A stretch of DNA of 64,000 bases from Clostridia bacterium. GTDB taxonomy: Bacteria > Bacillota > Clostridia > Oscillospirales > CAG-272. Each line of letters opens with the position of its first letter. Position 1 is the first letter of the stretch. The position numbers and the translations under genes were made by a program. Location: assembly GCA_017472255.1 (NCBI GenBank), contig JAFUQU010000014.1:1-64000 (forward strand). The letters are read 5' to 3'. Of the stretch, positions 1-64,000 are shown piece by piece. Under the pieces are notes generated by a model, which saw only the letters and a program-made list of their open reading frames with translations, searched no databases and had not been told where the DNA came from.

Positions 1-108
1 GCGACAGCTTCCGTGGATGCGATAGCTTCCCTGGAAGCGACAGCTTCCGTGGATGCGATAGCTTCCGTGGATGCGACAGCTTCCCTGGAAGCGACAGCTT
101 CCGTGGAT
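1..108 (+). repeat. Six tandem 18-bp coding repeats
   Basis: Six consecutive 18-base units occupy this stretch and continue off the left edge. Each reads GCGA(C/T)AGCTTCC(G/C)TGGA(T/A) and encodes a hexapeptide. Two unit types, ending in GTGGAT or CTGGAA, alternate irregularly, which fits slippage or unequal exchange. The copy number is likely to vary between strains. Confidence 0.9.
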
Positions 109-240
109 GCAGAAGCCGAAGCGCAGTTTCATAAGGAAAACAAGAATAAAGCGGCGGTGATTCTGCTGTCCGGCGTGATCGGCGCGCTGGTTGTGTCCAC
201 GCTGATCTTCCGAGGCGTTGACCGCACCAAATATCTATAA
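1..240 (+). CDS. C-terminal part of a repeat-bearing single-pass membrane protein
   Basis: The reading frame is open from the first base, so the gene begins upstream of the window and only its last 79 codons are seen. The visible part starts with six copies of a six-residue unit of the form A-(T/I)-A-S-(V/L)-(D/E), then a short charged stretch, then a hydrophobic segment of about 20 residues (AAVILLSGVIGALVVSTLIF) and a nine-residue tail. It is therefore probably a membrane protein with a low-complexity soluble domain before its last membrane helix. The stop codon lies directly before the Shine-Dalgarno site of the next gene, which suggests cotranscription. I do not recognise the family. Confidence 0.6.
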   Translation, partial: ATASVDAIASLEATASVDAIASVDATASLEATASVDAEAEAQFHKENKNKAAVILLSGVIGALVVSTLIFRGVDRTKYL

Positions 241-252
241 GGAGACTTTGTC

Positions 253-1524
253 ATGAAAAACTGCTTTACATCGACCGATATCCTTCTGCCCGCGTTTGCG
301 CAGGATGCGGAGAAGATGACAAAATGGGCGTGCATCGCCTGCGACCAGTATACGTCCGAGCCGGACTACTGGCTGGATGTTGAGAAAATCGTGGGCGACG
401 CTCCGTCGGCGCTGAATCTGGTGCTGCCCGAGCTGTATCTGGACGAAGCGGACAGCCGCATCGGTAAAATCAACGCCGCCATGGGCGAATACCTTGACGG
501 CACGCTGGTGACGCACAGGGATGCGATGATCTATCTGGAACGCCGCCTGAAAAGCGGCAAAGTGCGCCGCGGACTGGTGGGCGCTGTTGATCTGGAATGC
601 TACGACTACACAAAGGGCGCGTCCTCGCTCATCCGCGCCACCGAGGGAACGGTGCTGGAGCGCATCCCGCCCCGGGTGAAAATCCGCGAGGGCGCACCTG
701 TTGAGCTGCCTCACATCATGATTCTGATCGACGATCCGGATCGTACCGTCATCGAGCCGCTGATCGATAAGGCGGCAGGCTTCACGGCGGCCTATGACTT
801 CGATTTCATGAAGAACGGCGGTCATGTTGTCGGGCGCTTTGTACCGGCGGACGAGCAGGCTCGGATTTCCGACGCGCTGGATCAGCTTTGCGAGCTGGAC
901 GCCTACAACCGCCGCTACGGGCTGAACGAGACCTCCCCGATGCTCTTTGCCATGGGTGACGGCAATCACTCGCTGGCATCCGCAAAAGCCTTCTGGGAAC
1001 AGGTCAAATCCACTCTGACGCCCGAGGAAGCATCCGTCCATCCGGCAAGATGGGCGCTCTGCGAGATTGTGAACATCCACGACGAGGCGCTGGAGTTTGA
1101 GCCGATCTACCGCGTGGCCTTCGGCGTGGAGCCGGAGAAGCTGGTGAGCGAGCTGCGTGAATATGCCGCGTCGCTGCCCGCAAGCGATGTGGAAGCGCAG
1201 ACCATCGAGCTGGTGATGGGCGATAAGACGGAGACGGTTATTTTCGAAAATCCCACCTCCTTCCTGCCTGTCGGCACGCTTCAGACCTTCCTGGATGCGT
1301 ATATCAAGCGCACACCCGGCGCGAAGATTGACTACATTCACGGCGTCGAATCGACGAAGACGCTGGCGTCCGGCGAAAGCTGCGTGGGCTTCCTTTTCCG
1401 CGGAATGGAGAAGGGAGATCTGTTCAAAACGGTAATCTGTGACGGCGCCCTGCCGAGAAAGACCTTCTCCATGGGTGAAGCCGATGACAAACGCTTCTAT
1501 CTGGAAGCGAGAAAGATCAGGTGA
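253..1524 (+). CDS. DUF1015 family protein
   Basis: The 423-residue product matches the DUF1015 family over its whole length: it opens with the typical segment in which the protein begins near a 'DILLP' motif and continues through WACIACDQYTSEPDYW and a conserved MGDGNHSLASAKAFWE stretch. The biochemical function of the family is not established. In Clostridia it is often found beside serine biosynthesis genes, none of which is visible here. No signal peptide or membrane segment is seen, so it should be cytoplasmic. An AAGGAGA Shine-Dalgarno site overlaps the preceding stop codon, and the next gene starts six bases downstream, so the three genes probably form one transcript. Confidence 0.85.
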   Translation: MKNCFTSTDILLPAFAQDAEKMTKWACIACDQYTSEPDYWLDVEKIVGDAPSALNLVLPELYLDEADSRIGKINAAMGEYLDGTLVTHRDAMIYLERRLKSGKVRRGLVGAVDLECYDYTKGASSLIRATEGTVLERIPPRVKIREGAPVELPHIMILIDDPDRTVIEPLIDKAAGFTAAYDFDFMKNGGHVVGRFVPADEQARISDALDQLCELDAYNRRYGLNETSPMLFAMGDGNHSLASAKAFWEQVKSTLTPEEASVHPARWALCEIVNIHDEALEFEPIYRVAFGVEPEKLVSELREYAASLPASDVEAQTIELVMGDKTETVIFENPTSFLPVGTLQTFLDAYIKRTPGAKIDYIHGVESTKTLASGESCVGFLFRGMEKGDLFKTVICDGALPRKTFSMGEADDKRFYLEARKIR

Positions 1525-1530
1525 ATACAT

Positions 1531-2955
1531 ATGCTGACATCCTTTACTCCCTTCACGTTTGAAACCGCATCCCCCGAATCGGTGGGCATCTCTCCCGAAT
1601 CCATCGCCGCTTTTGAAGAAAGACTGCGTGCGGATAAGCTGGGACATCAGGGCTATATGCTCTACAGAAATGGCAAGCTGGTGGCTCAGTCCATCGCGTC
1701 ACCTTACCGCATGACCGATAAGCGCCATGTTTTCTCGGTAAGCAAGACATGGACAAGCACCGCCATTGGACTGGCGGTGGACGAAGGACTGCTTTCCGTG
1801 GAGGACAGCGTGATCTCCTTCTTTCCCGAGCTGCTGCCCGAAGTGATTTCGGACAATCTGGCGGCCATGAAGGTCAGGCATCTGCTTTCCATGAACACCG
1901 GACATCGGTGCGATACCACCGGTTCCGTAGCGACGAGAGAGCCGGGCTGGGCGAAGCGCTTTCTGGCGCTTCCGGTGGAATGCGCGCCCGGCAGCAAGTT
2001 TGTTTATAATTCCACGGCTACTTATATGCTGTCTGCCATCCTGACGAAGATCACGGGTGTCAGCCTGTTGGATTATATCCGTCCCCGCCTGCTGAATCCG
2101 CTGGGCATCGATGATGTGTATTGGATGGAATCTCCTGACGGCATCAATGTGGGCGGCTGGGGCATTCACGTCTCTCAGGAGGATATGCTCAAGCTGGGCG
2201 TGCTCTACCTGAACCGGGGCGTCTGGAACGGACGGCGCATTTTGTCCGAGGCCTGGATTGATGAGGCCACCGGCGTTCAGTCGGACAACAGCACGGGCGG
2301 AACTATTGACTGGAAGGTGGGCTACGGCTATCAGATCTGGCGCTGCCAGCACAACTGTTTCCGCGCCGACGGTTCCTGCGGACAGTATATTGTGGTATCC
2401 CCCGAGAAAAACAGCGTGGCGGTGATGATCTCCGAGGATAATCGTATGCAGCCCCTGCTGGACGCTTACTGGGACACGATCTATGCTTCCATGAGCGACA
2501 GCCCGCTGCCTCCATCCGCTCCCTGCGATACCCAGGCGCATCCCTTCTGTGAGCTTCCCGAAGGCTCCTGTGAGCTTCCCGCACCCATTGAAGGAAAGCT
2601 GCCGACCAATCCCTTCGGGCTGTCGTCCATCGCGGTACGCCAGGGCGTGAACGGTCTGATTCTGACGCTGCGGGGCGAGAATACGGCGGAGGTAATCTGC
2701 GGCGGCGGACGCTGGGAGTACAACCATGTATCCCACTGCCCGATCACGCCGGGTGGATTTCTTGGACAGCTGTCTATCGGAAAGATGGCTCGCATTGCCG
2801 CGTCCTATGCCTGCGCGGACGGTCATGTGAAGATTGCTTTGCAGTTTGTCTCGCTGCCCCACGGCATGATACTCGATCTTACGCCCGAATCGCTGACGGT
2901 GACGCGAACCATTGATCGCGTATCCGGAAATAAGACGGTGCTGAACTTCGAGTGA
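1531..2955 (+). CDS. Serine hydrolase of the class C beta-lactamase fold
   Basis: This 474-residue protein has the S-x-x-K nucleophile motif (S69-V-S-K72) and a Y-N-S triad (Y159 to S161) that take the place of the SxxK and YxN motifs of class C beta-lactamases, esterases and D-aminopeptidases. The beta-lactamase-like domain spans about residues 10 to 330. A C-terminal part of about 130 residues looks like an all-beta accessory domain. No signal peptide is visible, so it is probably a cytoplasmic esterase or peptidase and not a resistance enzyme. The substrate cannot be told from sequence. It lies six bases after the DUF1015 gene and uses AGGTGA as a ribosome binding site. Confidence 0.8.
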   Translation: MLTSFTPFTFETASPESVGISPESIAAFEERLRADKLGHQGYMLYRNGKLVAQSIASPYRMTDKRHVFSVSKTWTSTAIGLAVDEGLLSVEDSVISFFPELLPEVISDNLAAMKVRHLLSMNTGHRCDTTGSVATREPGWAKRFLALPVECAPGSKFVYNSTATYMLSAILTKITGVSLLDYIRPRLLNPLGIDDVYWMESPDGINVGGWGIHVSQEDMLKLGVLYLNRGVWNGRRILSEAWIDEATGVQSDNSTGGTIDWKVGYGYQIWRCQHNCFRADGSCGQYIVVSPEKNSVAVMISEDNRMQPLLDAYWDTIYASMSDSPLPPSAPCDTQAHPFCELPEGSCELPAPIEGKLPTNPFGLSSIAVRQGVNGLILTLRGENTAEVICGGGRWEYNHVSHCPITPGGFLGQLSIGKMARIAASYACADGHVKIALQFVSLPHGMILDLTPESLTVTRTIDRVSGNKTVLNFE

Positions 2956-3057
2956 TTCGACCTTATCCACAAAAATACCGCAAATAATTGTGCAATGTGA
3001 ATAAATTTCTGCTCACGAGTTAATAATAAAAGTGGACGGAAAATTTTCGCAAATCTC

Positions 3058-3086
3058 TTGACAAATTGCTGCCGATGCGGTATCAT
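3058..3086 (+). promoter_or_regulatory. Sigma-A promoter of the HPr-like gene
   Basis: TTGACA at 3058-3063 and TATCAT at 3081-3086 are separated by 17 bases, 35 bases before the start codon. The same -10 hexamer is used by the S-layer gene promoter. Confidence 0.75.
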
Positions 3087-3121
3087 ATTATCAGAACAAC
3101 AAAAAGGAGTGTATCAAAACT

Positions 3122-3349
3122 ATGAAAACTTTAGATATCAAGCTGTCCTCCATCGAGGATGTCCGCAACTTCGTCAACATCGTCTCCAAGTATGATATGG
3201 AGATCGACCTTTCTTCGGGCCGCTACATCGTGGACGCAAAGTCGATCATGGGTATTTTCTCCCTCGATCTTCTGAAGCCCATCAAACTCACCGCCCACAA
3301 TGACAACACCGACGAGCTCTTCGCCGAAATCAAGCCCTACATCATCTGA
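3122..3349 (+). CDS. HPr-family phosphocarrier-like protein lacking the active-site histidine
   Basis: The 75-residue product has the size of HPr, and its middle part (VDAKSIMGIFSLDL) matches the HPr motif around regulatory Ser46. The N-terminal GLHARPA motif that carries the phosphorylated His15 is absent: the equivalent stretch reads SSIEDVRNFV. It therefore cannot act as a PTS phosphocarrier in the usual way. By comparison with Crh and other His-less HPr paralogues, a regulatory role through the conserved serine is possible, but that is inference. It is a single-gene unit with its own promoter and terminator and an AAGGAG ribosome binding site. Confidence 0.8.
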   Translation: MKTLDIKLSSIEDVRNFVNIVSKYDMEIDLSSGRYIVDAKSIMGIFSLDLLKPIKLTAHNDNTDELFAEIKPYII

Positions 3350-3366
3350 ATTAACACAAAAACACG

Positions 3367-3395
3367 GGAACGGAGAATTTTCTCCGTTCCTTTTT
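3367..3395 (+). terminator. Intrinsic terminator after the HPr-like gene
   Basis: A perfect 10-bp stem (GGAACGGAGA with TCTCCGTTCC) around an ATTT loop is followed by five T residues. Confidence 0.9.
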
Positions 3396-3423
3396 CATAT
3401 GATTGTCCCGAGGTGATAATGAT

Positions 3424-4563
3424 ATGAAATTTCCGCATTTCAAACAAATTTCCTCTGCCCTTATCTGCGCGTCCATGCTTGCCGTCCCCATCGCCGCCGA
3501 TGATTACGACGCCCGCTCAGTCATCCTTATGGAGGCGTCCACCGGCATGGTGCTTTATGAGCAGAACGCGGACGAGCAGCTTCCGCCCGCTTCGGTGACA
3601 AAGATCATGACCCTCCTGCTGGTCATGGAAGCCGTGGACGACGGACGTCTGTCCTGGGATGAACCGGTGCAGACCTCCGAGTATGCCGCGTCCATGGGCG
3701 GTTCGCAGGTTTATCTTGAACCGGGCGAGGAAATGCCCGTGTCCGAGATGGTCAAGTGTGTTACCGTCGCCAGCGCCAACGACGCGGCGGTTGCGCTAGC
3801 CGAGAAGGTGGCGGGCAGCGAGGAAGCCTTTGTGCGCATGATGAACGAGAAAGCCGCCGAGCTGGGCATGACAAACACCGTCTTTAAAAATACCAACGGC
3901 CTTGACGATGATGTGGAGGGTCACGTCACCACCGCACGCGATATCGCGATTATGTCCCGCGAGCTGATCACAAAGCATCCGAAAATCCTCGAATTTTCCT
4001 CCATCTGGATGGATACCATCCGCGACGGCGCGTTCGGGCTGACCAACACCAACCGCCTCATCCGATTCTACCGCGGCGCGAACGGGCTTAAAACCGGCTC
4101 CACCGCCAAGGCGAAATTCTGCATCAGCGCCACCGCCCAACGGGATGGGATGCAGCTTATCGCCGTCGTGATGGCCGCCGAAACCCGCGACATCCGCAAC
4201 GCCACCGCCCAGAAGCTGCTTGACTACGGCTTCGCCAGCTACGAAATCGCCCCCCTCGACGCCGGGGAACTGCCGGAGCTGCGCGTTCTCGGAGGCGTGG
4301 CGGACGGCGTGACGCTTGCCGCCGAGCCGTCCACCGCCGTGGTGAAGAAAGGGCAGGGGGCGAAGATTGAGCGCGTAATCACGCTTCCGGAAAATATTTC
4401 TGCCCCGGTTGCGAAGGGCGACGAGGTGGGAAAGGCAGAGTTTCTGCTTGACGGCGAAGTGATCGCGACGCTTCCCATCACGGCGGCGGGAAGCGTGGAA
4501 AAAGTCAGCTACGGCGGGCTTTTAGCGCGTTTTCTGCGGCGTATGCTGCTGGTAGAGATGTAA
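3424..4563 (+). CDS. Serine-type D-Ala-D-Ala carboxypeptidase (DacF/PBP5 type)
   Basis: It trims the terminal D-alanine from peptidoglycan pentapeptides outside the cell. All three penicillin-binding motifs are present: S57-V-T-K60, S117-A-N119 and K223-T-G225. A signal peptide of about 25 residues precedes the catalytic domain, a PBP5-type C-terminal beta domain follows, and the last 20 residues form an amphipathic basic stretch typical of the membrane anchor of this family. The ATG at 3424 is chosen because AGGTG sits eight bases upstream; the frame is open to a TTG at 3403. At 379 residues it has the usual length. Confidence 0.93.
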   Translation: MKFPHFKQISSALICASMLAVPIAADDYDARSVILMEASTGMVLYEQNADEQLPPASVTKIMTLLLVMEAVDDGRLSWDEPVQTSEYAASMGGSQVYLEPGEEMPVSEMVKCVTVASANDAAVALAEKVAGSEEAFVRMMNEKAAELGMTNTVFKNTNGLDDDVEGHVTTARDIAIMSRELITKHPKILEFSSIWMDTIRDGAFGLTNTNRLIRFYRGANGLKTGSTAKAKFCISATAQRDGMQLIAVVMAAETRDIRNATAQKLLDYGFASYEIAPLDAGELPELRVLGGVADGVTLAAEPSTAVVKKGQGAKIERVITLPENISAPVAKGDEVGKAEFLLDGEVIATLPITAAGSVEKVSYGGLLARFLRRMLLVEM

Positions 4564-4613
4564 TATTAAATAGGGCTTAAAATTACAAATACCTAACAAA
4601 CAAAGAAAACCCC

Positions 4614-4642
4614 TTGCAAAAAAAATGGACTTGTAGTATCAT
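4614..4642 (+). promoter_or_regulatory. Sigma-A promoter of the S-layer gene
   Basis: TTGCAA at 4614-4619 and TATCAT at 4637-4642 are 17 bases apart. Transcription would start near 4650, giving a leader of about 135 bases before the start codon. Confidence 0.7.
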
Positions 4643-4649
4643 ATGTACA

Positions 4650-4784
4650 GGGAAAATCTTCACCGACAGTAAATCGCCGCACGAGCGGGAAAGACATTCA
4701 CGTGAGACCGGATGTTTCACCGCGAGGAAGCATTTGCACGGCGGATTCGACCGACAAAAAATTTAATTAAGGAGAAACACACAA
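4650..4784 (+). promoter_or_regulatory. Structured 5' leader of the S-layer mRNA
   Basis: The leader contains a long-range complementarity (AATCGCCG at 4672-4679 with CGGCGGATT at 4739-4747) that would close a multibranch fold, and an inner CCGC/GCGG hairpin at 4677-4688 that competes with its 5' arm. It ends in AAGGAG (4768-4773) before the ATG. I do not recognise a known riboswitch class. A role in mRNA stability is plausible for so abundant a protein. Confidence 0.4.
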
Positions 4785-7709
4785 ATGAGAAATCTGAAAA
4801 AGTTTCTTGCATTAGTGCTCGCTACCCTGATGGTAGTCAGCGCTGCTGCTACGGTTTCTGCATTCGACGATGTTGCTGAGGACAATCAGTACGCTGAAGC
4901 AATCAACGACCTCGTTGTTAAGGGAATCGTAAAGGGTGTTGATGAAAACAACTTCGCACCCAACGAAGGCGTTACCCGTCTTCAGATGGCTATTCTGATC
5001 GCTCGTGCACTCAGCGGCGAAGTTGAGTCCGATGAGCTCTGGCAGAATGGTATCGCAATCTTCCCGGATGTCACCTCTTATGCAGGCGCCATCGAGTACG
5101 CTAACACCAACGGCATCATCAACGGTTACGAAGATGGTACCTTCAAGCCCGGCAACGGTGTTACCTACATCGAAGCTCTGACCATGGCTATCCGCGCTCT
5201 GGGCGTTGATACCACTGGTCTGGCTTGGTGGCAGGGTTACTACACCACCGCTAAGAACCTCGGTCTCACTGAAAATGTTGCAGTTTATGACGCTAACAAG
5301 GCTCTGACTCGTGCAGAGGTTGCTCAGGTCATCTACAACATGATCTATGTTGAACCCGCTAACGGCGGCGAGTCCATCGCAGCTAAGAACTTCGCAGTTG
5401 CTACCGCTGCTAACACCACCACCTTCATCGTAACTGCTACTGAAAAGCAGGCTTACGCTGCTACCGCTAAGGTTGCTGAGGCTGGTTATGTTGGTCTGCA
5501 GGAGCTTGTAAACGGTGTTCCCGCTGGTTCTATCGTTTACCTGCCTGTTGCAGTTCTGGGCATCGAGAACGCTGACGAGTACTTCGGCTACGCTTTCGAT
5601 TTCATCAACTACAATGCTAAGACTGGCGCATTCGACAAGATCATCCCTGGCGAAGAGCCTGTAGTTGTTTACAACAAAGACCTCGCTTCCAAGAGCGACA
5701 CCAAGTTCACCTTCGAGGGTGTTACTTACTATCCTTCTGAATCCATCACCGGCGCTGCTCTGAAGAACGAAATCGTTATCTTCAACGGCGGCATGAGCGC
5801 AAGCGCATCCAAGATGCTGCTCACCAACAAGGACGGCGACATCGTAAATCAGACTGGTGAAGTTATTGCTACCTTCGCTTACGAGACCTCCAATGGCAAC
5901 AAGTACTATGTTGACAAGAAGCAGGACGTTGAAGGCGGCAGCGCAGTTGTTATGTCTGAGGCTACTGCTCTCGCTAAGTACGGCGTTGCAATCGACGACA
6001 GCTCCTACACTGACTACGACACTGCAACCGGTAAGGATCTGAAGACCGGTAACTATCAGATCACCCTGTTTGACGATGACCGCGACGGCAAGTACGAGCG
6101 AGCTATCGTTACCGATGTTTATCTCGCAGTTTACAACAATCCTGACAGCGGCAAGCAGACCACCCAGGGTCCTTGGATGACTGGCAACGATGATGACAGA
6201 AAGAATGTAACTTATACTGCTACTCTGACCAAGGGTACTGTCTTCACCTACACCTACAACAAGCAGACCAAGGTTGTTGACGTCCTCGATGTTGTAACTC
6301 CTTCTTATGGTACTCTGACCAGAATCGACACCACTCTGAACAACGGCGACAACAAGAACACCATTAAGCTGACCATTGATGGTACTGTTTACACTCTGGC
6401 TAACACTGCTCATGAAACTGCTGGTAACCTCGGTGCTAAGCTGTATGCTTCTCAGGATCCCGGTAGCTTCGCTAAGATTGCTAGCGATGCAAAGCTTTGC
6501 TACATCTACGATGCAGTCAACGCAAATATCAACAAGGTTTCTGTTGGTAGCCCCATCAGATACTATGCAATGAACGGTTATATCCTCTACGCTGAGTCCT
6601 ACAGCATCGAAGAGTCCTTCGATCGTGTAGTTCTCGACGAGATCGTTTCCTATGACTCCTCTGCTATCTACGCTAATATGTACATCAACGGCGTTCTGAC
6701 CGAAGATGTTGCAATCTCCAAGATTGATGACAACACCATTGCAAGCCTGAACATCTTCAAGCTGTCCGCTCTGCTGAGCAACGCTGAGCTGCTGGCTAAG
6801 GGTAATGTCTTCAGAGCTGTTAAGCTGACTGATGGTTCTTATCAGCTGAGCGAGGCTCTCGACGCTTCCAACGTTTCCGCATTCAAGCTCACCGACAACG
6901 GCGATCCTTACAAGGGTAAGGTTGTATTCGATGACGGTATCGCTGATGGTTACGAGAATGCTGCTTTCATCAACAGAGGCAACAAGATCCGCACCAACAA
7001 CAACACCATCTTCTACTTCCTGAAGAAGTCCGGCAACAATGTTACCGCTATCTCCACCTACATCGGTGCTCCTGACAACTCCTCCATCGACTTCACTGTT
7101 GGTACCGTTGAGCTGTACGCTGATAAGATCGGTTACGGCGATGGTTCCTACAACGGCGTTTCTTCCTTCGTTCTCGTTTACTACACCGACGCTTCTGCAA
7201 TCAAGGGCTTCGGCGTGGCTAACGTTGAGTACTCCACTGTATACGTTGTAAATAATGGCGCTAAGGTTGTTGCTTACAACAAGGCTTCCGCTGCAGACCT
7301 CGGTCTGACCGGCAGCGCTTACACTGGCAAGTACTTCTACGCATATAGCGTTTCTGGTCTGGCCATCGACATGGCTACCGGCGCTTCCATCAGCACCATC
7401 TACTCTGAGGATATTCTGACTCCTGGTCAGGCTTACAAGCTGTCCTCTGATAACGTAGTTATCGGTACTGCTACTCTGAAGTCTGCTGAGCTGAGCAAGG
7501 CTGACTTTGTTCAGGATCGTTACTACTCCATCACCGGTATCGCTGACGGTACTGGCAAGGACGTTAAGATCACTACCGTTAAGCTCACCAAGGCTGGTAA
7601 GATCGACGTTAAGACCGATAAGATCGGCGACGTTCTGGGCGCTGATAAGGTCACCGTTTACTACATCGACAACTTCGAGGATGGTTCCTTCGTTGGTGTT
7701 GCTGGCTAA
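4785..7709 (+). CDS. S-layer homology (SLH) domain surface protein
   Basis: The 974-residue protein starts with a signal peptide cleaved near A26, followed by three SLH repeats at about residues 27-80, 92-140 and 146-195. These bind pyruvylated secondary cell-wall polymer and anchor the protein to the peptidoglycan. The remaining 770 residues are a threonine-, tyrosine- and aspartate-rich beta region with no enzyme motif that I can identify. Codon use differs sharply from the neighbours (GCT, GTT, ACC and CTG strongly preferred), which indicates very high expression, as does the strong promoter, the AAGGAG site and the single-gene transcript. It is the best candidate for the main S-layer or most abundant surface protein. 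Confidence 0.88.
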   Translation: MRNLKKFLALVLATLMVVSAAATVSAFDDVAEDNQYAEAINDLVVKGIVKGVDENNFAPNEGVTRLQMAILIARALSGEVESDELWQNGIAIFPDVTSYAGAIEYANTNGIINGYEDGTFKPGNGVTYIEALTMAIRALGVDTTGLAWWQGYYTTAKNLGLTENVAVYDANKALTRAEVAQVIYNMIYVEPANGGESIAAKNFAVATAANTTTFIVTATEKQAYAATAKVAEAGYVGLQELVNGVPAGSIVYLPVAVLGIENADEYFGYAFDFINYNAKTGAFDKIIPGEEPVVVYNKDLASKSDTKFTFEGVTYYPSESITGAALKNEIVIFNGGMSASASKMLLTNKDGDIVNQTGEVIATFAYETSNGNKYYVDKKQDVEGGSAVVMSEATALAKYGVAIDDSSYTDYDTATGKDLKTGNYQITLFDDDRDGKYERAIVTDVYLAVYNNPDSGKQTTQGPWMTGNDDDRKNVTYTATLTKGTVFTYTYNKQTKVVDVLDVVTPSYGTLTRIDTTLNNGDNKNTIKLTIDGTVYTLANTAHETAGNLGAKLYASQDPGSFAKIASDAKLCYIYDAVNANINKVSVGSPIRYYAMNGYILYAESYSIEESFDRVVLDEIVSYDSSAIYANMYINGVLTEDVAISKIDDNTIASLNIFKLSALLSNAELLAKGNVFRAVKLTDGSYQLSEALDASNVSAFKLTDNGDPYKGKVVFDDGIADGYENAAFINRGNKIRTNNNTIFYFLKKSGNNVTAISTYIGAPDNSSIDFTVGTVELYADKIGYGDGSYNGVSSFVLVYYTDASAIKGFGVANVEYSTVYVVNNGAKVVAYNKASAADLGLTGSAYTGKYFYAYSVSGLAIDMATGASISTIYSEDILTPGQAYKLSSDNVVIGTATLKSAELSKADFVQDRYYSITGIADGTGKDVKITTVKLTKAGKIDVKTDKIGDVLGADKVTVYYIDNFEDGSFVGVAG

Positions 7710-7752
7710 TTGAATAAGCTGCCAAAAGCACTTAGTCATTAAGTAAACACTT

Positions 7753-7783
7753 CCCCGCTCCCGCAAGGGAGCGGGGATTCTTT
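7753..7783 (+). terminator. Intrinsic terminator of the S-layer gene
   Basis: A perfect 10-bp GC-rich stem (CCCCGCTCCC with GGGAGCGGGG) with a GCAA tetraloop is followed by ATTCTTT. Confidence 0.9.
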
Positions 7784-7787
7784 ATGC

Positions 7788-7818
7788 GCAAAAATCGCCC
7801 CCGGCTCAGCCGGGGGCG
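7788..7818 (-). terminator. Intrinsic terminator of the beta-galactosidase gene
   Basis: An 11-bp stem (CGCCCCCGGCT with AGCCGGGGGCG) at 7796-7818 is followed on the minus strand by ATTTTTGCG, six bases after the beta-galactosidase stop codon. Confidence 0.85.
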
Positions 7819-7824
7819 TGTTCG

Positions 7825-10746
7825 TTATTCGATTGTGAATTCAAATTCAAACTCGCTGGTGCGCAGCTCGTACTCCTTCTCGGGAACCGGCCCACATGAG
7901 TTGCTGCCGATGCCCTCCTGCCTGTAATCAATGTACAGATACTTCGTGTTCGTGTGTACCAACTCGTCGCAGTGCCGCGCGGCGGTCAGATTCTCCAGCG
8001 TGAAATCGTGGCAGGAGAACGCGAATACCCCCGGCGCGCTCACACGCACGCCCTCGCCGCTCGCCGACGAGTAAATCTTCACCCATCGGGTGTCTTCATG
8101 GCTGCCCGTTTCCTGCGGCACGTCGTAGAGGAAGTTCAGCTCGGCGATGGGGCGGTCGTAGCTGCCCACGGTTGCCAGCGCCTTGCGGTCGGGATAGCTG
8201 TCGCCGGGGCCGCGTCCAACCCACGCGGCGCGGTCAGCGTCCTCCGGAAGCGTCAGCATCACGCCGATGCGCGGCAGAATTTCCGGCGGCTTGCCGTAAG
8301 GCTTGCCCTCCATTGTCACGTCGATTCTGCCGCCCGCCGTTACGCGGTAAATGAGCGTCATGTCGAAGCCCCACCAATGGCTCTGGGGCAGCAGCTTTCC
8401 GGTGCTGGTGATGGTCACACAGTCCTCCGCGTCCTCCACCCGGCAGGAATAATGGCCGTAACAGGTCTGATCGACCAGACTGCCCTTCCAAATTCCCGCG
8501 CGGCGCGGCGCAAAGCCGGTAATTCCGTCGTTGTCGGTGGGCGCGCGCCAAAGGTTCAGCTTCATGGGCGCAGTGATTACCGCCCGTCCGCCGCGCTCCA
8601 GCGCCGCAGGCATACCCTCGGCGAAGGTTACGGTAAAATCATCGCCCACTATGGTAACGCTGCCATAAGCGTCGGTGGTGACAGTGTGCGCGTAGGGGAC
8701 ACGTTCAATGACGGCGGGGGAAGGCTTCGTCAGCACGAGCTGCTTGTGCGCCAGCTGGCGGTCGTTCGCGGTAAATACGAAGTCCGCCGTCACAAGCCCT
8801 CTGCAGCCCTTCGCGCACAGCGGGAGCGGAAGATTCACGTTGGAACGCGGCTCGATGCGCGGCAAGGTCAGCTCACCCTCGCGGACGGTTTTCGCGTCCG
8901 ACGCCAGCGTCCAGCGCATCGTGACGCCCTCCAGTGCCGTGAAATCGTTGGTGTTGCGCACCGTAATGCCACCCTCCCAGGGAAGCACGAAGATGGGTGC
9001 GCTGATTTCGCGCAGTTCATGCCATGTGGGCTTGGGCGTGCCGTCGCTGGTGTGGAAGCCGTCCAGCGAGAAGTTTGACCAGTGGTAGAGGTCGGGAAAA
9101 TCGCCGCCGTAGAGGTAGCGGGGCTTGCCGTCGATTCCCTCGGTGAGGAAGCCGTGGCTCTTGTACTCCCAAACGTAGCCGCCGCAAATGAAATCGTGGG
9201 TGTATACGTAGTTCCAGATGTCCTCCAGACCGCCGGGGCTGTTGCCCATGGCGTGGGCGTATTCCAGCATCATCACCGGCTTTCCCTCCGGCTCAAAGCC
9301 GCGCAGCGTGTCCATGGACATATAACCTGTGAGACGGAAGTCTCCGCCGAGTGTCGCTGCCGCGGACGGCTCTAAGCGCACAGGCTTAATGACCTTCTGC
9401 TCCTTCAGCCAGGCGGCGCAGCGGTCGTGATTCTCGCCCACGCCGCATTCGTTGCCCACCGACCAGATGTTGATGCAGGTCTCGTTTTTATTCTGCCAGT
9501 ACATCCGGGAAATGCGGTCGAAAAAGGCGTCGAACCATTCGGGATCCTTGTTCAGCACGCCCTGATCACCGGTAGCTTCGGCACCGTGGGTTTCCAGATC
9601 GGCTTCGTCCATGACGTAGATACCCAGCTCGGAGGCGATTTCGTAGAACGCGGGATGGTTGGTGTAGTGCGAGCAGCGGATGGCGTTCAGGTTGCAGTCC
9701 TTGATGTCCTGCAATTCGGAGCGAATCTGCTCGATGGACAGCGTACGTCCGGTTTTGGCGTTATTTTCGTGGCGGTTGACGCCCTTCAGGGTGATGGGCT
9801 TGCCGTTAATCAACAGGCTGCTGCCCTCGATGGATGTGAAGCGCAGACCTGCTTTTTTCGTATGTACCTCCGGCTCCATGCCGTCGGCGGTCAGCGTCAT
9901 CACTAACTCGTAAAGATACGGGTCTTCCGCGTTCCAGAGATGGGGATTTTCCACCGGCAGGAAAGCTTCGCCCGATTCGGACGCAGCGTCTTCACGCTCG
10001 TAAACCAGTGCGCCGTCGGCGTCGTACAGCGCCATGTGCAGCTGAGCATTGGAAGCTCCGCGGCATTCGGTAAAGAGCCGGAAGCCGCCCTCCTCGGGAA
10101 GCAGCGTATAGTCCCAGAGGTAGCTTTCGCCGCAGGAAATCAGCGATACATCGCGGAAAATACCGCTGGCCATCAGCATATCCTGATTTTCCAGATAGGA
10201 CGCATCGCTGTAAGTGTATACCTTCACCGCCAGCAGATTCTCGCCGTCCCGCACAAGGTCGGTAACGTCGAACTCGGCGGCAAGGCGGCTGCCCTTGGAA
10301 AAACCCACATAAACGCCGTTCAGCCAGACAAAATACGCATTGTCCACGCCGAGAAAGCGCAGGAACATCCGCCCCGCCTTTTTCGCTGTGAAGCGGCGGC
10401 GGTAGAAGCCCACGGGATTGTCCCGATGGATGTATGGCGGATCGTAGGGAAAGCAGTAGCGCACATTGGGATAGAGACAGGTTCCGTAGCCCTGGAACTG
10501 CCACATGGACGGAACCGGAAGATCGTCCCAGCCGTTGTCGTCCAGCGCTTCATCCCACAGTGGGTCGATGGTATCAGCCGGCAGATAGTTGAATTTCCAG
10601 ATGCCGTTCAACAGCTGCACCCGGTCGGAATCGGATAGATTTTGATGAGTCACGCCCCGCTTTGCCGCCGGAAGCAGCATGGAACGCTGGGGCAGACGGT
10701 TTTCGCCCAGCATATGCGGATTGGCGATATAGTTTGGATTCAGCAT
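7825..10746 (-). CDS. lacZ: Beta-galactosidase, GH2 family, LacZ type
   Basis: It hydrolyses terminal beta-D-galactosides. The 973-residue chain has the LacZ layout: jelly-roll sugar-binding domain, immunoglobulin-like domain, TIM barrel, second immunoglobulin-like domain and the C-terminal small-chain domain. The acid/base is E433 in WSVGNECG and the nucleophile E495 in LEYAHAMGNS. No signal peptide is present, so it should act in the cytoplasm on imported sugars. The start at 10746 is chosen because GGAGG lies five bases before it; an in-frame ATG 12 bases upstream contains that Shine-Dalgarno site. It stands alone, with a TATAAT-like box upstream but no good -35. Confidence 0.95.
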   Translation of the reverse strand: MLNPNYIANPHMLGENRLPQRSMLLPAAKRGVTHQNLSDSDRVQLLNGIWKFNYLPADTIDPLWDEALDDNGWDDLPVPSMWQFQGYGTCLYPNVRYCFPYDPPYIHRDNPVGFYRRRFTAKKAGRMFLRFLGVDNAYFVWLNGVYVGFSKGSRLAAEFDVTDLVRDGENLLAVKVYTYSDASYLENQDMLMASGIFRDVSLISCGESYLWDYTLLPEEGGFRLFTECRGASNAQLHMALYDADGALVYEREDAASESGEAFLPVENPHLWNAEDPYLYELVMTLTADGMEPEVHTKKAGLRFTSIEGSSLLINGKPITLKGVNRHENNAKTGRTLSIEQIRSELQDIKDCNLNAIRCSHYTNHPAFYEIASELGIYVMDEADLETHGAEATGDQGVLNKDPEWFDAFFDRISRMYWQNKNETCINIWSVGNECGVGENHDRCAAWLKEQKVIKPVRLEPSAAATLGGDFRLTGYMSMDTLRGFEPEGKPVMMLEYAHAMGNSPGGLEDIWNYVYTHDFICGGYVWEYKSHGFLTEGIDGKPRYLYGGDFPDLYHWSNFSLDGFHTSDGTPKPTWHELREISAPIFVLPWEGGITVRNTNDFTALEGVTMRWTLASDAKTVREGELTLPRIEPRSNVNLPLPLCAKGCRGLVTADFVFTANDRQLAHKQLVLTKPSPAVIERVPYAHTVTTDAYGSVTIVGDDFTVTFAEGMPAALERGGRAVITAPMKLNLWRAPTDNDGITGFAPRRAGIWKGSLVDQTCYGHYSCRVEDAEDCVTITSTGKLLPQSHWWGFDMTLIYRVTAGGRIDVTMEGKPYGKPPEILPRIGVMLTLPEDADRAAWVGRGPGDSYPDRKALATVGSYDRPIAELNFLYDVPQETGSHEDTRWVKIYSSASGEGVRVSAPGVFAFSCHDFTLENLTAARHCDELVHTNTKYLYIDYRQEGIGSNSCGPVPEKEYELRTSEFEFEFTIE

Positions 10747-10908
10747 ATAAACCTCCATTTTCTCTTGTTGATGGTAATAGTATCAATTATCTTTAATTAT
10801 AACATAAACGGCTGCTGAAATCCATGGAATTATCGTAGGTTTTACCTGTCATTTTCGTATGTTTCAGAACAGATTTTCAGCTTCCCTGAAAAAATCGCGA
10901 AAATATGC

Positions 10909-10937
10909 TTGCCTTGGCGGAAAATCTGTGGTATAAT
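10909..10937 (+). promoter_or_regulatory. Sigma-A promoter of the helicase gene
   Basis: TTGCCT at 10909-10914 and TATAAT at 10932-10937 have a 17-base spacer. A small inverted repeat (GATTTTCAG / CTGAAAAAATC, 10870-10894) lies just upstream. Confidence 0.75.
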
Positions 10938-10968
10938 GATTAGGAGAAATACAGGATGGAGGACGCCA

Positions 10969-13842
10969 ATGAACGAACTGTTTGACAAACTGAATGAAGG
11001 ACAGCTGGCCGCTGTTACCACTACCGAAGGGTATGTGCGCATCATCGCCGGAGCAGGTTCGGGCAAAACCAGGACGCTGACCCATCGCTACGGCTATCTG
11101 GTGAAGGCGGCGGGCATCCATCCGGGCAATGTGCTCTGCGTCACCTTCACAAACAAAGCGGCGGGGGAGATGAAGCGGCGGGTTCGTTCGCTTATCGGCG
11201 ACGGCTATGACAACTCGCTGATCACCACCTACCACGGCTTCTGCGTTCGCGTTCTGCGGGAGGATATCCACCGTCTGTTCTATCCCCGCAGCTTCACCAT
11301 CCTCGACGAGACCGATCAGCGCCGCATCCTGTCCGAAATCTACGGCGAGCTGGAAATTAAGCTCGACCGCGCCACCTTTGAGAAAATTCTTGACGCGGTG
11401 CATCGGCTGAAATCGAAGGAGGATTATGTGGACGCGTTGGTGAACGACCGCCTCGATGCTATCCATGTACCGCCCGCATCTCCCGTCACCCCGCCCGACC
11501 CGCTGGAAGAAACGGTTGTCAAGCGCTATCTGTCCAAGCAGAAGAAGATTTTCGGGCTGGATTTTGACGATCTGGTGTCGTTCACCTTCGCCATATTTGC
11601 CGCCTTTCCCGAGGTGCGGGAAAAATGGGCGGAACGGCTGTATTACATACAGGTGGACGAATTTCAGGATTCGTCAAGGCGGGAGCTTCGCCTGATCCGT
11701 TCGCTGGCAGAGACACATAAGAATCTGTTCGTCGTGGGCGATCCCGACCAGAACATTTACGAATGGCGGGGAGCGGATATGTCGATTCTCGTGGACTTCG
11801 ACAAGACCTTCCCCGGCACCGAAACCATTCTGCTCAACCAGAATTACCGCTCCACCGGCAACATTTTGCGTATCGCCAACACGCTGATTGCACACAACAA
11901 AAACCGCATTCCCAAGGATTTGTTCACCGCCGGTGATGCGGGCGCGGATGTGATTCATCTGCACGCCAAATCCGAGCAGGATGAGGGCGAATGGATGGCG
12001 CAGGAGATCAAACGTCTGGTAACCGAAGAAGGCAGGCAATATCGTCAGATCGCGGTGCTCTACCGTTCGGGCTTCCTGTCCCGCTTCATCGAGCAGGCGC
12101 TGATGGCGGCGAACATTCCCTATGAGCTGTATGGCAGCGTCCGTTTCTATGACCGCATGGAGATTCGCGACACCCTCGCCTACCTGAAGCTGCTGCTGCG
12201 GGACGACGACGAGGCGCTGGAACGGGTGATCAACACGCCCAAGCGCCAGTTCGGCAAGGCAAAAATGGCCGCGCTGAAAGCCCTCGCCGAGGAGGAGCAG
12301 TGCAGTCTGTACGACGCGCTGCGCCGCCATGTGGATGAACCGGTATTCCGGCGTTCCGGGGCGGCGGAGTTTGTCACGTTGATTGAGGAGCTTCGCCGGG
12401 AAGCGGAGAGCAAAGCCGTTTCCGAGCTAATGCAGGAAGTGCTGGTACGTTCCGGCTATGAAGCGTACATCCGGGAAAGCGGCAGCATGGAGCGGCTGGA
12501 CAACCTTGCCGAGTGCAAGCGCTCGGTTTGGGAGCGGGAGCAGAGCTACGGCGAGACCTATACGCTGGATATGTTTCTCCAGCAGGCGGCGCTGGAATCC
12601 GCGCAGGACACCGAGGAGGACGCGGACAAGGTGAAGCTGATGACCATTCACGCATCCAAGGGATTGGAATTCCCGGTCTGCTTTGTCTGCGGCATGACCG
12701 AGGGAATCTTCCCCTCCGGGCGCACGCTGGAGGAACGCAAGGACGCGGGACTGGAGGAGGAGCGCCGGCTCTGCTTTGTAGCCTGCACCCGCGCCATGGA
12801 GCGGCTCTATCTCACCGAATCGGAAGGCACTGGCAACGATCACGCTCACAAGCGTCCCTCGCGCTTCCTGTACGACATGGGCGAGGATAACTATGTACGT
12901 GTGGGTACAATCCCCAAAGAGCTGACAGAGGCCGCTGTGCCTGCCACAGCGGCTCCATCGGGCGGACTGCGTGCGGTGGGCGATACGGTGCAGCATCCGG
13001 TGTTCGGGCAGGGGAAGATTATGAAGATCGATCCGGCCAAGGGTGTGTATTATATTCTGTTCGAGAAAACCGGCACGCTGCGCCCGGTAAGCTGTGATTA
13101 TGATTTCGATGCGTGGGCAAACCTTGCTATCATGAAGCAGGCTGCCGAAGCGGCTGTTCATACGCAAACGCCGCCTCCACCGCCAAAGCCCGAGCCACAA
13201 TGCAAGCCCAAGCCCGAACCCAAGCCCAAGCCGGAACCGCTGCCTGAGCCGATTCCGCTGACCGAGCAGCTGACCGCGCCCGAACCCATTCCCGAGCCAA
13301 TCCCGAAACCCGAACTTCCGCCGAAGAAGGCGGAAATGCCCGCCAAATACCGTGATGCTCAATGGGCGCGGGCGGAAATCGGCGAGGAAAATCTCTGGAA
13401 CCGGTCGGATGTGCCCCACGAGGGTTGGTACTGCACCGAGGTCATCGATCTGGGTGAGCCGGTGGGCGTCTGCCGGATGTGCGGGCATCAGATCATTCGC
13501 TATGTACACGTGATGAAGCATCCGCAGTATTACCGCACCATCGGCGCGGGCTGCGTATGCGCCGGACGGATGGAGGGCAATCCCGACGCCGCAAAGGAAC
13601 GCGAGAACGCCTTCAAAAACCGTCAGTCGCGGCGGGAGACCTTCCTGAAGCTGCCGCTGAAAAAGAGCAGAAACGGCAACGAGTATGTGAAGTACAAGGG
13701 AGAGATTGTTACCATCCTGCCCGACCGCTTCAAGCAGGGACACTACAAATCGGTGGTGCGCGGCAAGTTTTCCGGCTCCTGTACCACGAAAACCGACGCC
13801 ATGGCGGCGGCGTTTGATCTGCTCGACCCATGGGAAATCTGA
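10969..13842 (+). CDS. UvrD/PcrA-type DNA helicase with a Cys-rich C-terminal extension
   Basis: The first 650 residues form a superfamily 1A helicase with Walker A at residues 28-34 (GAGSGKT), motif II at D230-E231 and the usual late motifs including LMTIHASKGLEFP. Such enzymes unwind DNA in repair and in resolving replication-transcription conflicts. A Tudor-like domain (GDTVQHPVFGQGKI) follows, as in PcrA. After that come features PcrA lacks: a proline-rich PKPEP linker at about residues 735-787 and a terminal domain with C835-x2-C838 and C862-V-C864, probably binding zinc. The start at 10969 is supported by GGAGG six bases upstream, although the frame is open to 10909, inside the promoter. 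Confidence 0.85.
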   Translation: MNELFDKLNEGQLAAVTTTEGYVRIIAGAGSGKTRTLTHRYGYLVKAAGIHPGNVLCVTFTNKAAGEMKRRVRSLIGDGYDNSLITTYHGFCVRVLREDIHRLFYPRSFTILDETDQRRILSEIYGELEIKLDRATFEKILDAVHRLKSKEDYVDALVNDRLDAIHVPPASPVTPPDPLEETVVKRYLSKQKKIFGLDFDDLVSFTFAIFAAFPEVREKWAERLYYIQVDEFQDSSRRELRLIRSLAETHKNLFVVGDPDQNIYEWRGADMSILVDFDKTFPGTETILLNQNYRSTGNILRIANTLIAHNKNRIPKDLFTAGDAGADVIHLHAKSEQDEGEWMAQEIKRLVTEEGRQYRQIAVLYRSGFLSRFIEQALMAANIPYELYGSVRFYDRMEIRDTLAYLKLLLRDDDEALERVINTPKRQFGKAKMAALKALAEEEQCSLYDALRRHVDEPVFRRSGAAEFVTLIEELRREAESKAVSELMQEVLVRSGYEAYIRESGSMERLDNLAECKRSVWEREQSYGETYTLDMFLQQAALESAQDTEEDADKVKLMTIHASKGLEFPVCFVCGMTEGIFPSGRTLEERKDAGLEEERRLCFVACTRAMERLYLTESEGTGNDHAHKRPSRFLYDMGEDNYVRVGTIPKELTEAAVPATAAPSGGLRAVGDTVQHPVFGQGKIMKIDPAKGVYYILFEKTGTLRPVSCDYDFDAWANLAIMKQAAEAAVHTQTPPPPPKPEPQCKPKPEPKPKPEPLPEPIPLTEQLTAPEPIPEPIPKPELPPKKAEMPAKYRDAQWARAEIGEENLWNRSDVPHEGWYCTEVIDLGEPVGVCRMCGHQIIRYVHVMKHPQYYRTIGAGCVCAGRMEGNPDAAKERENAFKNRQSRRETFLKLPLKKSRNGNEYVKYKGEIVTILPDRFKQGHYKSVVRGKFSGSCTTKTDAMAAAFDLLDPWEI

Positions 13843-13852
13843 GAAAAATAGC

Positions 13853-13882
13853 GAGGACGCGGCTGACACCGCGTCCTCATTT
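13853..13882. terminator. Bidirectional terminator between convergent genes
   Basis: A 10-bp stem (GAGGACGCGG with CCGCGTCCTC) has ATTTCATTATTTTTT after it on the plus strand and GCTATTTTTC on the minus strand. It serves the helicase gene and the nitrilase-GDPD gene. Confidence 0.88.
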
Positions 13883-13884
13883 CA

Positions 13885-15516
13885 TTATTTTTTCTGATAA
13901 GCCTTCACAGCCGCCGCAACGCGCTGATAATCGTTGGTCAGAATCACATCACAGCCGTCACGCAGATACTGCTCGGCTTCTGCCGGATCGTCCGCATAGA
14001 ATACGTTGCAGATGAGACCGTGAGCGTGGGCTTTTTCGACGGTTTTGCGCACATAGTCGGGCGGATTGCGCTTGAAATGGGGCTGGAACAGCTGAATTTT
14101 CTTTGAACCCGTCGCCAGCGCCTTGTCCACCAAATCCTCGAAGGGATCGCCCGTAGCGCCCGCACAACGGACGATATCCGGCGCGATTTGCCGCAGCTGC
14201 TCCAGAATTGCCGGATTGCCGCTCATGAAGTAACAGTATTTCGCGCAGTCGTACTTCCGTATCAACGAGACAATCTTCTCCAGCGTCTCCGCGGGCAGCG
14301 GATTGATATCATCCTTTGCCTTGATGTGGACATTCATAATCGTCTGGCAGGCGAACTTCCGTAAAATCTCCTCCAGCGTCAGAATCCGCATTCCGGTGAA
14401 TTCCGCTCCATGCTTGAAGCCGAAGTCGAATTTCAACAGCTCGTCGTAGGTGTAATCCCCCACGAAGCCTTTTCCGTCGGATACGCGGTCGAGGTTGGGA
14501 TCGTGAATCGACACAATCTCGCCGTCCTTCGTCGCCCACAGGTCGAATTCAATCTCCTGGGCGCCCATCGCTACCGCCGCGCCAAAGGCGGGCAGACTGT
14601 TTTCCGGGGCGATGGTGTTAAAGCCCCGGTGCGCGCAGACACGGGGATAGGGCAGGAATTCGTCCGGTGCGATCATTGCCGGACCGGATGGGCGGTACTG
14701 CCATGGATGCCGTCCAAACTCGATGTATTCGTAGTGCGGTGCGGGCGGATTGCCGAATCCGGCGGGCTTGTAATACTTGTCGGCGGGATTAAACTCCGCC
14801 ACGCCCAAACCGACCTGGCTCTTCATGTTCACCAGCACCTGACCGCGGGGCGTGACAATCATGCTGGCGCCGCAGATATCCGGGCTGCCGTCCAAACTCA
14901 CCGACGCGCGCAGCAGGTGTGCGTTGCAGTTGTAGGCGAGGAAGCGTCCCATAATCTCCAGCGCCTCGTGGGTGTCGCTTCGCTGGAGCGAACAGCCGAT
15001 GATAATGTCCACGTTCTGCCGGGCGATGTTGGCGAAGGCTTCGTAAAAATAAAAGTCGTAGCAGGTGAGGAAGCCGTAGCGGATGCCGTCAATTTCCAGC
15101 ACATACGGCTCGGAATATTCGAACGTGTAAGCGCTGTCCAGCTTCACCTCGTACTGCTCGGAGGGCGGGAGGTGCTTCTTGTAGTAGTGTCCCACCACTT
15201 CGCCCTGACGGTTGAAGGCGTAGGTGGTGTTGCGGAAGCCGGTTTCGGTTTCGTAAAGACCATTGACGAATACGACCGCGTTACAGCGTTTCGCTGTCGC
15301 TGACACTGCCGCAAGCAGGCGGGGGCTGTATTTGCGGTATGCGGCAAGGTTTTCCTCCCGGGTTCCGGCGTAGCAGGGCACGTCGCTGTACTCGGGCAGC
15401 ACGATGATGTCCATCGACTCGTCGCATTGATTCAGCAGCTCCAGCTTTTTCTCAAAATATGCGTCCATCAGCGACGCATCCATCGAATAGGGCGGTTGAA
15501 TGACACAGGCTTTCAT
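13885..15516 (-). CDS. Carbon-nitrogen hydrolase fused to glycerophosphodiester phosphodiesterase
   Basis: This 543-residue protein joins two enzymes. Residues 1-245 are a nitrilase-superfamily domain with the Glu-Lys-Cys triad at E42 (LPEYSDVP), K113 or K114 (HYYKKHLPP) and C152 (LTCYDFYFY), expected to cleave an amide or nitrile. Residues 290-543 are a GDPD-family TIM barrel with H296-R297-G, APENS, EIEFDL (E321, E323, D325) and H338-D, the metal and catalytic residues that hydrolyse glycerophosphodiesters. No signal peptide is present. The ATG at 15516 follows the first typical nitrilase start (KACVIQPPY); an ATG at 15528 is equally possible, because neither has a well-placed Shine-Dalgarno site and AAGGAAG lies before a hairpin 20 bases further up. 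Confidence 0.8.
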   Translation of the reverse strand: MKACVIQPPYSMDASLMDAYFEKKLELLNQCDESMDIIVLPEYSDVPCYAGTREENLAAYRKYSPRLLAAVSATAKRCNAVVFVNGLYETETGFRNTTYAFNRQGEVVGHYYKKHLPPSEQYEVKLDSAYTFEYSEPYVLEIDGIRYGFLTCYDFYFYEAFANIARQNVDIIIGCSLQRSDTHEALEIMGRFLAYNCNAHLLRASVSLDGSPDICGASMIVTPRGQVLVNMKSQVGLGVAEFNPADKYYKPAGFGNPPAPHYEYIEFGRHPWQYRPSGPAMIAPDEFLPYPRVCAHRGFNTIAPENSLPAFGAAVAMGAQEIEFDLWATKDGEIVSIHDPNLDRVSDGKGFVGDYTYDELLKFDFGFKHGAEFTGMRILTLEEILRKFACQTIMNVHIKAKDDINPLPAETLEKIVSLIRKYDCAKYCYFMSGNPAILEQLRQIAPDIVRCAGATGDPFEDLVDKALATGSKKIQLFQPHFKRNPPDYVRKTVEKAHAHGLICNVFYADDPAEAEQYLRDGCDVILTNDYQRVAAAVKAYQKK

Positions 15517-15529
15517 AATTATGACCATG

Positions 15530-15663
15530 GCTTTCGCGTAGCGAAAGCTTCCTTTCTGGGGAATTGGGGCTGGTTTGCGTAGCAAAACATTGCCGGGACG
15601 GCAATGTAAGCCACAAAACCCTGTCTGAAAAATTTTTATTTTTCAGACTTTACCTCCGGTAAA
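15530..15663. repeat. Cluster of small intergenic hairpins
   Basis: Five inverted repeats stand almost end to end: GCTTTCGC/GCGAAAGC at 15530-15548, TTTGC/GCAAA at 15574-15586, a 9-bp stem ACATTGCCG/CGGCAATGT at 15587-15607, a 10 to 11-bp stem GTCTGAAAAA/TTTTTCAGAC at 15623-15648, and TTTACC/GGTAAA at 15649-15663. The loops of the first two are both GTA. They lie upstream of the nitrilase-GDPD gene and merge with the terminator of the epimerase gene. Confidence 0.75.
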
Positions 15664-15690
15664 ATGGGACTGCACCTTTGTGCAGCCCCA
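15658..15690 (-). terminator. Intrinsic terminator of the aldose epimerase gene
   Basis: A stem of CTGCAC with GTGCAG, extended by GGG/CCC across one bulged base (15666-15688), is followed on the minus strand by ATTTTACC. Confidence 0.75.
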
Positions 15691-15698
15691 TAATCGTC

Positions 15699-16586
15699 TT
15701 AATCAATAACCTTTACGCTGTAGCCGACGGAATAGCTCTTGCCGACCTCCAGCTTGATGGCATAGGGCTTGTCCTCGAAGTTGCCGGTTTCGTCGAGGTG
15801 CGCGGGCAGACCGTTCCACGGCTCCAGGCAGACGAAAGGCGCTTTTTTAAGCGGAGGCGTCCAGACGCCCAGCGCATGAAAGCCGGTGAAATCGAAGTCG
15901 ATACCCTTGCCGGTGTTCTTGTTGATCAGCTTCACACGGCGGGATTTCAGCTTCTTGGTCAGTAGCACATCCACGTCGTAGTCGTTGTAATCCAACTCCC
16001 ATTCGTTGGTGTTCTTCAGCTTGTCGGTGACAGGCAGGCTGGCGTCTATGTAACCTCCGCCGTAGTTGGTGGTGTAGATGACATCCTCGTTCTCCACCTG
16101 CTCAAAGACCAGCTTGTAATCGGAGAACTGCTCGCCCTCGTTCATCGGGCAGCGGAAGCCGGGATGACCGCCGATGCAGAACCAAATGGACTTATTGTCC
16201 ATATTCTGCACCGTGTAGGTGGTGGAAAAGCCCTCGTCGCTGATCTGATGGGTGATCAGCAGGCGGAACTTGTAGGGATAAACCTTCATCGACTCGTCGC
16301 TGTCGTACAGCTCGTACACCAGCTTGTCGGAGGAAGCTTCCAACAGGCGAAAGTTCTGCTTGCGTGCGAAGCCGTGCTTGGTCAGCGGATAAGCCTTTCC
16401 CTCAAACTTCACGCTGCCGTCGATGGTGGCGCCGACGGTAGGGAACAGAACCGGCGCGTGGCTTGCCCAGTACTCGGGAATGCCCTCCCATACATACTCC
16501 TTGCCGTCCTTTTTGTAGGAGATCAGTTCGCCGCCCGAGGTGGAGCCGATGGCGGACGCACGGGCTGTCTTGATTTCGCTGTTCAT
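15699..16586 (-). CDS. Aldose 1-epimerase family protein (LacX-like)
   Basis: It probably interconverts the alpha and beta anomers of an aldose. The 295-residue product has the galactose mutarotase-like beta-sandwich with HGFAR, the catalytic-histidine region GGHPGFRCP and the C-terminal CLEPWNG motif carrying the conserved glutamate. It is closer to the LacX/YeaD-like branch than to classical GalM, and the sugar is unknown. It is cytoplasmic, is preceded by AAGGA nine bases before the ATG, and stands between two terminators, so it is a single-gene unit. Together with the nearby beta-galactosidase it suggests galactoside use. Confidence 0.85.
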   Translation of the reverse strand: MNSEIKTARASAIGSTSGGELISYKKDGKEYVWEGIPEYWASHAPVLFPTVGATIDGSVKFEGKAYPLTKHGFARKQNFRLLEASSDKLVYELYDSDESMKVYPYKFRLLITHQISDEGFSTTYTVQNMDNKSIWFCIGGHPGFRCPMNEGEQFSDYKLVFEQVENEDVIYTTNYGGGYIDASLPVTDKLKNTNEWELDYNDYDVDVLLTKKLKSRRVKLINKNTGKGIDFDFTGFHALGVWTPPLKKAPFVCLEPWNGLPAHLDETGNFEDKPYAIKLEVGKSYSVGYSVKVID

Positions 16587-16604
16587 ATTGAATGTCCTTT
16601 CTGT

Positions 16605-16642
16605 AAAACGGCGAGGTCAGGCTCTGCCCGCCTCGCCGATTA
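16605..16642 (-). terminator. Intrinsic terminator of the yybS-ftsH operon
   Basis: A CGGCGAGG/CCTCGCCG stem with a 14-base loop is followed by TTTTAC on the minus strand, downstream of ftsH. Confidence 0.75.
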
Positions 16643-16663
16643 TTTGAATGCCTGATGGGTGGT

Positions 16664-18670
16664 TTACTCTTTCATGCGCGGAAGATCGTCGTCGTCGCCG
16701 CGTTTGTCGTGCTTAGCCTTTTCCGCCTCCTCGGCTTCACGGCGCTGACGCTCTTCCTCATCCTTCTGCGCCTTTAGACGGTTTTCTTCCTCGCTCTTGC
16801 GCTTCTTCTCAGCGACCAGCTCCTCCAGCTCCTCTACGGTAGGATTGCCGTCCATAGCCGCGTTGAACTGCACCTCGTCCATGACCTCATTCTTGATCAG
16901 GAATCCGGCGATAAAATGGAGCTTCTCCATGTTCTCGCGCAGAATCTTCATGGCCGTCTCGTAAGCCGTTTCAACCAGACGCTTAATCTCGTTGTCGATG
17001 AGCGTAGCGGTGTCCTCGGAATAGTTGCGGGTGGTGTTGAAATCGCGGCCAAGGAAGACCTCGTCGCTGTTGTGCTCGGAGCCATAGACGATAGGACCGA
17101 GCAGATCGCTCATGCCGTAACGTGTCACCATATTGCGTGCAATGCCGGTAGCGCGCTGAATGTCGTTGGACGCGCCGGTGGAAATGTCGCCGATGATCAG
17201 CTTTTCTGCCACCCGTCCGCCCAGCAGAGAGACGATCTCGTTCTCCATGTCGTTCTTGGACTGGTAGGATTTGTCTTCCAGCGGCAGGGAGAGCGTGTAA
17301 CCGCCCGCGCGTCCGCTGGGAATGATCGAAATCTGGTGTACCGGCGTATCTGGCTGGAGGTACTTGGTCACAATGGCATGACCGGCTTCGTGGTAAGCGG
17401 TAAGCCGCTTTTCCTTCTCGCTGATGATCTTGGACTTCTTCTGCGGACCGACCAGCACCTTGATGGTGGCCTCCTCCAGATCGTTCATTCCGATCAGGCT
17501 CTTACCCTTGCGCGCGGCCAGCAGAGCCGCTTCGTTGAGCAGGTTGGCAAGATCGGCGCCGGTAAAGCCCACGGTGGTCTTTGCCAGCGTGCGAAGATCC
17601 ACATCCTCTTCAAAGGGCTTGCCCTCGGCGTGAACCTTCAGGATATCCTCGCGTCCCTTGATATCGGGGTAGTTGACGGTAATCTGACGGTCGAAGCGTC
17701 CGGGACGGAGCAGCGCCGGGTCGAGAATGTCGGGACGGTTGGTAGCCGCCATGACGATGACGCCGTCATTGCCGCCGAAGCCGTCCATCTCCACCAGCAG
17801 CTGGTTCAGGGTCTGCTCGCGCTCATCGTGACCGCCGCCCAAACCTGCGCCGCGGTGACGTCCCACAGCGTCAATCTCATCGATAAAGATGATGCTGGCC
17901 GGATTCTTCTTGGCCGTATCGAACAGGTCGCGCACACGGGATGCGCCGACGCCCACATACATCTCCACGAAATCTGAACCGGAAATCGAGTAGAAGGGTA
18001 CGCCCGCTTCGCCTGCTACAGCCTTTGCAAGCAGGGTTTTACCGGTACCAGGAGGGCCTACCAGCAGCACGCCGTGGGGGATATGAGCGCCCAGCTTCGA
18101 GAACTTTGCGGGGTCCTTCAGGAACTCCACAACCTCCTGAAGCTCGGCCTTTTCCTCATCCGCACCGGCCACATCCTTGAAGAATACCTTCTTCTTTTCG
18201 TCCGAGCCGAGCTTGGCACGGGCTTTGCCGAAGCTGTTGATCTTACCGCCCTTGCCGCCGGTACCCGTGAACTGATTCACGATAAAGAACCAGAACACGA
18301 TGAAGAGAATGATCACAATGGCGTAGGGCAGCAGGCTGACCCACCACGGAATCTCCACCGGCTCAGCGATGTTGTAAGATTCAATAATACCCGCACGATA
18401 CTGTTCTTCGATTATATCGCCGAACTGATTCAGGAACATCTCGTAATCGCGCAGCGCAAAGGTGATCGTCCGATTATCCTTGGTCAGGATGGTCAGACGG
18501 TCATTGCTGTCGATTTCAAAGGCTCTAACCTGCTGTTCGTAGAACAGCGTGTCGATATCGCTATAGATGACCTGCTCACCGGGTGTGTTGCCGAACAGCG
18601 CGGCAGTTGCCACCAGAATGACACCGATCAGCACCACGTAGAAAATCAGAATTTTGTAATTGGATTTCAT
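16664..18670 (-). CDS. ftsH: ATP-dependent zinc metalloprotease FtsH
   Basis: A membrane-bound AAA+ protease that degrades misfolded membrane proteins and short-lived regulators. Two membrane helices at about residues 6-25 and 111-131 flank an external domain of about 80 residues. The AAA module has Walker A at 205-212 (GPPGTGKT), Walker B at IFIDEID and the second region of homology, and the protease has the zinc motif H427-EAG-H431. The C-terminal 60 residues are a highly charged K/E/R coiled-coil-like tail. At 668 residues it has the normal length. It is the last gene of the operon, 43 bases after hpt, as in many Firmicutes (tilS-hpt-ftsH). Confidence 0.97.
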
Positions 18671-18713
18671 ACATTACCTCACATCGTTGTATTGAACACT
18701 GCCGTGCCGGACG

Positions 18714-19259
18714 TTACTGTTTTTCGTAAACTTCCGGCTTGAGGATGCCTATGTAAGGCAGTGCACGATATTTTTCGGCGAAATCAAGACCGTAACCCAC
18801 CACGAACTCGTCGGGAATCGTTTTTCCGCAGTAATCGGGCTTGAAGTCCACCTCACGGCGCTCGGGCTTGTCGAGCATGGTGGCGGTACGCACACTGCGC
18901 GCGCCCTTTAGCTTCAGATACTCCACTAGATAGGAAAGCGTCTTGCCGCTGTCAATAATGTCTTCCACAATCAGGATGTCGGTGTCCGCCAGATCCTTAC
19001 GGTGCAGGTCAAGAATAATATTGACCGAACCGCTGGATTTTGTGGCGTTGCCGTAGGAGGATACCTTCATGAAGTCGATTTCCACCGGAATGGACACCTT
19101 CTTCATCAGGTCGCCCATGAAGACCACCGCTCCCTTGAGGATGCAGAGCAGCACCAGCCGCTTCCCGCAGTAATCCTCGCTGATCTGTCCCGCGATGCGG
19201 GAAACAATCTCGTCAAGCTCCTTCTCGGAGACCAATACGCGCTCAATGTCGTTATTCAT
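18714..19259 (-). CDS. hpt: Hypoxanthine phosphoribosyltransferase
   Basis: It salvages hypoxanthine and guanine by transfer of phosphoribose from PRPP. The 181-residue product carries the PRPP-binding motif VEDIIDSGKTL and the downstream substrate-binding residues typical of the family, and ends in a PEVYEKQ tail. The ATG at 19259 is preferred: its first base is the last base of the tilS stop codon (TGATG), which means translational coupling. A GTG directly upstream, at 19262, is an alternative start inside tilS. Confidence 0.95.
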   Translation of the reverse strand: MNNDIERVLVSEKELDEIVSRIAGQISEDYCGKRLVLLCILKGAVVFMGDLMKKVSIPVEIDFMKVSSYGNATKSSGSVNIILDLHRKDLADTDILIVEDIIDSGKTLSYLVEYLKLKGARSVRTATMLDKPERREVDFKPDYCGKTIPDEFVVGYGLDFAEKYRALPYIGILKPEVYEKQ

Positions 19260-20665
19260 CACAAAACCTCGTTATAATAATAAATCATATTCAAAACGTC
19301 ATCCGCACTCCCGGCGGGTCTCACCCTGTCCGCCGCCGGAAAGCCGGGAACCCAGACAATTCCGCCGTCGTCGCATACCACCGGCAGCGTCCGCCGTCTT
19401 GCGGGAGGAATCCCCCGGTCGTTGTACAGCTTCTTCAGCCTGCGCGTCATACCGCCGTACACATAAGCGTCGCCATCCATGCGGGAACGTACAAATAGCA
19501 CATTATTTATTTTATCAGAATCGAGCCTGATGTTCATTGATAATTTGTAAATATTCTGTAGGAATTCATTATCTTTTTCAAAATTCTTCCCATTTTGGCC
19601 GATGAGCAGCGCAAAATCGGGGGAATCAAAGCGATTGATCCCGATTTTCAGCGGGTGGCGGAAGGGTTCCTCCGTCTTTACCTCGCGGGTAAAGAACAGC
19701 TTGCCGCACTCCACTACAGCCCGCACCCGGTCGCTCAGCGATATCGATGCTCCCTCGCGTCCGGTCTGTGCCAGCCGCAGCACGGCTTCCAGATGAACGG
19801 TTTCCAGCGCCGCCGGAGAGATATCCGCGAACATCCGCCGCAGCGCACGCACTGCAATGGGGTGGGGCGCGTTTGTCAGTGCGGTCAGCGGCAGCCGTCC
19901 GTTCGTGCAGTGCTCTGCCAGAAAGGCGTCCGCCTGCTCGTTCAGATAAGCGGCATCTTCCCGAAGCGCCGCCGAGGTGCGTCCCATAGCCGACAGAAAT
20001 GCGGGATTGATCCGCTCCAGCGCCGGAAGAAGCTCATGCCGGATATAATTGCGCGTATAGGCGGTATCGGCATTGGTGCTGTCGGTAACGTAGGGCAGCT
20101 GCAATTCCTCGCAGTAAGCGAGAATTTCCGCCTTCGTGCAGGCAAGCAACGGGCGGATAATCGTCAGCCCGTCGGTCACACGCACCGGCGGAATGCCCGC
20201 CAGTCCGTTCAGCCCGGCTCCCCGGGCGAGATTGAACAGCATAGTCTCCGCGTTGTCATCCGCGTTGTGGGCGGTAGCGATGCAGGACAGCCCGTTCTCG
20301 GCGGCAATCCGCGCGAACGCGGCGTAACGGTGTCTGCGTGCCGTTTCTTCCAGACCGCGTCCTTCCTGCTTTGCCAACGCAGGCACGTCGATCTTTTCCA
20401 GCACAAAGGGAATTCCCCGCCGTGCGCAGAATCGCGCGCAATGCTCGGCGTCCCGGTCGGCTTCCTCGCCGCGGATACCGTGGTGTACATGGACAGCCAG
20501 CAGGTCAAGTCCGTTCACGTCGCAGAAACGCATCAGGAGCGTCAGCAGCGCCGTGGAATCAGCCCCGCCCGAATACCCCGCCAGAATGCCTTTGCAGCCC
20601 TCAGGCAGAGCATAAGTCTCCAGTGCGCGGGTAAAAGCGGCGTCTACCTTGTTTGTATTTTTCAT
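19259..20665 (-). CDS. tilS: tRNA(Ile)-lysidine synthetase TilS
   Basis: TilS modifies C34 of tRNA-Ile(CAU) with lysine so that it reads AUA codons. The PP-loop SGGADS (in AGYSGGADSTALL) sits near the N terminus of the 468-residue protein, followed by the N-type ATP pyrophosphatase core and a C-terminal substrate-binding domain. The start at 20665 is taken because the frame upstream of it overlaps dnaB and looks non-coding, while AAGG and the expected protein length fit here. Only four bases separate it from the dnaB stop. Confidence 0.93.
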   Translation of the reverse strand: MKNTNKVDAAFTRALETYALPEGCKGILAGYSGGADSTALLTLLMRFCDVNGLDLLAVHVHHGIRGEEADRDAEHCARFCARRGIPFVLEKIDVPALAKQEGRGLEETARRHRYAAFARIAAENGLSCIATAHNADDNAETMLFNLARGAGLNGLAGIPPVRVTDGLTIIRPLLACTKAEILAYCEELQLPYVTDSTNADTAYTRNYIRHELLPALERINPAFLSAMGRTSAALREDAAYLNEQADAFLAEHCTNGRLPLTALTNAPHPIAVRALRRMFADISPAALETVHLEAVLRLAQTGREGASISLSDRVRAVVECGKLFFTREVKTEEPFRHPLKIGINRFDSPDFALLIGQNGKNFEKDNEFLQNIYKLSMNIRLDSDKINNVLFVRSRMDGDAYVYGGMTRRLKKLYNDRGIPPARRRTLPVVCDDGGIVWVPGFPAADRVRPAGSADDVLNMIYYYNEVL

Positions 20666-20669
20666 AACC

Positions 20670-22010
20670 TTAACGCGGCGGTTCGGCGCCGTCCTCCGGC
20701 GCCAGCGACGTGAATTTTGTGAACTGACCGAACCAGCCCATTTCCACCTTGCCGGTGGCGCCGTGACGGTTCTTCGCCACGATGACGTCCGCCACATTCT
20801 GCTTGTTCGGGTCGGTTTGGTAGTAGTCGCGGGACAGAAACATGATCACGTCCGCGTCCTGCTCGATTGCACCCGAGTCACGCAGGTCGGACAGCATCGG
20901 CGTTTTGTCGGTACGGGATTCGGGGCTTCGGGAGAGCTGCGCGCAGCAGATCAGCGGAATCTGCAAATCCTTCGCCATGATTTTCAGGCTTCGGGAGATG
21001 GCAGCCACCTCCTGCACGCGGTTGTCAATTTTGGTATCGCTCTGCATCAGCTGCAAATAGTCGATAACCACCAGTCCCAGGTTCTTTACCCGGCGCAGCT
21101 TAGCTTTCATACCGGTGGCGGTAATGCCGGTGGTGTCGTCGATATAAATATCGCATTCGGACAGGCTGGCGGAGGCGTGGGCTAATTTCGTCCAGTCGTC
21201 GTCGGTCAGCTCGCCGGAACGGATATTGTGGCTGTCCACCAGCGCTTCACTGGAGAGCATACGCGATACCAGCTGTTCGGCGGACATTTCCAGCGAGAAG
21301 ATGCAGACTGCTTTCTTGGTCTGCTTTGCCACGTTGGAGGCGATGTTCAGCGCGAAGCTGGTCTTACCCATACCGGGTCGGGCGCCGATCAGAATCAGGT
21401 CGCTTTTGCCCATGCCGACCAGCGTTTTATCCAGATCGCCGAAGCCTGTGGGCGTACCTACAGTCTCGGCGCGGTTGGTCTGCAAAAGATGCAGATGCTC
21501 GTAGGTCTGAACCAGCACCTCGCGGATATGGAGGAAGCCCTTCTGTTCGTTGCCCTCGGCGATGTCGTAAATCCGCTGCTCCGCGTTGCCGAGAATGTGC
21601 GCCACGTCATCCTCCGCCGCGTAAGCCGACTCGGCAATTTCCTCCGATGCGGCGATGAGACTGCGCAGCAGGCTTTTATCCTTGACAATCCGCGCGTAAT
21701 CCTCCACATTGGCTGCCGACGGCACCACGCCGGCGATCAGCTTTATGTAGGATTTGCTGTGCGACTCGTCATAGACCCCGCGATGCACAAGGGTATCGAT
21801 CAGCGTGACAAGGTCAATGTCACGGTTTTTCAGATACATCTCCTGCATAGCGAGGTAGATCTGCATATGCTCCTCTAAATAAAAGTCCTCACTTTTCAGT
21901 ATACCCGCAATCACATTGAAACATTCCGGGTTAATCAGAATCGAACCCAGAACAGACTGCTCGGCCTCCAGTGAGAACGGGAGCTTTCTCTGGAATCCGT
22001 CTTCTGCCAT
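20670..22010 (-). CDS. dnaB: Replicative DNA helicase DnaB
   Basis: The hexameric helicase of the replication fork (DnaC in Bacillus). The 446 residues comprise the N-terminal domain that interacts with primase, beginning with LPFSLEAEQSVLGS, and a RecA-type domain with Walker A GARPGMGKTS, VVIDYLQLM and the arginine-finger region near LRDSGAIEQDADVI. No intein is present. It follows rplI by three bases, the usual Firmicutes arrangement. Confidence 0.97.
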   Translation of the reverse strand: MAEDGFQRKLPFSLEAEQSVLGSILINPECFNVIAGILKSEDFYLEEHMQIYLAMQEMYLKNRDIDLVTLIDTLVHRGVYDESHSKSYIKLIAGVVPSAANVEDYARIVKDKSLLRSLIAASEEIAESAYAAEDDVAHILGNAEQRIYDIAEGNEQKGFLHIREVLVQTYEHLHLLQTNRAETVGTPTGFGDLDKTLVGMGKSDLILIGARPGMGKTSFALNIASNVAKQTKKAVCIFSLEMSAEQLVSRMLSSEALVDSHNIRSGELTDDDWTKLAHASASLSECDIYIDDTTGITATGMKAKLRRVKNLGLVVIDYLQLMQSDTKIDNRVQEVAAISRSLKIMAKDLQIPLICCAQLSRSPESRTDKTPMLSDLRDSGAIEQDADVIMFLSRDYYQTDPNKQNVADVIVAKNRHGATGKVEMGWFGQFTKFTSLAPEDGAEPPR

Positions 22011-22013
22011 GGT

Positions 22014-22463
22014 TTATTTTTTCTCGTCGATGCGCACGTTGATCTTGCCGACCACCTCCGCGTGCAGCTTTACGTTGACGGTGTGGGTGCCGAAGGTCTT
22101 CAGCGCGTCATCCAGCTGAATCTTGCGCTTGTCCACGGACAGGTTGTGCTGCTCCTTCAGCGCCTCGGCCAGATCCTTGGAGGTGACGGAACCGTAAAGT
22201 CTGCCGTCCGCACCCGCCTGATTGGAGAAGACCACGACCACGCTTTCGAGCTTGGCAGCGGTATCCTTTGCGTTGGCCAGTTCGACCTCGGCCTTGTGCT
22301 TTTCAGCTTCTTCGCGACCCTTGATCTCGTTCATGGCCTTGTTGTCGGCGATGATGGCCAGACCCTTGGGCAGCAGGAAGTTGCGGGCGTAACCGTCCGA
22401 AACGTTGATAAGCTGACCCTTTTTACCCTGTGATTTTACATCCTGTGTTAATACGACTTTCAT
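22014..22463 (-). CDS. rplI: 50S ribosomal protein L9
   Basis: The 149-residue protein shows the L9 signature ([20 protein letters not shown]) at its N terminus, then a long connecting helix and the C-terminal domain ending near [12 protein letters not shown]. It stabilises 23S rRNA at the L1 stalk base and limits frameshifting. AAGGAG lies before the start, 33 bases after gdpP. Confidence 0.97.
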
Positions 22464-22496
22464 TTTTATAATCTCCTTTGATTTGTTCCGATTTCA

Positions 22497-24536
22497 TTAA
22501 GATTTGCGCATATAGTCATCGATGGCTTCCTTCAGGCTGTTCAGCGCCGCCGTCATGGTTACGTTCTTCAGCAGCGCGCCCGCCGCTTCGTAGTAACCGC
22601 CGCCGCCGATCTTTTCCAGAATCAGCTGCACGTTCACATTGCCCGCCGAACGCGCCGAAATATGCACGCTGTCGTCGATGTGTACCAGCGCAAAGCTGGC
22701 CATGACGCCGCTGACGCTCAGCAGCTTGTCGGCAGCCTTGGCGGCCGCGATGCGGTCGGCAGGGCTGCCGTCGCCGTCGCTCATGGAGATGGCGAAAATT
22801 TGACGGTAGGTGATAACGTTCATCGAGAACTTCGCCTCGCGCATGAAGTCCTCCAGCCCGGATTTGAAGAAGTGCTGCACCTCCGACGGGTTTGCTCCCT
22901 CGGAACGCAGATAGAGCGCCGCGCTGAATGTGCGCACACCGGTGTTTCGGGAGAACTGCTTGGTGTCCAGCAGCATACCGGCGTAAAGCACGTCCGCTTC
23001 CTCACGGTGCAGCGTGCCGATGGGAAGCGCCTGCTCCAGCATTTCTGCCACCAGCTCACAGGCCGACGAAGCCGACGGCTCGATGTAGGTGATGGTGGGC
23101 TGACGCTTGAATTCGCCGGTTTTGCGGTGATGGTCGATGACCGCGATAGTCGCCACATTGTCCGCGATGTCGGGTGCGGCGAACTGGACAGGATTGTTTA
23201 CGTCCACGATGACCAGCAGCGTGTCCGAGTGAATCATGTCCTGCCCCACGATGTTGTCCACAAAAATGTCCGAATATTCAGGAATCACCGAGACGCGCTG
23301 GATGGCGCTGGCAATGTTGGGGTCTTCCTTATTGACCACGATGTTGCTCTTGACGCCGCAGAACGTGGCGAGCCGGGCGATGCCGATGCAGGCGCCGATG
23401 GAGTCATAGTCAGGGTTGCGGTGCCCCATAATCAGCACATTGTTGGCCTTGGCCATGTGCAGCGACAGCTCGCCTGCCACCACCCGGGCGCGCACCTTGG
23501 TGCGCTTCTGCACAGTCTTGGTGCGGCCGCCGTAAAATTCGGTGTTGTGTGCATTTTTAACGACCACTTGATCGCCGCCGCGCTGGAGCGCCAGATCGAG
23601 GGAAGCATGGGCATCGTGATCCTTGTCAGCCAGCGTACCCTTGACCCGGGAAATGCCGATGGATACGGTAACGGGCATACTGCCCTCACCGATGCGCACC
23701 TCGCGGATGCGGTCGAGGATATCGAACTTCCGGGCAATGAACTCGTCCAAATAACGGGCTTCAAACAGAAAAATAAACTTGTCCCGCTCATACTCCTTGA
23801 GAATGCCGCCCACCGAGTCCGCCCACTGCTTGAGAATTTCCTCCACCTGCGCGGAAGCGGAACGGTATTTTTCCTGCACGAACTGCATTAGCTCGTCCAG
23901 ATTATCAATCATGACATAAGCAATGATCGTTTCCTCGTCGGCGAGACGCTTTGCCAGCATACGCAGCTCAGTGCGCTCGTTCCAAACGGTGATGACGTAG
24001 GTTTTGCCCTGAGCGGTGATTTTGTAGCCCTTGATGCGGAATACCCGGTCGTAAGCGACAGCTTCCACACCGTCCACCGCATCGGTATCCTCGGGAGCGG
24101 AGGTGGTGTCCTCCAGAATGCGGTCAATGGTTACGTTGGAAACGGTGTCGATATACTTGGTGTAAAGCACTTCGCGGGGATTGGCAGCCTTGGTGAAGGC
24201 GTTGTTGTACCAGATAATCCGTCCCGACTCATCGCAGATGACCACGGGCAGATAGAGCTTGAGGATAAAATCAAGCGTGATGTTGCCTAAAATCGGCGAG
24301 ATTTTTTCATCGTCGGGACCGGCGATGCGGAAGCTGAAAAAGCCGTACAGGCGGATTCCGATAAATTCCGCCAGCAGAAAGCAGGCGATCATTACGCCGC
24401 CCACGATCAGCGGATCCAGCTTGGAAAAGCGCATGATAACCGCGTACAGCGCCAGGAACACCACAGCGATGCAGGTGGTGATAATCAGTCTCGGCGAGAG
24501 TGAAAAGGCAGGTTTATTTTTCAAGCGCAGATTCAT
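22497..24536 (-). CDS. gdpP: Cyclic-di-AMP phosphodiesterase GdpP
   Basis: The 679-residue membrane protein hydrolyses c-di-AMP to pApA. Two membrane helices (about residues 15-65) precede a PAS-like domain, a degenerate GGDEF domain and the DHH/DHHA1 catalytic module. The metal ligands are visible in MGHRNPDYDSIG, VIVDVNN, VIDHH and LLDTKQF. In the DHHA1 part, the usual GGGGH reads GGGGY, so the histidine is replaced by tyrosine. The ATG overlaps the yybS stop in an ATGA. It controls the c-di-AMP level and hence potassium and cell-wall homeostasis. Confidence 0.93.
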   Translation of the reverse strand: MNLRLKNKPAFSLSPRLIITTCIAVVFLALYAVIMRFSKLDPLIVGGVMIACFLLAEFIGIRLYGFFSFRIAGPDDEKISPILGNITLDFILKLYLPVVICDESGRIIWYNNAFTKAANPREVLYTKYIDTVSNVTIDRILEDTTSAPEDTDAVDGVEAVAYDRVFRIKGYKITAQGKTYVITVWNERTELRMLAKRLADEETIIAYVMIDNLDELMQFVQEKYRSASAQVEEILKQWADSVGGILKEYERDKFIFLFEARYLDEFIARKFDILDRIREVRIGEGSMPVTVSIGISRVKGTLADKDHDAHASLDLALQRGGDQVVVKNAHNTEFYGGRTKTVQKRTKVRARVVAGELSLHMAKANNVLIMGHRNPDYDSIGACIGIARLATFCGVKSNIVVNKEDPNIASAIQRVSVIPEYSDIFVDNIVGQDMIHSDTLLVIVDVNNPVQFAAPDIADNVATIAVIDHHRKTGEFKRQPTITYIEPSASSACELVAEMLEQALPIGTLHREEADVLYAGMLLDTKQFSRNTGVRTFSAALYLRSEGANPSEVQHFFKSGLEDFMREAKFSMNVITYRQIFAISMSDGDGSPADRIAAAKAADKLLSVSGVMASFALVHIDDSVHISARSAGNVNVQLILEKIGGGGYYEAAGALLKNVTMTAALNSLKEAIDDYMRKS

Positions 24537-25627
24537 TCCTTTCGTTGTTTATTGGCAGCCTGGCGGCGTTTGTTTTCGCGGATTGTGGAGGCGACACCTA
24601 CCACGGCCAGCAGCAAGAACACCGACATCGGGTTCACAAACATCAGCACCACAGACAGCAAAATCACCGAACAGCCGATGCGTGCGGTGGATGTCCCATC
24701 CCGAAACCCCAGTACGATCTCGCGGACACCGACATAAACGAAGCCCGGAAGAAGAATGACAATCAGATTGTCGGCGGTTGCGGCAGCGGGAAGCATGGAG
24801 CCTTCCGCGTCGGAGAGAAGCACGGAGACGAAATAAGCGGCGATAAACACAAATGCCGTCACATTATCAAGCTGAATATACCATTGAACTTTTTCCTTTG
24901 TGATCTCAACCGTAGGACCATCGGGGGTGATGACGGCGCGCATATGGATGCGCGTGCCCTTGGGAAGGAGGGCGGAGACATCAAAAATGTTTGCAACGAT
25001 ACGGACGGTTAGCGTAGTGACATAGGCGATGACAACCATGATGGCAGCCAGAGAACCGAGCAGCAGGGTCTTTACCTGATAAATCATCGTATCGATGGTA
25101 TTTTCGGGGTAGTAGGGATAGGTTTCGCCGTTTTGCTCATAGGTAAGCTCGGAGAGCGTGGTGCGGATGGGGGCAAAGGCGTCGTCCAGCGTTTGCTGGA
25201 TGGTGGCGGCATTGAGGGAGCCATATTCGATGTATATGGACAGTCCAAAATACAGAAGCCAGAATGCGGTAGCTGCAAGGGCGGCGGCAGTGATGGTAAC
25301 GGTGCGTCCCTGTCCCGCGCGGACGGTGATGTAGATCGGGTAAGCCAGCACCGCCGGGAAGAGCGCTGCCAGTGCCAGAGCCGGTGAGCGCAGAATCGTC
25401 AGTGCCAGCACAAACGCCGGAAGCACCAGCACAAACGCCAGCGCCGATTGACTGCTGCTCCGACTGAGCGCCAGCAATGTCAGAAGTGCGCCCGCACCAA
25501 TCGACAATGGCAGTCCAAGCACGCCCAGCGGATTCACCGCCGCGACGAATGAAAACACGCCGATCGCCACGCCGAACAGCACCACCGCCGGAAGCCGGAA
25601 GCAGGTATTTTCAATTGGCTCGCCCAT
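24533..25627 (-). CDS. yybS: YybS family (DUF2232) membrane protein
   Basis: A polytopic membrane protein of 364 residues with about eight hydrophobic segments. The DUF2232/YybS family precedes gdpP in many Firmicutes, and its function is unknown. The start at 25627 is set by GGGAGG seven bases upstream; the frame is open to 25654. It is the first gene of the seven-gene operon. Confidence 0.85.
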   Translation of the reverse strand: MGEPIENTCFRLPAVVLFGVAIGVFSFVAAVNPLGVLGLPLSIGAGALLTLLALSRSSSQSALAFVLVLPAFVLALTILRSPALALAALFPAVLAYPIYITVRAGQGRTVTITAAALAATAFWLLYFGLSIYIEYGSLNAATIQQTLDDAFAPIRTTLSELTYEQNGETYPYYPENTIDTMIYQVKTLLLGSLAAIMVVIAYVTTLTVRIVANIFDVSALLPKGTRIHMRAVITPDGPTVEITKEKVQWYIQLDNVTAFVFIAAYFVSVLLSDAEGSMLPAAATADNLIVILLPGFVYVGVREIVLGFRDGTSTARIGCSVILLSVVLMFVNPMSVFLLLAVVGVASTIRENKRRQAANKQRKE

Positions 25628-25666
25628 GCGCACACCTCCCGTGGGCAAAATCATCCATAGTACTTA

Positions 25667-25695
25667 ATTATATCACCTTTTCGCGGCAGATGCAA
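25667..25695 (-). promoter_or_regulatory. Sigma-A promoter of the yybS-gdpP-rplI-dnaB-tilS-hpt-ftsH operon
   Basis: On the minus strand TTGCAT (25690-25695) and TATAAT (25667-25672) have a 17-base spacer and lie 40 bases before the yybS start. Confidence 0.75.
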
Positions 25696-25762
25696 GATAT
25701 ATAGAGTAAATTTCACAAAGTGTTTGCACATTTTGAAAACAGCTATTATTTTTAGTGGAATG

Positions 25763-25945
25763 TCATATGTGAAAATGAGCAGTTACTATCGTTGCTGCGG
25801 TCATAATTGGCCCGAGCAATGCAGTAACTGCTGATAAAAGGGAAATGATAATTAGTTGCAGCGATAATAGAGATGGCATAATCGGTGCCGGGCAGCAGCC
25901 CGGCAGGAATCGGACGCGGCCGTTCGATTCCTTGATCGGTTCCAT
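25763..25945 (-). CDS. Possible small membrane protein (60 residues)
   Basis: A short frame with an ATG five bases after AGGAG encodes a charged N terminus (MEPIKESNGR), a GCCP stretch and a strongly hydrophobic second half that could span the membrane once or twice. It fills the otherwise empty gap between yybS and the CD-NTase-like gene and is transcribed away from the latter. A GC-rich inverted repeat (TGCCGGGC/GCCCGGCA, about 25888-25907) lies within it. I recognise no family, and it may be a chance frame. Confidence 0.3.
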   Translation of the reverse strand: MEPIKESNGRVRFLPGCCPAPIMPSLLSLQLIIISLLSAVTALLGPIMTAATIVTAHFHI

Positions 25946-25965
25946 GACATCTCCTGTCGCAAGGC

Positions 25966-25994
25966 TTGACATTGCCGCGCAAATCGATTATAAT
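25966..25994 (+). promoter_or_regulatory. Consensus sigma-A promoter of the CD-NTase-like gene
   Basis: TTGACA (25966-25971) and TATAAT (25989-25994) have exactly 17 bases between them, a perfect match to the consensus. AGGAGGGAGG follows at 26010-26019, so this gene should be well expressed. Confidence 0.85.
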
Positions 25995-26026
25995 TAATAC
26001 AGAGTTTTAGGAGGGAGGTACAGCGG

Positions 26027-26920
26027 ATGGCGGTAATTACCGAAGCGAGGGATTTTCGTATTTTCTGCGCGGATCTGAAGATTGATGCGCGGCTGCGCGA
26101 TCAGGTTGAGAAGCAGATGCGCATTCTGGAACGGACGATTAACCTAGATTACTGGGATGCCATGTCTGCGGGACAGACGCATCTGCTGTCCTGCGGTTCC
26201 TATGCCCGCGGTACCTGTCTGGATGCTCAGCGGATTGATCTGCTGGCTATTCTGCCAGGTACGGTCTATCATCGCTGTCAGAGTGCCGGATCCGCTGCGG
26301 ACGATCTGCAGCGTATTCTGCGGCAGCGGTATGCCACCGCCGTCTGCGAGCCGGACGGTCGTACCGTGACGCTGACACCTGCAAAATCGCTGCGGTTTCA
26401 TATCCTCCCCACGCTGATTACAACCGGCGGCAATTACATATGCCCCGCTGCCGATGGCCGCGATTCTTTTACGCCGCTCAGGTGGGAGCAGGTATACGGG
26501 CTGCGGGATAATCAGCGCTTCGACGAGCGTGATCGAGCGTGCAAGGGCAATCTCACGGCGCTATGCCGGATGATCCGGGTCTGGAACGAGGAAATGGATG
26601 CGGGTATGAGCGGAGAAATGATCGACACGCTGGCTTATCACTTCATGGAAACCTATGACGAGCGCTGCTGTCTTCAGGTTTGCTATGACCGTCTGTGTCT
26701 GGATTTCTTCAGCTACCTCATTGGACAGGCGGGACGACGGTACTGGCGCTCAATCGGCGGAAAGCGGCGAATCTACAACCGCGCCGATTTCGGATATGCC
26801 GCCCGCCGCGCCCATGAGCTGACCGAGCAGGCCATCGTGGCCTATCGGTGGGAACAGCCTGCCCGTTGGTATCGCTGCTGGCAGATGATTTTCGGTGATC
26901 GCTTCCCGGTAAGGCTGTGA
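26027..26920 (+). CDS. CD-NTase-like (SMODS) nucleotidyltransferase with degenerate active site
   Basis: The 297-residue protein resembles the SMODS/CD-NTase family that makes cyclic oligonucleotide signals in CBASS defence: a G57-S58-YARGT helix-turn motif, a following strand with the catalytic-Asp position, MIDTLAYHFM in the helical domain, and a C-terminal stretch with DFFSYL and the pattern YW..IGG.RRIYNRADF. The active site is altered. The expected D-x-D reads R69-I-D71, and the third acidic residue before the LP motif is H125. Only one of three metal ligands remains, so nucleotidyl transfer is doubtful. A perfect promoter and a strong ribosome binding site show that the gene is not a relic. 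No CBASS effector or Cap2/Cap3 gene is adjacent. The family call is moderate to strong; loss of catalysis is inference. Confidence 0.65.
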   Translation: MAVITEARDFRIFCADLKIDARLRDQVEKQMRILERTINLDYWDAMSAGQTHLLSCGSYARGTCLDAQRIDLLAILPGTVYHRCQSAGSAADDLQRILRQRYATAVCEPDGRTVTLTPAKSLRFHILPTLITTGGNYICPAADGRDSFTPLRWEQVYGLRDNQRFDERDRACKGNLTALCRMIRVWNEEMDAGMSGEMIDTLAYHFMETYDERCCLQVCYDRLCLDFFSYLIGQAGRRYWRSIGGKRRIYNRADFGYAARRAHELTEQAIVAYRWEQPARWYRCWQMIFGDRFPVRL

Positions 26921-26932
26921 GATGTAGAATGC

Positions 26933-27763
26933 TTATTTCAGAATGATTTTACGGATAGTTCCAATGCCGGTTACATACTGGGTCAGGGTTTCGGTGACGC
27001 TGCCTTCATAGTCGAAATGAAGATGTCCGATGAGCAGCGCTTTGATAAGCGGCTCATTCTTGATGTAATCCACCGTTTCCAGCGTGATGGCGTCGGCCTT
27101 CTGCTGGCGGAAGCGGTATTCATCGTAGTTCGTCATCAGTTCCTCGGGTGTGGCGACCAGATAAGCACAGGGGCTTTTTCTCTGATTGATCATGAGATCG
27201 TAGAGTTTCGCCTCGTAGAGCGGATTGTGCATCAGCAGAATGATGGGCAGACCCTTGGCAGCCTCTGCTTTGAGGGCGTCCAGCTGTTCTTTTTCAAACA
27301 GATAGTAGCCGTTGTCAATGCCTACCAGATTAACGCCGCCGATGATGCGGGAGTTGAAGCGGATATCCTCCGGGAAGGCTTTCTGTACCTCGTCAAGGCT
27401 TTGATTGCGGTAGGCGGCGTCCTCGAAGGCTTCGCCCACGTACAGGCTGAATTCATGGTTTCCTGCGGCGAAAATGACGTCGTTTTCGTCCATAAAGCGC
27501 TTGGCGCGCTCCAGATTGAGCTTGGATACGAAATCGATCAGGTCGCCGGTATGGACGATGGGGGCGCCCAGCTCTTTGGAAAGAGCCGCAGCCTCGACCA
27601 GACTGGATTCCGCGCGGGAAAAATGAGGAGAACGCTTTGCTGCGAGGGCGACCTTGCGTTCGCCGTCCCGTTCGTCGGCAAGAGCAAGGTGGGTGTCGCT
27701 GATGTGCAGCAGGGTGACAGGGGATTCAAGCCCCAGGGTGATTTCGGTTGTGATGATGTTCAT
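26933..27763 (-). CDS. Calcineurin-like metallophosphoesterase
   Basis: The 276-residue cytoplasmic protein holds the full set of metal-binding motifs of the family: D-T-H in ISDTHLAL, G-D in HTGDLID, GNHE, the later histidine in MHNPL, and GHLHF near the end. It should hydrolyse a phosphoester, but the substrate is unknown. It converges on the CD-NTase-like gene with only 12 bases between the stops. AGGAGG precedes its ATG. Confidence 0.85.
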   Translation of the reverse strand: MNIITTEITLGLESPVTLLHISDTHLALADERDGERKVALAAKRSPHFSRAESSLVEAAALSKELGAPIVHTGDLIDFVSKLNLERAKRFMDENDVIFAAGNHEFSLYVGEAFEDAAYRNQSLDEVQKAFPEDIRFNSRIIGGVNLVGIDNGYYLFEKEQLDALKAEAAKGLPIILLMHNPLYEAKLYDLMINQRKSPCAYLVATPEELMTNYDEYRFRQQKADAITLETVDYIKNEPLIKALLIGHLHFDYEGSVTETLTQYVTGIGTIRKIILK

Positions 27764-27793
27764 GGGATTGCCTCCTGTGAAGGGTTTTGTTCA

Positions 27794-27822
27794 TTAATAT
27801 CACAAAACGATGCGAATGTCAA
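27794..27822 (-). promoter_or_regulatory. Sigma-A promoter of the metallophosphoesterase gene
   Basis: On the minus strand TTGACA (27817-27822) and TATTAA (27794-27799) are 17 bases apart. A TTTTGT/ACAAAA inverted repeat overlaps the -10 region and could be an operator. Confidence 0.7.
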
Positions 27823-27836
27823 AGGTTATGACAAAA

Positions 27837-27880
27837 TTAAATCGGAGTTATGGTAATTTTTCCACAACTCCGATTTTTCT
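27837..27880 (-). terminator. Terminator of the polysaccharide deacetylase gene
   Basis: An 11-bp stem (AAATCGGAGTT at 27839-27849 with AACTCCGATTT at 27866-27876) is followed on the minus strand by AATTTTG. Confidence 0.7.
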
Positions 27881-28829
27881 AATAATACCAGCCCGCATCC
27901 AGTTCATCCAGCCGACCAAATGCGCATCCCAGATCCCTCAGATAGCCGATCGTCCATTCCAGCATATCGGCGGTCTGGGTGTAAGTCTCGTGCATCAGTA
28001 CAATGTGGGGGCTGTTCTTCAAGCTTAAGCTGTATGCCATGGTGTCCATAAGGCTCTGCTTGAGATAATCCTCTTCGCTCATTCCATTGGGACGGCGAGT
28101 CACCAGACAATCGTTGTTCAGCGCGTTCCAGTCGTAGCCGTTGTATCCCAGCCCGGCGATGATCTCCCGCATGGATTTGTCGCAGGCGGTGGAGCCGCCG
28201 GGAAAGCGGAAAAGCCGCTCGTCGGGCAGCTCACCCAGCGCGTCGGTGACTGCCTGCTCCCACTGTGCGATCTCGTCCGTCAGGCTTTCCTCGCTCTCAT
28301 AGGCTTTGGCGTAATCGTGGGTGTAGCTGTGGCAGCCGATGGCGTGACCTTCTTCGTGCATACGGGCGACAAGCTCGGGATATTTGTCCACATATCGTCC
28401 CACGGTGAAGAAGGTTGCCTGCACATCCTGCTCCTTGAGGATGTCGAGAATCCGTCCGGTATTCTTTGCGCTGGGACCGTCGTCGAAGGTGAGGTAGACC
28501 ATAGTTTTTCCAGAACGTTCATCCTCCAGTTCGATTTTGGGGACAGGTTCCATTTCGGTTTCCATAGCTGAAACCGCAGCGATTTCAGCTGTGGTATCGA
28601 CCATCGTTTCCGGGATAGCTTCTGCGGTTGTTTCCATCTCCGCCGCAGGCTCGGGAACCGTATCCATGACAGTGTCGGTGACAACCTCCTCGGGAATCGG
28701 CGGTGCGATGGTTTCCGGTTCATCGGTGACTTCTGTCTCCACAAGATACGGCGGCGCGGCGCCGAAGGCTGTGCAGGAGGGCAGCAGGAAAAGCAGTGTG
28801 AGCAGAATGAGGACGCGCAGGATTTTCAT
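27879..28829 (-). CDS. Polysaccharide deacetylase (NodB domain) lipoprotein
   Basis: The 316-residue protein begins with a lipoprotein-type signal ending in LLPSC, then has a linker of about 90 residues rich in E, T, V and P, and a NodB deacetylase domain. The metal and catalytic motifs are TFDDGPS (the D-D motif) and HSYTHDYA (H-x3-H), followed by the RFPGG motif. It should remove acetyl groups from a cell-surface glycan such as peptidoglycan N-acetylglucosamine. It is a single gene with GGAGG 11 bases before the ATG. Confidence 0.9.
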   Translation of the reverse strand: MKILRVLILLTLLFLLPSCTAFGAAPPYLVETEVTDEPETIAPPIPEEVVTDTVMDTVPEPAAEMETTAEAIPETMVDTTAEIAAVSAMETEMEPVPKIELEDERSGKTMVYLTFDDGPSAKNTGRILDILKEQDVQATFFTVGRYVDKYPELVARMHEEGHAIGCHSYTHDYAKAYESEESLTDEIAQWEQAVTDALGELPDERLFRFPGGSTACDKSMREIIAGLGYNGYDWNALNNDCLVTRRPNGMSEEDYLKQSLMDTMAYSLSLKNSPHIVLMHETYTQTADMLEWTIGYLRDLGCAFGRLDELDAGWYY

Positions 28830-28909
28830 GGATTTTGATACCTCCGGGCATAGGCGGGTCTAATATACTAATATATTTGACGCAGAATTGGCGAAAAAAG
28901 TTCCTGCGT

Positions 28910-30367
28910 TTACTCAATTTTCATACTCTGTGCTATGGCCAGCCGGTCCTCGTCGGTAACAACATCCTCCGCAAACTGAATGCAGACGTAGGCCAGACGT
29001 TCTGCATTATAGGCTGAAATACCGTCGTAATACTTCGCTTCCCATGCGGCAGCGGGCAGATTGGGGTCATAGATTTGTGTGTAGACCGTGGGCAGCTGGA
29101 TGATGGTGCCATCATTTTCCGCGACCGTCTCAAATCCGTCCCAGAAATAATGGTTGCCTATGTGGATCATACAGTAAACCATGTTGGCGAAGCCGAGGTC
29201 GTCCATCTCCTCCCAGCCGTCGTACAGCTGGAAGGTGTCAAAGTTCACCGATGCGATAAAGGTTTCGCCATCATAAATATCATAGCAGTTGAGGAACAGC
29301 CCGGCGGGGATGACCATATCGCCCCATTCCCAGCTGTCTTCCGTCGGGGAGGCTTCCCAGCCCTCCGGCAGATCGATGGTCAGCGTTACAGGCTCGCCGT
29401 CTGCTGCGGCGGGAAGCTCCAGTTCCGCGGGCGTGTCGATAACCGGGCTTGCCATCAGCGATACTGCCAGCACAAGAACTGCCAGCGCCGTGATTGCCGC
29501 TGCCCAAACCGTAGGCTTTTTGTATCGCATGATGTTCAGAATCCGACCTTTCACGCTGTTTTCGCCGAATGCCGGACGGAAGCAGCCGGCAATACCGCCG
29601 CCCGCCAGTCCCAGCAGTGTGCGGGAGTAAATGCAGCGGATATCTTCCGGCGCATGGTTGAGAACAGCCTCGTCGCAGGACATCTCCATGTCCCGAACCA
29701 TCAGCAGGAACGCCAGCCAGACCAGCGGATTGAACCAGTGAAGCGTCACAATCGCAAAGGCAGCGGCTTTGATGATATGATCGCCCCGGCGGATGTGCGT
29801 GCGCTCATGAGGAAGAATGCAGGCGATGGCATCCTCCGACAATCCGTCGGGCAGATAAATCTTCGGGCGCAGCAGTCCCATGACGAAGGGTTCGGCGATT
29901 TTGTCGCTGATGTAGATACCATCCTCCTGCCGCATGGCACCGATGAGACGGTGGTTCAGCCGCACAAGGGAGCCGAGGCTGATAAGCAGAATGACAGCAA
30001 TTCCCGCCAGCCAGACAATTTCGCCCACTGCCTGCCAGATTTGCAGCGGATTGGCGCTTGCCGCCGCGTCGGACGCGGGCAGAGCCGGATTGACCATCCG
30101 GTCGATGGCGTCAATGCCCGACGCAATCTTCGGCGTGCGCTCCATGGCGATGTCGGTGGGAATGGTCTGCCCGGACACGGGGACGAGACTTACGGGGAGT
30201 TCAAAGGTGAGAGGGCAGATCAGCCGCAGGAAAACCACGCTCCACAGGGCGTAGGAAAAGATCCGGGGGGCGCGTCTCAGCAGCAGACGGGCGATGAGCA
30301 CGAACAAAATGACAAAGGATGCGCTGATGCTCATATTGAGCAGCGTAATGAAGATGGCGTCAAGCAT
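28910..30367 (-). CDS. M56 family membrane metallopeptidase (BlaR1/MecR1-like) with unusual sensor domain
   Basis: The 485-residue protein has the BlaR1-type membrane peptidase: hydrophobic segments near residues 8-30, 36-55 and 113-137, the zinc motif H187-ERT-H191, a further one after it, and one near residue 285 before an external C-terminal domain of about 185 residues. BlaR1 carries a penicillin-binding domain there. This one has no SxxK-based domain, and I do not recognise its acidic, W/Y-rich sequence. On sensing a signal the peptidase should cleave the BlaI-like repressor, whose gene ends two bases before this start, so the two are translationally coupled. Confidence 0.87.
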   Translation of the reverse strand: MLDAIFITLLNMSISASFVILFVLIARLLLRRAPRIFSYALWSVVFLRLICPLTFELPVSLVPVSGQTIPTDIAMERTPKIASGIDAIDRMVNPALPASDAAASANPLQIWQAVGEIVWLAGIAVILLISLGSLVRLNHRLIGAMRQEDGIYISDKIAEPFVMGLLRPKIYLPDGLSEDAIACILPHERTHIRRGDHIIKAAAFAIVTLHWFNPLVWLAFLLMVRDMEMSCDEAVLNHAPEDIRCIYSRTLLGLAGGGIAGCFRPAFGENSVKGRILNIMRYKKPTVWAAAITALAVLVLAVSLMASPVIDTPAELELPAAADGEPVTLTIDLPEGWEASPTEDSWEWGDMVIPAGLFLNCYDIYDGETFIASVNFDTFQLYDGWEEMDDLGFANMVYCMIHIGNHYFWDGFETVAENDGTIIQLPTVYTQIYDPNLPAAAWEAKYYDGISAYNAERLAYVCIQFAEDVVTDEDRLAIAQSMKIE

Positions 30368-30369
30368 AT

Positions 30370-30726
30370 CTATTTCCCCCGTTCAATGATTTGCAGCAGC
30401 TCCTCGACTTCCTTTTCGGACAGCTTTTTGCGGGATGTGAACGCCGCCAGAAAAGCGGGCAGCGAGCCGCCGAAGGTTTCCTCCACAAAGCGCTCGCTCT
30501 GCATGGAGGCGAATTCTTCCCTTGAAATGCGGGTGGAGACGATGCTGTCCCGGCTCTCGAAGATGCCTCGCTGAACCAGACGGCGCAGCATGGTGTAGGT
30601 GGTGGATTTCTTCCAGCCCAGCTTCTCGTCGCAGAGCTTCACCAGCTCGCCGGACGGGATGGGCGCGCGCTCCCAGATCAGCTCGGCAAAGCGGGCTTCC
30701 ATCTCTCCCAATTGATTGTCTTTCAT
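30370..30726 (-). CDS. blaI: BlaI/MecI/CopY family transcriptional repressor
   Basis: A 118-residue winged-helix repressor with the motif GWKKSTTYTMLRRLVQRG in its DNA-binding region. It should bind as a dimer to the palindromes in its own promoter and be inactivated by cleavage by the M56 peptidase encoded next. The start at 30726 is set by AAGGAGG eight bases upstream; the open frame further up would run through the promoter. Confidence 0.9.
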   Translation of the reverse strand: MKDNQLGEMEARFAELIWERAPIPSGELVKLCDEKLGWKKSTTYTMLRRLVQRGIFESRDSIVSTRISREEFASMQSERFVEETFGGSLPAFLAAFTSRKKLSEKEVEELLQIIERGK

Positions 30727-30740
30727 GTGTATCCCTCCTT

Positions 30741-30798
30741 GGTTTAATGATATTAAACCTGTTATGCATAGTTTAACACCATTAAACCAAAATGTCAA
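30741..30798 (-). promoter_or_regulatory. Promoter of the blaI-M56 operon with two operator palindromes
   Basis: On the minus strand TTGACA (30793-30798) and TAAACT (30770-30775) have a 17-base spacer. Two copies of the palindrome GTTTAA-N5-TTAAAC are present: one over the spacer and -10 (30771-30787), and one just downstream (30742-30758), extended there to GGTTTAATGATATTAAACC. Their centres are 29 bases apart, about three helical turns, so two dimers would sit on the same face. Confidence 0.8.
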
Positions 30799-30815
30799 GC
30801 CCTTTCACAGATTGT

Positions 30816-31943
30816 TTACAACCGTTCGCGGAAGACCTCGCCGAAGCTGTTGTTCCGGATGTAATCCAGCAGATCGCCCCGGGATTTTAGTCCGGTTGCC
30901 TGGAGCAGACGGCGGATGCGGTAGCGCACCGTTTCGGGAGCCAGCGAGAGGGCTTCGGCGATGGCTTCGCCGGTGGCATCGCCTAAAAGGCTGCGCAGAA
31001 TTGCCCGATCGGTGGAATCGCAGGCGGTGAGGATGTTTTCCAGCATGGTGAAAGCCTTCACTTCGTCATCTTCATAGAAGCTGGACGCGGCGGTGTGGAC
31101 AGACGGCTGCACAGGGCAGGGAACGGCGTCGGCGCAGGGACGGGTGGAATCGCGGACGATCAGGCTGCCTCCCACACGGACGCTGACATTCACACTGCGG
31201 TCGGCTTTTGTCAGATAGGAGAAGATCGACACGGTCTGCCGTCCAAGCTCCCCATTGCTCAGGGTAAGCGCCGTGATGGATGGACGGTAGAGCCGGGAGA
31301 TTTCCGAGCTGCCGAAGCATACCACCTGAAGCTGTTCCGGGACGGTAATGCCGTCCCGACGGAGCCGGTTGATCAGCGACGCGGCGGCGATATCGTTGGC
31401 GCAGAGCACCGAATCGAATTCGCGCACATGGGAGCGGAAGGCGTCATAACAGGCCGCCAGTCCGGCGTGATTGTCAAAGCAGCATTCGCCGTGAGGGCGG
31501 GCGTATTCGTTGAAGCTGCGGCGTTTGATCAGATCGGCGGAGGAATTGCCGAAGCAGCCGTAAAGGGCGGTACGATTGCAGCCGCATCCGGTGAGATGCC
31601 GCAGAAGCGTCCAGACGCCGGAAACGTAGTCGATGCGCACAACGCCGCGTACCGGTGCGTTTTCGGGAGGCTGATAGCTGACCAGAATCACGTCAATGCC
31701 GCGTGATGAGAGAAAATCCAGCGCCCGTGGCACCCAGGAAGGGGATGTTCCGATTAACACCACCATGCGGGGCGCATCCCCGTCAAACAGTGAATTGTAA
31801 TCAAAGCGCTGATAGGCTGCCCCGTCGATATTGACGGGGCTGTATTTTTTCTTTGCCATGGCGTCCTCGATGCCCGTGCGGGTTTCGGCGCACCAGATGG
31901 ACGCGCTGCTGTAGCCCGGCTCTGTGATAAACGGTATGCGCAT
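30816..31943 (-). CDS. Transcriptional regulator: LacI-type ligand-binding domain plus C-terminal HTH
   Basis: The first 270 residues resemble the periplasmic-binding-protein fold of LacI/GalR regulators, with a late motif of the type VPEQLQVVCFGSSEIS followed by RPSITALTLSNGELG. The usual N-terminal LacI helix-turn-helix is missing. Instead the last 65 residues form a LuxR/sigma-4-like HTH (GEAIAEALSLAPETVRYRI). It probably senses a sugar and controls the divergent hydrolase operon. GGGAGGG lies six bases before the ATG at 31943. The order of domains is reversed compared with classical LacI. Confidence 0.75.
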   Translation of the reverse strand: MRIPFITEPGYSSASIWCAETRTGIEDAMAKKKYSPVNIDGAAYQRFDYNSLFDGDAPRMVVLIGTSPSWVPRALDFLSSRGIDVILVSYQPPENAPVRGVVRIDYVSGVWTLLRHLTGCGCNRTALYGCFGNSSADLIKRRSFNEYARPHGECCFDNHAGLAACYDAFRSHVREFDSVLCANDIAAASLINRLRRDGITVPEQLQVVCFGSSEISRLYRPSITALTLSNGELGRQTVSIFSYLTKADRSVNVSVRVGGSLIVRDSTRPCADAVPCPVQPSVHTAASSFYEDDEVKAFTMLENILTACDSTDRAILRSLLGDATGEAIAEALSLAPETVRYRIRRLLQATGLKSRGDLLDYIRNNSFGEVFRERL

Positions 31944-31974
31944 AGACAGCCCTCCCTGAAATTTCGCTGCTTTC

Positions 31975-32003
31975 ATTATATCCTAAAATCTTTGCCTTGT
32001 CAA
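31975..32003 (-). promoter_or_regulatory. Sigma-A promoter of the regulator gene
   Basis: On the minus strand TTGACA (31998-32003) and TATAAT (31975-31980) have a 17-base spacer, a perfect consensus. Confidence 0.85.
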
Positions 32004-32048
32004 TCGGGCGGTAAAAAATCAGGGATTTTTCCGAAATTCTTTGCCTTG
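31985..32048. promoter_or_regulatory. Direct repeats in the divergent regulator/hydrolase promoter region
   Basis: AAAATCTTTGCCTTG (31985-31999) and AAATTCTTTGCCTTG (32034-32048) differ at one base and are 49 bases apart. Each touches the -35 box of one of the two divergent promoters. A hairpin-like AAAAATC/GATTTTT (32014-32030) lies between them. They are candidate operators for the adjacent regulator. Confidence 0.55.
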
Positions 32049-32074
32049 ACGGAGAGGGCGGGAAGCGGTATAAT
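32046..32074 (+). promoter_or_regulatory. Sigma-A promoter of the GH/DUF5107/SBP operon
   Basis: TTGACG (32046-32051) and TATAAT (32069-32074) have a 17-base spacer, 29 bases before the first start codon. The sequence after the -10 (TATAATGAAAGCA) is the same as after the divergent promoter's -10. Confidence 0.85.
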
Positions 32075-32103
32075 GAAAGCATGAAATCATGGAGGTACTG
32101 TCT

Positions 32104-34107
32104 ATGTACATATACAATCCCGCTGATTTGCCGGTGCACCTTGAACCGGCGGACGGCTGCATATCCTTCGGCATCCGTCTGGATGACGGGTTTTTCAATT
32201 ATAACTGGTTTGTCCCCGAGCTTCGTGCCGACGGTGGCGATGAAACGGACATCACGCTGGAGTGGTTCTGCGGCGAAGGAGAGCCGACCCGTGTGCGCAT
32301 GACTCAGAAGCTCATCCCCCGCTGCCGGGCGAAGCTGCCTTTCCCGATCACACCGGAGCGTTTTTTGTTGAACGGCTGCTTTCTGCCCCCTTATTCGGCG
32401 CTGCGCAAGGGCAGCTGCGGCGGAAAGCCTACCGATAAGCAGCTTCTGCGCTGGGTGAAGATTACCATCCGCTCGTCTGAGCTGAGCTCGGTGACGCTCT
32501 GGGGCGTTGAATATACGGCGGAACGTCCTGCCGTGGTGCTGGAAGGGGAGCCGCTGCTTGACCGCTTCGGACAGGCAATTCACGGCGAATGGGAGAATAA
32601 GGTTCACAGCGAGGAGGAGCTGGTTTCCTATCTGCGCGGTGAATATGAGCGCTCGAAGGACGGCGGTTCCTATCCCGACGGCTGGTCGAAGTGGGGCGGC
32701 TGGATGGCGAAGAAATTTGATGCCACCGGGTGGTTCCATCTGGCGCACGACGGACGCCGCCATTGGCTGGCTGACCCGGATGGCTGTGCGTTTTTCTCCA
32801 ACGGCATCTGCTATGGCGAACGGGCGGGCATTTTCAGCTTTACGGGGGATTATGCCAATCTGCACGAATGGCTGCCGGACGAGGACGGCGTATATGCCGA
32901 CGCATGGAGCGACGCTTCGAACATCCCCCAGTATGTGGTGCGCAACGGTCTTGCCGGCGCGTCCGAACGCAAAATGTTCAATTTCTCCCGCGCCAATCTG
33001 ATCCGTGCCTTCGGCGACAGGTGGCATGAGGCTTACACGACCATCACCGCCGCCAGACTGCATAAAATGGGCTTTAACACCATTGGCGTGGGCACCAACG
33101 ATTATTTCAACGAGCGCACCCGGGAATTCCTCAACGGCGCGAAGATTCCTTATGTAGTCACTTTCCGCACTTTCCCGCTGACAAGCGAGCGGATTTTCCG
33201 CGATTTCCCTGACGTTTTTGGCGATGAATACCGGGCGCTCTGCCGGGAATTTGCCAGACGGGAGCTGACGCCCTATATCGACGATCCGTATCTTATCGGC
33301 TACTTTGTCACCAACGAGCCGGAATGGCTCTTTGCATCGAATGTCAACCTTGCGGAGCGGCTGCTGGCTTCGGCGGGATGCCGGGCGTCCAAGGAGAGAT
33401 TCATCGGGCGGCTGCGTGAAAAATATGCCGATATCGCAGCGCTGAACGATGCGTGGGGCACGGATTTTGTATCCTTCGACGATCTGCTGGGAGCGAATCC
33501 CGACCTCTACGGCAGGAACGCCGCCTGTGACGCGGATCTGGACGCCTTTGAACGGGAACTGGTAGAAGGCTACGGACAGATCGTCAGTGAGGAGCTGCAT
33601 CGGGTGGACGACCATCATCTGAATCTGGGAATGCGTTATGCCGGTCTTGCGGAGAAAACTCTGCGCTTCAATCTGGATTATTTCGACGCCTTCTCGATCA
33701 ACTGCTATGGACCTACCCCCATCGACCGGGCGCAGAAGGTGACGAAATTCCACGATATTCCGATCATCAGCGGCGAATGGCATATCGGTGCGCTGGAAAG
33801 CGGTCTGCCCGCGCCCGGTCTCTGGTATTGCGATACCCAGAAGGAACGCGCCATGGGCTGCCGCTATTATATGGAGTCCGCAGCTCAGAATGCCAACATC
33901 GTAGGCATCCATTATTTCGAGTACAACGATCAGCCCTGGTTCGGACGCTTCGACGGCGAATGCTACCAGATTGGTCTGTCCGACGTCTGCCATAAACCCT
34001 ACCGCGCCGTATGCGATATGTTCGCCGATTTTGCGGGGCGGATGTATCCCATGCTGAACGGCGATATTCCCATGACCGCCGAACCGATTGAAATCAAGAA
34101 ATACTGA
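32104..34107 (+). CDS. Clan GH-A glycoside hydrolase, agarase-like, family not assigned
   Basis: The 667-residue protein has a beta-sandwich N-terminal domain of about 190 residues and a TIM-barrel region starting near WLADPDGCAFFSNG, a phrase common to GH50/beta-agarase-like and related clan A enzymes. The likely acid/base is E405 in FVTNEPEWLF, and the likely nucleophile is E558 in IISGEWH. No signal peptide is present, so it should act on imported oligosaccharides. I cannot assign the CAZy family or substrate with confidence. GGAGG lies nine bases before the ATG at 32104; 10 bases separate its stop from the next gene. Confidence 0.72.
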   Translation: MYIYNPADLPVHLEPADGCISFGIRLDDGFFNYNWFVPELRADGGDETDITLEWFCGEGEPTRVRMTQKLIPRCRAKLPFPITPERFLLNGCFLPPYSALRKGSCGGKPTDKQLLRWVKITIRSSELSSVTLWGVEYTAERPAVVLEGEPLLDRFGQAIHGEWENKVHSEEELVSYLRGEYERSKDGGSYPDGWSKWGGWMAKKFDATGWFHLAHDGRRHWLADPDGCAFFSNGICYGERAGIFSFTGDYANLHEWLPDEDGVYADAWSDASNIPQYVVRNGLAGASERKMFNFSRANLIRAFGDRWHEAYTTITAARLHKMGFNTIGVGTNDYFNERTREFLNGAKIPYVVTFRTFPLTSERIFRDFPDVFGDEYRALCREFARRELTPYIDDPYLIGYFVTNEPEWLFASNVNLAERLLASAGCRASKERFIGRLREKYADIAALNDAWGTDFVSFDDLLGANPDLYGRNAACDADLDAFERELVEGYGQIVSEELHRVDDHHLNLGMRYAGLAEKTLRFNLDYFDAFSINCYGPTPIDRAQKVTKFHDIPIISGEWHIGALESGLPAPGLWYCDTQKERAMGCRYYMESAAQNANIVGIHYFEYNDQPWFGRFDGECYQIGLSDVCHKPYRAVCDMFADFAGRMYPMLNGDIPMTAEPIEIKKY

Positions 34108-34117
34108 GGAGATTATC

Positions 34118-37100
34118 ATGCAAGTCAAATTAACCCGGGAAAAGCTGTCCATCCCGACCTATCAGCCGAAAGCCCCCAACGAGCTGCCCATGTTCTTTGA
34201 GAACAAGCCCTATCAGGGAGCCACCGGACGCCTTTATCCGCTGCCTTACACCGATCGTCTGACCAACGAAGCCGTCGATCGGGATTATGACGCCGTCACA
34301 CTGGAAAACGAATATGTAAAGACGGTGCTCCTACCTGAGCTGGGCGGAAAAATCCACGGGGCTGTGGATAAGTCCAACGGGTACGAATTCATTTATCAGA
34401 ATACGGTGATCAAGCCCGCTCTCGTGGGTTTGGCAGGACCGTGGGTGTCGGGCGGCGTGGAGTTCAACTGGCCGCAGCATCATCGCCCAACTACATTCAT
34501 GCCGCTGGAGGCGGTGACACGCGAGAACGCGGACGGCTCCAAAACCTGCATCATGGGCGAAGCCGAGCCGTTCAACCGTATGCGCGGACAGGTGGCTGTC
34601 ACCGTATACCCCGGCTGCTCGCTGGTGGAAGCCGCCGCCACCGTATACAACCGCACCGACCGTCCGCTGCCCTTCATGTGGTGGAACAATCTGGCGGTTC
34701 GGGTGCATCCGCAGTATAAAGCCACATTTCCGCCGGATGTGGAATGGGGCAACGACCATGACCGCCGGGCGGTTATCTCTTTCCCCGTGATGAAAGGCGT
34801 TTATAAAACCGCCCGTCCCTTCAACTACGGCGAGGGCACCGATGTGACCTGGTATTCCAACGTCAAGCTGCCCACCTCGGTGATGGTTTCCCGTGGACAG
34901 TCGGATATGGACTTTCTGGCGGGCTATGATTTTGCGGCGGACGCGGGAACCGTTACGGTGTCCGATCACCATTACAGCGTGGGCAAAAAAATGTGGACGT
35001 GGGGCGACGGCGCGTTTGGTCACGCATGGTGCGCCAACCTGACCGACAACGGCGACCGATATATTGAGCTGATGACCGGCGTCTATACCGATAATCAGCC
35101 TGATTTCACCTATATTCTTCCCGGCGAAACTAAGACCTTTACCCAGGTTTGGTACCCCGTTTCGGGCATCGGCGAGGTGAAAAACGCTACCCGCGATGCG
35201 GCGGTATCCTTTGACGTGAAGGACGGGAAGCTGACTGTTGGCGCCATCGCCACCCGGGCTTTTGATGAAGCGGCGCTGATTGTAAAGCGGGACGGTGAAA
35301 TCCTGCTGAACAAGCCCGTTTCCATTGCGCCTGACAAGCACGTATTGGAGACGGTTGATGTTGGCAATGCCGATATTACATCGCTGCGGGTATCGGTGGT
35401 ATGCGGCGGACGGGAGCTGGTGTCCTATCAGCCGAAGAAGCCGGGACGCAAGCCTCCCGAAGCCCGTCCGATTCCGCCCAGACCGAAGGATGTGGCATCG
35501 CAGGAGGAACTGTATCTCCACGGCGCGCATCTGATGCAGTACAAGCACCACACCTACAAGCCCGAGGATTATTTTATGGAAGCGCTCCGCCGGGATCCCG
35601 ACGATCTGCGCTGCAATCACGCCATGGGGCAGATTCTGTGCGAACGGGGCGATTTCGACGGCGCGCGGGCGTATCTTGAGAAGGCGGTCGGGCGGTTGAA
35701 AATGCGCAACGACAATCCCTCCGATACCCAGCCGATTTACGATTTAGCGCGGCTGGAGCGGCTCTGCGGCAATATCGATCGGGCATATGATCTGTGGTTC
35801 GACGCTTCGTGGCAGTATGCGCAGCGGAGTGCGTCGCTGTACGAAATTGCCCGCATTGACGCCCTGCGCGGCGATAAGGCGCTGGCCTGCAAGCATCTGG
35901 AAGCCTGCCTTGAGACGAACACGAAACATTTAGGCGCGCTGACGCTGCTTGGCTGGCTGCGCGGCGACCGTTCCCTGCTGGAGCGTGTGCTGTCGATTTC
36001 GCCTATGGATGCGACGGCGCGGTTTGCGCTCTGGCTGCTGGACGGGCGTGAGGTTGGCGTGTACACGCTGGGACGCCCCGAGGATGTGCTGGACGCGGCG
36101 CTGGACTTTGAGAAAGCCGGGCTGAACGAGGAAGCGGTGCGTATACTCCGCGCCTGCAAAAATCCGTCGCAGCTGATTTACTGCCACCTGTCCAAGCTGA
36201 CCGGGGAGGAATTGCAGACCTGTAATCTGACCCTCTGCCATCCCAATCGATTGGACGATATTGCCGCGCTTTCCGGTGATGACTGGCGGTCGGCTTACTT
36301 GCTGGGCTGCCTGTATTATGACCGCATGAATTATTCCGCCGCTGTGAACGCATGGGAGCGCTCGGAGGTTTTGAACCCCGATTATGCACCCACCAGACGC
36401 AATCTGGCGCAGGCGTATTTCGATCACATGAACCGTCCCGCCGACGCGCGCGTCGAGCTGGAACGGGCGTTGGAACTGTCCGATTCGGCGCGGATTCTGT
36501 ACGAGCTGCTTCAGCTTTACAAAAACACCGGCGTGTCGGTGGATGAACGGATTGCGCTGCTAGAGGCGCATTCGAATCTACTGACCGAGCGGGACGATTG
36601 CTATCTGGATTACATCATTCTGCTGACCCAGCGGGGCGAATTCGACCGGGCGGTGGAGCTGTTGGGAAAGAAACGGTTCAACATCTACGAGGGCGGCGAG
36701 GGGAAGCTGACCCGCCATCACGGCTGGCTGTATACGCTGATGGGACGGCGCGCCGAAGCCGCTGGGGATGATGAGGCGGCGATGCGCTTCTACAAAAACG
36801 CGCTGGTCTATCCCGCCAATTACGGCGAAGGTCGGCATTACAGCGCGCAGGAAGCCAACATCTACTATTACGCCGGTCTGCTCTGCCGGCGTTTGGGCGA
36901 TGAAGCCGGCGCGGCGGAAGCCTTCACCGCCGGGGCAAATCAACCGCCCCAGACCAGCGAAATGACCTACTTTGCCGCCGTCTGTGAGGAAGCGCTGGGA
37001 GCGGGCGATAAGGCAAGGGAAATTTACGCGGGTATGTGCGAATCGGCGGCGAAGCTGCTGGCGGACGCCGATCTTCACGGCTACTTCGGCGTGGGCATGG

Positions 37101-37285
37101 CCTCGCCCTGTCCCTACGAGCAGGATGTGGAACGTCTGCACACCATTGACGGGCTGCTTCTGTCGGCGCTGGGCGAGGCGGGTCTGGGGCATGAGGAAGC
37201 CTCCCGCGCAGCCATAGAAAAGCTGGAGGAGATGGATCCGTACAACATGAAGCTGAGCTTCTTCCGTGAGCTGGAAATACTTTGA
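34118..37285 (+). CDS. DUF5107 domain protein with TPR repeats
   Basis: The 1055-residue protein has an N-terminal DUF5107 domain (about residues 30-330), a galactose-mutarotase-like beta-sandwich with ELGGKIHGAVDK and the phrase GPWVSGGVEFNWPQHH, then a short beta domain and about 600 residues of tetratricopeptide-like helical repeats (for example RRDPDDLRCNHAMGQILCE). The family is common in Firmicutes and Bacteroidetes beside glycoside hydrolases, and its activity is not known. There is no signal peptide. The start at 34118 follows GAGGAG, which overlaps the preceding stop. Confidence 0.85.
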   Translation: MQVKLTREKLSIPTYQPKAPNELPMFFENKPYQGATGRLYPLPYTDRLTNEAVDRDYDAVTLENEYVKTVLLPELGGKIHGAVDKSNGYEFIYQNTVIKPALVGLAGPWVSGGVEFNWPQHHRPTTFMPLEAVTRENADGSKTCIMGEAEPFNRMRGQVAVTVYPGCSLVEAAATVYNRTDRPLPFMWWNNLAVRVHPQYKATFPPDVEWGNDHDRRAVISFPVMKGVYKTARPFNYGEGTDVTWYSNVKLPTSVMVSRGQSDMDFLAGYDFAADAGTVTVSDHHYSVGKKMWTWGDGAFGHAWCANLTDNGDRYIELMTGVYTDNQPDFTYILPGETKTFTQVWYPVSGIGEVKNATRDAAVSFDVKDGKLTVGAIATRAFDEAALIVKRDGEILLNKPVSIAPDKHVLETVDVGNADITSLRVSVVCGGRELVSYQPKKPGRKPPEARPIPPRPKDVASQEELYLHGAHLMQYKHHTYKPEDYFMEALRRDPDDLRCNHAMGQILCERGDFDGARAYLEKAVGRLKMRNDNPSDTQPIYDLARLERLCGNIDRAYDLWFDASWQYAQRSASLYEIARIDALRGDKALACKHLEACLETNTKHLGALTLLGWLRGDRSLLERVLSISPMDATARFALWLLDGREVGVYTLGRPEDVLDAALDFEKAGLNEEAVRILRACKNPSQLIYCHLSKLTGEELQTCNLTLCHPNRLDDIAALSGDDWRSAYLLGCLYYDRMNYSAAVNAWERSEVLNPDYAPTRRNLAQAYFDHMNRPADARVELERALELSDSARILYELLQLYKNTGVSVDERIALLEAHSNLLTERDDCYLDYIILLTQRGEFDRAVELLGKKRFNIYEGGEGKLTRHHGWLYTLMGRRAEAAGDDEAAMRFYKNALVYPANYGEGRHYSAQEANIYYYAGLLCRRLGDEAGAAEAFTAGANQPPQTSEMTYFAAVCEEALGAGDKAREIYAGMCESAAKLLADADLHGYFGVGMASPCPYEQDVERLHTIDGLLLSALGEAGLGHEEASRAAIEKLEEMDPYNMKLSFFRELEIL

Positions 37286-37318
37286 TTCAAAATTATAAAA
37301 TAATTCAGGAGGTACCCC

Positions 37319-38794
37319 ATGAAAACTACGCAAAAAACCATTGCATTGCTTCTCACAGCACTGACCCCGGCATCGCTGCTTCTTTCCTGCGGTGATACCC
37401 AGCCCATTGACCCGGGCAACGTCACCACAGCTTCCGGCAGCGAGGAGACGACCGCTCTCGTGGGCTACGACTACGGTGGACGCGATTATGACGGATACGA
37501 ATTCAGGGTGTTGAACTTTGAATCGATATGGAGCACTTACATTCACCTTGACTTTGCCGAGCAGTCCGGCGAACGGCTGGACGACGCCGTTTACGACCGC
37601 AACCGCAAGGTGGAGGACGCGCTGAACTTCAAGTTTGTGGAAGAAGAAGTCGTTTACGCCGGCTGGGGCACGGGGCAGAACGCCATTCTCGATCTGGTGA
37701 CGCAGGCGGTTATGGCGGGCGATTATTCCTATGATGCCGCGTATCTGCCGGTATCCTTCAAGCCGGGCATCGTGACCGACGGCTATCTGTACGACCTGAA
37801 CGAGCTGCCCGGACTGAATCTGGACGAGGATTACTGGGATAAGGCTCTGAACGAGTCGCTGGAGTTGAACGGACATCTCTACACCGCCTCCAGCCCGCTG
37901 AATCTGATGAGCTTTGATATGGCGGACGTGCTGCTGTTTAATCAGGATTTGTTTGACGACAACAAGCTGGAATATCCCTATCAGCTTGTGCGGGACGGCA
38001 AGTGGACGCTGGATAAGATGTATGAGTACGTGACCGCCGTTACATCGCTGAACGGAGACGAATCCTTTGCCATCAACGCAAACGGCAATGCGGTTTACGG
38101 AATCGCCAGCCACAACGATATTCCCTTTGCCATGACCTACTCGGCGGGCTTCACGATTTCGGATAAGACCGATAAGGGCATTACGCTCAATATCGAAGAT
38201 GAGCGCCTGTACAACATCGTGGAAAAACTGGGTAAGATGTGGGATAAGGAAGCAGGTCACGCCATCATTGGTACGGACGCCAACCAGCCAAACTATTATC
38301 TTGGTCTGTTCAGCTCGGGACGGGCGGGGTTCATTACCTGTGAATTAAAGATGTCACTGGAACTGCGTGACATGGAAGACACCTTCGGTCTGATTCCTAT
38401 GCCGAAGTATGACGAGAGCCAGGAAGAATATCGGACGATGACCGGCTACAGCGCCTGCCTGCTGACCGTTCCGAAGATTCAGCAGAATTCCGAGCGCACC
38501 GGCGTCATTCTGGACGCGCTCAGCTATGAGAGTAATGAAAGCGTGCTCCCGGTCTATTTCGATGTGACCGTATCACAGAAGGGTCTGCTCAACGAAGAAT
38601 CCATCGAGATGCTGGAAATCATCCGCTCCGGACGTGCGGCGGAATATACCCGCATTTACGGTATTTCCAACACCTACGTCACAAAGCTGCTCAATCTGAT
38701 CACCACCGGCAGCACCGATACGGCGTCACTGGCGGCGTCCCAGAAGGCGTCGATGGAGGAAAGCATTCAGAAGGTGCTGGATGCGCTCCAGTAA
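37319..38794 (+). CDS. Extracellular solute-binding lipoprotein
   Basis: A 491-residue lipoprotein with a type II signal ending in LLLSC, a T/S/E-rich linker and a large two-lobed binding-protein domain of the family 1 type (RLDDAVYDRNRKVEDAL, GKWTLDKMYEYV). Such proteins deliver oligosaccharides to ABC importers. AGGAGG precedes the ATG, and it is the third gene of the operon with the GH-A and DUF5107 proteins. No permease gene follows. It is a distant paralogue of the protein at 40553-42028. Confidence 0.85.
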   Translation: MKTTQKTIALLLTALTPASLLLSCGDTQPIDPGNVTTASGSEETTALVGYDYGGRDYDGYEFRVLNFESIWSTYIHLDFAEQSGERLDDAVYDRNRKVEDALNFKFVEEEVVYAGWGTGQNAILDLVTQAVMAGDYSYDAAYLPVSFKPGIVTDGYLYDLNELPGLNLDEDYWDKALNESLELNGHLYTASSPLNLMSFDMADVLLFNQDLFDDNKLEYPYQLVRDGKWTLDKMYEYVTAVTSLNGDESFAINANGNAVYGIASHNDIPFAMTYSAGFTISDKTDKGITLNIEDERLYNIVEKLGKMWDKEAGHAIIGTDANQPNYYLGLFSSGRAGFITCELKMSLELRDMEDTFGLIPMPKYDESQEEYRTMTGYSACLLTVPKIQQNSERTGVILDALSYESNESVLPVYFDVTVSQKGLLNEESIEMLEIIRSGRAAEYTRIYGISNTYVTKLLNLITTGSTDTASLAASQKASMEESIQKVLDALQ

Positions 38795-38823
38795 GCGTGG
38801 ATTGATAAAATTCAAAATTACCC

Positions 38824-38852
38824 TTGACAAATCGGCTCACGTATGATATAAT
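38824..38852 (+). promoter_or_regulatory. Consensus sigma-A promoter of the leader peptide/GNAT operon
   Basis: TTGACA (38824-38829) and TATAAT (38847-38852) with a 17-base spacer match the consensus perfectly. Confidence 0.88.
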
Positions 38853-38882
38853 ATCAAAAATTCACAAACGGAGGAAAAAACG

Positions 38883-38969
38883 ATGAAGCAGTATATGATG
38901 TATACCGTCTATACCACCATGCGCGTTGATGAAGCCATCACCGGGCCTGCTTTGTCGTACCGTTTCTGA
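38883..38969 (+). CDS. 28-residue leader peptide of an attenuator
   Basis: A short frame with ATG eight bases after GGAGG, directly behind a perfect promoter, encodes MKQYMMYTVYTTMRVDEAIT followed by GPALSYRF and a TGA stop. It is rich in Tyr, Met and Thr codons in its first half (codons 4-13). Codons 18-21 include the sequence that can pair with the downstream terminator stem. It is too short to be an enzyme, and its position and RNA context mark it as a leader peptide whose translation controls readthrough into the acetyltransferase genes. Confidence 0.75.
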   Translation: MKQYMMYTVYTTMRVDEAITGPALSYRF

Positions 38970-39016
38970 ACGAGCGAAACGAGCACGCGGATGCCGGTGA
39001 CGGCATCCGCGTTTTT
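38934..39016 (+). promoter_or_regulatory. Attenuator: alternative antiterminator and terminator helices
   Basis: The terminator is a perfect 11-bp stem (CGCGGATGCCG at 38986-38996, CGGCATCCGCG at 39001-39011, GTGA loop) followed by TTTTT. An alternative helix pairs GCCATCACCGG at 38934-38944, inside the leader frame, with CCGGTGACGGC at 38994-39004: 10 of 11 positions pair, and this removes parts of both terminator arms. A third small stem, CGTTTC/GAAACG (38961-38981), overlaps the leader stop. A ribosome stalled in the first half of the leader would leave the antiterminator free to form. No separate promoter is visible between the terminator and the next gene. Confidence 0.75.
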
Positions 39017-39036
39017 GTATTTAAGGAGGAATTATC

Positions 39037-39993
39037 ATGAATCCCGTCATTCGTCCTGCCAGAGAAGGCGATCATCTTCTCATCCGTCCGCTTCAGGCGC
39101 AGATTGCCCGCGTTCACGCGGATGGACGCCCGGATTTGTTCCGCGACGCACCCCGCTATTACGATGAAGCGGCATTTTCAGACAAGCTGTCGAACCCGGA
39201 CAGCTATATATGGCTTGCCGAATCGGAGGGCAAGGTCGTCGGCTACGCCTTCGCAATGCATATCCGCTACCGCAATCATCCCACCTATCGGGATTTCGAC
39301 CGATTCTACATCGACGATATCTGCGTGGACGAAACCTGCCGCAGACAGGGAATCGGCAGCCAGCTGTTCGAACGCTGTCTGGAGCAGGCGCGGGAACTGT
39401 GCTGCCGGGATGTGGAGCTGGGCGTTTTCGCGTTCAACAAGGAAGCGATTGCTTTTTATCGCGGCATGGGAATGCATGAGCGGACGCTGCGCATGGAGCT
39501 TCCGCTGACCGATCCCCGTATCCGCCATGTCATGCCCGAGGATATGGACACTGTGCTGGCGTTGATTCACGAGGGCTTTTCCACCGCCGCTGCCGAGCAG
39601 GGGCTGACCCGCGAAAACTGCCCCGGACACACCAGCTTTATGACTATGGAAGGGCTGAAATGGCGTTATGAGCATTCGCTGGAAAGCTGGGCATTTTTCG
39701 AGGATGGGCGCATGGTCGGCTATGTTTGTATGACCGATGAGGGAGAGTACGCCGAGCTGCGCAATCTGACTGTGCTGCCTACGTACCGTCATCGCGGCAT
39801 CGGCGAGGCGCTGGTAACTCACCTGAAGGGGCGCGCCCATGCATTGGGAAAGCGAGGGCTGGTGCTTGGCATGATTGACCGTGACGAGCGCCTGAAAAGC
39901 TGGTACGCTGCGCAGGGCTTTGTCGTTACAGGAACGCAGGAATATGCGCATCTGCCGTTTTTGGTATGCAATATGAAATGGGAGGATAACTGA
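39037..39993 (+). CDS. Tandem GNAT acetyltransferase
   Basis: The 318-residue protein has two GNAT domains. The first (residues 1-150) has the acetyl-CoA loop CRRQGIGSQLFERCL, the second (about 160-318) has YRHRGIGEALVTHLK. Both loops match the R/Q-x-x-G-x-G/A motif, so both halves may bind acetyl-CoA. The acceptor is unknown; tandem GNATs include antibiotic acetyltransferases and mycothiol synthase-like enzymes. AAGGAGG precedes the ATG. Expression depends on readthrough of the attenuator, which is typical of resistance genes in Firmicutes. Confidence 0.85.
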   Translation: MNPVIRPAREGDHLLIRPLQAQIARVHADGRPDLFRDAPRYYDEAAFSDKLSNPDSYIWLAESEGKVVGYAFAMHIRYRNHPTYRDFDRFYIDDICVDETCRRQGIGSQLFERCLEQARELCCRDVELGVFAFNKEAIAFYRGMGMHERTLRMELPLTDPRIRHVMPEDMDTVLALIHEGFSTAAAEQGLTRENCPGHTSFMTMEGLKWRYEHSLESWAFFEDGRMVGYVCMTDEGEYAELRNLTVLPTYRHRGIGEALVTHLKGRAHALGKRGLVLGMIDRDERLKSWYAAQGFVVTGTQEYAHLPFLVCNMKWEDN

Positions 39994-39994
39994 A

Positions 39995-40549
39995 ATGAAT
40001 CACAAGGGAACACAAACCATCACCACAGACCGCCTGACGCTGCGGCGCTTTACCGTTGAAGACGCGCCCGCCATGTACAGAAACTGGGCGTCTGACGACG
40101 CGGTTACGCGCTGGCTTACATGGCCGACCCACCCCAACCCCGAAACCACCGCATCCCTGCTTGAACAGTGGTGCGGTCATTACGGGGAGGAGGATTATTA
40201 CAACTGGGTCATTAAATTTGAAGGCGAGCCTATCGGAAATATTTCGGTGGTTCAGTATACCCAGCGGAGCGCATGGTGCGCGCTGGGCTACTGCATGGGA
40301 AGCCGCTGGTGGAACAAAGGGATTATGACCGAAGCGGTCTGTGCGGTGCGGGATTTCCTGTTTGACGAGGTGGGCTTCCACCGAATCGTCATCGAGCACG
40401 CCATAGAAAATCCCGGCTCCGGACGTGTGGCGTCCAAAGCCGGGTTCACACTGGAGGGCGTCCAGCGGGGAAAGTTCTATTCGTCAAGGGAGGGGCGCTT
40501 CCTCGATCTGGCGCTGTATGGGTGCCTTGCGGAGGATCGGGAGCGATAA
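39995..40549 (+). CDS. GNAT acetyltransferase, RimJ/RimL type
   Basis: A 184-residue single-domain acetyltransferase of the RimJ/RimL branch, starting with the typical ITTDRLTLRRFTVEDAPAM and ending in KAGFTLEGVQRGKFYSSREG. Its substrate could be a ribosomal-protein N terminus or a small amine. It starts one base after the stop of the tandem GNAT, with GGGAGG nine bases upstream, so the two are coupled and share the attenuator. It converges on the next gene with three bases between the stops. Confidence 0.88.
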   Translation: MNHKGTQTITTDRLTLRRFTVEDAPAMYRNWASDDAVTRWLTWPTHPNPETTASLLEQWCGHYGEEDYYNWVIKFEGEPIGNISVVQYTQRSAWCALGYCMGSRWWNKGIMTEAVCAVRDFLFDEVGFHRIVIEHAIENPGSGRVASKAGFTLEGVQRGKFYSSREGRFLDLALYGCLAEDRER

Positions 40550-40552
40550 GCC

Positions 40553-42028
40553 TTATTCGACGATGCTGTAATACTGATCCAGCAGGGTTTGCAGCTCTTC
40601 TTCGGCTTTGGAGAGCAGCGACGCATACTGGGAGGAGAAATTCTCCTTGGCGCCGATGGCGCAGGAACGGAGCAGACCGCCGGAGCCGCCGAAGTTGTGA
40701 ATGCCGTTCAGATCAAAGATGATGTCTTCATAAATGATGTCCATCATGGCTTTGGAGTTTTCGTCGCGGGAGACCTTTTCCTTCAGCGTGATATTGAACA
40801 TCTGCGGTCCGACGGTGGTGTAGGAGAGGTAAGCCATCATTTCCATGGCGGTACCCACCATTTCTGCGCGCTCGGTGGAGCAGGTTACAGGGACAGCCAC
40901 GCCGATGGGACCCCAGGGAGAGCCGTAGGTCAGGTATTCTTCCTGATTCTCGTTCAGCTTGGGCATGGGGATGATGCCGTAATCGTCCTCCATGTCGCGC
41001 AGATAGGCGATGATGCCGGACATATTGTAGCCCATCAGCATGGTCTGGGCGTTCTTGAAGTGCCAGGTTTTGAACTGTGCGGGAACATTCATGTCGGAAA
41101 TTTTCACATTTTCTGTGAGCAGACGCATACTGTCGTCGGCGACCACGGAGATGATCTTATCAAGAATGTCGATATTTTTCGCGCTGTTCATCACCAGTGT
41201 GGGATTGCCGTCCTCGCCTACCTCGGTCTGACTGCCGCCGCAGCCGATGATGAAGGCCTGTCCGGTCAGCTCATCGCAGGCGAAGGCAAAGAAATCGTCC
41301 TGGGTCATGCTGCCGTCATTGTTCAGATCCTTTGCCACATTTTTTGTGATCTGACCAAACTGCTCCAGCGTCCAGCTTCCGTCGATAACCATCTCATAGA
41401 GATCGGGAATCTGGTATTCGTCGGTGATCCGCTGGTTGAAGGCGATGACACAGGGGGCGTAATAATAGGCGAGCGAGATAGGGCCGCTGGTGATGTATTG
41501 CTTTCCGTTGAAGGTCAGATTTTTATGGCAGGACTGGCTCCACCATTCAGAATCAAGGGAGAGGGCGGGTACGATGTTCAGATCGAGCAGGTAGCCCTGG
41601 GGGGCCAGCGTGTTCAGGCCGCCTGCCATGGAGGTGATGATGAGATCGTAGGTGCTGTCTCCCGCAGTGATGGCGGTCTGCACATCTGTGCGAACCTTTC
41701 CGCGATCGTCATAGGCCACATACTCGATTTCAATGCCCAGCCGTTCCTCGACGGTGCGGTCGCGGTTAAATAGCGCATCGTCCACGACTTCGCCGGTCTG
41801 TTCTTCCGGCGGAACGTTGGGCTGTGCGGTCTGATGCTGCAAGATGATAGTCAGGGTTTCGCCATTGAATGTTTTGTTGGAGAGGGTTTCGAGATAACTT
41901 GTAGTTTCAGGAGCGGGCGTGGTGGTGCCGTCTGTGCCTGAGGTGTCTGGGGAACCGCTCTGCGTGCCGCAGGCAGCCATTTGAAGAAGCAGGGATACAA
42001 GGATAATTGCGGTTAAAAACTTTTTCAT
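40553..42028 (-). CDS. Extracellular solute-binding lipoprotein
   Basis: The 491-residue protein has a type II signal with lipobox MAAC, a short T/P-rich linker and a binding-protein fold similar to the protein at 37319-38794 (shared VDDALFNRDRTVEERL and GSWTLEQF segments). It is predicted to capture a sugar at the cell surface for an ABC importer encoded elsewhere. It is a single gene, divergent from the fucosidase gene across a region with repeated AT-rich elements. Confidence 0.85.
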   Translation of the reverse strand: MKKFLTAIILVSLLLQMAACGTQSGSPDTSGTDGTTTPAPETTSYLETLSNKTFNGETLTIILQHQTAQPNVPPEEQTGEVVDDALFNRDRTVEERLGIEIEYVAYDDRGKVRTDVQTAITAGDSTYDLIITSMAGGLNTLAPQGYLLDLNIVPALSLDSEWWSQSCHKNLTFNGKQYITSGPISLAYYYAPCVIAFNQRITDEYQIPDLYEMVIDGSWTLEQFGQITKNVAKDLNNDGSMTQDDFFAFACDELTGQAFIIGCGGSQTEVGEDGNPTLVMNSAKNIDILDKIISVVADDSMRLLTENVKISDMNVPAQFKTWHFKNAQTMLMGYNMSGIIAYLRDMEDDYGIIPMPKLNENQEEYLTYGSPWGPIGVAVPVTCSTERAEMVGTAMEMMAYLSYTTVGPQMFNITLKEKVSRDENSKAMMDIIYEDIIFDLNGIHNFGGSGGLLRSCAIGAKENFSSQYASLLSKAEEELQTLLDQYYSIVE

Positions 42029-42059
42029 TGGTAAACCATCCTTTCTATGTTGTAATGCA

Positions 42060-42089
42060 ATTATACCATAATTAAGGATACGTTGTCTA
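42060..42089 (-). promoter_or_regulatory. Promoter of the solute-binding protein gene
   Basis: On the minus strand TAGACA (42084-42089) and TATAAT (42060-42065) have an 18-base spacer. Confidence 0.6.
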
Positions 42090-42123
42090 CAAATATATTT
42101 CGCAGTTTACAAAATATATTTCG
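42088..42123. promoter_or_regulatory. Direct repeats upstream of the binding-protein promoter
   Basis: TACAAATATATTTCG (42088-42102) and TACAAAATATATTTCG (42108-42123) stand 20 to 21 bases apart, two helical turns, next to the -35 box of the minus-strand promoter and upstream of the fucosidase gene. They look like tandem sites for an activator. Confidence 0.5.
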
Positions 42124-42303
42124 ATTTTGAATAAAATTATCCGTTTTCCTGCATCGACCCCAGCGATCATACCACCCAAAAGTTTATTTTGGTCATCTAC
42201 AGAACGATTTCAGTTATGTACAAATGCCCGTTTATACATTATAATATTATATATAAACAGCATTGTCAAACATATTCCGAATGATTATACTGGAGGCATT
42301 ACA

Positions 42304-43320
42304 ATGACAAACAAAGAATGGTTTCCCACGGCGAAATTTGGGCTGATGATTCACTTCGGTCTTTATTCGATTCCCGCGGGCGAGTGGAAGGGCAAGCGCA
42401 CCAACCAGATCGGCGAGTGGCTTCAGGCCTATTACCGCATCCCGAACGCGGAATACAGCCAGCTGGCGACCGTTTTCAATCCCATCCTGTTCAACGCGGA
42501 GGAATGGGTGCTGACCGCCAAGGAAGCAGGTATGCAGTACATGGTCGTTACTTCGAAGCATCACGAGGGCTTTGCGCTGTTCCAATCCGAGTGGGATAAT
42601 TTCAATTCCGCCGATGGCACGCCCTTCGGTCGGGATATTATCGCGGAGCTGGCGGAAGCGTGCTACAAGCATGGGTTAAAGCTGGGACTGTATTATTCGC
42701 AGGAGATCGACTGGCATGAGCCGGACGGCGGCGGAATGGCGCGCGGCTATACCCATGTGGGCGCAAACGGCGGATACGGCGAAAAGGGATGCAGCTGGAC
42801 GAACGACTGGGATTTCCCGGACAACGACAAAAAGGATTTCTCCCGCTGCTTCGAAGGCAAAATCAAGACGCAGTTCAAGGAAATTCTCACGAAGTACGGG
42901 GATCTCTGCCTGATCTGGTGCGATACGCCCTCGGATATCACCCCAGCGCAGAGCGATGAGCTGTATGCAATGATCAAGAAGTATCAGCCCGACTGTCTGG
43001 TCAATTCGCGTATCGGCAACGGCATCGGCGATTATCATTCCTGCGGCGACAATCAGGTGGACTTCAAAAAGGCAGGGAACACCTCAGCCGTCGTCGGCGG
43101 ACGCACCGGGCTGTATGAATGCCCCGCTACGCTGAATACGACCTGGGGCTACAAATCCTTCGACAATGAGTGGAAGGATCCCGCGAAGGTCATCGAGATC
43201 AAGAACCGGCTGAACGCGCAGAATATCAATTATCTGCTGAACGTGGGTCCCGACTATCTGGGACGGATTCCCGCTCCGGCGCAGGAAATCCTGCGCGCCG
43301 TGGGTCAGGCATCCAATTAA
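42304..43320 (+). CDS. Alpha-L-fucosidase, GH29 family
   Basis: The 338-residue protein begins with the GH29 pattern WFPTAKFGLMIHFGLYSIPAG and has the phrase VTSKHHEGFALF. The probable nucleophile is D207 in LIWCDTPSD. It should release alpha-L-fucose from glycans such as mucin or milk oligosaccharides. It is shorter than many GH29 enzymes, because no C-terminal beta-sandwich is present. There is no signal peptide. The ATG at 42304 follows GGAGG by seven bases, and the open frame back to 42127 is AT-rich promoter DNA. A TATAAT lies at 42240-42245 with a poor -35. Confidence 0.9.
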   Translation: MTNKEWFPTAKFGLMIHFGLYSIPAGEWKGKRTNQIGEWLQAYYRIPNAEYSQLATVFNPILFNAEEWVLTAKEAGMQYMVVTSKHHEGFALFQSEWDNFNSADGTPFGRDIIAELAEACYKHGLKLGLYYSQEIDWHEPDGGGMARGYTHVGANGGYGEKGCSWTNDWDFPDNDKKDFSRCFEGKIKTQFKEILTKYGDLCLIWCDTPSDITPAQSDELYAMIKKYQPDCLVNSRIGNGIGDYHSCGDNQVDFKKAGNTSAVVGGRTGLYECPATLNTTWGYKSFDNEWKDPAKVIEIKNRLNAQNINYLLNVGPDYLGRIPAPAQEILRAVGQASN

Positions 43321-43336
43321 CTCCAAAATAAAATCA

Positions 43337-43367
43337 GGGACGCCGCGCGTGAGCACGGCGTCCCTTT
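43337..43367. terminator. Terminator of the fucosidase gene
   Basis: GGGACGCCG (43337-43345) pairs with CGGCGTCCC (43356-43364), followed by TTT on the plus strand. It lies between convergent genes. Confidence 0.75.
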
Positions 43368-43401
43368 CAGATGAAAAAGCTTGTTTATGTAATTTGGCGG
43401 A

Positions 43402-44217
43402 TTACTTTCTCTTCTTGCTTACTGCGAAAACAGCAGCTGCGGAAGCGGAAACAGCGATGATGGAAACAGTGATGGGGTCAAAGGTTTCGGGAGCGGTGGT
43501 CTGCTCAGGCTCTTCGGCAGAAACGGTGGGCTGACCGTTCACAGACAGAATGGTGAAGGTGAAGGCGTCAGCGGCAGAATCCTTGGAGGAAGCTGCGAGA
43601 ACGAAGTGTGCCTTGCCGTCAGCAAAGATGTCGTTGTACTGGGTGAAGGTCTTGTTGGACTTCACGCCGTTCAGGTAGAGATCGTAACCGTTGTCACCCT
43701 TCTTTACGGAGATGGTCAGGGTCGTGCCATCGTTGATCTGGAAAGAGGCATCCAGGTTCTGGCTGCCATCGCCGGACCACTTGTTGCCAGTGGTATCAAC
43801 CAGCTGATAGTGCTGCCAGCCGATAGGATTGGTGCCGTGACGGATCAGGCAAGCATAGCCGCGACCGTTCTTGACGTCGCTGACGCGGAAGAGTTCGGGG
43901 TTCTCCATCAGACCGAAGGAAATCCAGCAGTCGCCGCTCTTAGTTACCTTGTCAAAGCGGACAACAACCTCAAGACCGTCGAGAGCGAGCTTTTCCTTGG
44001 AAGCGATACCGCTCCAGTTCTCGCCGTTGGTGTAGTAACCGCCCTCAGTGACCTGAACGCCGTCGTCAGTTTCAACGACCTTAACGCCGGAAGCCTTGCC
44101 GTCAATCAGGAAGCCGTTGCCGGCAACCCAGTCTTCAGCGCCCGCTGCGGATGCGGGGAGTGCTGCGCTGACTGCGATCAGAAGCGCGGTCAGCAGTGTG
44201 GATACAGTTTTTTTCAT
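43402..44217 (-). CDS. Secreted, membrane-anchored beta-sandwich protein
   Basis: The 271-residue protein has a cleavable signal peptide (cleavage near ALPASAAGA), one domain of about 190 residues that looks like a concanavalin-type beta-sandwich (WISFGLMENPELF, YDLYLNGVKSNKTF), a T/E/P-rich linker, and a C-terminal hydrophobic helix followed by SKKRK. This is the layout of a surface protein held in the membrane by its tail; an LPXTG motif is absent. The domain may bind carbohydrate. The ATG at 44217 is chosen because the signal peptide starts there and GGAGG is upstream. Confidence 0.75.
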   Translation of the reverse strand: MKKTVSTLLTALLIAVSAALPASAAGAEDWVAGNGFLIDGKASGVKVVETDDGVQVTEGGYYTNGENWSGIASKEKLALDGLEVVVRFDKVTKSGDCWISFGLMENPELFRVSDVKNGRGYACLIRHGTNPIGWQHYQLVDTTGNKWSGDGSQNLDASFQINDGTTLTISVKKGDNGYDLYLNGVKSNKTFTQYNDIFADGKAHFVLAASSKDSAADAFTFTILSVNGQPTVSAEEPEQTTAPETFDPITVSIIAVSASAAAVFAVSKKRK

Positions 44218-44245
44218 GATACTTTTCCTCCATTTACAGAAAAAT

Positions 44246-44284
44246 AGATATGCGGTAGACTTCGTATATGCCAACCGCATATCT
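44246..44284 (-). promoter_or_regulatory. 11-bp inverted repeat in the 5' region of the beta-sandwich gene
   Basis: AGATATGCGGT (44246-44256) pairs with ACCGCATATCT (44274-44284) around a 17-base loop. It begins directly downstream of the -10 box, so it may be an operator or a 5' stabilising stem. Confidence 0.55.
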
Positions 44285-44313
44285 ATTATATCAGATTATT
44301 CGATGCTGTGCAA
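44285..44313 (-). promoter_or_regulatory. Sigma-A promoter of the beta-sandwich gene
   Basis: On the minus strand TTGCAC (44308-44313) and TATAAT (44285-44290) have a 17-base spacer. Confidence 0.75.
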
Positions 44314-44361
44314 TGCAAAAATTAAGTGAAATCGTGCGTTTTGAACGATTGGGAAAATTTT

Positions 44362-46617
44362 TTATTTTCCCGTTTCTTCCATTACATAGACCAGCGTGGG
44401 ATTTGTCTCACCGAGAGCCGTCAGCGAATCGGCTGCGGTGGCGTCAAACATCTTCGTGCCTGTCCACAGATTGAGGAACTTGGTGTTATAAGCCTGCACA
44501 TAGGTGTTATTGCTGAAGGTGATCGGCGACTCTGCGCTCATGAAGACCAGAACGCCCAGGCAGCGGTCGAAGATATTGTTCTCTATGGTATTGTTCTCGA
44601 TGGTTTCGGTGGAAATCCAGAACGAGCACATGGGAGCGCTGGTTTCGCGTCCCGCACAGCCCCAGCCGTAGCCGCCGTACCGGCAGAAGTTATCATGGAC
44701 GCTGACGTTGATGGTTTCACGGGTGGTTCCCTCGGGACGGTTGTTGTAATATTCAATCGACCAGAAGCAGTATTCAATCAGGTTGTCGTAATACTCCACA
44801 TTTTTCATGTTGTTGGTCTTGGTGTCGGCGCTGACGTTGAACTGGTGGGTAATGCCGGTGTCGTAAATCTGGTAAATCCAGTTGTTGTAGACGTTATAGC
44901 CGTCCACGCCGCCGTAAACCTCAACGGCGTTGCCATAGCGGGTGGTGTTGCCGCCGCCGAATCCGGCCAGAATCGAGCCGCCCAGCCAGTTGAAGATACA
45001 GTTGCGGACGGTCAGATTCTTGGTGGTGCCTGCTCCAACGCCATGGGCGCCGGTGAGGGTGATGTGCAGGTTATCGATGGTTGTATCGGCGGCGGGGCTG
45101 ATGGTATTCAGGCGTTCGCCGATTTCGATGGATTCAAAACGCTCGCCGGGATTGCCCTCGGTGCTGTAGAAATAGAACTTCTGCGTATTCAGATCGCTGT
45201 AGAACTGAAGATCGTCATAAAGGTCTTTCGCGCCGGTGAAGGTTCCCTGTCCGGCGACCATGCAGATACCGGTCAGTTCGTCGTATTTGCCCAGCTCGCC
45301 GGAATGGTCGAGGGCTACGATGCCCGCGTTGTTCAGGGGTTTCGTGCAGAGCCAGACGTTTTCATATTCGGTTTCCTGCCAGAGAGCGGGATCAGCGTAG
45401 TTCATTTTGGAGCTGTTGATGATCGGCTTTGCGCCCTCGCCGTATGCCGAGTAGGTTACGCCGGCCACGGTTGTGATGTTTCCGCGGAACATATCGCCAC
45501 GGCGGAAGAGCACCACGTCGCCCCGCTTCAGCGGCAGGGTCTTCAGTCTTGCCAGCGTCTTGACGGGTGTTTCTTCGGAAAGACCGTCGTTGCTGTCGTC
45601 GCCCTCCTCGGAGAAGTAATAGATTTTAGTTGCTGCGCCGACGGTGTACTCGCTCTCCGTGTTGAGAATGGCTTCCTTCATGGCGTCCGCTTTGGCGTCA
45701 AGCTCCTTGAGATAGGCTTCATCTGCGACTTTCATGTGAGTTGAATCTCCTTCCTGGGACAGGCTCAGCGCGGAATCAATCTCCAGCGCCTTGTTCTGTA
45801 CATTGGTTTTGATATAATCAAGCAGCATATCGTAGCCGACCGAGGGGTCTGCCAGAATGCCGTAGGCTACTTCCAGCACGCTTCCGTTCATGCGGCAGAC
45901 CGTCTGGGTGGTTTCCAGACTGTCGTCCGTAAGGAATGCGATCTGCGGAGAAGTGTCAGAGTTCAGGTAACGCTTGGTTTCCATATCGAGACCGGTGAGG
46001 CTTTCGATCTCGGCAGCCAGATTGCTTGCCAGCGTTTCATAGGTGGGATTCTTTGTGTCATAGCGGATGAGGCAGTCGGCGATGTTCGTACCGCCCAGCG
46101 TGAACGAATCAATGGTATATTCACCCAGATGCAGATATTTTTCGCCGTCGGCAATGTAGATGTTGCCGTCCACCACATAGTTGTCGAGGAAATATTGAAT
46201 GGCTTCGTCGATGCATTCGGTGCCGTAGATGGTGATTTTGGTGCCGGTGCGGGCGATGCCCCAGTCAAGGCTGCGGGGAAGCTCGGCGGCGATGGAAGCG
46301 GTTGCTTCACGGTTGGTGACGCCCACAAGGATTTCGGCGTCGTTCTCCTTGAATAAGTCAGCGGCGGCACTGCCTGCTTTAGCCACGAAGTCGGTGGTCA
46401 AACCCAGCTCGGTACCGGTACGGGCGGCGATTTCCTTGTTCAGCGCTACCGCCGCGTCAGTGGCGTTGTCGGTAGTATCGGGGCGGACGATGATGTAGGA
46501 CGAGGTTCCGTCCTCACCGATCAGCGCGTCGGCGGGGTTATGTTTTTCTGCACACGCGCAGCAGAGAATCAGCGAGAACAGAATCAGTATAAGAAGCAGA
46601 TAAGTATTTTTTTTCAT
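44362..46617 (-). CDS. Lipoprotein with shared N-domain and parallel beta-helix (copy 3)
   Basis: The 751-residue protein has a signal ending in a cysteine cluster (LCCAC), an alpha/beta N-terminal domain of about 290 residues that recurs in the three genes upstream (motifs DALIGEDGTSSYIIVR, EILVGVTNRE, YFLDNYVVDGNIYIADG), and a C-terminal right-handed parallel beta-helix starting near YYFSEEGDDSNDGLSEETP. Parallel beta-helix proteins of this kind are usually polysaccharide lyases, hydrolases or epimerases acting outside the cell. I see no diagnostic catalytic residues. It is the most divergent of the three copies and is separated from the others by a gene remnant. An AAGGA site precedes the ATG. 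Confidence 0.75.
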   Translation of the reverse strand: MKKNTYLLLILILFSLILCCACAEKHNPADALIGEDGTSSYIIVRPDTTDNATDAAVALNKEIAARTGTELGLTTDFVAKAGSAAADLFKENDAEILVGVTNREATASIAAELPRSLDWGIARTGTKITIYGTECIDEAIQYFLDNYVVDGNIYIADGEKYLHLGEYTIDSFTLGGTNIADCLIRYDTKNPTYETLASNLAAEIESLTGLDMETKRYLNSDTSPQIAFLTDDSLETTQTVCRMNGSVLEVAYGILADPSVGYDMLLDYIKTNVQNKALEIDSALSLSQEGDSTHMKVADEAYLKELDAKADAMKEAILNTESEYTVGAATKIYYFSEEGDDSNDGLSEETPVKTLARLKTLPLKRGDVVLFRRGDMFRGNITTVAGVTYSAYGEGAKPIINSSKMNYADPALWQETEYENVWLCTKPLNNAGIVALDHSGELGKYDELTGICMVAGQGTFTGAKDLYDDLQFYSDLNTQKFYFYSTEGNPGERFESIEIGERLNTISPAADTTIDNLHITLTGAHGVGAGTTKNLTVRNCIFNWLGGSILAGFGGGNTTRYGNAVEVYGGVDGYNVYNNWIYQIYDTGITHQFNVSADTKTNNMKNVEYYDNLIEYCFWSIEYYNNRPEGTTRETINVSVHDNFCRYGGYGWGCAGRETSAPMCSFWISTETIENNTIENNIFDRCLGVLVFMSAESPITFSNNTYVQAYNTKFLNLWTGTKMFDATAADSLTALGETNPTLVYVMEETGK

Positions 46618-46624
46618 AGGAATC

Positions 46625-46785
46625 CTTTCATTCTTTCACGGTGATTTTGAGTACGTGACCGCTGTCATAAGCGGCAGCTGAGGGATGATGGCAGCTTCGC
46701 CGCCGGAGGTTTTGACGATGATTTCTGAGTAGCAATTGCTGTGGACGTGTCCACAGAAAATCCCCTTGATGAGATCATAGATTTC
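46625..46785 (-). pseudogene. Remnant of the 3' end of a lipoprotein-phosphoesterase gene
   Basis: Read on the minus strand, this stretch matches the last 50 to 60 codons of the gene at 51385-53226: EIYDL, IKGIFCGH-x-HS, YSEII, KTSGGE and AIIPQ can all be read. An in-frame gap of about six codons, a 13-base deletion after AIIPQ that shifts the frame, and loss of the stop codon (TAA to GAA) make it non-functional. The sequence between it and the start of copy 3 is also nearly identical to that between the intact gene and copy 1. Confidence 0.85.
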
Positions 46786-46792
46786 CTTTTTA

Positions 46793-46843
46793 TATTATGG
46801 TATAATGCGGCTGTCAAGAAAACAGCCGCATTATACCATAATA
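46793..46843. repeat. Perfect 22-bp inverted repeat with 7-base loop
   Basis: The arms at 46793-46814 and 46822-46843 are perfectly complementary. No T-tract follows on either strand, so it is not a standard terminator. On the minus strand it contains TTGACA, 17 bases, TATAAA, so it may be the promoter of copy 3. It lies exactly between copy 2 and the gene remnant and could be a miniature mobile element or a mark of the rearrangement. Confidence 0.8.
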
Positions 46844-46854
46844 GCGAGATATGC

Positions 46855-49116
46855 TTATTCTACGTCATCCATAACGTAGACCAGCGTGGGATTGTTTTCG
46901 CCCACCTTGGCCAGCGTCTCGGCAGCAGTACCGTCGAACATATAATTGTTGCCCCAGAGATAAGCGAACTTCACGCCGTAGGGTTGGATGTAGGTGTTGC
47001 CGTTGAAGTTCATAGTTCCTTCCTTGCCGACTCGAATCAGCAGACCCAGGCAGCGGTCAAAGATGTTGTTGGTCAGATAGTTGTCCTTCACTTCTTCTCC
47101 GGCGGAGTTCATGGCGCACATGGGAGCGCTGGTTTCGCGTCCGAGGCATCCCCAGCCGTAACCGCCCAGACGGCAGAAGTTGTCGTGGATGGAGACGTTG
47201 GTGGTGTTTCGTTCGGTGCCCTCCGGACGGCTGTTGTAGTATTCCAGCGACCAGAAGCAGTATTCAATCAGGTTGTCATAATACTGCACGTCGTTCATGT
47301 TGTTGACCGCCTTGCTGGGGGTGGAACTGAACTGATGGGTGATGCCGGTGTCGTAAATCTGGTAAATCCAGTTGTTGTAGACGTAGTAGCCGTCCACCCC
47401 GCCGTAAACCTGCACCGCGTTGCCGTAGCCGGGGATGTTGCCACTATTGAAACCGGTGAGAATCGAGCCGCCCAGCCAGTTGAAAATGCAGTTGCGGACG
47501 GTCAGATTCTTGTTGTCTCCGGCGCTGACGCCGTGTGCGCCCACATGGGTTACATGGATGTTGTCGATGACAATATCGTTGTTTGAGCCTACCTGGAAGG
47601 TGTTTTCACGGACGCCAATTTCGATGGATTCAAAGCGCTCGCCGGGATTGCCCTCGGTGCTGTAAAAATAGAGCTTGTTGGTAGCAAGATCGCTCCAGAC
47701 TTGCAGGTCTTCGTTCATATCGGCGGCGCCGTTAAAGTTATTGGTTCCGGCTACCATGCGGGTACCTACCAGCTCATCGTATTTGCCCAGCTCCCCGGTA
47801 TGGTCGAGGGCTACGATACCCACGTTCACCAGCTTCTCCGTGCAGACCCAGACGTTTTCGTATTGGGTTTCAAGCCAGAGCGCGGGATCGGCGTAATTCC
47901 GTCTGGAGCTGTTGATGATCGGCTTTGCACCCTCGCCGTATGCCGAGTAGGTTACGCCCGACCGGGTTTTGATGACGCCACGGAACATATCGCCTCTCTT
48001 GAAGAGAACCACGTCGCCGGCGTTCAGCGGCAGGACGTTCAGCTTATCCAGCGTCTTCATCGGAGTTTCTTCGGAAAGACCGTCATTGCTGTCGTCGCCG
48101 GTTTCGGAGAAGTAGTAGATTTTTCCGCCTTCGCCCACGGTGTACTCGCTCTCGGTATAGAGAACGGCGTCCCGCATGGCGGCGGCTTTTGCGTCAAGCT
48201 CGTCAAAATATGCTTTATCTGCGATCTTCACGTGTTCAGAATCTCCTTCGTTAATCAAATTCAACGTTGTGTCAATGGCAAGCGTCTTGTTCTGAATGCC
48301 CGCGTCGATGTAATCAAGCAGCATCGTATAGCCGGTTTCGTAGCTGCCAAGGATGCCGCGGGCAATCTCAAGCACATTGCCGTTCATGCGGCAGACCGTT
48401 TCGGTGATGTCCAGCGTGTTATCGGTCACAAAGGCGATCTGCGGATCGGTATCGCCGGGCGTGGTCTGTTTAACCTCCAGGGTATAGCCGTACAGTTCGT
48501 TGATCCGGACGGCTAAATCCTGTGCCAGCGTCTGAGCGGCGGTGTTGCCCGATTCATAGCGGATGGAGCAAGATTCGATGTTCGTATCGCCTACTGTGAA
48601 CGAATCGATGGTGTAATCGCTTAGATGCAGATACTTCTCGCCGTCGGCGATGTAAATGTTGCCGTCCACCACATAGTTGTCGAGAAAATACTGCACGGCT
48701 TCATCAATGCACTCGGTACCGTAGATGGCGATCTTCGCGCCAGAGCGCATGATTCCCCAGTCCCGGCTGCGGGGAAGCTCGGCGGCAAGGGTGGAGGAAA
48801 GCTCGCGGTTGGTTTCGCCCACAAGGATTTCGGTGTCGATTTCTTTGAACTGATCGGCAATCGCACTGCCCGCTTTGGCGACGAAGTCGGTGGTCAGGTC
48901 AAGCTCCACGCCGATGCGCTCGGAGATCGTATTGGTCAGCGTAACCGCTGCCTGAACGCCGGTTTTGATGGTGTCCGAACGGACGATGACATAGGAGGTA
49001 GCACCGCCCTCGCCGATCAGCGCATCGGCGGGGTCACGGGGTTTCTCCGAGGTACACGCACCCAGCAGGACGCATACACAGAACAGCAGAAGAATGGTCA
49101 GTACGGATTTTTTCAT
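46855..49116 (-). CDS. Lipoprotein with shared N-domain and parallel beta-helix (copy 2)
   Basis: The 753-residue protein has lipobox LLGAC, the same N-terminal domain as its neighbours (DALIGEGGATSYVIVRSD, EILVGETNRE, NYVVDGNIYIADGEKYLH) and the same beta-helix (YYFSETGDDSNDGLSEETP, LTVRNCIFNWLGGSIL). It is much closer to copy 1 than to copy 3, especially in the beta-helix, where long stretches are identical. Its ATG overlaps the copy 1 stop in an ATGA, so it is translationally coupled. It is expected on the outer face of the membrane. No catalytic residues can be named. Confidence 0.8.
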   Translation of the reverse strand: MKKSVLTILLLFCVCVLLGACTSEKPRDPADALIGEGGATSYVIVRSDTIKTGVQAAVTLTNTISERIGVELDLTTDFVAKAGSAIADQFKEIDTEILVGETNRELSSTLAAELPRSRDWGIMRSGAKIAIYGTECIDEAVQYFLDNYVVDGNIYIADGEKYLHLSDYTIDSFTVGDTNIESCSIRYESGNTAAQTLAQDLAVRINELYGYTLEVKQTTPGDTDPQIAFVTDNTLDITETVCRMNGNVLEIARGILGSYETGYTMLLDYIDAGIQNKTLAIDTTLNLINEGDSEHVKIADKAYFDELDAKAAAMRDAVLYTESEYTVGEGGKIYYFSETGDDSNDGLSEETPMKTLDKLNVLPLNAGDVVLFKRGDMFRGVIKTRSGVTYSAYGEGAKPIINSSRRNYADPALWLETQYENVWVCTEKLVNVGIVALDHTGELGKYDELVGTRMVAGTNNFNGAADMNEDLQVWSDLATNKLYFYSTEGNPGERFESIEIGVRENTFQVGSNNDIVIDNIHVTHVGAHGVSAGDNKNLTVRNCIFNWLGGSILTGFNSGNIPGYGNAVQVYGGVDGYYVYNNWIYQIYDTGITHQFSSTPSKAVNNMNDVQYYDNLIEYCFWSLEYYNSRPEGTERNTTNVSIHDNFCRLGGYGWGCLGRETSAPMCAMNSAGEEVKDNYLTNNIFDRCLGLLIRVGKEGTMNFNGNTYIQPYGVKFAYLWGNNYMFDGTAAETLAKVGENNPTLVYVMDDVE

Positions 49117-51371
49117 TCGGCGGTTTCCTCCTCCATTACATAGACCAGCGTGGGATTGGTCTCGCCTACCTTGGCCAGCGTATCACGGGCAGTACTGTCG
49201 AAGTTGTAGGTGGTACCCCAAAGGTAAGCGAACTTCACGCCGTAGGGTTGGATGTAGGTGTTGCCGCTGAAGTTCATCGTGCCTTCCTTGCCGACCCGGA
49301 TCAGCAGACCGAGGCAGCGGTCAAAGATATTATTGGTCAGATAATTGTCCGCCACATCCTCACCGCTGGAGTTCATGGCACACATGGGAGCGCTGGTTTC
49401 GCGGGTGCGGCAGCCCCATCCGTAACCGCCCAGACGGCAAAAGTTATCATGGATGGAGACGTTGGTGGTCTTGCGCTCGGTGCCCTCGGGACGGACGTTG
49501 TAGTATTCCAGCGACCAGAAGCAGTATTCGATTAGGTTGTCGTAATACTCTACATCGTTCATGTTGTTGACCGTCTTGCTGGGAGTGGAACTGAACTGAT
49601 GGGTGATGCCGGTGTCGTAAATCTGGTAAATCCAGTTGTTGTATACGGTGTAGCCGTCTACGCTGCCGTAGACTTCCACCGCGTTGCCGTAGCCGGTGAT
49701 GTTGCCGCCACCGTGTCCCAGCAGGATCGAGCCGCCCAGCCAGTTGAAAATGCAGTTGCGGACGGTCAGATTTTTGGTGGAACCTGCGCCTACGCCATGT
49801 GCGCCGGTGAGGGTTACGTGCAGGTTGTCAATGGTTACGTCAGTAACGCTGACGGAGATGGCATTCTTGCGTTCGCCGATTTCAATGGATTCAAAGCGTT
49901 CGCCGGGATTGCCTTCGGTGCTGCAAAAATAAAGTCTGTCGTTTTCCCAGTCGCCCCAGACCTGTAGGTCTTCGTTCATATCGGCGGCGCCGTTGAAGTC
50001 GTCACGTCCGGCCACCATGCGGGTGCCTACCAGCTCGTCGTATTTACCCAGCTCACCGGAGTGGTCGAGGGCTACGATGCCGACATTCACCAGCTTCTCC
50101 GTGCAGACCCATACGTTCTCATACTCGGTCTGCTTCCACAGAGAGGGATCAGCGTAGTTGCGTTTGGAGGCGTTGATGATCGGCTTTGCGCCCTCACCGT
50201 AGGCGGAATATGTAACGCCTGTTTTGGCGGTGATGTTGCCGCGGAACATATCGCCTCGCTTGAAGAGCACCACATCGCCCTTCTTCAATATCAGCAGATT
50301 AAGCTTGTCGATGGATTTTAGCGGGGTTTCCTCGGAGAGACCGTCGTTGCTGTCGTCTCCATCCTCGGAGAAATAATAGATTTTGCCTCCCGCGCCGACG
50401 GTGTACTCGCTTTCGGTGTTGAGAACGGCCTGCTTCATGGCTTCGGCCTTGGTGTCCAGCGCTTCAAAATACGCGGTGTCTGCTACTTTCACGTGTTCCA
50501 CATCTCCTTCATCAGATAAATTAATATCGCTGATTGCCAGCGTTTTGGACTGGATGCTGCTCTGGATGTAGTCGGACAGCATCGTATAGCCGTCCATCGG
50601 ATCGGCCAGCAGACCGCTCGCTACCTCCAGCGTACTGCCGTTCATACGGCAGACCGTTTCGGTGACACCCAGACTGTCGTCGGAACAGAAGACGATTTTC
50701 GCCGAAGTGTCATTTTTCTTAAATCTTTCGGTTTTGGCGGCCAGTCCGGTCATTTCCTGCAGCTGGGACGCCAGCTGCTTGGCCGCTTCAATCATGGTAT
50801 CGGATTCGTAGTAAACCTCAGCGGAGGTCATATCCGCGCCGTTCAGAGTCAGGCTGTCCAGCGTGTAATCTGCGATGTGCAGATACTTTTCGCCGTCGGC
50901 AATGTAAATGTTGCCGTCCGCCACATAGTTATCGAGAAAATACTGAACCGCTTCCTCAAGGCACTCGGTGCCGTAAATGGCGATCTTCGTGCCGGTGCGG
51001 ATGATGCCCCAGTCGCGGCTTCGGGGCAGCTCGGCGGCAAGGGATATGGAGGCTTCGCGGTTGGTCTCGCCCACAAGGATTTCGGTGTCGATTTCCTTGA
51101 ATTTATCAGCGGCGGAGCTTCCGGCTTTGGCGATAAAATCCGTGGTCAGTCCAAGCTCCACGCCGGTGCGCTCGGCGATGGCGCTGTTCAGAGAGACGGC
51201 TTCCGGGGTAGCGGCATCGTTGGTGTCGGAACGCACAATGATGTAAGCGGTGGTTCCATCCTCGCCGATCAGAGCGTCAGCCGGATTGCGCGGCTCCTCC
51301 GACGTGCAGGCACAGCAGAAAATCAGGGAAAACAGGGTCAGTATAAAAAACAGATAAGTATGTTTTTTCAT
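49113..51371 (-). CDS. Lipoprotein with shared N-domain and parallel beta-helix (copy 1)
   Basis: The 752-residue protein starts with a lipoprotein signal ending in FCCAC, then the shared N-terminal domain (DALIGEDGTTAYIIVRSD, EILVGETNRE) and the beta-helix (YYFSEDGDDSNDGLSEETP). A linker around residues 270-320 with alternating charged residues separates the two. It begins 13 bases after the stop of the phosphoesterase lipoprotein gene and overlaps copy 2 by four bases, so these are cotranscribed. AAGGA precedes the ATG. Copies 1 and 3 share the same upstream sequence, so copy 3 probably derives from a duplication that included this gene. Confidence 0.8.
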   Translation of the reverse strand: MKKHTYLFFILTLFSLIFCCACTSEEPRNPADALIGEDGTTAYIIVRSDTNDAATPEAVSLNSAIAERTGVELGLTTDFIAKAGSSAADKFKEIDTEILVGETNREASISLAAELPRSRDWGIIRTGTKIAIYGTECLEEAVQYFLDNYVADGNIYIADGEKYLHIADYTLDSLTLNGADMTSAEVYYESDTMIEAAKQLASQLQEMTGLAAKTERFKKNDTSAKIVFCSDDSLGVTETVCRMNGSTLEVASGLLADPMDGYTMLSDYIQSSIQSKTLAISDINLSDEGDVEHVKVADTAYFEALDTKAEAMKQAVLNTESEYTVGAGGKIYYFSEDGDDSNDGLSEETPLKSIDKLNLLILKKGDVVLFKRGDMFRGNITAKTGVTYSAYGEGAKPIINASKRNYADPSLWKQTEYENVWVCTEKLVNVGIVALDHSGELGKYDELVGTRMVAGRDDFNGAADMNEDLQVWGDWENDRLYFCSTEGNPGERFESIEIGERKNAISVSVTDVTIDNLHVTLTGAHGVGAGSTKNLTVRNCIFNWLGGSILLGHGGGNITGYGNAVEVYGSVDGYTVYNNWIYQIYDTGITHQFSSTPSKTVNNMNDVEYYDNLIEYCFWSLEYYNVRPEGTERKTTNVSIHDNFCRLGGYGWGCRTRETSAPMCAMNSSGEDVADNYLTNNIFDRCLGLLIRVGKEGTMNFSGNTYIQPYGVKFAYLWGTTYNFDSTARDTLAKVGETNPTLVYVMEEETAE

Positions 51372-51384
51372 AGGAATCCTTTCA

Positions 51385-53226
51385 TTATTTCACAGTGATT
51401 TTGAATACGTGACCGCTGTCATAAGCGGCAGCTGTGAGGATATACTGAGGGATGATGGCATCTTCGCCGCCGGAAGTTTTTGCGATGATTTCCGAGTAGT
51501 AATCGCTGTGGATGTGTCCACAGAAGATACCCTTGATCAGGTCAGCATTATTGACAATCAAATCATAAATCTCTTGGGTAGCGCCCGACGCCTTGGCGCC
51601 GATGCCGCTGTTGTAGAGATTTCTGGGAACGCCCGAACCGTCGTTGACACGCAGCGGGTAGAAGGTCGCTTCATCGGGATTGTTCGAGCAGAGCGGGATA
51701 TGCTGGAACAGCAAAACGGTGTAGCCCTTTTCCCGTGCAGTTTCCAGATCAGCTTTGAACGGCTCAATCTGGTTGTCCCAATACTTGTTCTGGCTGTTAT
51801 CCATCTGGATAATCATAACCTTTTCGTCGATGACCTTGGAGAAATAGTAAATGTCGTGATAAGGGGCCCAGACCTCCTCCAGCCATGTGTAACGTTCCTC
51901 CAGCGTTGTGGTTTCGGCAACCTCACCCTGCACCCGGCGTACCGGTTCGTGATTGCCGATGGTGGCGATGGCGTCGGGATACTTGTCCCAGAGGGTTTTC
52001 TGCATCAGCTCGATGCAGCCCCAGGAGAGGTAGTCCAGCGTATCGCCGGTGACGACGATCTGGTCAGCGTCCGCCGCATATGCCAAACAGCGCTCAGCGT
52101 TGGCTACTGATGAGCCGTTAGCCAGCCACTTGCGGTTTGCCAGCGTGCTCATCAATACGGGATCGTTTTCGTCCAGATCTTTCTGGTTGCAGTAATTGAA
52201 GTGCATATCCGAAACCTGTACGATGGTGACGGGATCGCCGCCCTTGCCCGAATCGAACTCGGCTTCACGAACCATCAGACCGTTGTCCAGCTTGTAAATC
52301 CAGAGGTTCGGTTCCTCCGACGAGCCGACCACGTCATTGTCGCCATTCATGGACAGATTCAGGTCAGCGGGAATGTCAACTTTCTTGTCTACAGCGTTGG
52401 TTTTAATGTAATCCAGCAGCATGGCGTAGCTGTCGTAGGGGTTACCCTGCGAACCGCAGACCGCGTACAGGGATTCGCCCTTTACGTAGCAGGCTGCCTT
52501 GCCCGTGCCTGCCGAGCCAATGGTTCCGAAGTAGATGATCGGCTTATCGGTAACTTTCATGGGCTCGACGGTCAATTCACATCCTGCCATCTCATACAGA
52601 TCGACGGCTAGCTTTTTGGCGATGATCGGATAATAGGTCACATCCGTGTCATATTGAATGACGAACTCGTTGATGTCCCGTCCGTTGATGGTCAGGACGT
52701 CCAGCTCATAGTCGCCCATGTTGATGTAACGTTCGCCGTCGGCGATATAGATATTGCCGTCTCTGACATAGTTGTCGAGAAAATACTGAATGGCTTCATC
52801 CAGACAGTCGGTGCCGTAAATGGCGATTTTCGTGCCTTCACGGGCAATGCCCCAGTCCAGACCGCGGGGCAGCTCCGATTTCAGCCCGACTGAAAGGTCG
52901 CGCACCGTGTCGCCAATCAGGATTTCGCATTCATGCTCCTTGAACTTGTCCGCGCCGGCACTTCCAGCTCTGGCAACAAAGTCGGTGGTCAGCTCCAGCT
53001 CCACGCCGCAGCGCTCGAGAATGGCTTCCTTAAGTGTGAGGGCGGAAGGTGTGGCGGCATTGGATGAATCAGAACGGACGAGGACAAAAGAAGTGGTTTT
53101 ATCCTCACCGATCAGACCATCGACGGCCGGAGGCTGTTCTTCGCCGGAGGAACAGGCGGCGAGCAGCGTCATGGAAAGCAGCAGCGCTGTGCAGAGGCTC
53201 AACAGAAATAGTGATCGTTTTTTCAT
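51385..53226 (-). CDS. Lipoprotein with shared N-domain and calcineurin-like phosphoesterase
   Basis: The 613-residue protein has a type II signal ending in LLAAC, the same N-terminal domain as the three beta-helix lipoproteins (DGLIGEDKTTSFVLVRSD, EILIGDTVRD, YFLDNYVRDGNIYIADG), and a metallophosphoesterase domain from about residue 335. All metal motifs are there: D-x-H in VSDMHFN, VTGDTLD, GNHEP, the histidine in FQHIPL, and CGHIHSD. It should hydrolyse phosphoesters outside the cell, perhaps phosphorylated glycans or nucleotides. The ATG at 53226 has AAGGAGA before it; an upstream frame reaches into the neighbouring gene. It is the first of the lipoprotein genes and starts 10 bases after nnr. 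Confidence 0.85.
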   Translation of the reverse strand: MKKRSLFLLSLCTALLLSMTLLAACSSGEEQPPAVDGLIGEDKTTSFVLVRSDSSNAATPSALTLKEAILERCGVELELTTDFVARAGSAGADKFKEHECEILIGDTVRDLSVGLKSELPRGLDWGIAREGTKIAIYGTDCLDEAIQYFLDNYVRDGNIYIADGERYINMGDYELDVLTINGRDINEFVIQYDTDVTYYPIIAKKLAVDLYEMAGCELTVEPMKVTDKPIIYFGTIGSAGTGKAACYVKGESLYAVCGSQGNPYDSYAMLLDYIKTNAVDKKVDIPADLNLSMNGDNDVVGSSEEPNLWIYKLDNGLMVREAEFDSGKGGDPVTIVQVSDMHFNYCNQKDLDENDPVLMSTLANRKWLANGSSVANAERCLAYAADADQIVVTGDTLDYLSWGCIELMQKTLWDKYPDAIATIGNHEPVRRVQGEVAETTTLEERYTWLEEVWAPYHDIYYFSKVIDEKVMIIQMDNSQNKYWDNQIEPFKADLETAREKGYTVLLFQHIPLCSNNPDEATFYPLRVNDGSGVPRNLYNSGIGAKASGATQEIYDLIVNNADLIKGIFCGHIHSDYYSEIIAKTSGGEDAIIPQYILTAAAYDSGHVFKITVK

Positions 53227-53236
53227 GGCAGTCTCC

Positions 53237-54742
53237 TTATTCTTCAATAATTTTCTTCATGGCGGCGGGAATATGCTTCACCGTATCGCCCGCAATCATG
53301 GCCGCTTCGGGAACATCCTTCGCCGCAAGCTCACCCGCCAGACCGTTCAGGTAGGCGCCCGCAGCCACGCCTAGCAGCAGGTCTTCGTCATCCACAAAGC
53401 CGCAGATGCCTGCCAATATGCCCGACAGCACGTCGCCGCTTCCCGCAGTCGCCATGCCCGCACAGCCACGGTCGATGAGGTAGACGGTCTTTCCGTCGGT
53501 GACAATGGTGGTCGGTCCCTTCAGCAGCAGAATCGCGCCGGTGGCAGCGGCATACTCCTTGGCGGCGGAGATGAGGTCGTTGCGGAATTCCTCAAAGCGG
53601 TCGCCGCAGAGACGCTCAAATTCCTTGGGATGGGGGGTGAGAATCAGGCGGCAGGAGGTATTTTTGAAGCGCAGCCGATCCATGTCGGCGATGGCGTTCA
53701 GACCGTCGGCGTCGATGATCAGCCGCCCGCTGTACTCGCAGAGGGCGTATTCCATCAGGCGGCGCACCTCCGGCGAACGTCCCATGCCCATGCCGATGGC
53801 GGCGGAACGGATATGATTGAAAAGACGCAGCGTGGTGTTGTGGGTGTAGCAGTAAGCGCCGTCCTCCTCATCCAACGGGAAAAGAGTGCTTTCCAGCAGA
53901 TAGGGCATCACCGCGTGGGAGATGCTGCGCGGAACCGCCAGCTTGGTCACGCCCGCGCCCGAACGCAGGGCGGCCAGCGACAGATTGGCCAGCTTGGCCG
54001 CGCCGCTGTATTCCACCGATCCGCCGATCAGCGCCACATAGCCGTAATCGCCCTTGTTGCTGTTCTGGAGCCGATGGTCAAAGAGACGACGGATGTCGGC
54101 GGCTTCAACCAGATAAGCGGGGGATTCCAGCGGCTCGATGCCGATCTCGCAGTTGACCTTCTGGCGGATGACATCCTTGGCCGAGTTCAGGAACAGACCG
54201 CTTTTGAAGCAGCCGATGGAGACGGTCAGATCGGAGTGTACGCAGATGCTGTCCTCTCCGGCAAGACCGCTGTCACCGCCCAGACCGCTGTTGATGTCGG
54301 CGCAGACCACATAAGCGCCGCTTTGGTTGATACGCTCGATGGCGGTTCGGTAAGGCTCATTCACCGCGCCCTTGAAGCCGGTGCCGAAGATACAGTCGAG
54401 CACCGTAGCAAAGCCGAATAGATTCAGCTCGTCAATGCCGCGGCGGATATCCACGCCCAGCGCTTCGCAGCGCTCAAAGAAATAGCGTCCGTCCTCGGTG
54501 AAATGATCGGACAGCAGGAACAGGGTGCATTCGATGCCCGCGTTCTGCAAAAGCTCGGTGACGACGAAGCCGTCGCCGGCGTTGTTGCCGCCGCCGCAGA
54601 CGATGGCCACGGGTGGACGCCAGTCGGCGGCGCCGAAGATCGCTTTGCCGGCGCGGAGCATCAGCTCGCGGGATGGGGTTGTGTGTTCGATGGTATATGC
54701 GTCGCTTTTTCTCATATTGTCAACGGAAACGACTTTGATCAT
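53237..54742 (-). CDS. nnr: Bifunctional NAD(P)HX epimerase/dehydratase (YjeF type)
   Basis: It repairs hydrated NAD(P)H. The N-terminal epimerase domain has CGGGNNAGDGFV, and the C-terminal ADP-dependent dehydratase domain has LTPHPKEFERL and GSGDVLSGILAG. At 501 residues it has the standard length of the fused enzyme. The start at 54742 is set by AAGGAG; the frame upstream is non-coding. It leads the transcript that continues into the lipoprotein genes, though a functional link is not obvious. Confidence 0.95.
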   Translation of the reverse strand: MIKVVSVDNMRKSDAYTIEHTTPSRELMLRAGKAIFGAADWRPPVAIVCGGGNNAGDGFVVTELLQNAGIECTLFLLSDHFTEDGRYFFERCEALGVDIRRGIDELNLFGFATVLDCIFGTGFKGAVNEPYRTAIERINQSGAYVVCADINSGLGGDSGLAGEDSICVHSDLTVSIGCFKSGLFLNSAKDVIRQKVNCEIGIEPLESPAYLVEAADIRRLFDHRLQNSNKGDYGYVALIGGSVEYSGAAKLANLSLAALRSGAGVTKLAVPRSISHAVMPYLLESTLFPLDEEDGAYCYTHNTTLRLFNHIRSAAIGMGMGRSPEVRRLMEYALCEYSGRLIIDADGLNAIADMDRLRFKNTSCRLILTPHPKEFERLCGDRFEEFRNDLISAAKEYAAATGAILLLKGPTTIVTDGKTVYLIDRGCAGMATAGSGDVLSGILAGICGFVDDEDLLLGVAAGAYLNGLAGELAAKDVPEAAMIAGDTVKHIPAAMKKIIEE

Positions 54743-54818
54743 GAAAATCTCCTTGTCTTGCCGCAATAAGGCGGCGGGGGGTTCATTCTACCAGATGCAT
54801 GGCAAAACGCCTACCACA

Positions 54819-54847
54819 ATTATACACGAAATATGTTAAAATATCAA
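54819..54847 (-). promoter_or_regulatory. Sigma-A promoter of nnr and the lipoprotein operon
   Basis: On the minus strand TTGATA (54842-54847) and TATAAT (54819-54824) have a 17-base spacer, about 75 bases before the nnr start. Confidence 0.75.
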
Positions 54848-54906
54848 GTGTATTTTGAATAATTCCTGATCAAAATTTTAAGCAGGTTGTGATTATATGC
54901 ACAAAA

Positions 54907-56193
54907 TCACATTTTGAAGCCGTGCTGTGCCGGATTGTTGAGAATGCCGCCCGCTTTGTCGAATCGGGAGCCATGGCAGGCGCAGTCCCATGAGCACTCC
55001 CGGGGATTCCATCGCAGAGCGCAGCCCATGTGCGTGCAGCGGCGGGGAATGGGGTTCAGGAAGGTCAGCAGGGTTTCGCCCGCGTTCAGCGCCAGCTGCC
55101 CGGTCAGCATGGAGCGGGAGGGATCGAACAGCGCCGCCAGTTCGTGGGAACGCCCCTGAACCAGCTCACGCAGTATTAGCGCGGCGTGCATGGAGCCGGT
55201 CATTCCCCAGCCGCCGAAGCCCGCCGCCACGAAATTGTCGCTGTCCGAACGGGTAATCTGCCCGATGTAGGGCAGTCCGTCCAGACTTTGGGTATCCTGC
55301 GTTGCCCAAGAGCGATAGACGATGGAGCGTGGAAAGTGGTCGGCCCGGTAGTCCATCAGCCGATCGAAGCCGCCGCCCTCCTTCCCGGTGCGGTGATCTC
55401 CGCCGCAGAGCAGCAGGAAACGTCCCTGCATACGGATGGATACGCCGTCGGTATCCACGTTATAATAATGATAACCCGGGTCGGAAATGCCCTCCAGCGC
55501 CAGCACATAGGCGCGCTTCTGATATAGCTTGAGGAAGAACAGTCCCTTCCACTTTTGCAGCGGAAAATGGGTGGCGACGATGATTTTTTTCGCGTGGATG
55601 CGGTGCTTGCCAGTGGTGGCGGTGGTGCCGTCGATGTGCAGGATGCGGGTGTTCTCATAAATAGTCAGCCCCGGGACAATCCCCGCCAGCAGCTTCATCG
55701 GGTGAAACTGCGCCTGCTTCGGATAGCGGAGAATCTGCCGCCCTGCGATGGGAGACACGTCTGCGCCGATTTCCAGCAAGGTTTTGCACTCTCGTTTGAA
55801 TTTCTTCGTGTCGGGGATTTCGAACAGCAGGTCGCGCTCCTCGAAGTCGCAGTCGATGGACGTGCAGAGTTTTTTGTATTCATCCAGTGCCGCACGATTG
55901 GCGCGCATATACAGTCCGGCGTCCCCGATGCCGTGGGACGGGGAGCGGGCGATATCGCTGTACAGGGTATCCTGCCCCATGGAGAGGGAGGCGGTGGTGC
56001 GGATGGTGGTTTGATTGGCAATCCGCCCGGCTTCGCAGACAATGCAGTCCGCGCCCGCCTCTTTCAGATAATGGGCGCAGAGAAGTCCGCACATACCGCC
56101 GCCGATGATCAGCACGTCGCAGTCCTTATCCTGCTCCAGCGTCGGGAACGCGGGCAGGGCAATATCCGTCCAGATGGATTCGGATAACATCAT
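54907..56193 (-). CDS. FAD-dependent oxidoreductase with C-terminal Rieske domain
   Basis: The 428-residue protein has an N-terminal FAD-binding Rossmann motif (LIIGGGMCGLLCAHYL), a DAO-type oxidoreductase body and a C-terminal Rieske [2Fe-2S] domain with C-T-H (RRCTHMGC) and C-A-C-H (DCACHGSRF). Electrons may pass between the two cofactors. The substrate is unknown; related proteins are annotated as glycine- or sarcosine-oxidase-like. The start is uncertain between 56193 and 56190: AAGGAAG lies four or seven bases upstream, and the frame is open to 56250. Confidence 0.87.
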   Translation of the reverse strand: MMLSESIWTDIALPAFPTLEQDKDCDVLIIGGGMCGLLCAHYLKEAGADCIVCEAGRIANQTTIRTTASLSMGQDTLYSDIARSPSHGIGDAGLYMRANRAALDEYKKLCTSIDCDFEERDLLFEIPDTKKFKRECKTLLEIGADVSPIAGRQILRYPKQAQFHPMKLLAGIVPGLTIYENTRILHIDGTTATTGKHRIHAKKIIVATHFPLQKWKGLFFLKLYQKRAYVLALEGISDPGYHYYNVDTDGVSIRMQGRFLLLCGGDHRTGKEGGGFDRLMDYRADHFPRSIVYRSWATQDTQSLDGLPYIGQITRSDSDNFVAAGFGGWGMTGSMHAALILRELVQGRSHELAALFDPSRSMLTGQLALNAGETLLTFLNPIPRRCTHMGCALRWNPRECSWDCACHGSRFDKAGGILNNPAQHGFKM

Positions 56194-56301
56194 ATCACTT
56201 CCTTTTTGCCGTAGTATGCCCGGAATTTGCGGCACAAATGCGGATATCATATGAACGGAAAGAGAACCTGCCGATAAAATGTAAAACTACGCTCGTGCGG
56301 C

Positions 56302-56330
56302 TTGCATTTTGCGTCGAATGATGGTATAAT
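56302..56330 (+). promoter_or_regulatory. Sigma-A promoter of the U32 protein gene and uppP
   Basis: TTGCAT (56302-56307) and TATAAT (56325-56330) are separated by 17 bases. Confidence 0.8.
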
Positions 56331-56365
56331 ATTGAATGATAGACGATGGAAAGGAATCATAATCT

Positions 56366-57655
56366 ATGTCTTTGAAAGCAAAAAAGCCGGAGCTGCTGTC
56401 TCCGGCGGGAAATTTTGATAAAATGAAGGCGGCCATCCTCTACGGCGCGGATGCCGTGTATCTGGCTTACGCTGACTTTGGTATGCGAGCCGCCGCCGAC
56501 AACTTTACGCTGGACGAGCTGTTTGCCGCCGTGGAGTACGCCCATGCGAGAGGCGTTCGCGTTCACCTGACGCTGAACACCATGCCCCATACCGACGAAT
56601 ATCCGGCGCTGACCGAGTTCGTTAAAAACATACGCGGCGCGGGGATTGACGCCGTCATCGCTGCCGATATCGGCGTGATGGCGCTGGTACGCGAATATCT
56701 TCCCGACACGGAGCTGCACGTTTCCACCCAGACCAGCACGGTCAGTGCGGCGTCATGCCGTCAGTGGCATCAGTTCGGGGCGAAGCGGGTTGTGCTGGCG
56801 CGGGAGCTGACGCTGGACGAGATTCGGCGCATCCGTCAGGAAACTCCCGATACGCTGGAGCTGGAGACCTTCATCCACGGTTCTATGTGCATTTCCTACA
56901 GCGGACGCTGCCTGTTGTCCCAGCATTTCGTGGGCAGAGACGCCAACCGGGGACGCTGTGCTCAGCCCTGCCGCTGGAATATGTCGCTGTCAAAGTCCAC
57001 GCTGATTGAGAATACGGCGTGGGAGGGCTGCGCCGAATATGAGATTACCGAAGAAAAACGCCCCGACAACCGGGTTCCGGTTATCGAGGATGAGCGAGGG
57101 ACATTTTTCCTCAGTTCCAAGGATATGTGCATGATTGAGCATATCCCGGCGCTGATTGAAGCGGGCATCGACAGCTTCAAAATCGAAGGACGCATGAAGA
57201 GCGAGTATTACACCGCCGTCGCCACCAACGCCTACCGTATGGCAATCGACCGCTATCTGACCGATCCCGCCGCGTACCGATACGATCCGGCGTGGATGCG
57301 GGAATTGGAAAGCGTCAGCCATCGGGAGTACAACACCGGTTATTATTTTGCCAAGCCCATGGAAGATGCCAACACGGCAAAGCAGCCCGGCTATATGAAG
57401 GAAAAGGCATATCTCTGCCGGGTGGAATCATATGATGAAGCGACGGGAACGGCGTATTTTGTGCAGCGCAACAAAGTCTTCGCTGACTCGGATGTGGAGG
57501 TCATCACCCCCGGCGAGGTCGGACGCCCGCTTCATCTTGGCACGCTGTACGACGCTGAGGGACAGCCCATTGAGTCCGCGCCCCATCCGTATATGGCGTT
57601 CAGTGCGAAGGTGCCCTTTGCCCTCAGACCGGGCGATATCATCCGCGCGGTATAA
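56366..57655 (+). CDS. Peptidase U32 family protein (TrhP/RlhA-like)
   Basis: The 429-residue protein carries the U32 signature (ETFIHGSMCISYSGRC) with the conserved cysteines and the opening ELLSPAGNFDKMKAAI. Family members TrhP and RlhA hydroxylate tRNA uridine 34 or 23S rRNA, and collagenase activity has been claimed for others. The two cysteines and a further CAQPC stretch fit an iron-sulfur cluster. It has its own promoter, and uppP follows 18 bases later. Confidence 0.9.
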   Translation: MSLKAKKPELLSPAGNFDKMKAAILYGADAVYLAYADFGMRAAADNFTLDELFAAVEYAHARGVRVHLTLNTMPHTDEYPALTEFVKNIRGAGIDAVIAADIGVMALVREYLPDTELHVSTQTSTVSAASCRQWHQFGAKRVVLARELTLDEIRRIRQETPDTLELETFIHGSMCISYSGRCLLSQHFVGRDANRGRCAQPCRWNMSLSKSTLIENTAWEGCAEYEITEEKRPDNRVPVIEDERGTFFLSSKDMCMIEHIPALIEAGIDSFKIEGRMKSEYYTAVATNAYRMAIDRYLTDPAAYRYDPAWMRELESVSHREYNTGYYFAKPMEDANTAKQPGYMKEKAYLCRVESYDEATGTAYFVQRNKVFADSDVEVITPGEVGRPLHLGTLYDAEGQPIESAPHPYMAFSAKVPFALRPGDIIRAV

Positions 57656-57673
57656 TTTTAAGGAGAATATTTC

Positions 57674-58519
57674 ATGAAACTGATATTTGATCTGATTCGG
57701 TCGGTGCTGTTCGGCATTGTGGAAGGCATCACCGAGTGGCTGCCCGTGTCCAGCACGGGACACCTGATTCTGCTGGAGGAATTTATCCGGTTTGAAAGCG
57801 TGTCCGAAGGCTTCTGGAGTATGTTTGAAGTGGTCATTCAGCTGGGCGCGATTCTGGCGGTGCTGGTGATCTTCTGGAGGAAGATTTGGCCGTTTTCGAA
57901 AAAGGGCGAGGTGCTGGGAATTATCAAACGGGATAAGCTGATGCTCTGGTGTAAAATTCTCGTTGCCTGCATTCCGGCGGCGGTGGTAGGACTGCTGTTC
58001 GATGATCTCATCGACGCGCTGTTCTATAACCCGGTCACGGTGGGCATCATGCTGATTCTGGTGGGCATCGCGTTCATCGTGCTTGAAAAGCGGCATAAGG
58101 GAAAGCGTGCGCAGGTGGAGACACTGGAGGATATCAGCTTTCAGTCTGCCTTTGGCATTGGTCTGTTCCAGCTGGTGGCGGCGATTCTGCCAGGTACATC
58201 CCGTTCCGGCTCCACGATTCTCGGCGGGCTGATGCTGGGCGTCAGCCGAACCGCGGCAGCGGAATTTACCTTCTTTCTGGCGATTCCGGTGATGTTCGGA
58301 GCGTCGCTGTTGAAGGTGGTGAAGTTCGGGCTGGCGTTTACCGCGTCCGAGCTGTTGATTCTGCTGGTGGGCATGGTGGCGGCTTTCGCCGTGTCCATGC
58401 TGTGCATACGGTTCCTGATGGATTACATTAAGCGGCATGATTTCGCGGTATTCGGATGGTACCGCATTGTGCTGGGTGTTGTGGTGCTGGGGTATTTCGC
58501 AGTCAAGGCTCTGGTATAA
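57674..58519 (+). CDS. uppP: Undecaprenyl-diphosphatase UppP (BacA)
   Basis: It recycles the lipid carrier of peptidoglycan by removing a phosphate from undecaprenyl diphosphate. The 281-residue polytopic membrane protein has both signatures, EGITEWLPVSSTGHL near the N terminus and PGTSRSGSTI later. AAGGAG precedes the ATG. It is the second gene of a two-gene operon and ends inside a large terminator. Confidence 0.96.
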   Translation: MKLIFDLIRSVLFGIVEGITEWLPVSSTGHLILLEEFIRFESVSEGFWSMFEVVIQLGAILAVLVIFWRKIWPFSKKGEVLGIIKRDKLMLWCKILVACIPAAVVGLLFDDLIDALFYNPVTVGIMLILVGIAFIVLEKRHKGKRAQVETLEDISFQSAFGIGLFQLVAAILPGTSRSGSTILGGLMLGVSRTAAAEFTFFLAIPVMFGASLLKVVKFGLAFTASELLILLVGMVAAFAVSMLCIRFLMDYIKRHDFAVFGWYRIVLGVVVLGYFAVKALV

Positions 58520-58560
58520 AATGAATGAGGGGGAGCTTCCGCTCCCCCTCATTCATTTTA
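58517..58560. terminator. Bidirectional terminator covering both convergent stop codons
   Basis: A perfect 19 to 20-bp stem (58517-58536 with 58541-58560) around TTCC has A-rich and T-rich outer ends, so it works on both strands. It contains the stop codons of uppP and of the MFS gene. Confidence 0.92.
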
Positions 58561-59715
58561 TATCTTGACCACCCGGTTCAGCCGCTCGGTCATGACGATC
58601 ATCAGCAGCGTGAACACCGCCATAAAGAAGGGATACAGCCCCATGCTGATATGCTCGCCCAGCCAGCCGAACAGCGGCGGCATGAAGGTGCTGCCCGTGT
58701 AAGCGCTGGCCATTTGAATACCCACGATCGCCTGCGAATTCTCCTTGCCGAAGTTGACCGGAGTGGAGTGAATGATCGACGGATAGATCGGCGCGCAGCC
58801 GATGCCGATGATCACCAGTCCGGCGAGCGCTGTCATGTCGCCGGGCAGCGGCAGCGCCACCATGATAATGCCCGCCAGCACGACGCAGCTTCCGATGCGG
58901 ATCAGCCTGCGGTCGCCCACCCGGTCGGCGATGAAGCCGTTCAGGAAGCGTCCCGCCGAAATGCCTAAATAGGCCAGTGAACCGAAGCGCGCGGCGGTTT
59001 CTACGTCGATGCCCCGGTATTCGTACAGATAGCTGGACGCCCACATGAAGACGGTGGCTTCCATGGCGCAGTAGCCGAAGAACGCCAGCAGCATATAGGG
59101 CACGCCCTTAATTTTCAGCGCGCCCCGGATGCCGATATGCGCGGCTTCTGTACCGCCGTCCTCATCGGCTTTTTTCTTCCAGATGGGAAGCGTGGCGAAC
59201 AGCAGCAGCGTCAGCACAAGCTGAATGATCGATACGCTGCTGTAACCGGCGCGCCAGTTGTTGTTCTGCGCCAGACAGGCGCTCATGATGAAGGGGCTGA
59301 TGGACGCTCCCACGCCCCAGAAGCAGTGCAGCCAGCTCATGTGGCGGGCGGAAAAATGCAGGGCGACATAGTTGTTCAGCGCCGCGTCCACGGCTCCTGC
59401 GCCAAGACCGTAGGGAATCGCAAGCAGACAGAGTGCAATGGTTGAATCTGCTATGGAAAATCCAAACAGCGCCGCTGCAGTCATTCCGACGCTGACGGCG
59501 GTGGTCAGCCCCGCGCCAAGTCTGCGGGTGATGGCATCGGACATCAGGCTTGACACGATGGTGCAGCCAGAAATGATCATGGTGATTACGCCCGCGAAGG
59601 ACAGGGACGCCCCGAATTCAATGCGCATGACCGGCCATGCCGAGCCGAGCAGCGAATCGGGCAGTCCGAGGCTGATGAACGAAAGATAAATTAAAGCAAG
59701 AAGAAGGGAAAACAT
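58558..59715 (-). CDS. Major facilitator superfamily transporter
   Basis: The 385-residue protein has about 12 hydrophobic helices in two halves and the short loop after helix 2 typical of MFS (MSDAITRRLGAG, with a second NGFIADRVGDRR in the other half). It resembles small MFS permeases for sugars or drugs, and the substrate cannot be told. It is a single gene with a TATAAT (59773-59778) and a weak -35 upstream on the minus strand. Confidence 0.88.
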   Translation of the reverse strand: MFSLLLALIYLSFISLGLPDSLLGSAWPVMRIEFGASLSFAGVITMIISGCTIVSSLMSDAITRRLGAGLTTAVSVGMTAAALFGFSIADSTIALCLLAIPYGLGAGAVDAALNNYVALHFSARHMSWLHCFWGVGASISPFIMSACLAQNNNWRAGYSSVSIIQLVLTLLLFATLPIWKKKADEDGGTEAAHIGIRGALKIKGVPYMLLAFFGYCAMEATVFMWASSYLYEYRGIDVETAARFGSLAYLGISAGRFLNGFIADRVGDRRLIRIGSCVVLAGIIMVALPLPGDMTALAGLVIIGIGCAPIYPSIIHSTPVNFGKENSQAIVGIQMASAYTGSTFMPPLFGWLGEHISMGLYPFFMAVFTLLMIVMTERLNRVVKI

Positions 59716-60069
59716 GGGATTACTCCGTGTGGGATGAATTTCCGCGCGAATACGTAGCTGCGCGCGATGATACCATTATAGCATACTTCGGAAGAAAAAG
59801 CTACATAAAATCGAATTTTCTGCTTTCTTTTTTTCGATATCCGTTCCGCCGGTCGAACAATCTGCACAAAACGCAGTCTGAATCGACGTCAAAATGCACA
59901 TGGAACGGTTGGATCGTGACGCAAAATTGTGACAAACCGAAAAACTTTCAGTTTTGACGATTATTTCACAAATTTCTGTTGATATAATGAAATGAATGTG
60001 CTAAAATATTTATAGCTGTGAATATGGCATAAATTTCTGACTCTTAAAATTTTTATGAGGTGAAAATTC
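59716..60069. other. 354-base intergenic region between the MFS gene and pgk
   Basis: No gene is seen. It holds the weak minus-strand promoter of the MFS gene, an AAAACT/AGTTTT dyad at 59943-59955, and the pgk promoter: an extended -10 TGATATAAT (59980-59988) without a good -35. Half sites of the form TTGTGA and TCACAA lie at about 59935 and 59966. Confidence 0.6.
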
Positions 60070-61368
60070 ATGTATAACAAGAAATCGGTAGAAGATATCG
60101 AAGTAGCAGGCAAGAGAGTTCTCTGCCGCTGCGACTTCAACGTCCCTGTGAAGGATGGCAAGATTACGGACGACAAGCGTATTGTCGGCGCAATGAAGAC
60201 CATCAAGTATCTCGTTGACAACGGCGCGAAGGTTATCCTCTGCTCCCATATGGGCAGACCCCACAACGTGCTGAACGAGAAGTTGGCTCTCGATAAGAAG
60301 GAAAAGAAGAAGATCGAAGCTCTCCCCGAGGCTGAGCGCGAGGCTGCAACCGCTGCCGCTCTCGAAAAGGCTAAGGGCGACATCACCAAGCTCTCCCTGA
60401 AGATCGTTGCTGACGATCTGGCTGCAAAGGGTATTCCGGTAACTCTCGCAAAGGACGTTATCGGTCCCGACGCAAAGGCGAAGGCTGCCGCTCTGAAGGA
60501 CGGCGAGGTTCTGCTCCTCGAAAACGTCCGCTTCCACGCTGAGGAAGAGAAGAACGATCCCGCATTCGCAAAGGAACTGGCAAGCCTGGCTGACATCTAT
60601 GTCAACGACGCTTTCGGTACCGCTCACCGCGCGCACGCTTCCACCGCAGGTGTTGCAGATTATCTGGACACCGCAGTCTGCGGCTTCCTGATTCAGAAGG
60701 AAATCGACGTGATGGGCAAGGCTCTGGAAGATCCGGTTCGTCCCTTCGTTGCTATTCTGGGCGGCGCTAAGGTTTCCGACAAGATCGGCGTCATCAACAA
60801 CCTGCTTGAAAAGTGCGACACCATCATCATCGGCGGCGGTATGGCCTACACCTTCTTCAAGGCTATGGGCAACCCCATCGGCACCTCCATCTGCGAGCAC
60901 GACAAGCTCGACCTGGCCCGCGGCATCATGGAAAAAGCCAAGGAAAAGGGCGTAAACTTCCTGCTCCCCGTTGACAACATCATCGGCCGCGAGTACAAGG
61001 AAGACACCACCTATATGCGCATTTACTCCGACTCCATTCCGGACGGCTGGATGGGTCTGGACATCGGCGAAAAGACGCAGGAACTGTTCGCAAAGTCCCT
61101 GGCTGGTGCAGGCACCGTAATCTGGAACGGCCCGATGGGCGTTTCCGAGTGGGAGAACTTCGCTTCCGGTACCCGTGCGGTTGCCAAGGCTATCGCAGAG
61201 TCTAACGCTATCTCCATCATCGGCGGCGGCGACTCCGCAGCGGCTGTTGAGGCTCTGGGTTATGCTGACAAGATGACCCACGTTTCCACTGGCGGCGGCG
61301 CATCCCTGGAATTCCTCGAGGGTCTCGAGCTTCCCGGCATCGCCTGCCTGAACGAGAAGGACGCATAA
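60070..61368 (+). CDS. pgk: Phosphoglycerate kinase
   Basis: It forms ATP from 1,3-bisphosphoglycerate in glycolysis. The substrate motif RCDFNVP, the [15 protein letters not shown] segment and [10 protein letters not shown] are all present. At 432 residues it is longer than the usual 390-400. The extra part lies at about residues 72-105, after the SHMGRP motif, and is a charged K/E/A-rich stretch. Codon use resembles that of the SLH gene, which indicates high expression. AGGTG precedes the ATG. Confidence 0.96.
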
Positions 61369-61404
61369 ATCGGTTTTCCACCGTATAGCTGATATTAAAA
61401 ATTC

Positions 61405-61440
61405 GCGGAAGGCGAAGGGTAAGCCTTCGCTTTCCGCATT
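61405..61440 (+). terminator. Hairpin between pgk and tpiA
   Basis: A 14-bp stem with a single G-U pair (61405-61418 with 61424-61437) is followed by ATTTATTTTG. It may act as a partial terminator or an mRNA processing and stability stem between two cotranscribed genes. Confidence 0.6.
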
Positions 61441-61461
61441 TATTTTGAAAGGATAATGAAA

Positions 61462-62229
61462 ATGAACAAAGCAACTCGCAGAACCGTTATTGCCGGCAAC
61501 TGGAAAATGAACATGACCCCCTCGCAGACCACCGCTTTCATCAAGGAGCTTGCACCCATGGTAGCAGGCAAGGATGGATGCGATATCGTCCTCTGCGTAC
61601 CCGCAGTGGATATCACACCTGCTGTTGAGGCTGCCAAGGGCACCAACATCAAGGTCGGCGCTGAGAACGTACACTATAAGGAATCCGGTGCGTACACGGG
61701 TGAGCTTTCTGCTAAGATGCTTACCGAATGCGGCGTGGAATACGTTGTTATCGGTCACTCCGAGCGCCGTCAGTACTTTGGCGAGACCGATCAGACCGTG
61801 AACCTTCGCACCCTTGCGGCGGTCAACGCGGGTCTTACTGCTATCGTTTGTGTCGGCGAAACTCTTGAGCAGAGAGAGCTTGGCTATACTGAAACCCTGT
61901 TGAAGTATCAGACCAAGATGGCGCTCACCAATGTCAAGGCTGAACAGCTGAAGAATATTATCATTGCGTATGAGCCTGTATGGGCGATTGGCACTGGCGT
62001 TACCGCTACGGCAGATCAGGCAGACGAGGGCAACGGCTTTGTCCGTGCAGCCGTTGCGGAAATGTTCGGCGCAGAGGCTGCGGAAGCCATCACCGTACAG
62101 TACGGCGGCTCCATGAACGCGAAGAACGCAGCTGAGCTTCTCAGCAAGGTCAACGTGGACGGCGGCCTGATCGGCGGCGCTTCCCTGAAGACTGCTGACT
62201 TCACCGTCATTGTTGACGCGGCTCAGTAA
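61462..62229 (+). CDS. tpiA: Triosephosphate isomerase
   Basis: It interconverts dihydroxyacetone phosphate and glyceraldehyde 3-phosphate. The catalytic lysine (GNWKMN), histidine (GHSERRQ) and glutamate (AYEPVWAIGTG) motifs are present, and the phosphate loop GGSMNAKNA follows. The protein has 255 residues. The ATG at 61462 is preferred because AAGGA is eight bases before it; an ATG at 61456 is only two bases from AAGGA. Codon bias matches high expression. Confidence 0.96.
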   Translation: MNKATRRTVIAGNWKMNMTPSQTTAFIKELAPMVAGKDGCDIVLCVPAVDITPAVEAAKGTNIKVGAENVHYKESGAYTGELSAKMLTECGVEYVVIGHSERRQYFGETDQTVNLRTLAAVNAGLTAIVCVGETLEQRELGYTETLLKYQTKMALTNVKAEQLKNIIIAYEPVWAIGTGVTATADQADEGNGFVRAAVAEMFGAEAAEAITVQYGGSMNAKNAAELLSKVNVDGGLIGGASLKTADFTVIVDAAQ

Positions 62230-62238
62230 TTCGGCTTC

Positions 62239-62276
62239 AACGACCCCCGCGGCGGAATTTTTGCCCGGGGGTTGTT
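62239..62276 (+). terminator. Terminator-like hairpin after tpiA
   Basis: AACGACCCCCG (62239-62249) pairs with CGGGGGTTGTT (62266-62276) with one G-U pair. It is followed by CTGTCTTAAA and not by a T-tract, so termination may be incomplete and the next gene could be reached by readthrough. Confidence 0.55.
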
Positions 62277-62286
62277 CTGTCTTAAA

Positions 62287-63180
62287 ATGAAGAAATACAT
62301 CTTTTTCGCCCTGCTTGCGGCGGTGCTGTACGCCCTTAACGCGCCCTTTTCCAAGCTGCTGCTGGGCGAGCTTCCCGAAGCGGTTATGGCGGGACTGCTC
62401 TATCTTGGCGCGGGCATCGGCATGGCGGCGGTGGGGCTGGTGAGCAGACGCGCGCGCTCTACCGATGTGCGAGAAGCGCCCCTCGACCGCACCGATCTGC
62501 CCTATGTGATTGCCATGATTCTGCTGGATATCGCCGCGCCGATTCTGCTGATGCTGGGGCTTTCCCGCACGTCGGCGGCCAGCGTGTCTCTGCTGAACAA
62601 CTTCGAGATTGTCGCCACATCGCTAATAGCCTTTCTCATCTTCCGCGAGAAGGTGTCGGGACGGGTCTGGGCGGCGATTGTCACCATCACGCTGTCCTGC
62701 ACGCTGCTGACGGTGGAGGACATGATGGTTGGCGGCGAAGAGCTGACCTTTTCCTACGGTTCGCTGCTGGTGCTGGGCGCCTGCCTTTGCTGGGGCGTGG
62801 AGAACAACTGCACCGGAAAGCTGTCGGCGAAGGATCCAATGCAGGTTGTGGTTGTTAAGGGAATTTTCTCAGGACTCGGCTCGCTGATTGTGGCGATGTT
62901 GTCCGGCGAACGGCTGGACGGTTCCATGCTGGCGGCGATTGTCGGCGCGCTGCTGCTGGGATTTGTGGCCTATGGGCTGAGTATTTATTTCTATGTTTCC
63001 GCCCAGCGTGGGCTGGGCGCGGCGAAAACCAGCGCGTATTACGCCGTTGCGCCCTTCGTGGGCAGCGCCATATCGCTGGTGCTGTATCGCCAGCTGCCTA
63101 CCTGGCTGTTCGGCGCGGCGCTGGTGCTGATGATTATCGGTACAATACTTGTTTCTGAAAAAGGAGAGGAAAATTCATGA
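62287..63180 (+). CDS. EamA/DMT family transporter
   Basis: A 297-residue membrane protein with ten hydrophobic helices in two EamA repeats; the internal repeat is visible in the ISLVLYRQ-containing C-terminal half. It should move a metabolite or amino-acid-like solute across the membrane, in an unknown direction. The ATG at 62287 is chosen over a TTG at 62272 because the upstream codons are in the terminator hairpin; neither has a good Shine-Dalgarno site. Its stop overlaps the mnmA start (ATGA). Confidence 0.85.
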   Translation: MKKYIFFALLAAVLYALNAPFSKLLLGELPEAVMAGLLYLGAGIGMAAVGLVSRRARSTDVREAPLDRTDLPYVIAMILLDIAAPILLMLGLSRTSAASVSLLNNFEIVATSLIAFLIFREKVSGRVWAAIVTITLSCTLLTVEDMMVGGEELTFSYGSLLVLGACLCWGVENNCTGKLSAKDPMQVVVVKGIFSGLGSLIVAMLSGERLDGSMLAAIVGALLLGFVAYGLSIYFYVSAQRGLGAAKTSAYYAVAPFVGSAISLVLYRQLPTWLFGAALVLMIIGTILVSEKGEENS

Positions 63181-64000
63181 AGGATCGCGTAATGATCGCC
63201 ATGAGCGGCGGAGTGGACAGCTCGGTGGCGGCGTATCTTGTCCGACAGTCGGGGCGCGACGCGCTGGGCGTGACGCTCAAGCTGTTTTCCAACGAGGACA
63301 TCCAGCTCGACCGCAGCAAAACCTGCTGCTCCCTGTCCGATGTGGAAGACGCCCGCAGCGTAGCCACACGGCTGGGAATTCCCTATTATGTCTTCAATTT
63401 CAGCGACAATTTCAAGGAAAAGGTCATCGACCGCTTTATTGCCACCTACGAGGCGGGCGGTACGCCTAATCCCTGCATCGACTGCAACCGCTTTATCAAA
63501 TTTAACCAGCTTATGACCCGCGCCGGATTGATGGAGTGCAGCCATGTCGCCACCGGACACTATGCCCGCGTGGATTATGACGCTCCGTCGGGGCGCTGGC
63601 TGCTGAAGCGTTCGGCGGACCCGCATAAGGATCAAACCTATGTGCTCTACGCCCTGACCCAGGAGCAGCTTGCCCATACGCTGTTCCCGCTGGGCGGCAT
63701 GAACAAGGACGAGGTGCGTGAAATCGCGGCGGCGCAGGGCTTCCTGAATGCGGACAAGCCGGACAGTCAGGACATCTGCTTCGTTCCCGACGGCAACTAC
63801 GCCCGTTTCATCGAGGAATACACCCATCGAACCAGCGCTCCCGGCGATTTTCTTGACCGCGGCGGCAATGTGATCGGTCGGCACAAGGGTATCATCCACT
63901 ACACGCTGGGACAGCGTAAGAAGCTGGGATTGTCCGTCGGGCATACGGTTTTCGTCAGCGCCATCGACCCGGTGAAAAACACCGTCACTGTGGGCGATGA
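63177..64000 (+). CDS. mnmA: tRNA 2-thiouridine(34) synthase MnmA (5' part)
   Basis: It thiolates U34 of tRNA-Lys, -Glu and -Gln. The PP-loop SGGVDSSVA at the N terminus, the catalytic cysteine in PNPCIDCN and the second cysteine in DICFVPDG are all present. The frame is open at the right edge, so 274 of about 360 codons are seen. AAGGAG lies seven bases before the ATG, which overlaps the previous stop. Confidence 0.96.
   Translation, partial: MKDRVMIAMSGGVDSSVAAYLVRQSGRDALGVTLKLFSNEDIQLDRSKTCCSLSDVEDARSVATRLGIPYYVFNFSDNFKEKVIDRFIATYEAGGTPNPCIDCNRFIKFNQLMTRAGLMECSHVATGHYARVDYDAPSGRWLLKRSADPHKDQTYVLYALTQEQLAHTLFPLGGMNKDEVREIAAAQGFLNADKPDSQDICFVPDGNYARFIEEYTHRTSAPGDFLDRGGNVIGRHKGIIHYTLGQRKKLGLSVGHTVFVSAIDPVKNTVTVGD

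Follow-up and report, generated by a model that had tools for sequence, protein, structure and literature searches.

Why do neighbouring lipoproteins with a common N-terminal region end in different enzymes, and what does the common region contribute? This question is raised by the window analysed here, a stretch of 64,000 nucleotides from a Clostridia bacterium (Oscillospirales; CAG-272; assembly GCA_017472255.1, contig JAFUQU010000014.1, positions 1-64,000). The ORF list places four co-directional lipoprotein genes on its minus strand in the order ppe, h3, h2 and h1, an array that we describe from one fragmented genome (86% complete). The initial annotation reported four neighbouring lipoproteins with a common N-terminal region of about 290 residues, and our results bear this out. 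Over its N-terminal 300 residues, ppe aligns throughout with the three beta-helix proteins, at 48-51% identity. Chance cannot explain the N-terminal similarity among the array proteins (E down to 1e-84), and all four carry a lipobox cysteine behind a signal-peptide-like stretch, as judged by pattern rather than by a dedicated predictor.

All coordinates refer to the minus strand unless stated otherwise. The first gene, ppe (51385..53226, 613 residues; ORF, Pfam and motifs), encodes the two N-terminal domains described below, N1 and N2, followed by a predicted calcineurin-like phosphoesterase. In h3 (49113..51371, 752 residues; ORF, Pfam, model and structure match), h2 (46855..49116, 753 residues) and h1 (44362..46617, 751 residues; both by ORF and Pfam), N1-N2 is followed by a beta-helix. 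An AAGGAG lies shortly before the ATG at 53226, our preferred start of ppe; a TTG at 53247, giving a reading of 620 residues, is less likely. The gap between ppe and h3 is 14 bp and the start of h2 overlaps the stop of h3; being adjacent and co-directional as well, these three genes probably form one operon. Directly after h2 lies a perfect 22-bp inverted repeat with a 7-nt loop (46793..46843, strand not given). It is terminator-like, with no T run seen, and its single copy in the genome rules out a dispersed repeat.

According to the AF2 model, the shared region repeats one fold in tandem, as N1 (about residues 37-172) and N2 (about residues 170-290). The pLDDT exceeds 90 across most of residues 100-290, and N2 is predicted to have the same order of strands and helices as N1. 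In ppe, N1 occupies 52708..53097 (N1 alignment, AF2 model and fold match) and N2, with approximate borders, 52357..52716 (repeated secondary structure and tandem N1-HMM matches in relatives). Alignment places N1 at 50865..51254 in h3, 48613..49002 in h2 and 46117..46506 in h1. The tandem arrangement is also seen in relatives, as the N1 HMM finds two consecutive matches in L115 (106 and 67 bits) and likewise in L119, L077, L118 and L044. Structure prediction, one of the checks suggested for this domain at the outset, returned a fold of the accessory-domain type. The N1 model matches the N-domains of GH115, GH67, GH20, GH84 and GH138 enzymes at Z 9-11.9 (best match, rmsd 2.5 over 123 residues). 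The same fold is also found in 9fsa, an S-layer domain from Methanococcus voltae that bears the title "cell wall anchoring domain" (rmsd 3.1 over 105 residues, Z 9.3).

The two copies have not evolved alike. Identity between the beta-helix paralogues is 73-78% in N1 and just 46-55% in N2, with dN values of 0.13-0.17 and 0.39-0.52, respectively. N2 is hence the faster-evolving copy, and because N1 is far better conserved we regard it as the truly shared unit. The description of the N-domain as one of uncertain function still holds, because no Pfam or NCBIfam model matches it above cut-off. The best sub-threshold Pfam matches among 16 members (GH20b, E 1.3e-4; NAGLU_N, E 9.5e-4) agree with the fold; in the window proteins themselves, no GH20b or NAGLU_N match was found. 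A profile of the N-domain retrieved nothing significant from PDB sequences (best E 0.019), and a full-text literature search confined to open-licence papers found no paper describing N1.

The C-terminal modules are likewise as initially annotated, three beta-helices and one complete phosphoesterase. In ppe, the module (51388..52329, from about residue 300 as judged by the onset of homology and motifs) matches Metallophos (PF00149) above cut-off (E 3.6e-8) and carries all five metal motifs, DMH, GDTLDY, GNHE, FQHI and GHIH. It is therefore a predicted calcineurin-like phosphoesterase. Foldseek matches of the ppe model include the calcineurin-like phosphoesterases SMPDL3A and Lmo2642, the phosphoesterase part of that model being of low confidence.

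Pfam Beta_helix is found in the three remaining proteins with E-values of 5e-5, 0.02 and 7e-4, all under the gathering score. The AF2 model, of moderate confidence overall and low in much of the beta-helix, matches beta-helix enzymes at Z 15-18 (module of h3 at 49116..50471, by model and structure match). Its nearest structural neighbours are GH141 and GH136 enzymes. The structure 5mqp of the GH136/GH141 (BT_1002) group matches at Z 17.8, and the right-handed beta-helix is shared with the GH136 lacto-N-biosidases LnbX, ErLnb136 and TnX (7v6m, Z 17.1, 22% identity, rmsd 3.2 over 233 residues). In sequence, the window beta-helix and GH136/GH141 have an N-terminal cap in common (E 1e-10 to 1e-14), where the similarity ends. 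Alignments to GH136 stop at this cap, short of placing equivalents of the catalytic Asp pair D568/D575 of ErLnb136 (PMC7335108). That enzyme also requires an all-alpha domain I (PMC7335108), which is not seen in the window proteins, whose N-terminal part is a tandem of alpha/beta domains. Since there is no sequence similarity beyond the cap, we leave the assignment to GH136 undecided.

How did a phosphoesterase come to stand among beta-helix proteins? In a tree of 81 N1 domains, N1 of ppe groups with those of the three window beta-helix proteins (support 100/99), and the next members around this clade are also beta-helix proteins (97/82). The deep forks of the tree are unresolved because the alignment has just 131 columns. 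The phosphoesterase module has its nearest relatives in the window's genome (two) and in related genomes; these proteins stand alone, show no signal-peptide pattern and mostly have GGHE or GGHD where ppe has GNHE. Their homology to ppe starts at residue 299-300, right after N2. These comparisons show the array with one member in which a phosphoesterase has replaced a beta-helix behind N1-N2, the relatives of this front end bearing beta-helices.

The array also records a duplication. Between h2 and h1, a second phosphoesterase gene has left a decayed 3' end (46618..46777, by similarity to ppe), 74% identical to ppe residues 569-610 in the 620-residue reading and continuing into h1. The junction between this remnant and h1 is 80% identical to the ppe-h3 junction over 293 alignment columns (E 1e-76). 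A two-gene unit of phosphoesterase and beta-helix was thus duplicated, after which one phosphoesterase copy decayed and was lost. Module boundaries are visible elsewhere too. In a second array, on contig C1, a beta-helix gene lacks N-domain and signal peptide and begins precisely at the border of its module, and in L044 a second, unrelated metallophosphoesterase has been joined to N1-N2 independently.

The window's genome holds 17 full copies of the shared domain. N1 is present in 48 of the 295 genomes of the order, the window's own included, and a phylum-wide draw of 299 genomes yielded, besides the own genome, only one with N1, and that weakly. The named N1-bearing relatives are Clostridia MAGs, many of them from animal guts and rumen. 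A profile scan of genome contigs with the window's own N-domain subfamily found no relatives, and a broader N-domain set found 27 loci. The interchangeability of the C-terminal modules, proposed at first from the array alone, is strongly supported both by the exchange within the array and by the profile search for other fusions. By Pfam, N1 is joined in relatives to at least 14 module types, a lower bound because loci were found by profile or pattern. Some partners are glycoside hydrolases (GH26, DUF4838), and most are other modules. The beta-helix partners comprise the window type and a beta-helix with a GH141 insertion domain. Phosphoester-related and other hydrolases include two unrelated metallophosphoesterases, EEP, alkaline phosphatase, a metallo-beta-lactamase fold and NAGPA. 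Further partners are AXE1, GDSL/CE2, GH26, GH43, BNR repeats, GxGYxYP, DUF4838, WbsX and GLUG, and several C-terminal clusters match nothing in Pfam. Four proteins (L018 and L061-L063) consist of N1-N2 alone, with no C-terminal module. A lipobox precedes N1 in 95 of 107 N1-bearing ORFs, with a median of 26 residues from the cysteine to N1.

Taken with the fold, this arrangement suggests that N1-N2 is probably a membrane-proximal display module. The lipid-modified cysteine would tether it to the cell membrane, presumably on the outer surface, followed by a linker of about 25 residues. The two small alpha/beta domains may then keep the enzyme off the membrane, stabilise it, or both. A precedent for stabilisation is a GH20 enzyme whose GH20b domain is needed for expression and stability and stabilises its neighbour (PMC4449183). 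Recombination among paralogues fits the finding of beta-helices, phosphoesterases and many other enzymes behind N1-N2; by swapping them, it would allow one exported and anchored front end to serve many extracellular enzymes.

A binding function is the main alternative, and N1 has a candidate motif for it. A first candidate, TDWVKRG, was dropped because many of the aligned rows had been picked by that very pattern. The sole conservation to hold on retest, in 38 rows found by HMM, is a mostly polar core, D...EIxxGxTNRxES, conserved across module types. Such conservation exceeds what a mere spacer calls for, though the core may be structural. The initial annotation saw in the N-domain a carbohydrate-binding module bringing diverse enzymes to one common glycan, which we consider rather unlikely. 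A single domain with many carbohydrate-active partners, a motif conserved in rows not chosen for it, and an N2 that evolves faster than N1, as a specificity part might, speak for this reading. However, the fold relatives in GH20, GH67, GH84 and GH115 enzymes are accessory domains without a binding role described in PMC4449183, the motif is polar and possibly structural, and partners such as GH26, GH43, EEP, alkaline phosphatase and NAGPA suggest differing substrates. A structural or spacer role accounts for the data at least equally well. We hold with similar reserve the broader idea of an undescribed Clostridia docking module. N1-N2 would then recognise a single ligand, of the cell wall or a glycan, and swapping of the cargo behind it would give a lineage a large extracellular enzyme set, comparable to dockerin- or SLH-based display but outside cellulosomes.

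It is improbable that N1-N2 keeps the lipoproteins in the envelope by binding the bacterium's own peptidoglycan or a polymer of its wall. N1-N2 always adjoins the lipid anchor, which would put it at the level of the Gram-positive wall, and its fold is common to the archaeal anchoring domain 9fsa; yet a shared fold proves no function, and the lipid anchor renders a second one needless. Least probable is an array specialised for a phosphorylated or phosphate-linked polysaccharide, in which phosphoesterase and beta-helix enzymes would cooperate by acting in turn. The probable operon of ppe, h3 and h2 fits it, and so do the alkaline phosphatase, EEP, NAGPA and additional metallophosphoesterase partners that N1 has elsewhere. 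Yet the N-domain is also fused to many enzymes unrelated to phosphate, the relatives of the ppe phosphoesterase are stand-alone and apparently cytosolic, and of the duplicated pair only h1 was kept, the phosphoesterase copy next to it having decayed. This claim of the initial annotation is not supported, although such a substrate is possible.

A mobile domain that matches nothing above cut-off in the family libraries searched marks many extracellular enzymes of little-known Clostridia, and N1 can be used as a probe to look for new carbohydrate-active and phosphoester-active enzymes. The array itself shows clearly, and in a form open to direct test, how enzymes are exchanged behind an export-and-anchor unit that stays the same.

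Two known systems invite comparison. The accessory domains GH20b, GH67N and NAGLU_N share with N1 the fold, the N-terminal place and weak Pfam matches. They precede TIM barrels (GH20, GH67 and GH84), whereas in the window N1-N2 precedes a beta-helix or a phosphoesterase, and unlike them it forms a tandem pair, membrane-proximal in lipoproteins, with no Pfam match above cut-off. The other is DUF1735 (PF08522, BT_3987-like_N)/BACON of Bacteroidota, which has no match above cut-off (DUF1735) in 197 genomes of the window's order. Like N1-N2 in Clostridia, DUF1735/BACON is N-terminal, mostly borne by surface lipoproteins and present in many copies per genome with varied C-terminal partners, and it is proposed to act as a membrane-bound spacer (PMC11216935), the role to which we liken that of N1-N2. 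The folds differ, an Ig-like beta-sandwich in DUF1735/BACON and a GH67N/GH20b-like alpha/beta fold in N1-N2. By this analogy, N1-N2 is most likely a Gram-positive counterpart of DUF1735/BACON, built on a different fold.

The same genome holds a second array on contig C1 (locus L156, G000:C1:22000-41900), at positions 6447-17249 of that locus. This array comprises four lipoproteins that join the shared N-terminal domain pair N1-N2 to a beta-helix, and one beta-helix gene without the N-domain. The latter, second in the row (about 8799-10220), is intact and also lacks a signal peptide. In the first array, an inverted repeat (46793-46843) whose 22-bp arms match perfectly around a loop of 7 nt lies directly behind the beta-helix gene h2, ahead of the phosphoesterase remnant; a search of the genome found no further copy.

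Four lipoproteins (L018, L061, L062, and L063) consist of N1-N2 alone and form one clade (100/91), with members in this genome and in three further genomes of the genus. These proteins would have a function that involves no enzyme module. The C-terminal modules behind N1 in L049, L067, L094, L106, L122, and L131 gave no match in a Pfam search and are candidates for new enzyme families.

The next gene downstream of the array (43402-44280, -) encodes a secreted protein (292 aa) that has a hydrophobic stretch at its C-terminal end and a KKRK tail, and for which a Pfam search returned no match. Beyond it lies a GH29-type alpha-L-fucosidase gene (42127-43320, +; Pfam 5e-66), adjoined by two solute-binding protein genes (37319-38794, +; 40553-42028, -), a neighborhood that hints at fucosylated glycans. 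At the other end, the phosphoesterase lipoprotein gene ppe (51385-53226, -) starts about 10 bp past the stop of a co-directional gene (53237-54766, -) that, by eye, resembles an NAD(P)HX repair gene of the nnrE/nnrD type.

The window phosphoesterase carries the canonical GNHE motif, the Asn of which is the usual metal ligand. In its stand-alone relatives L004, L006, L069, L070, and L072, Gly replaces this Asn, giving GGHE or GGHD.
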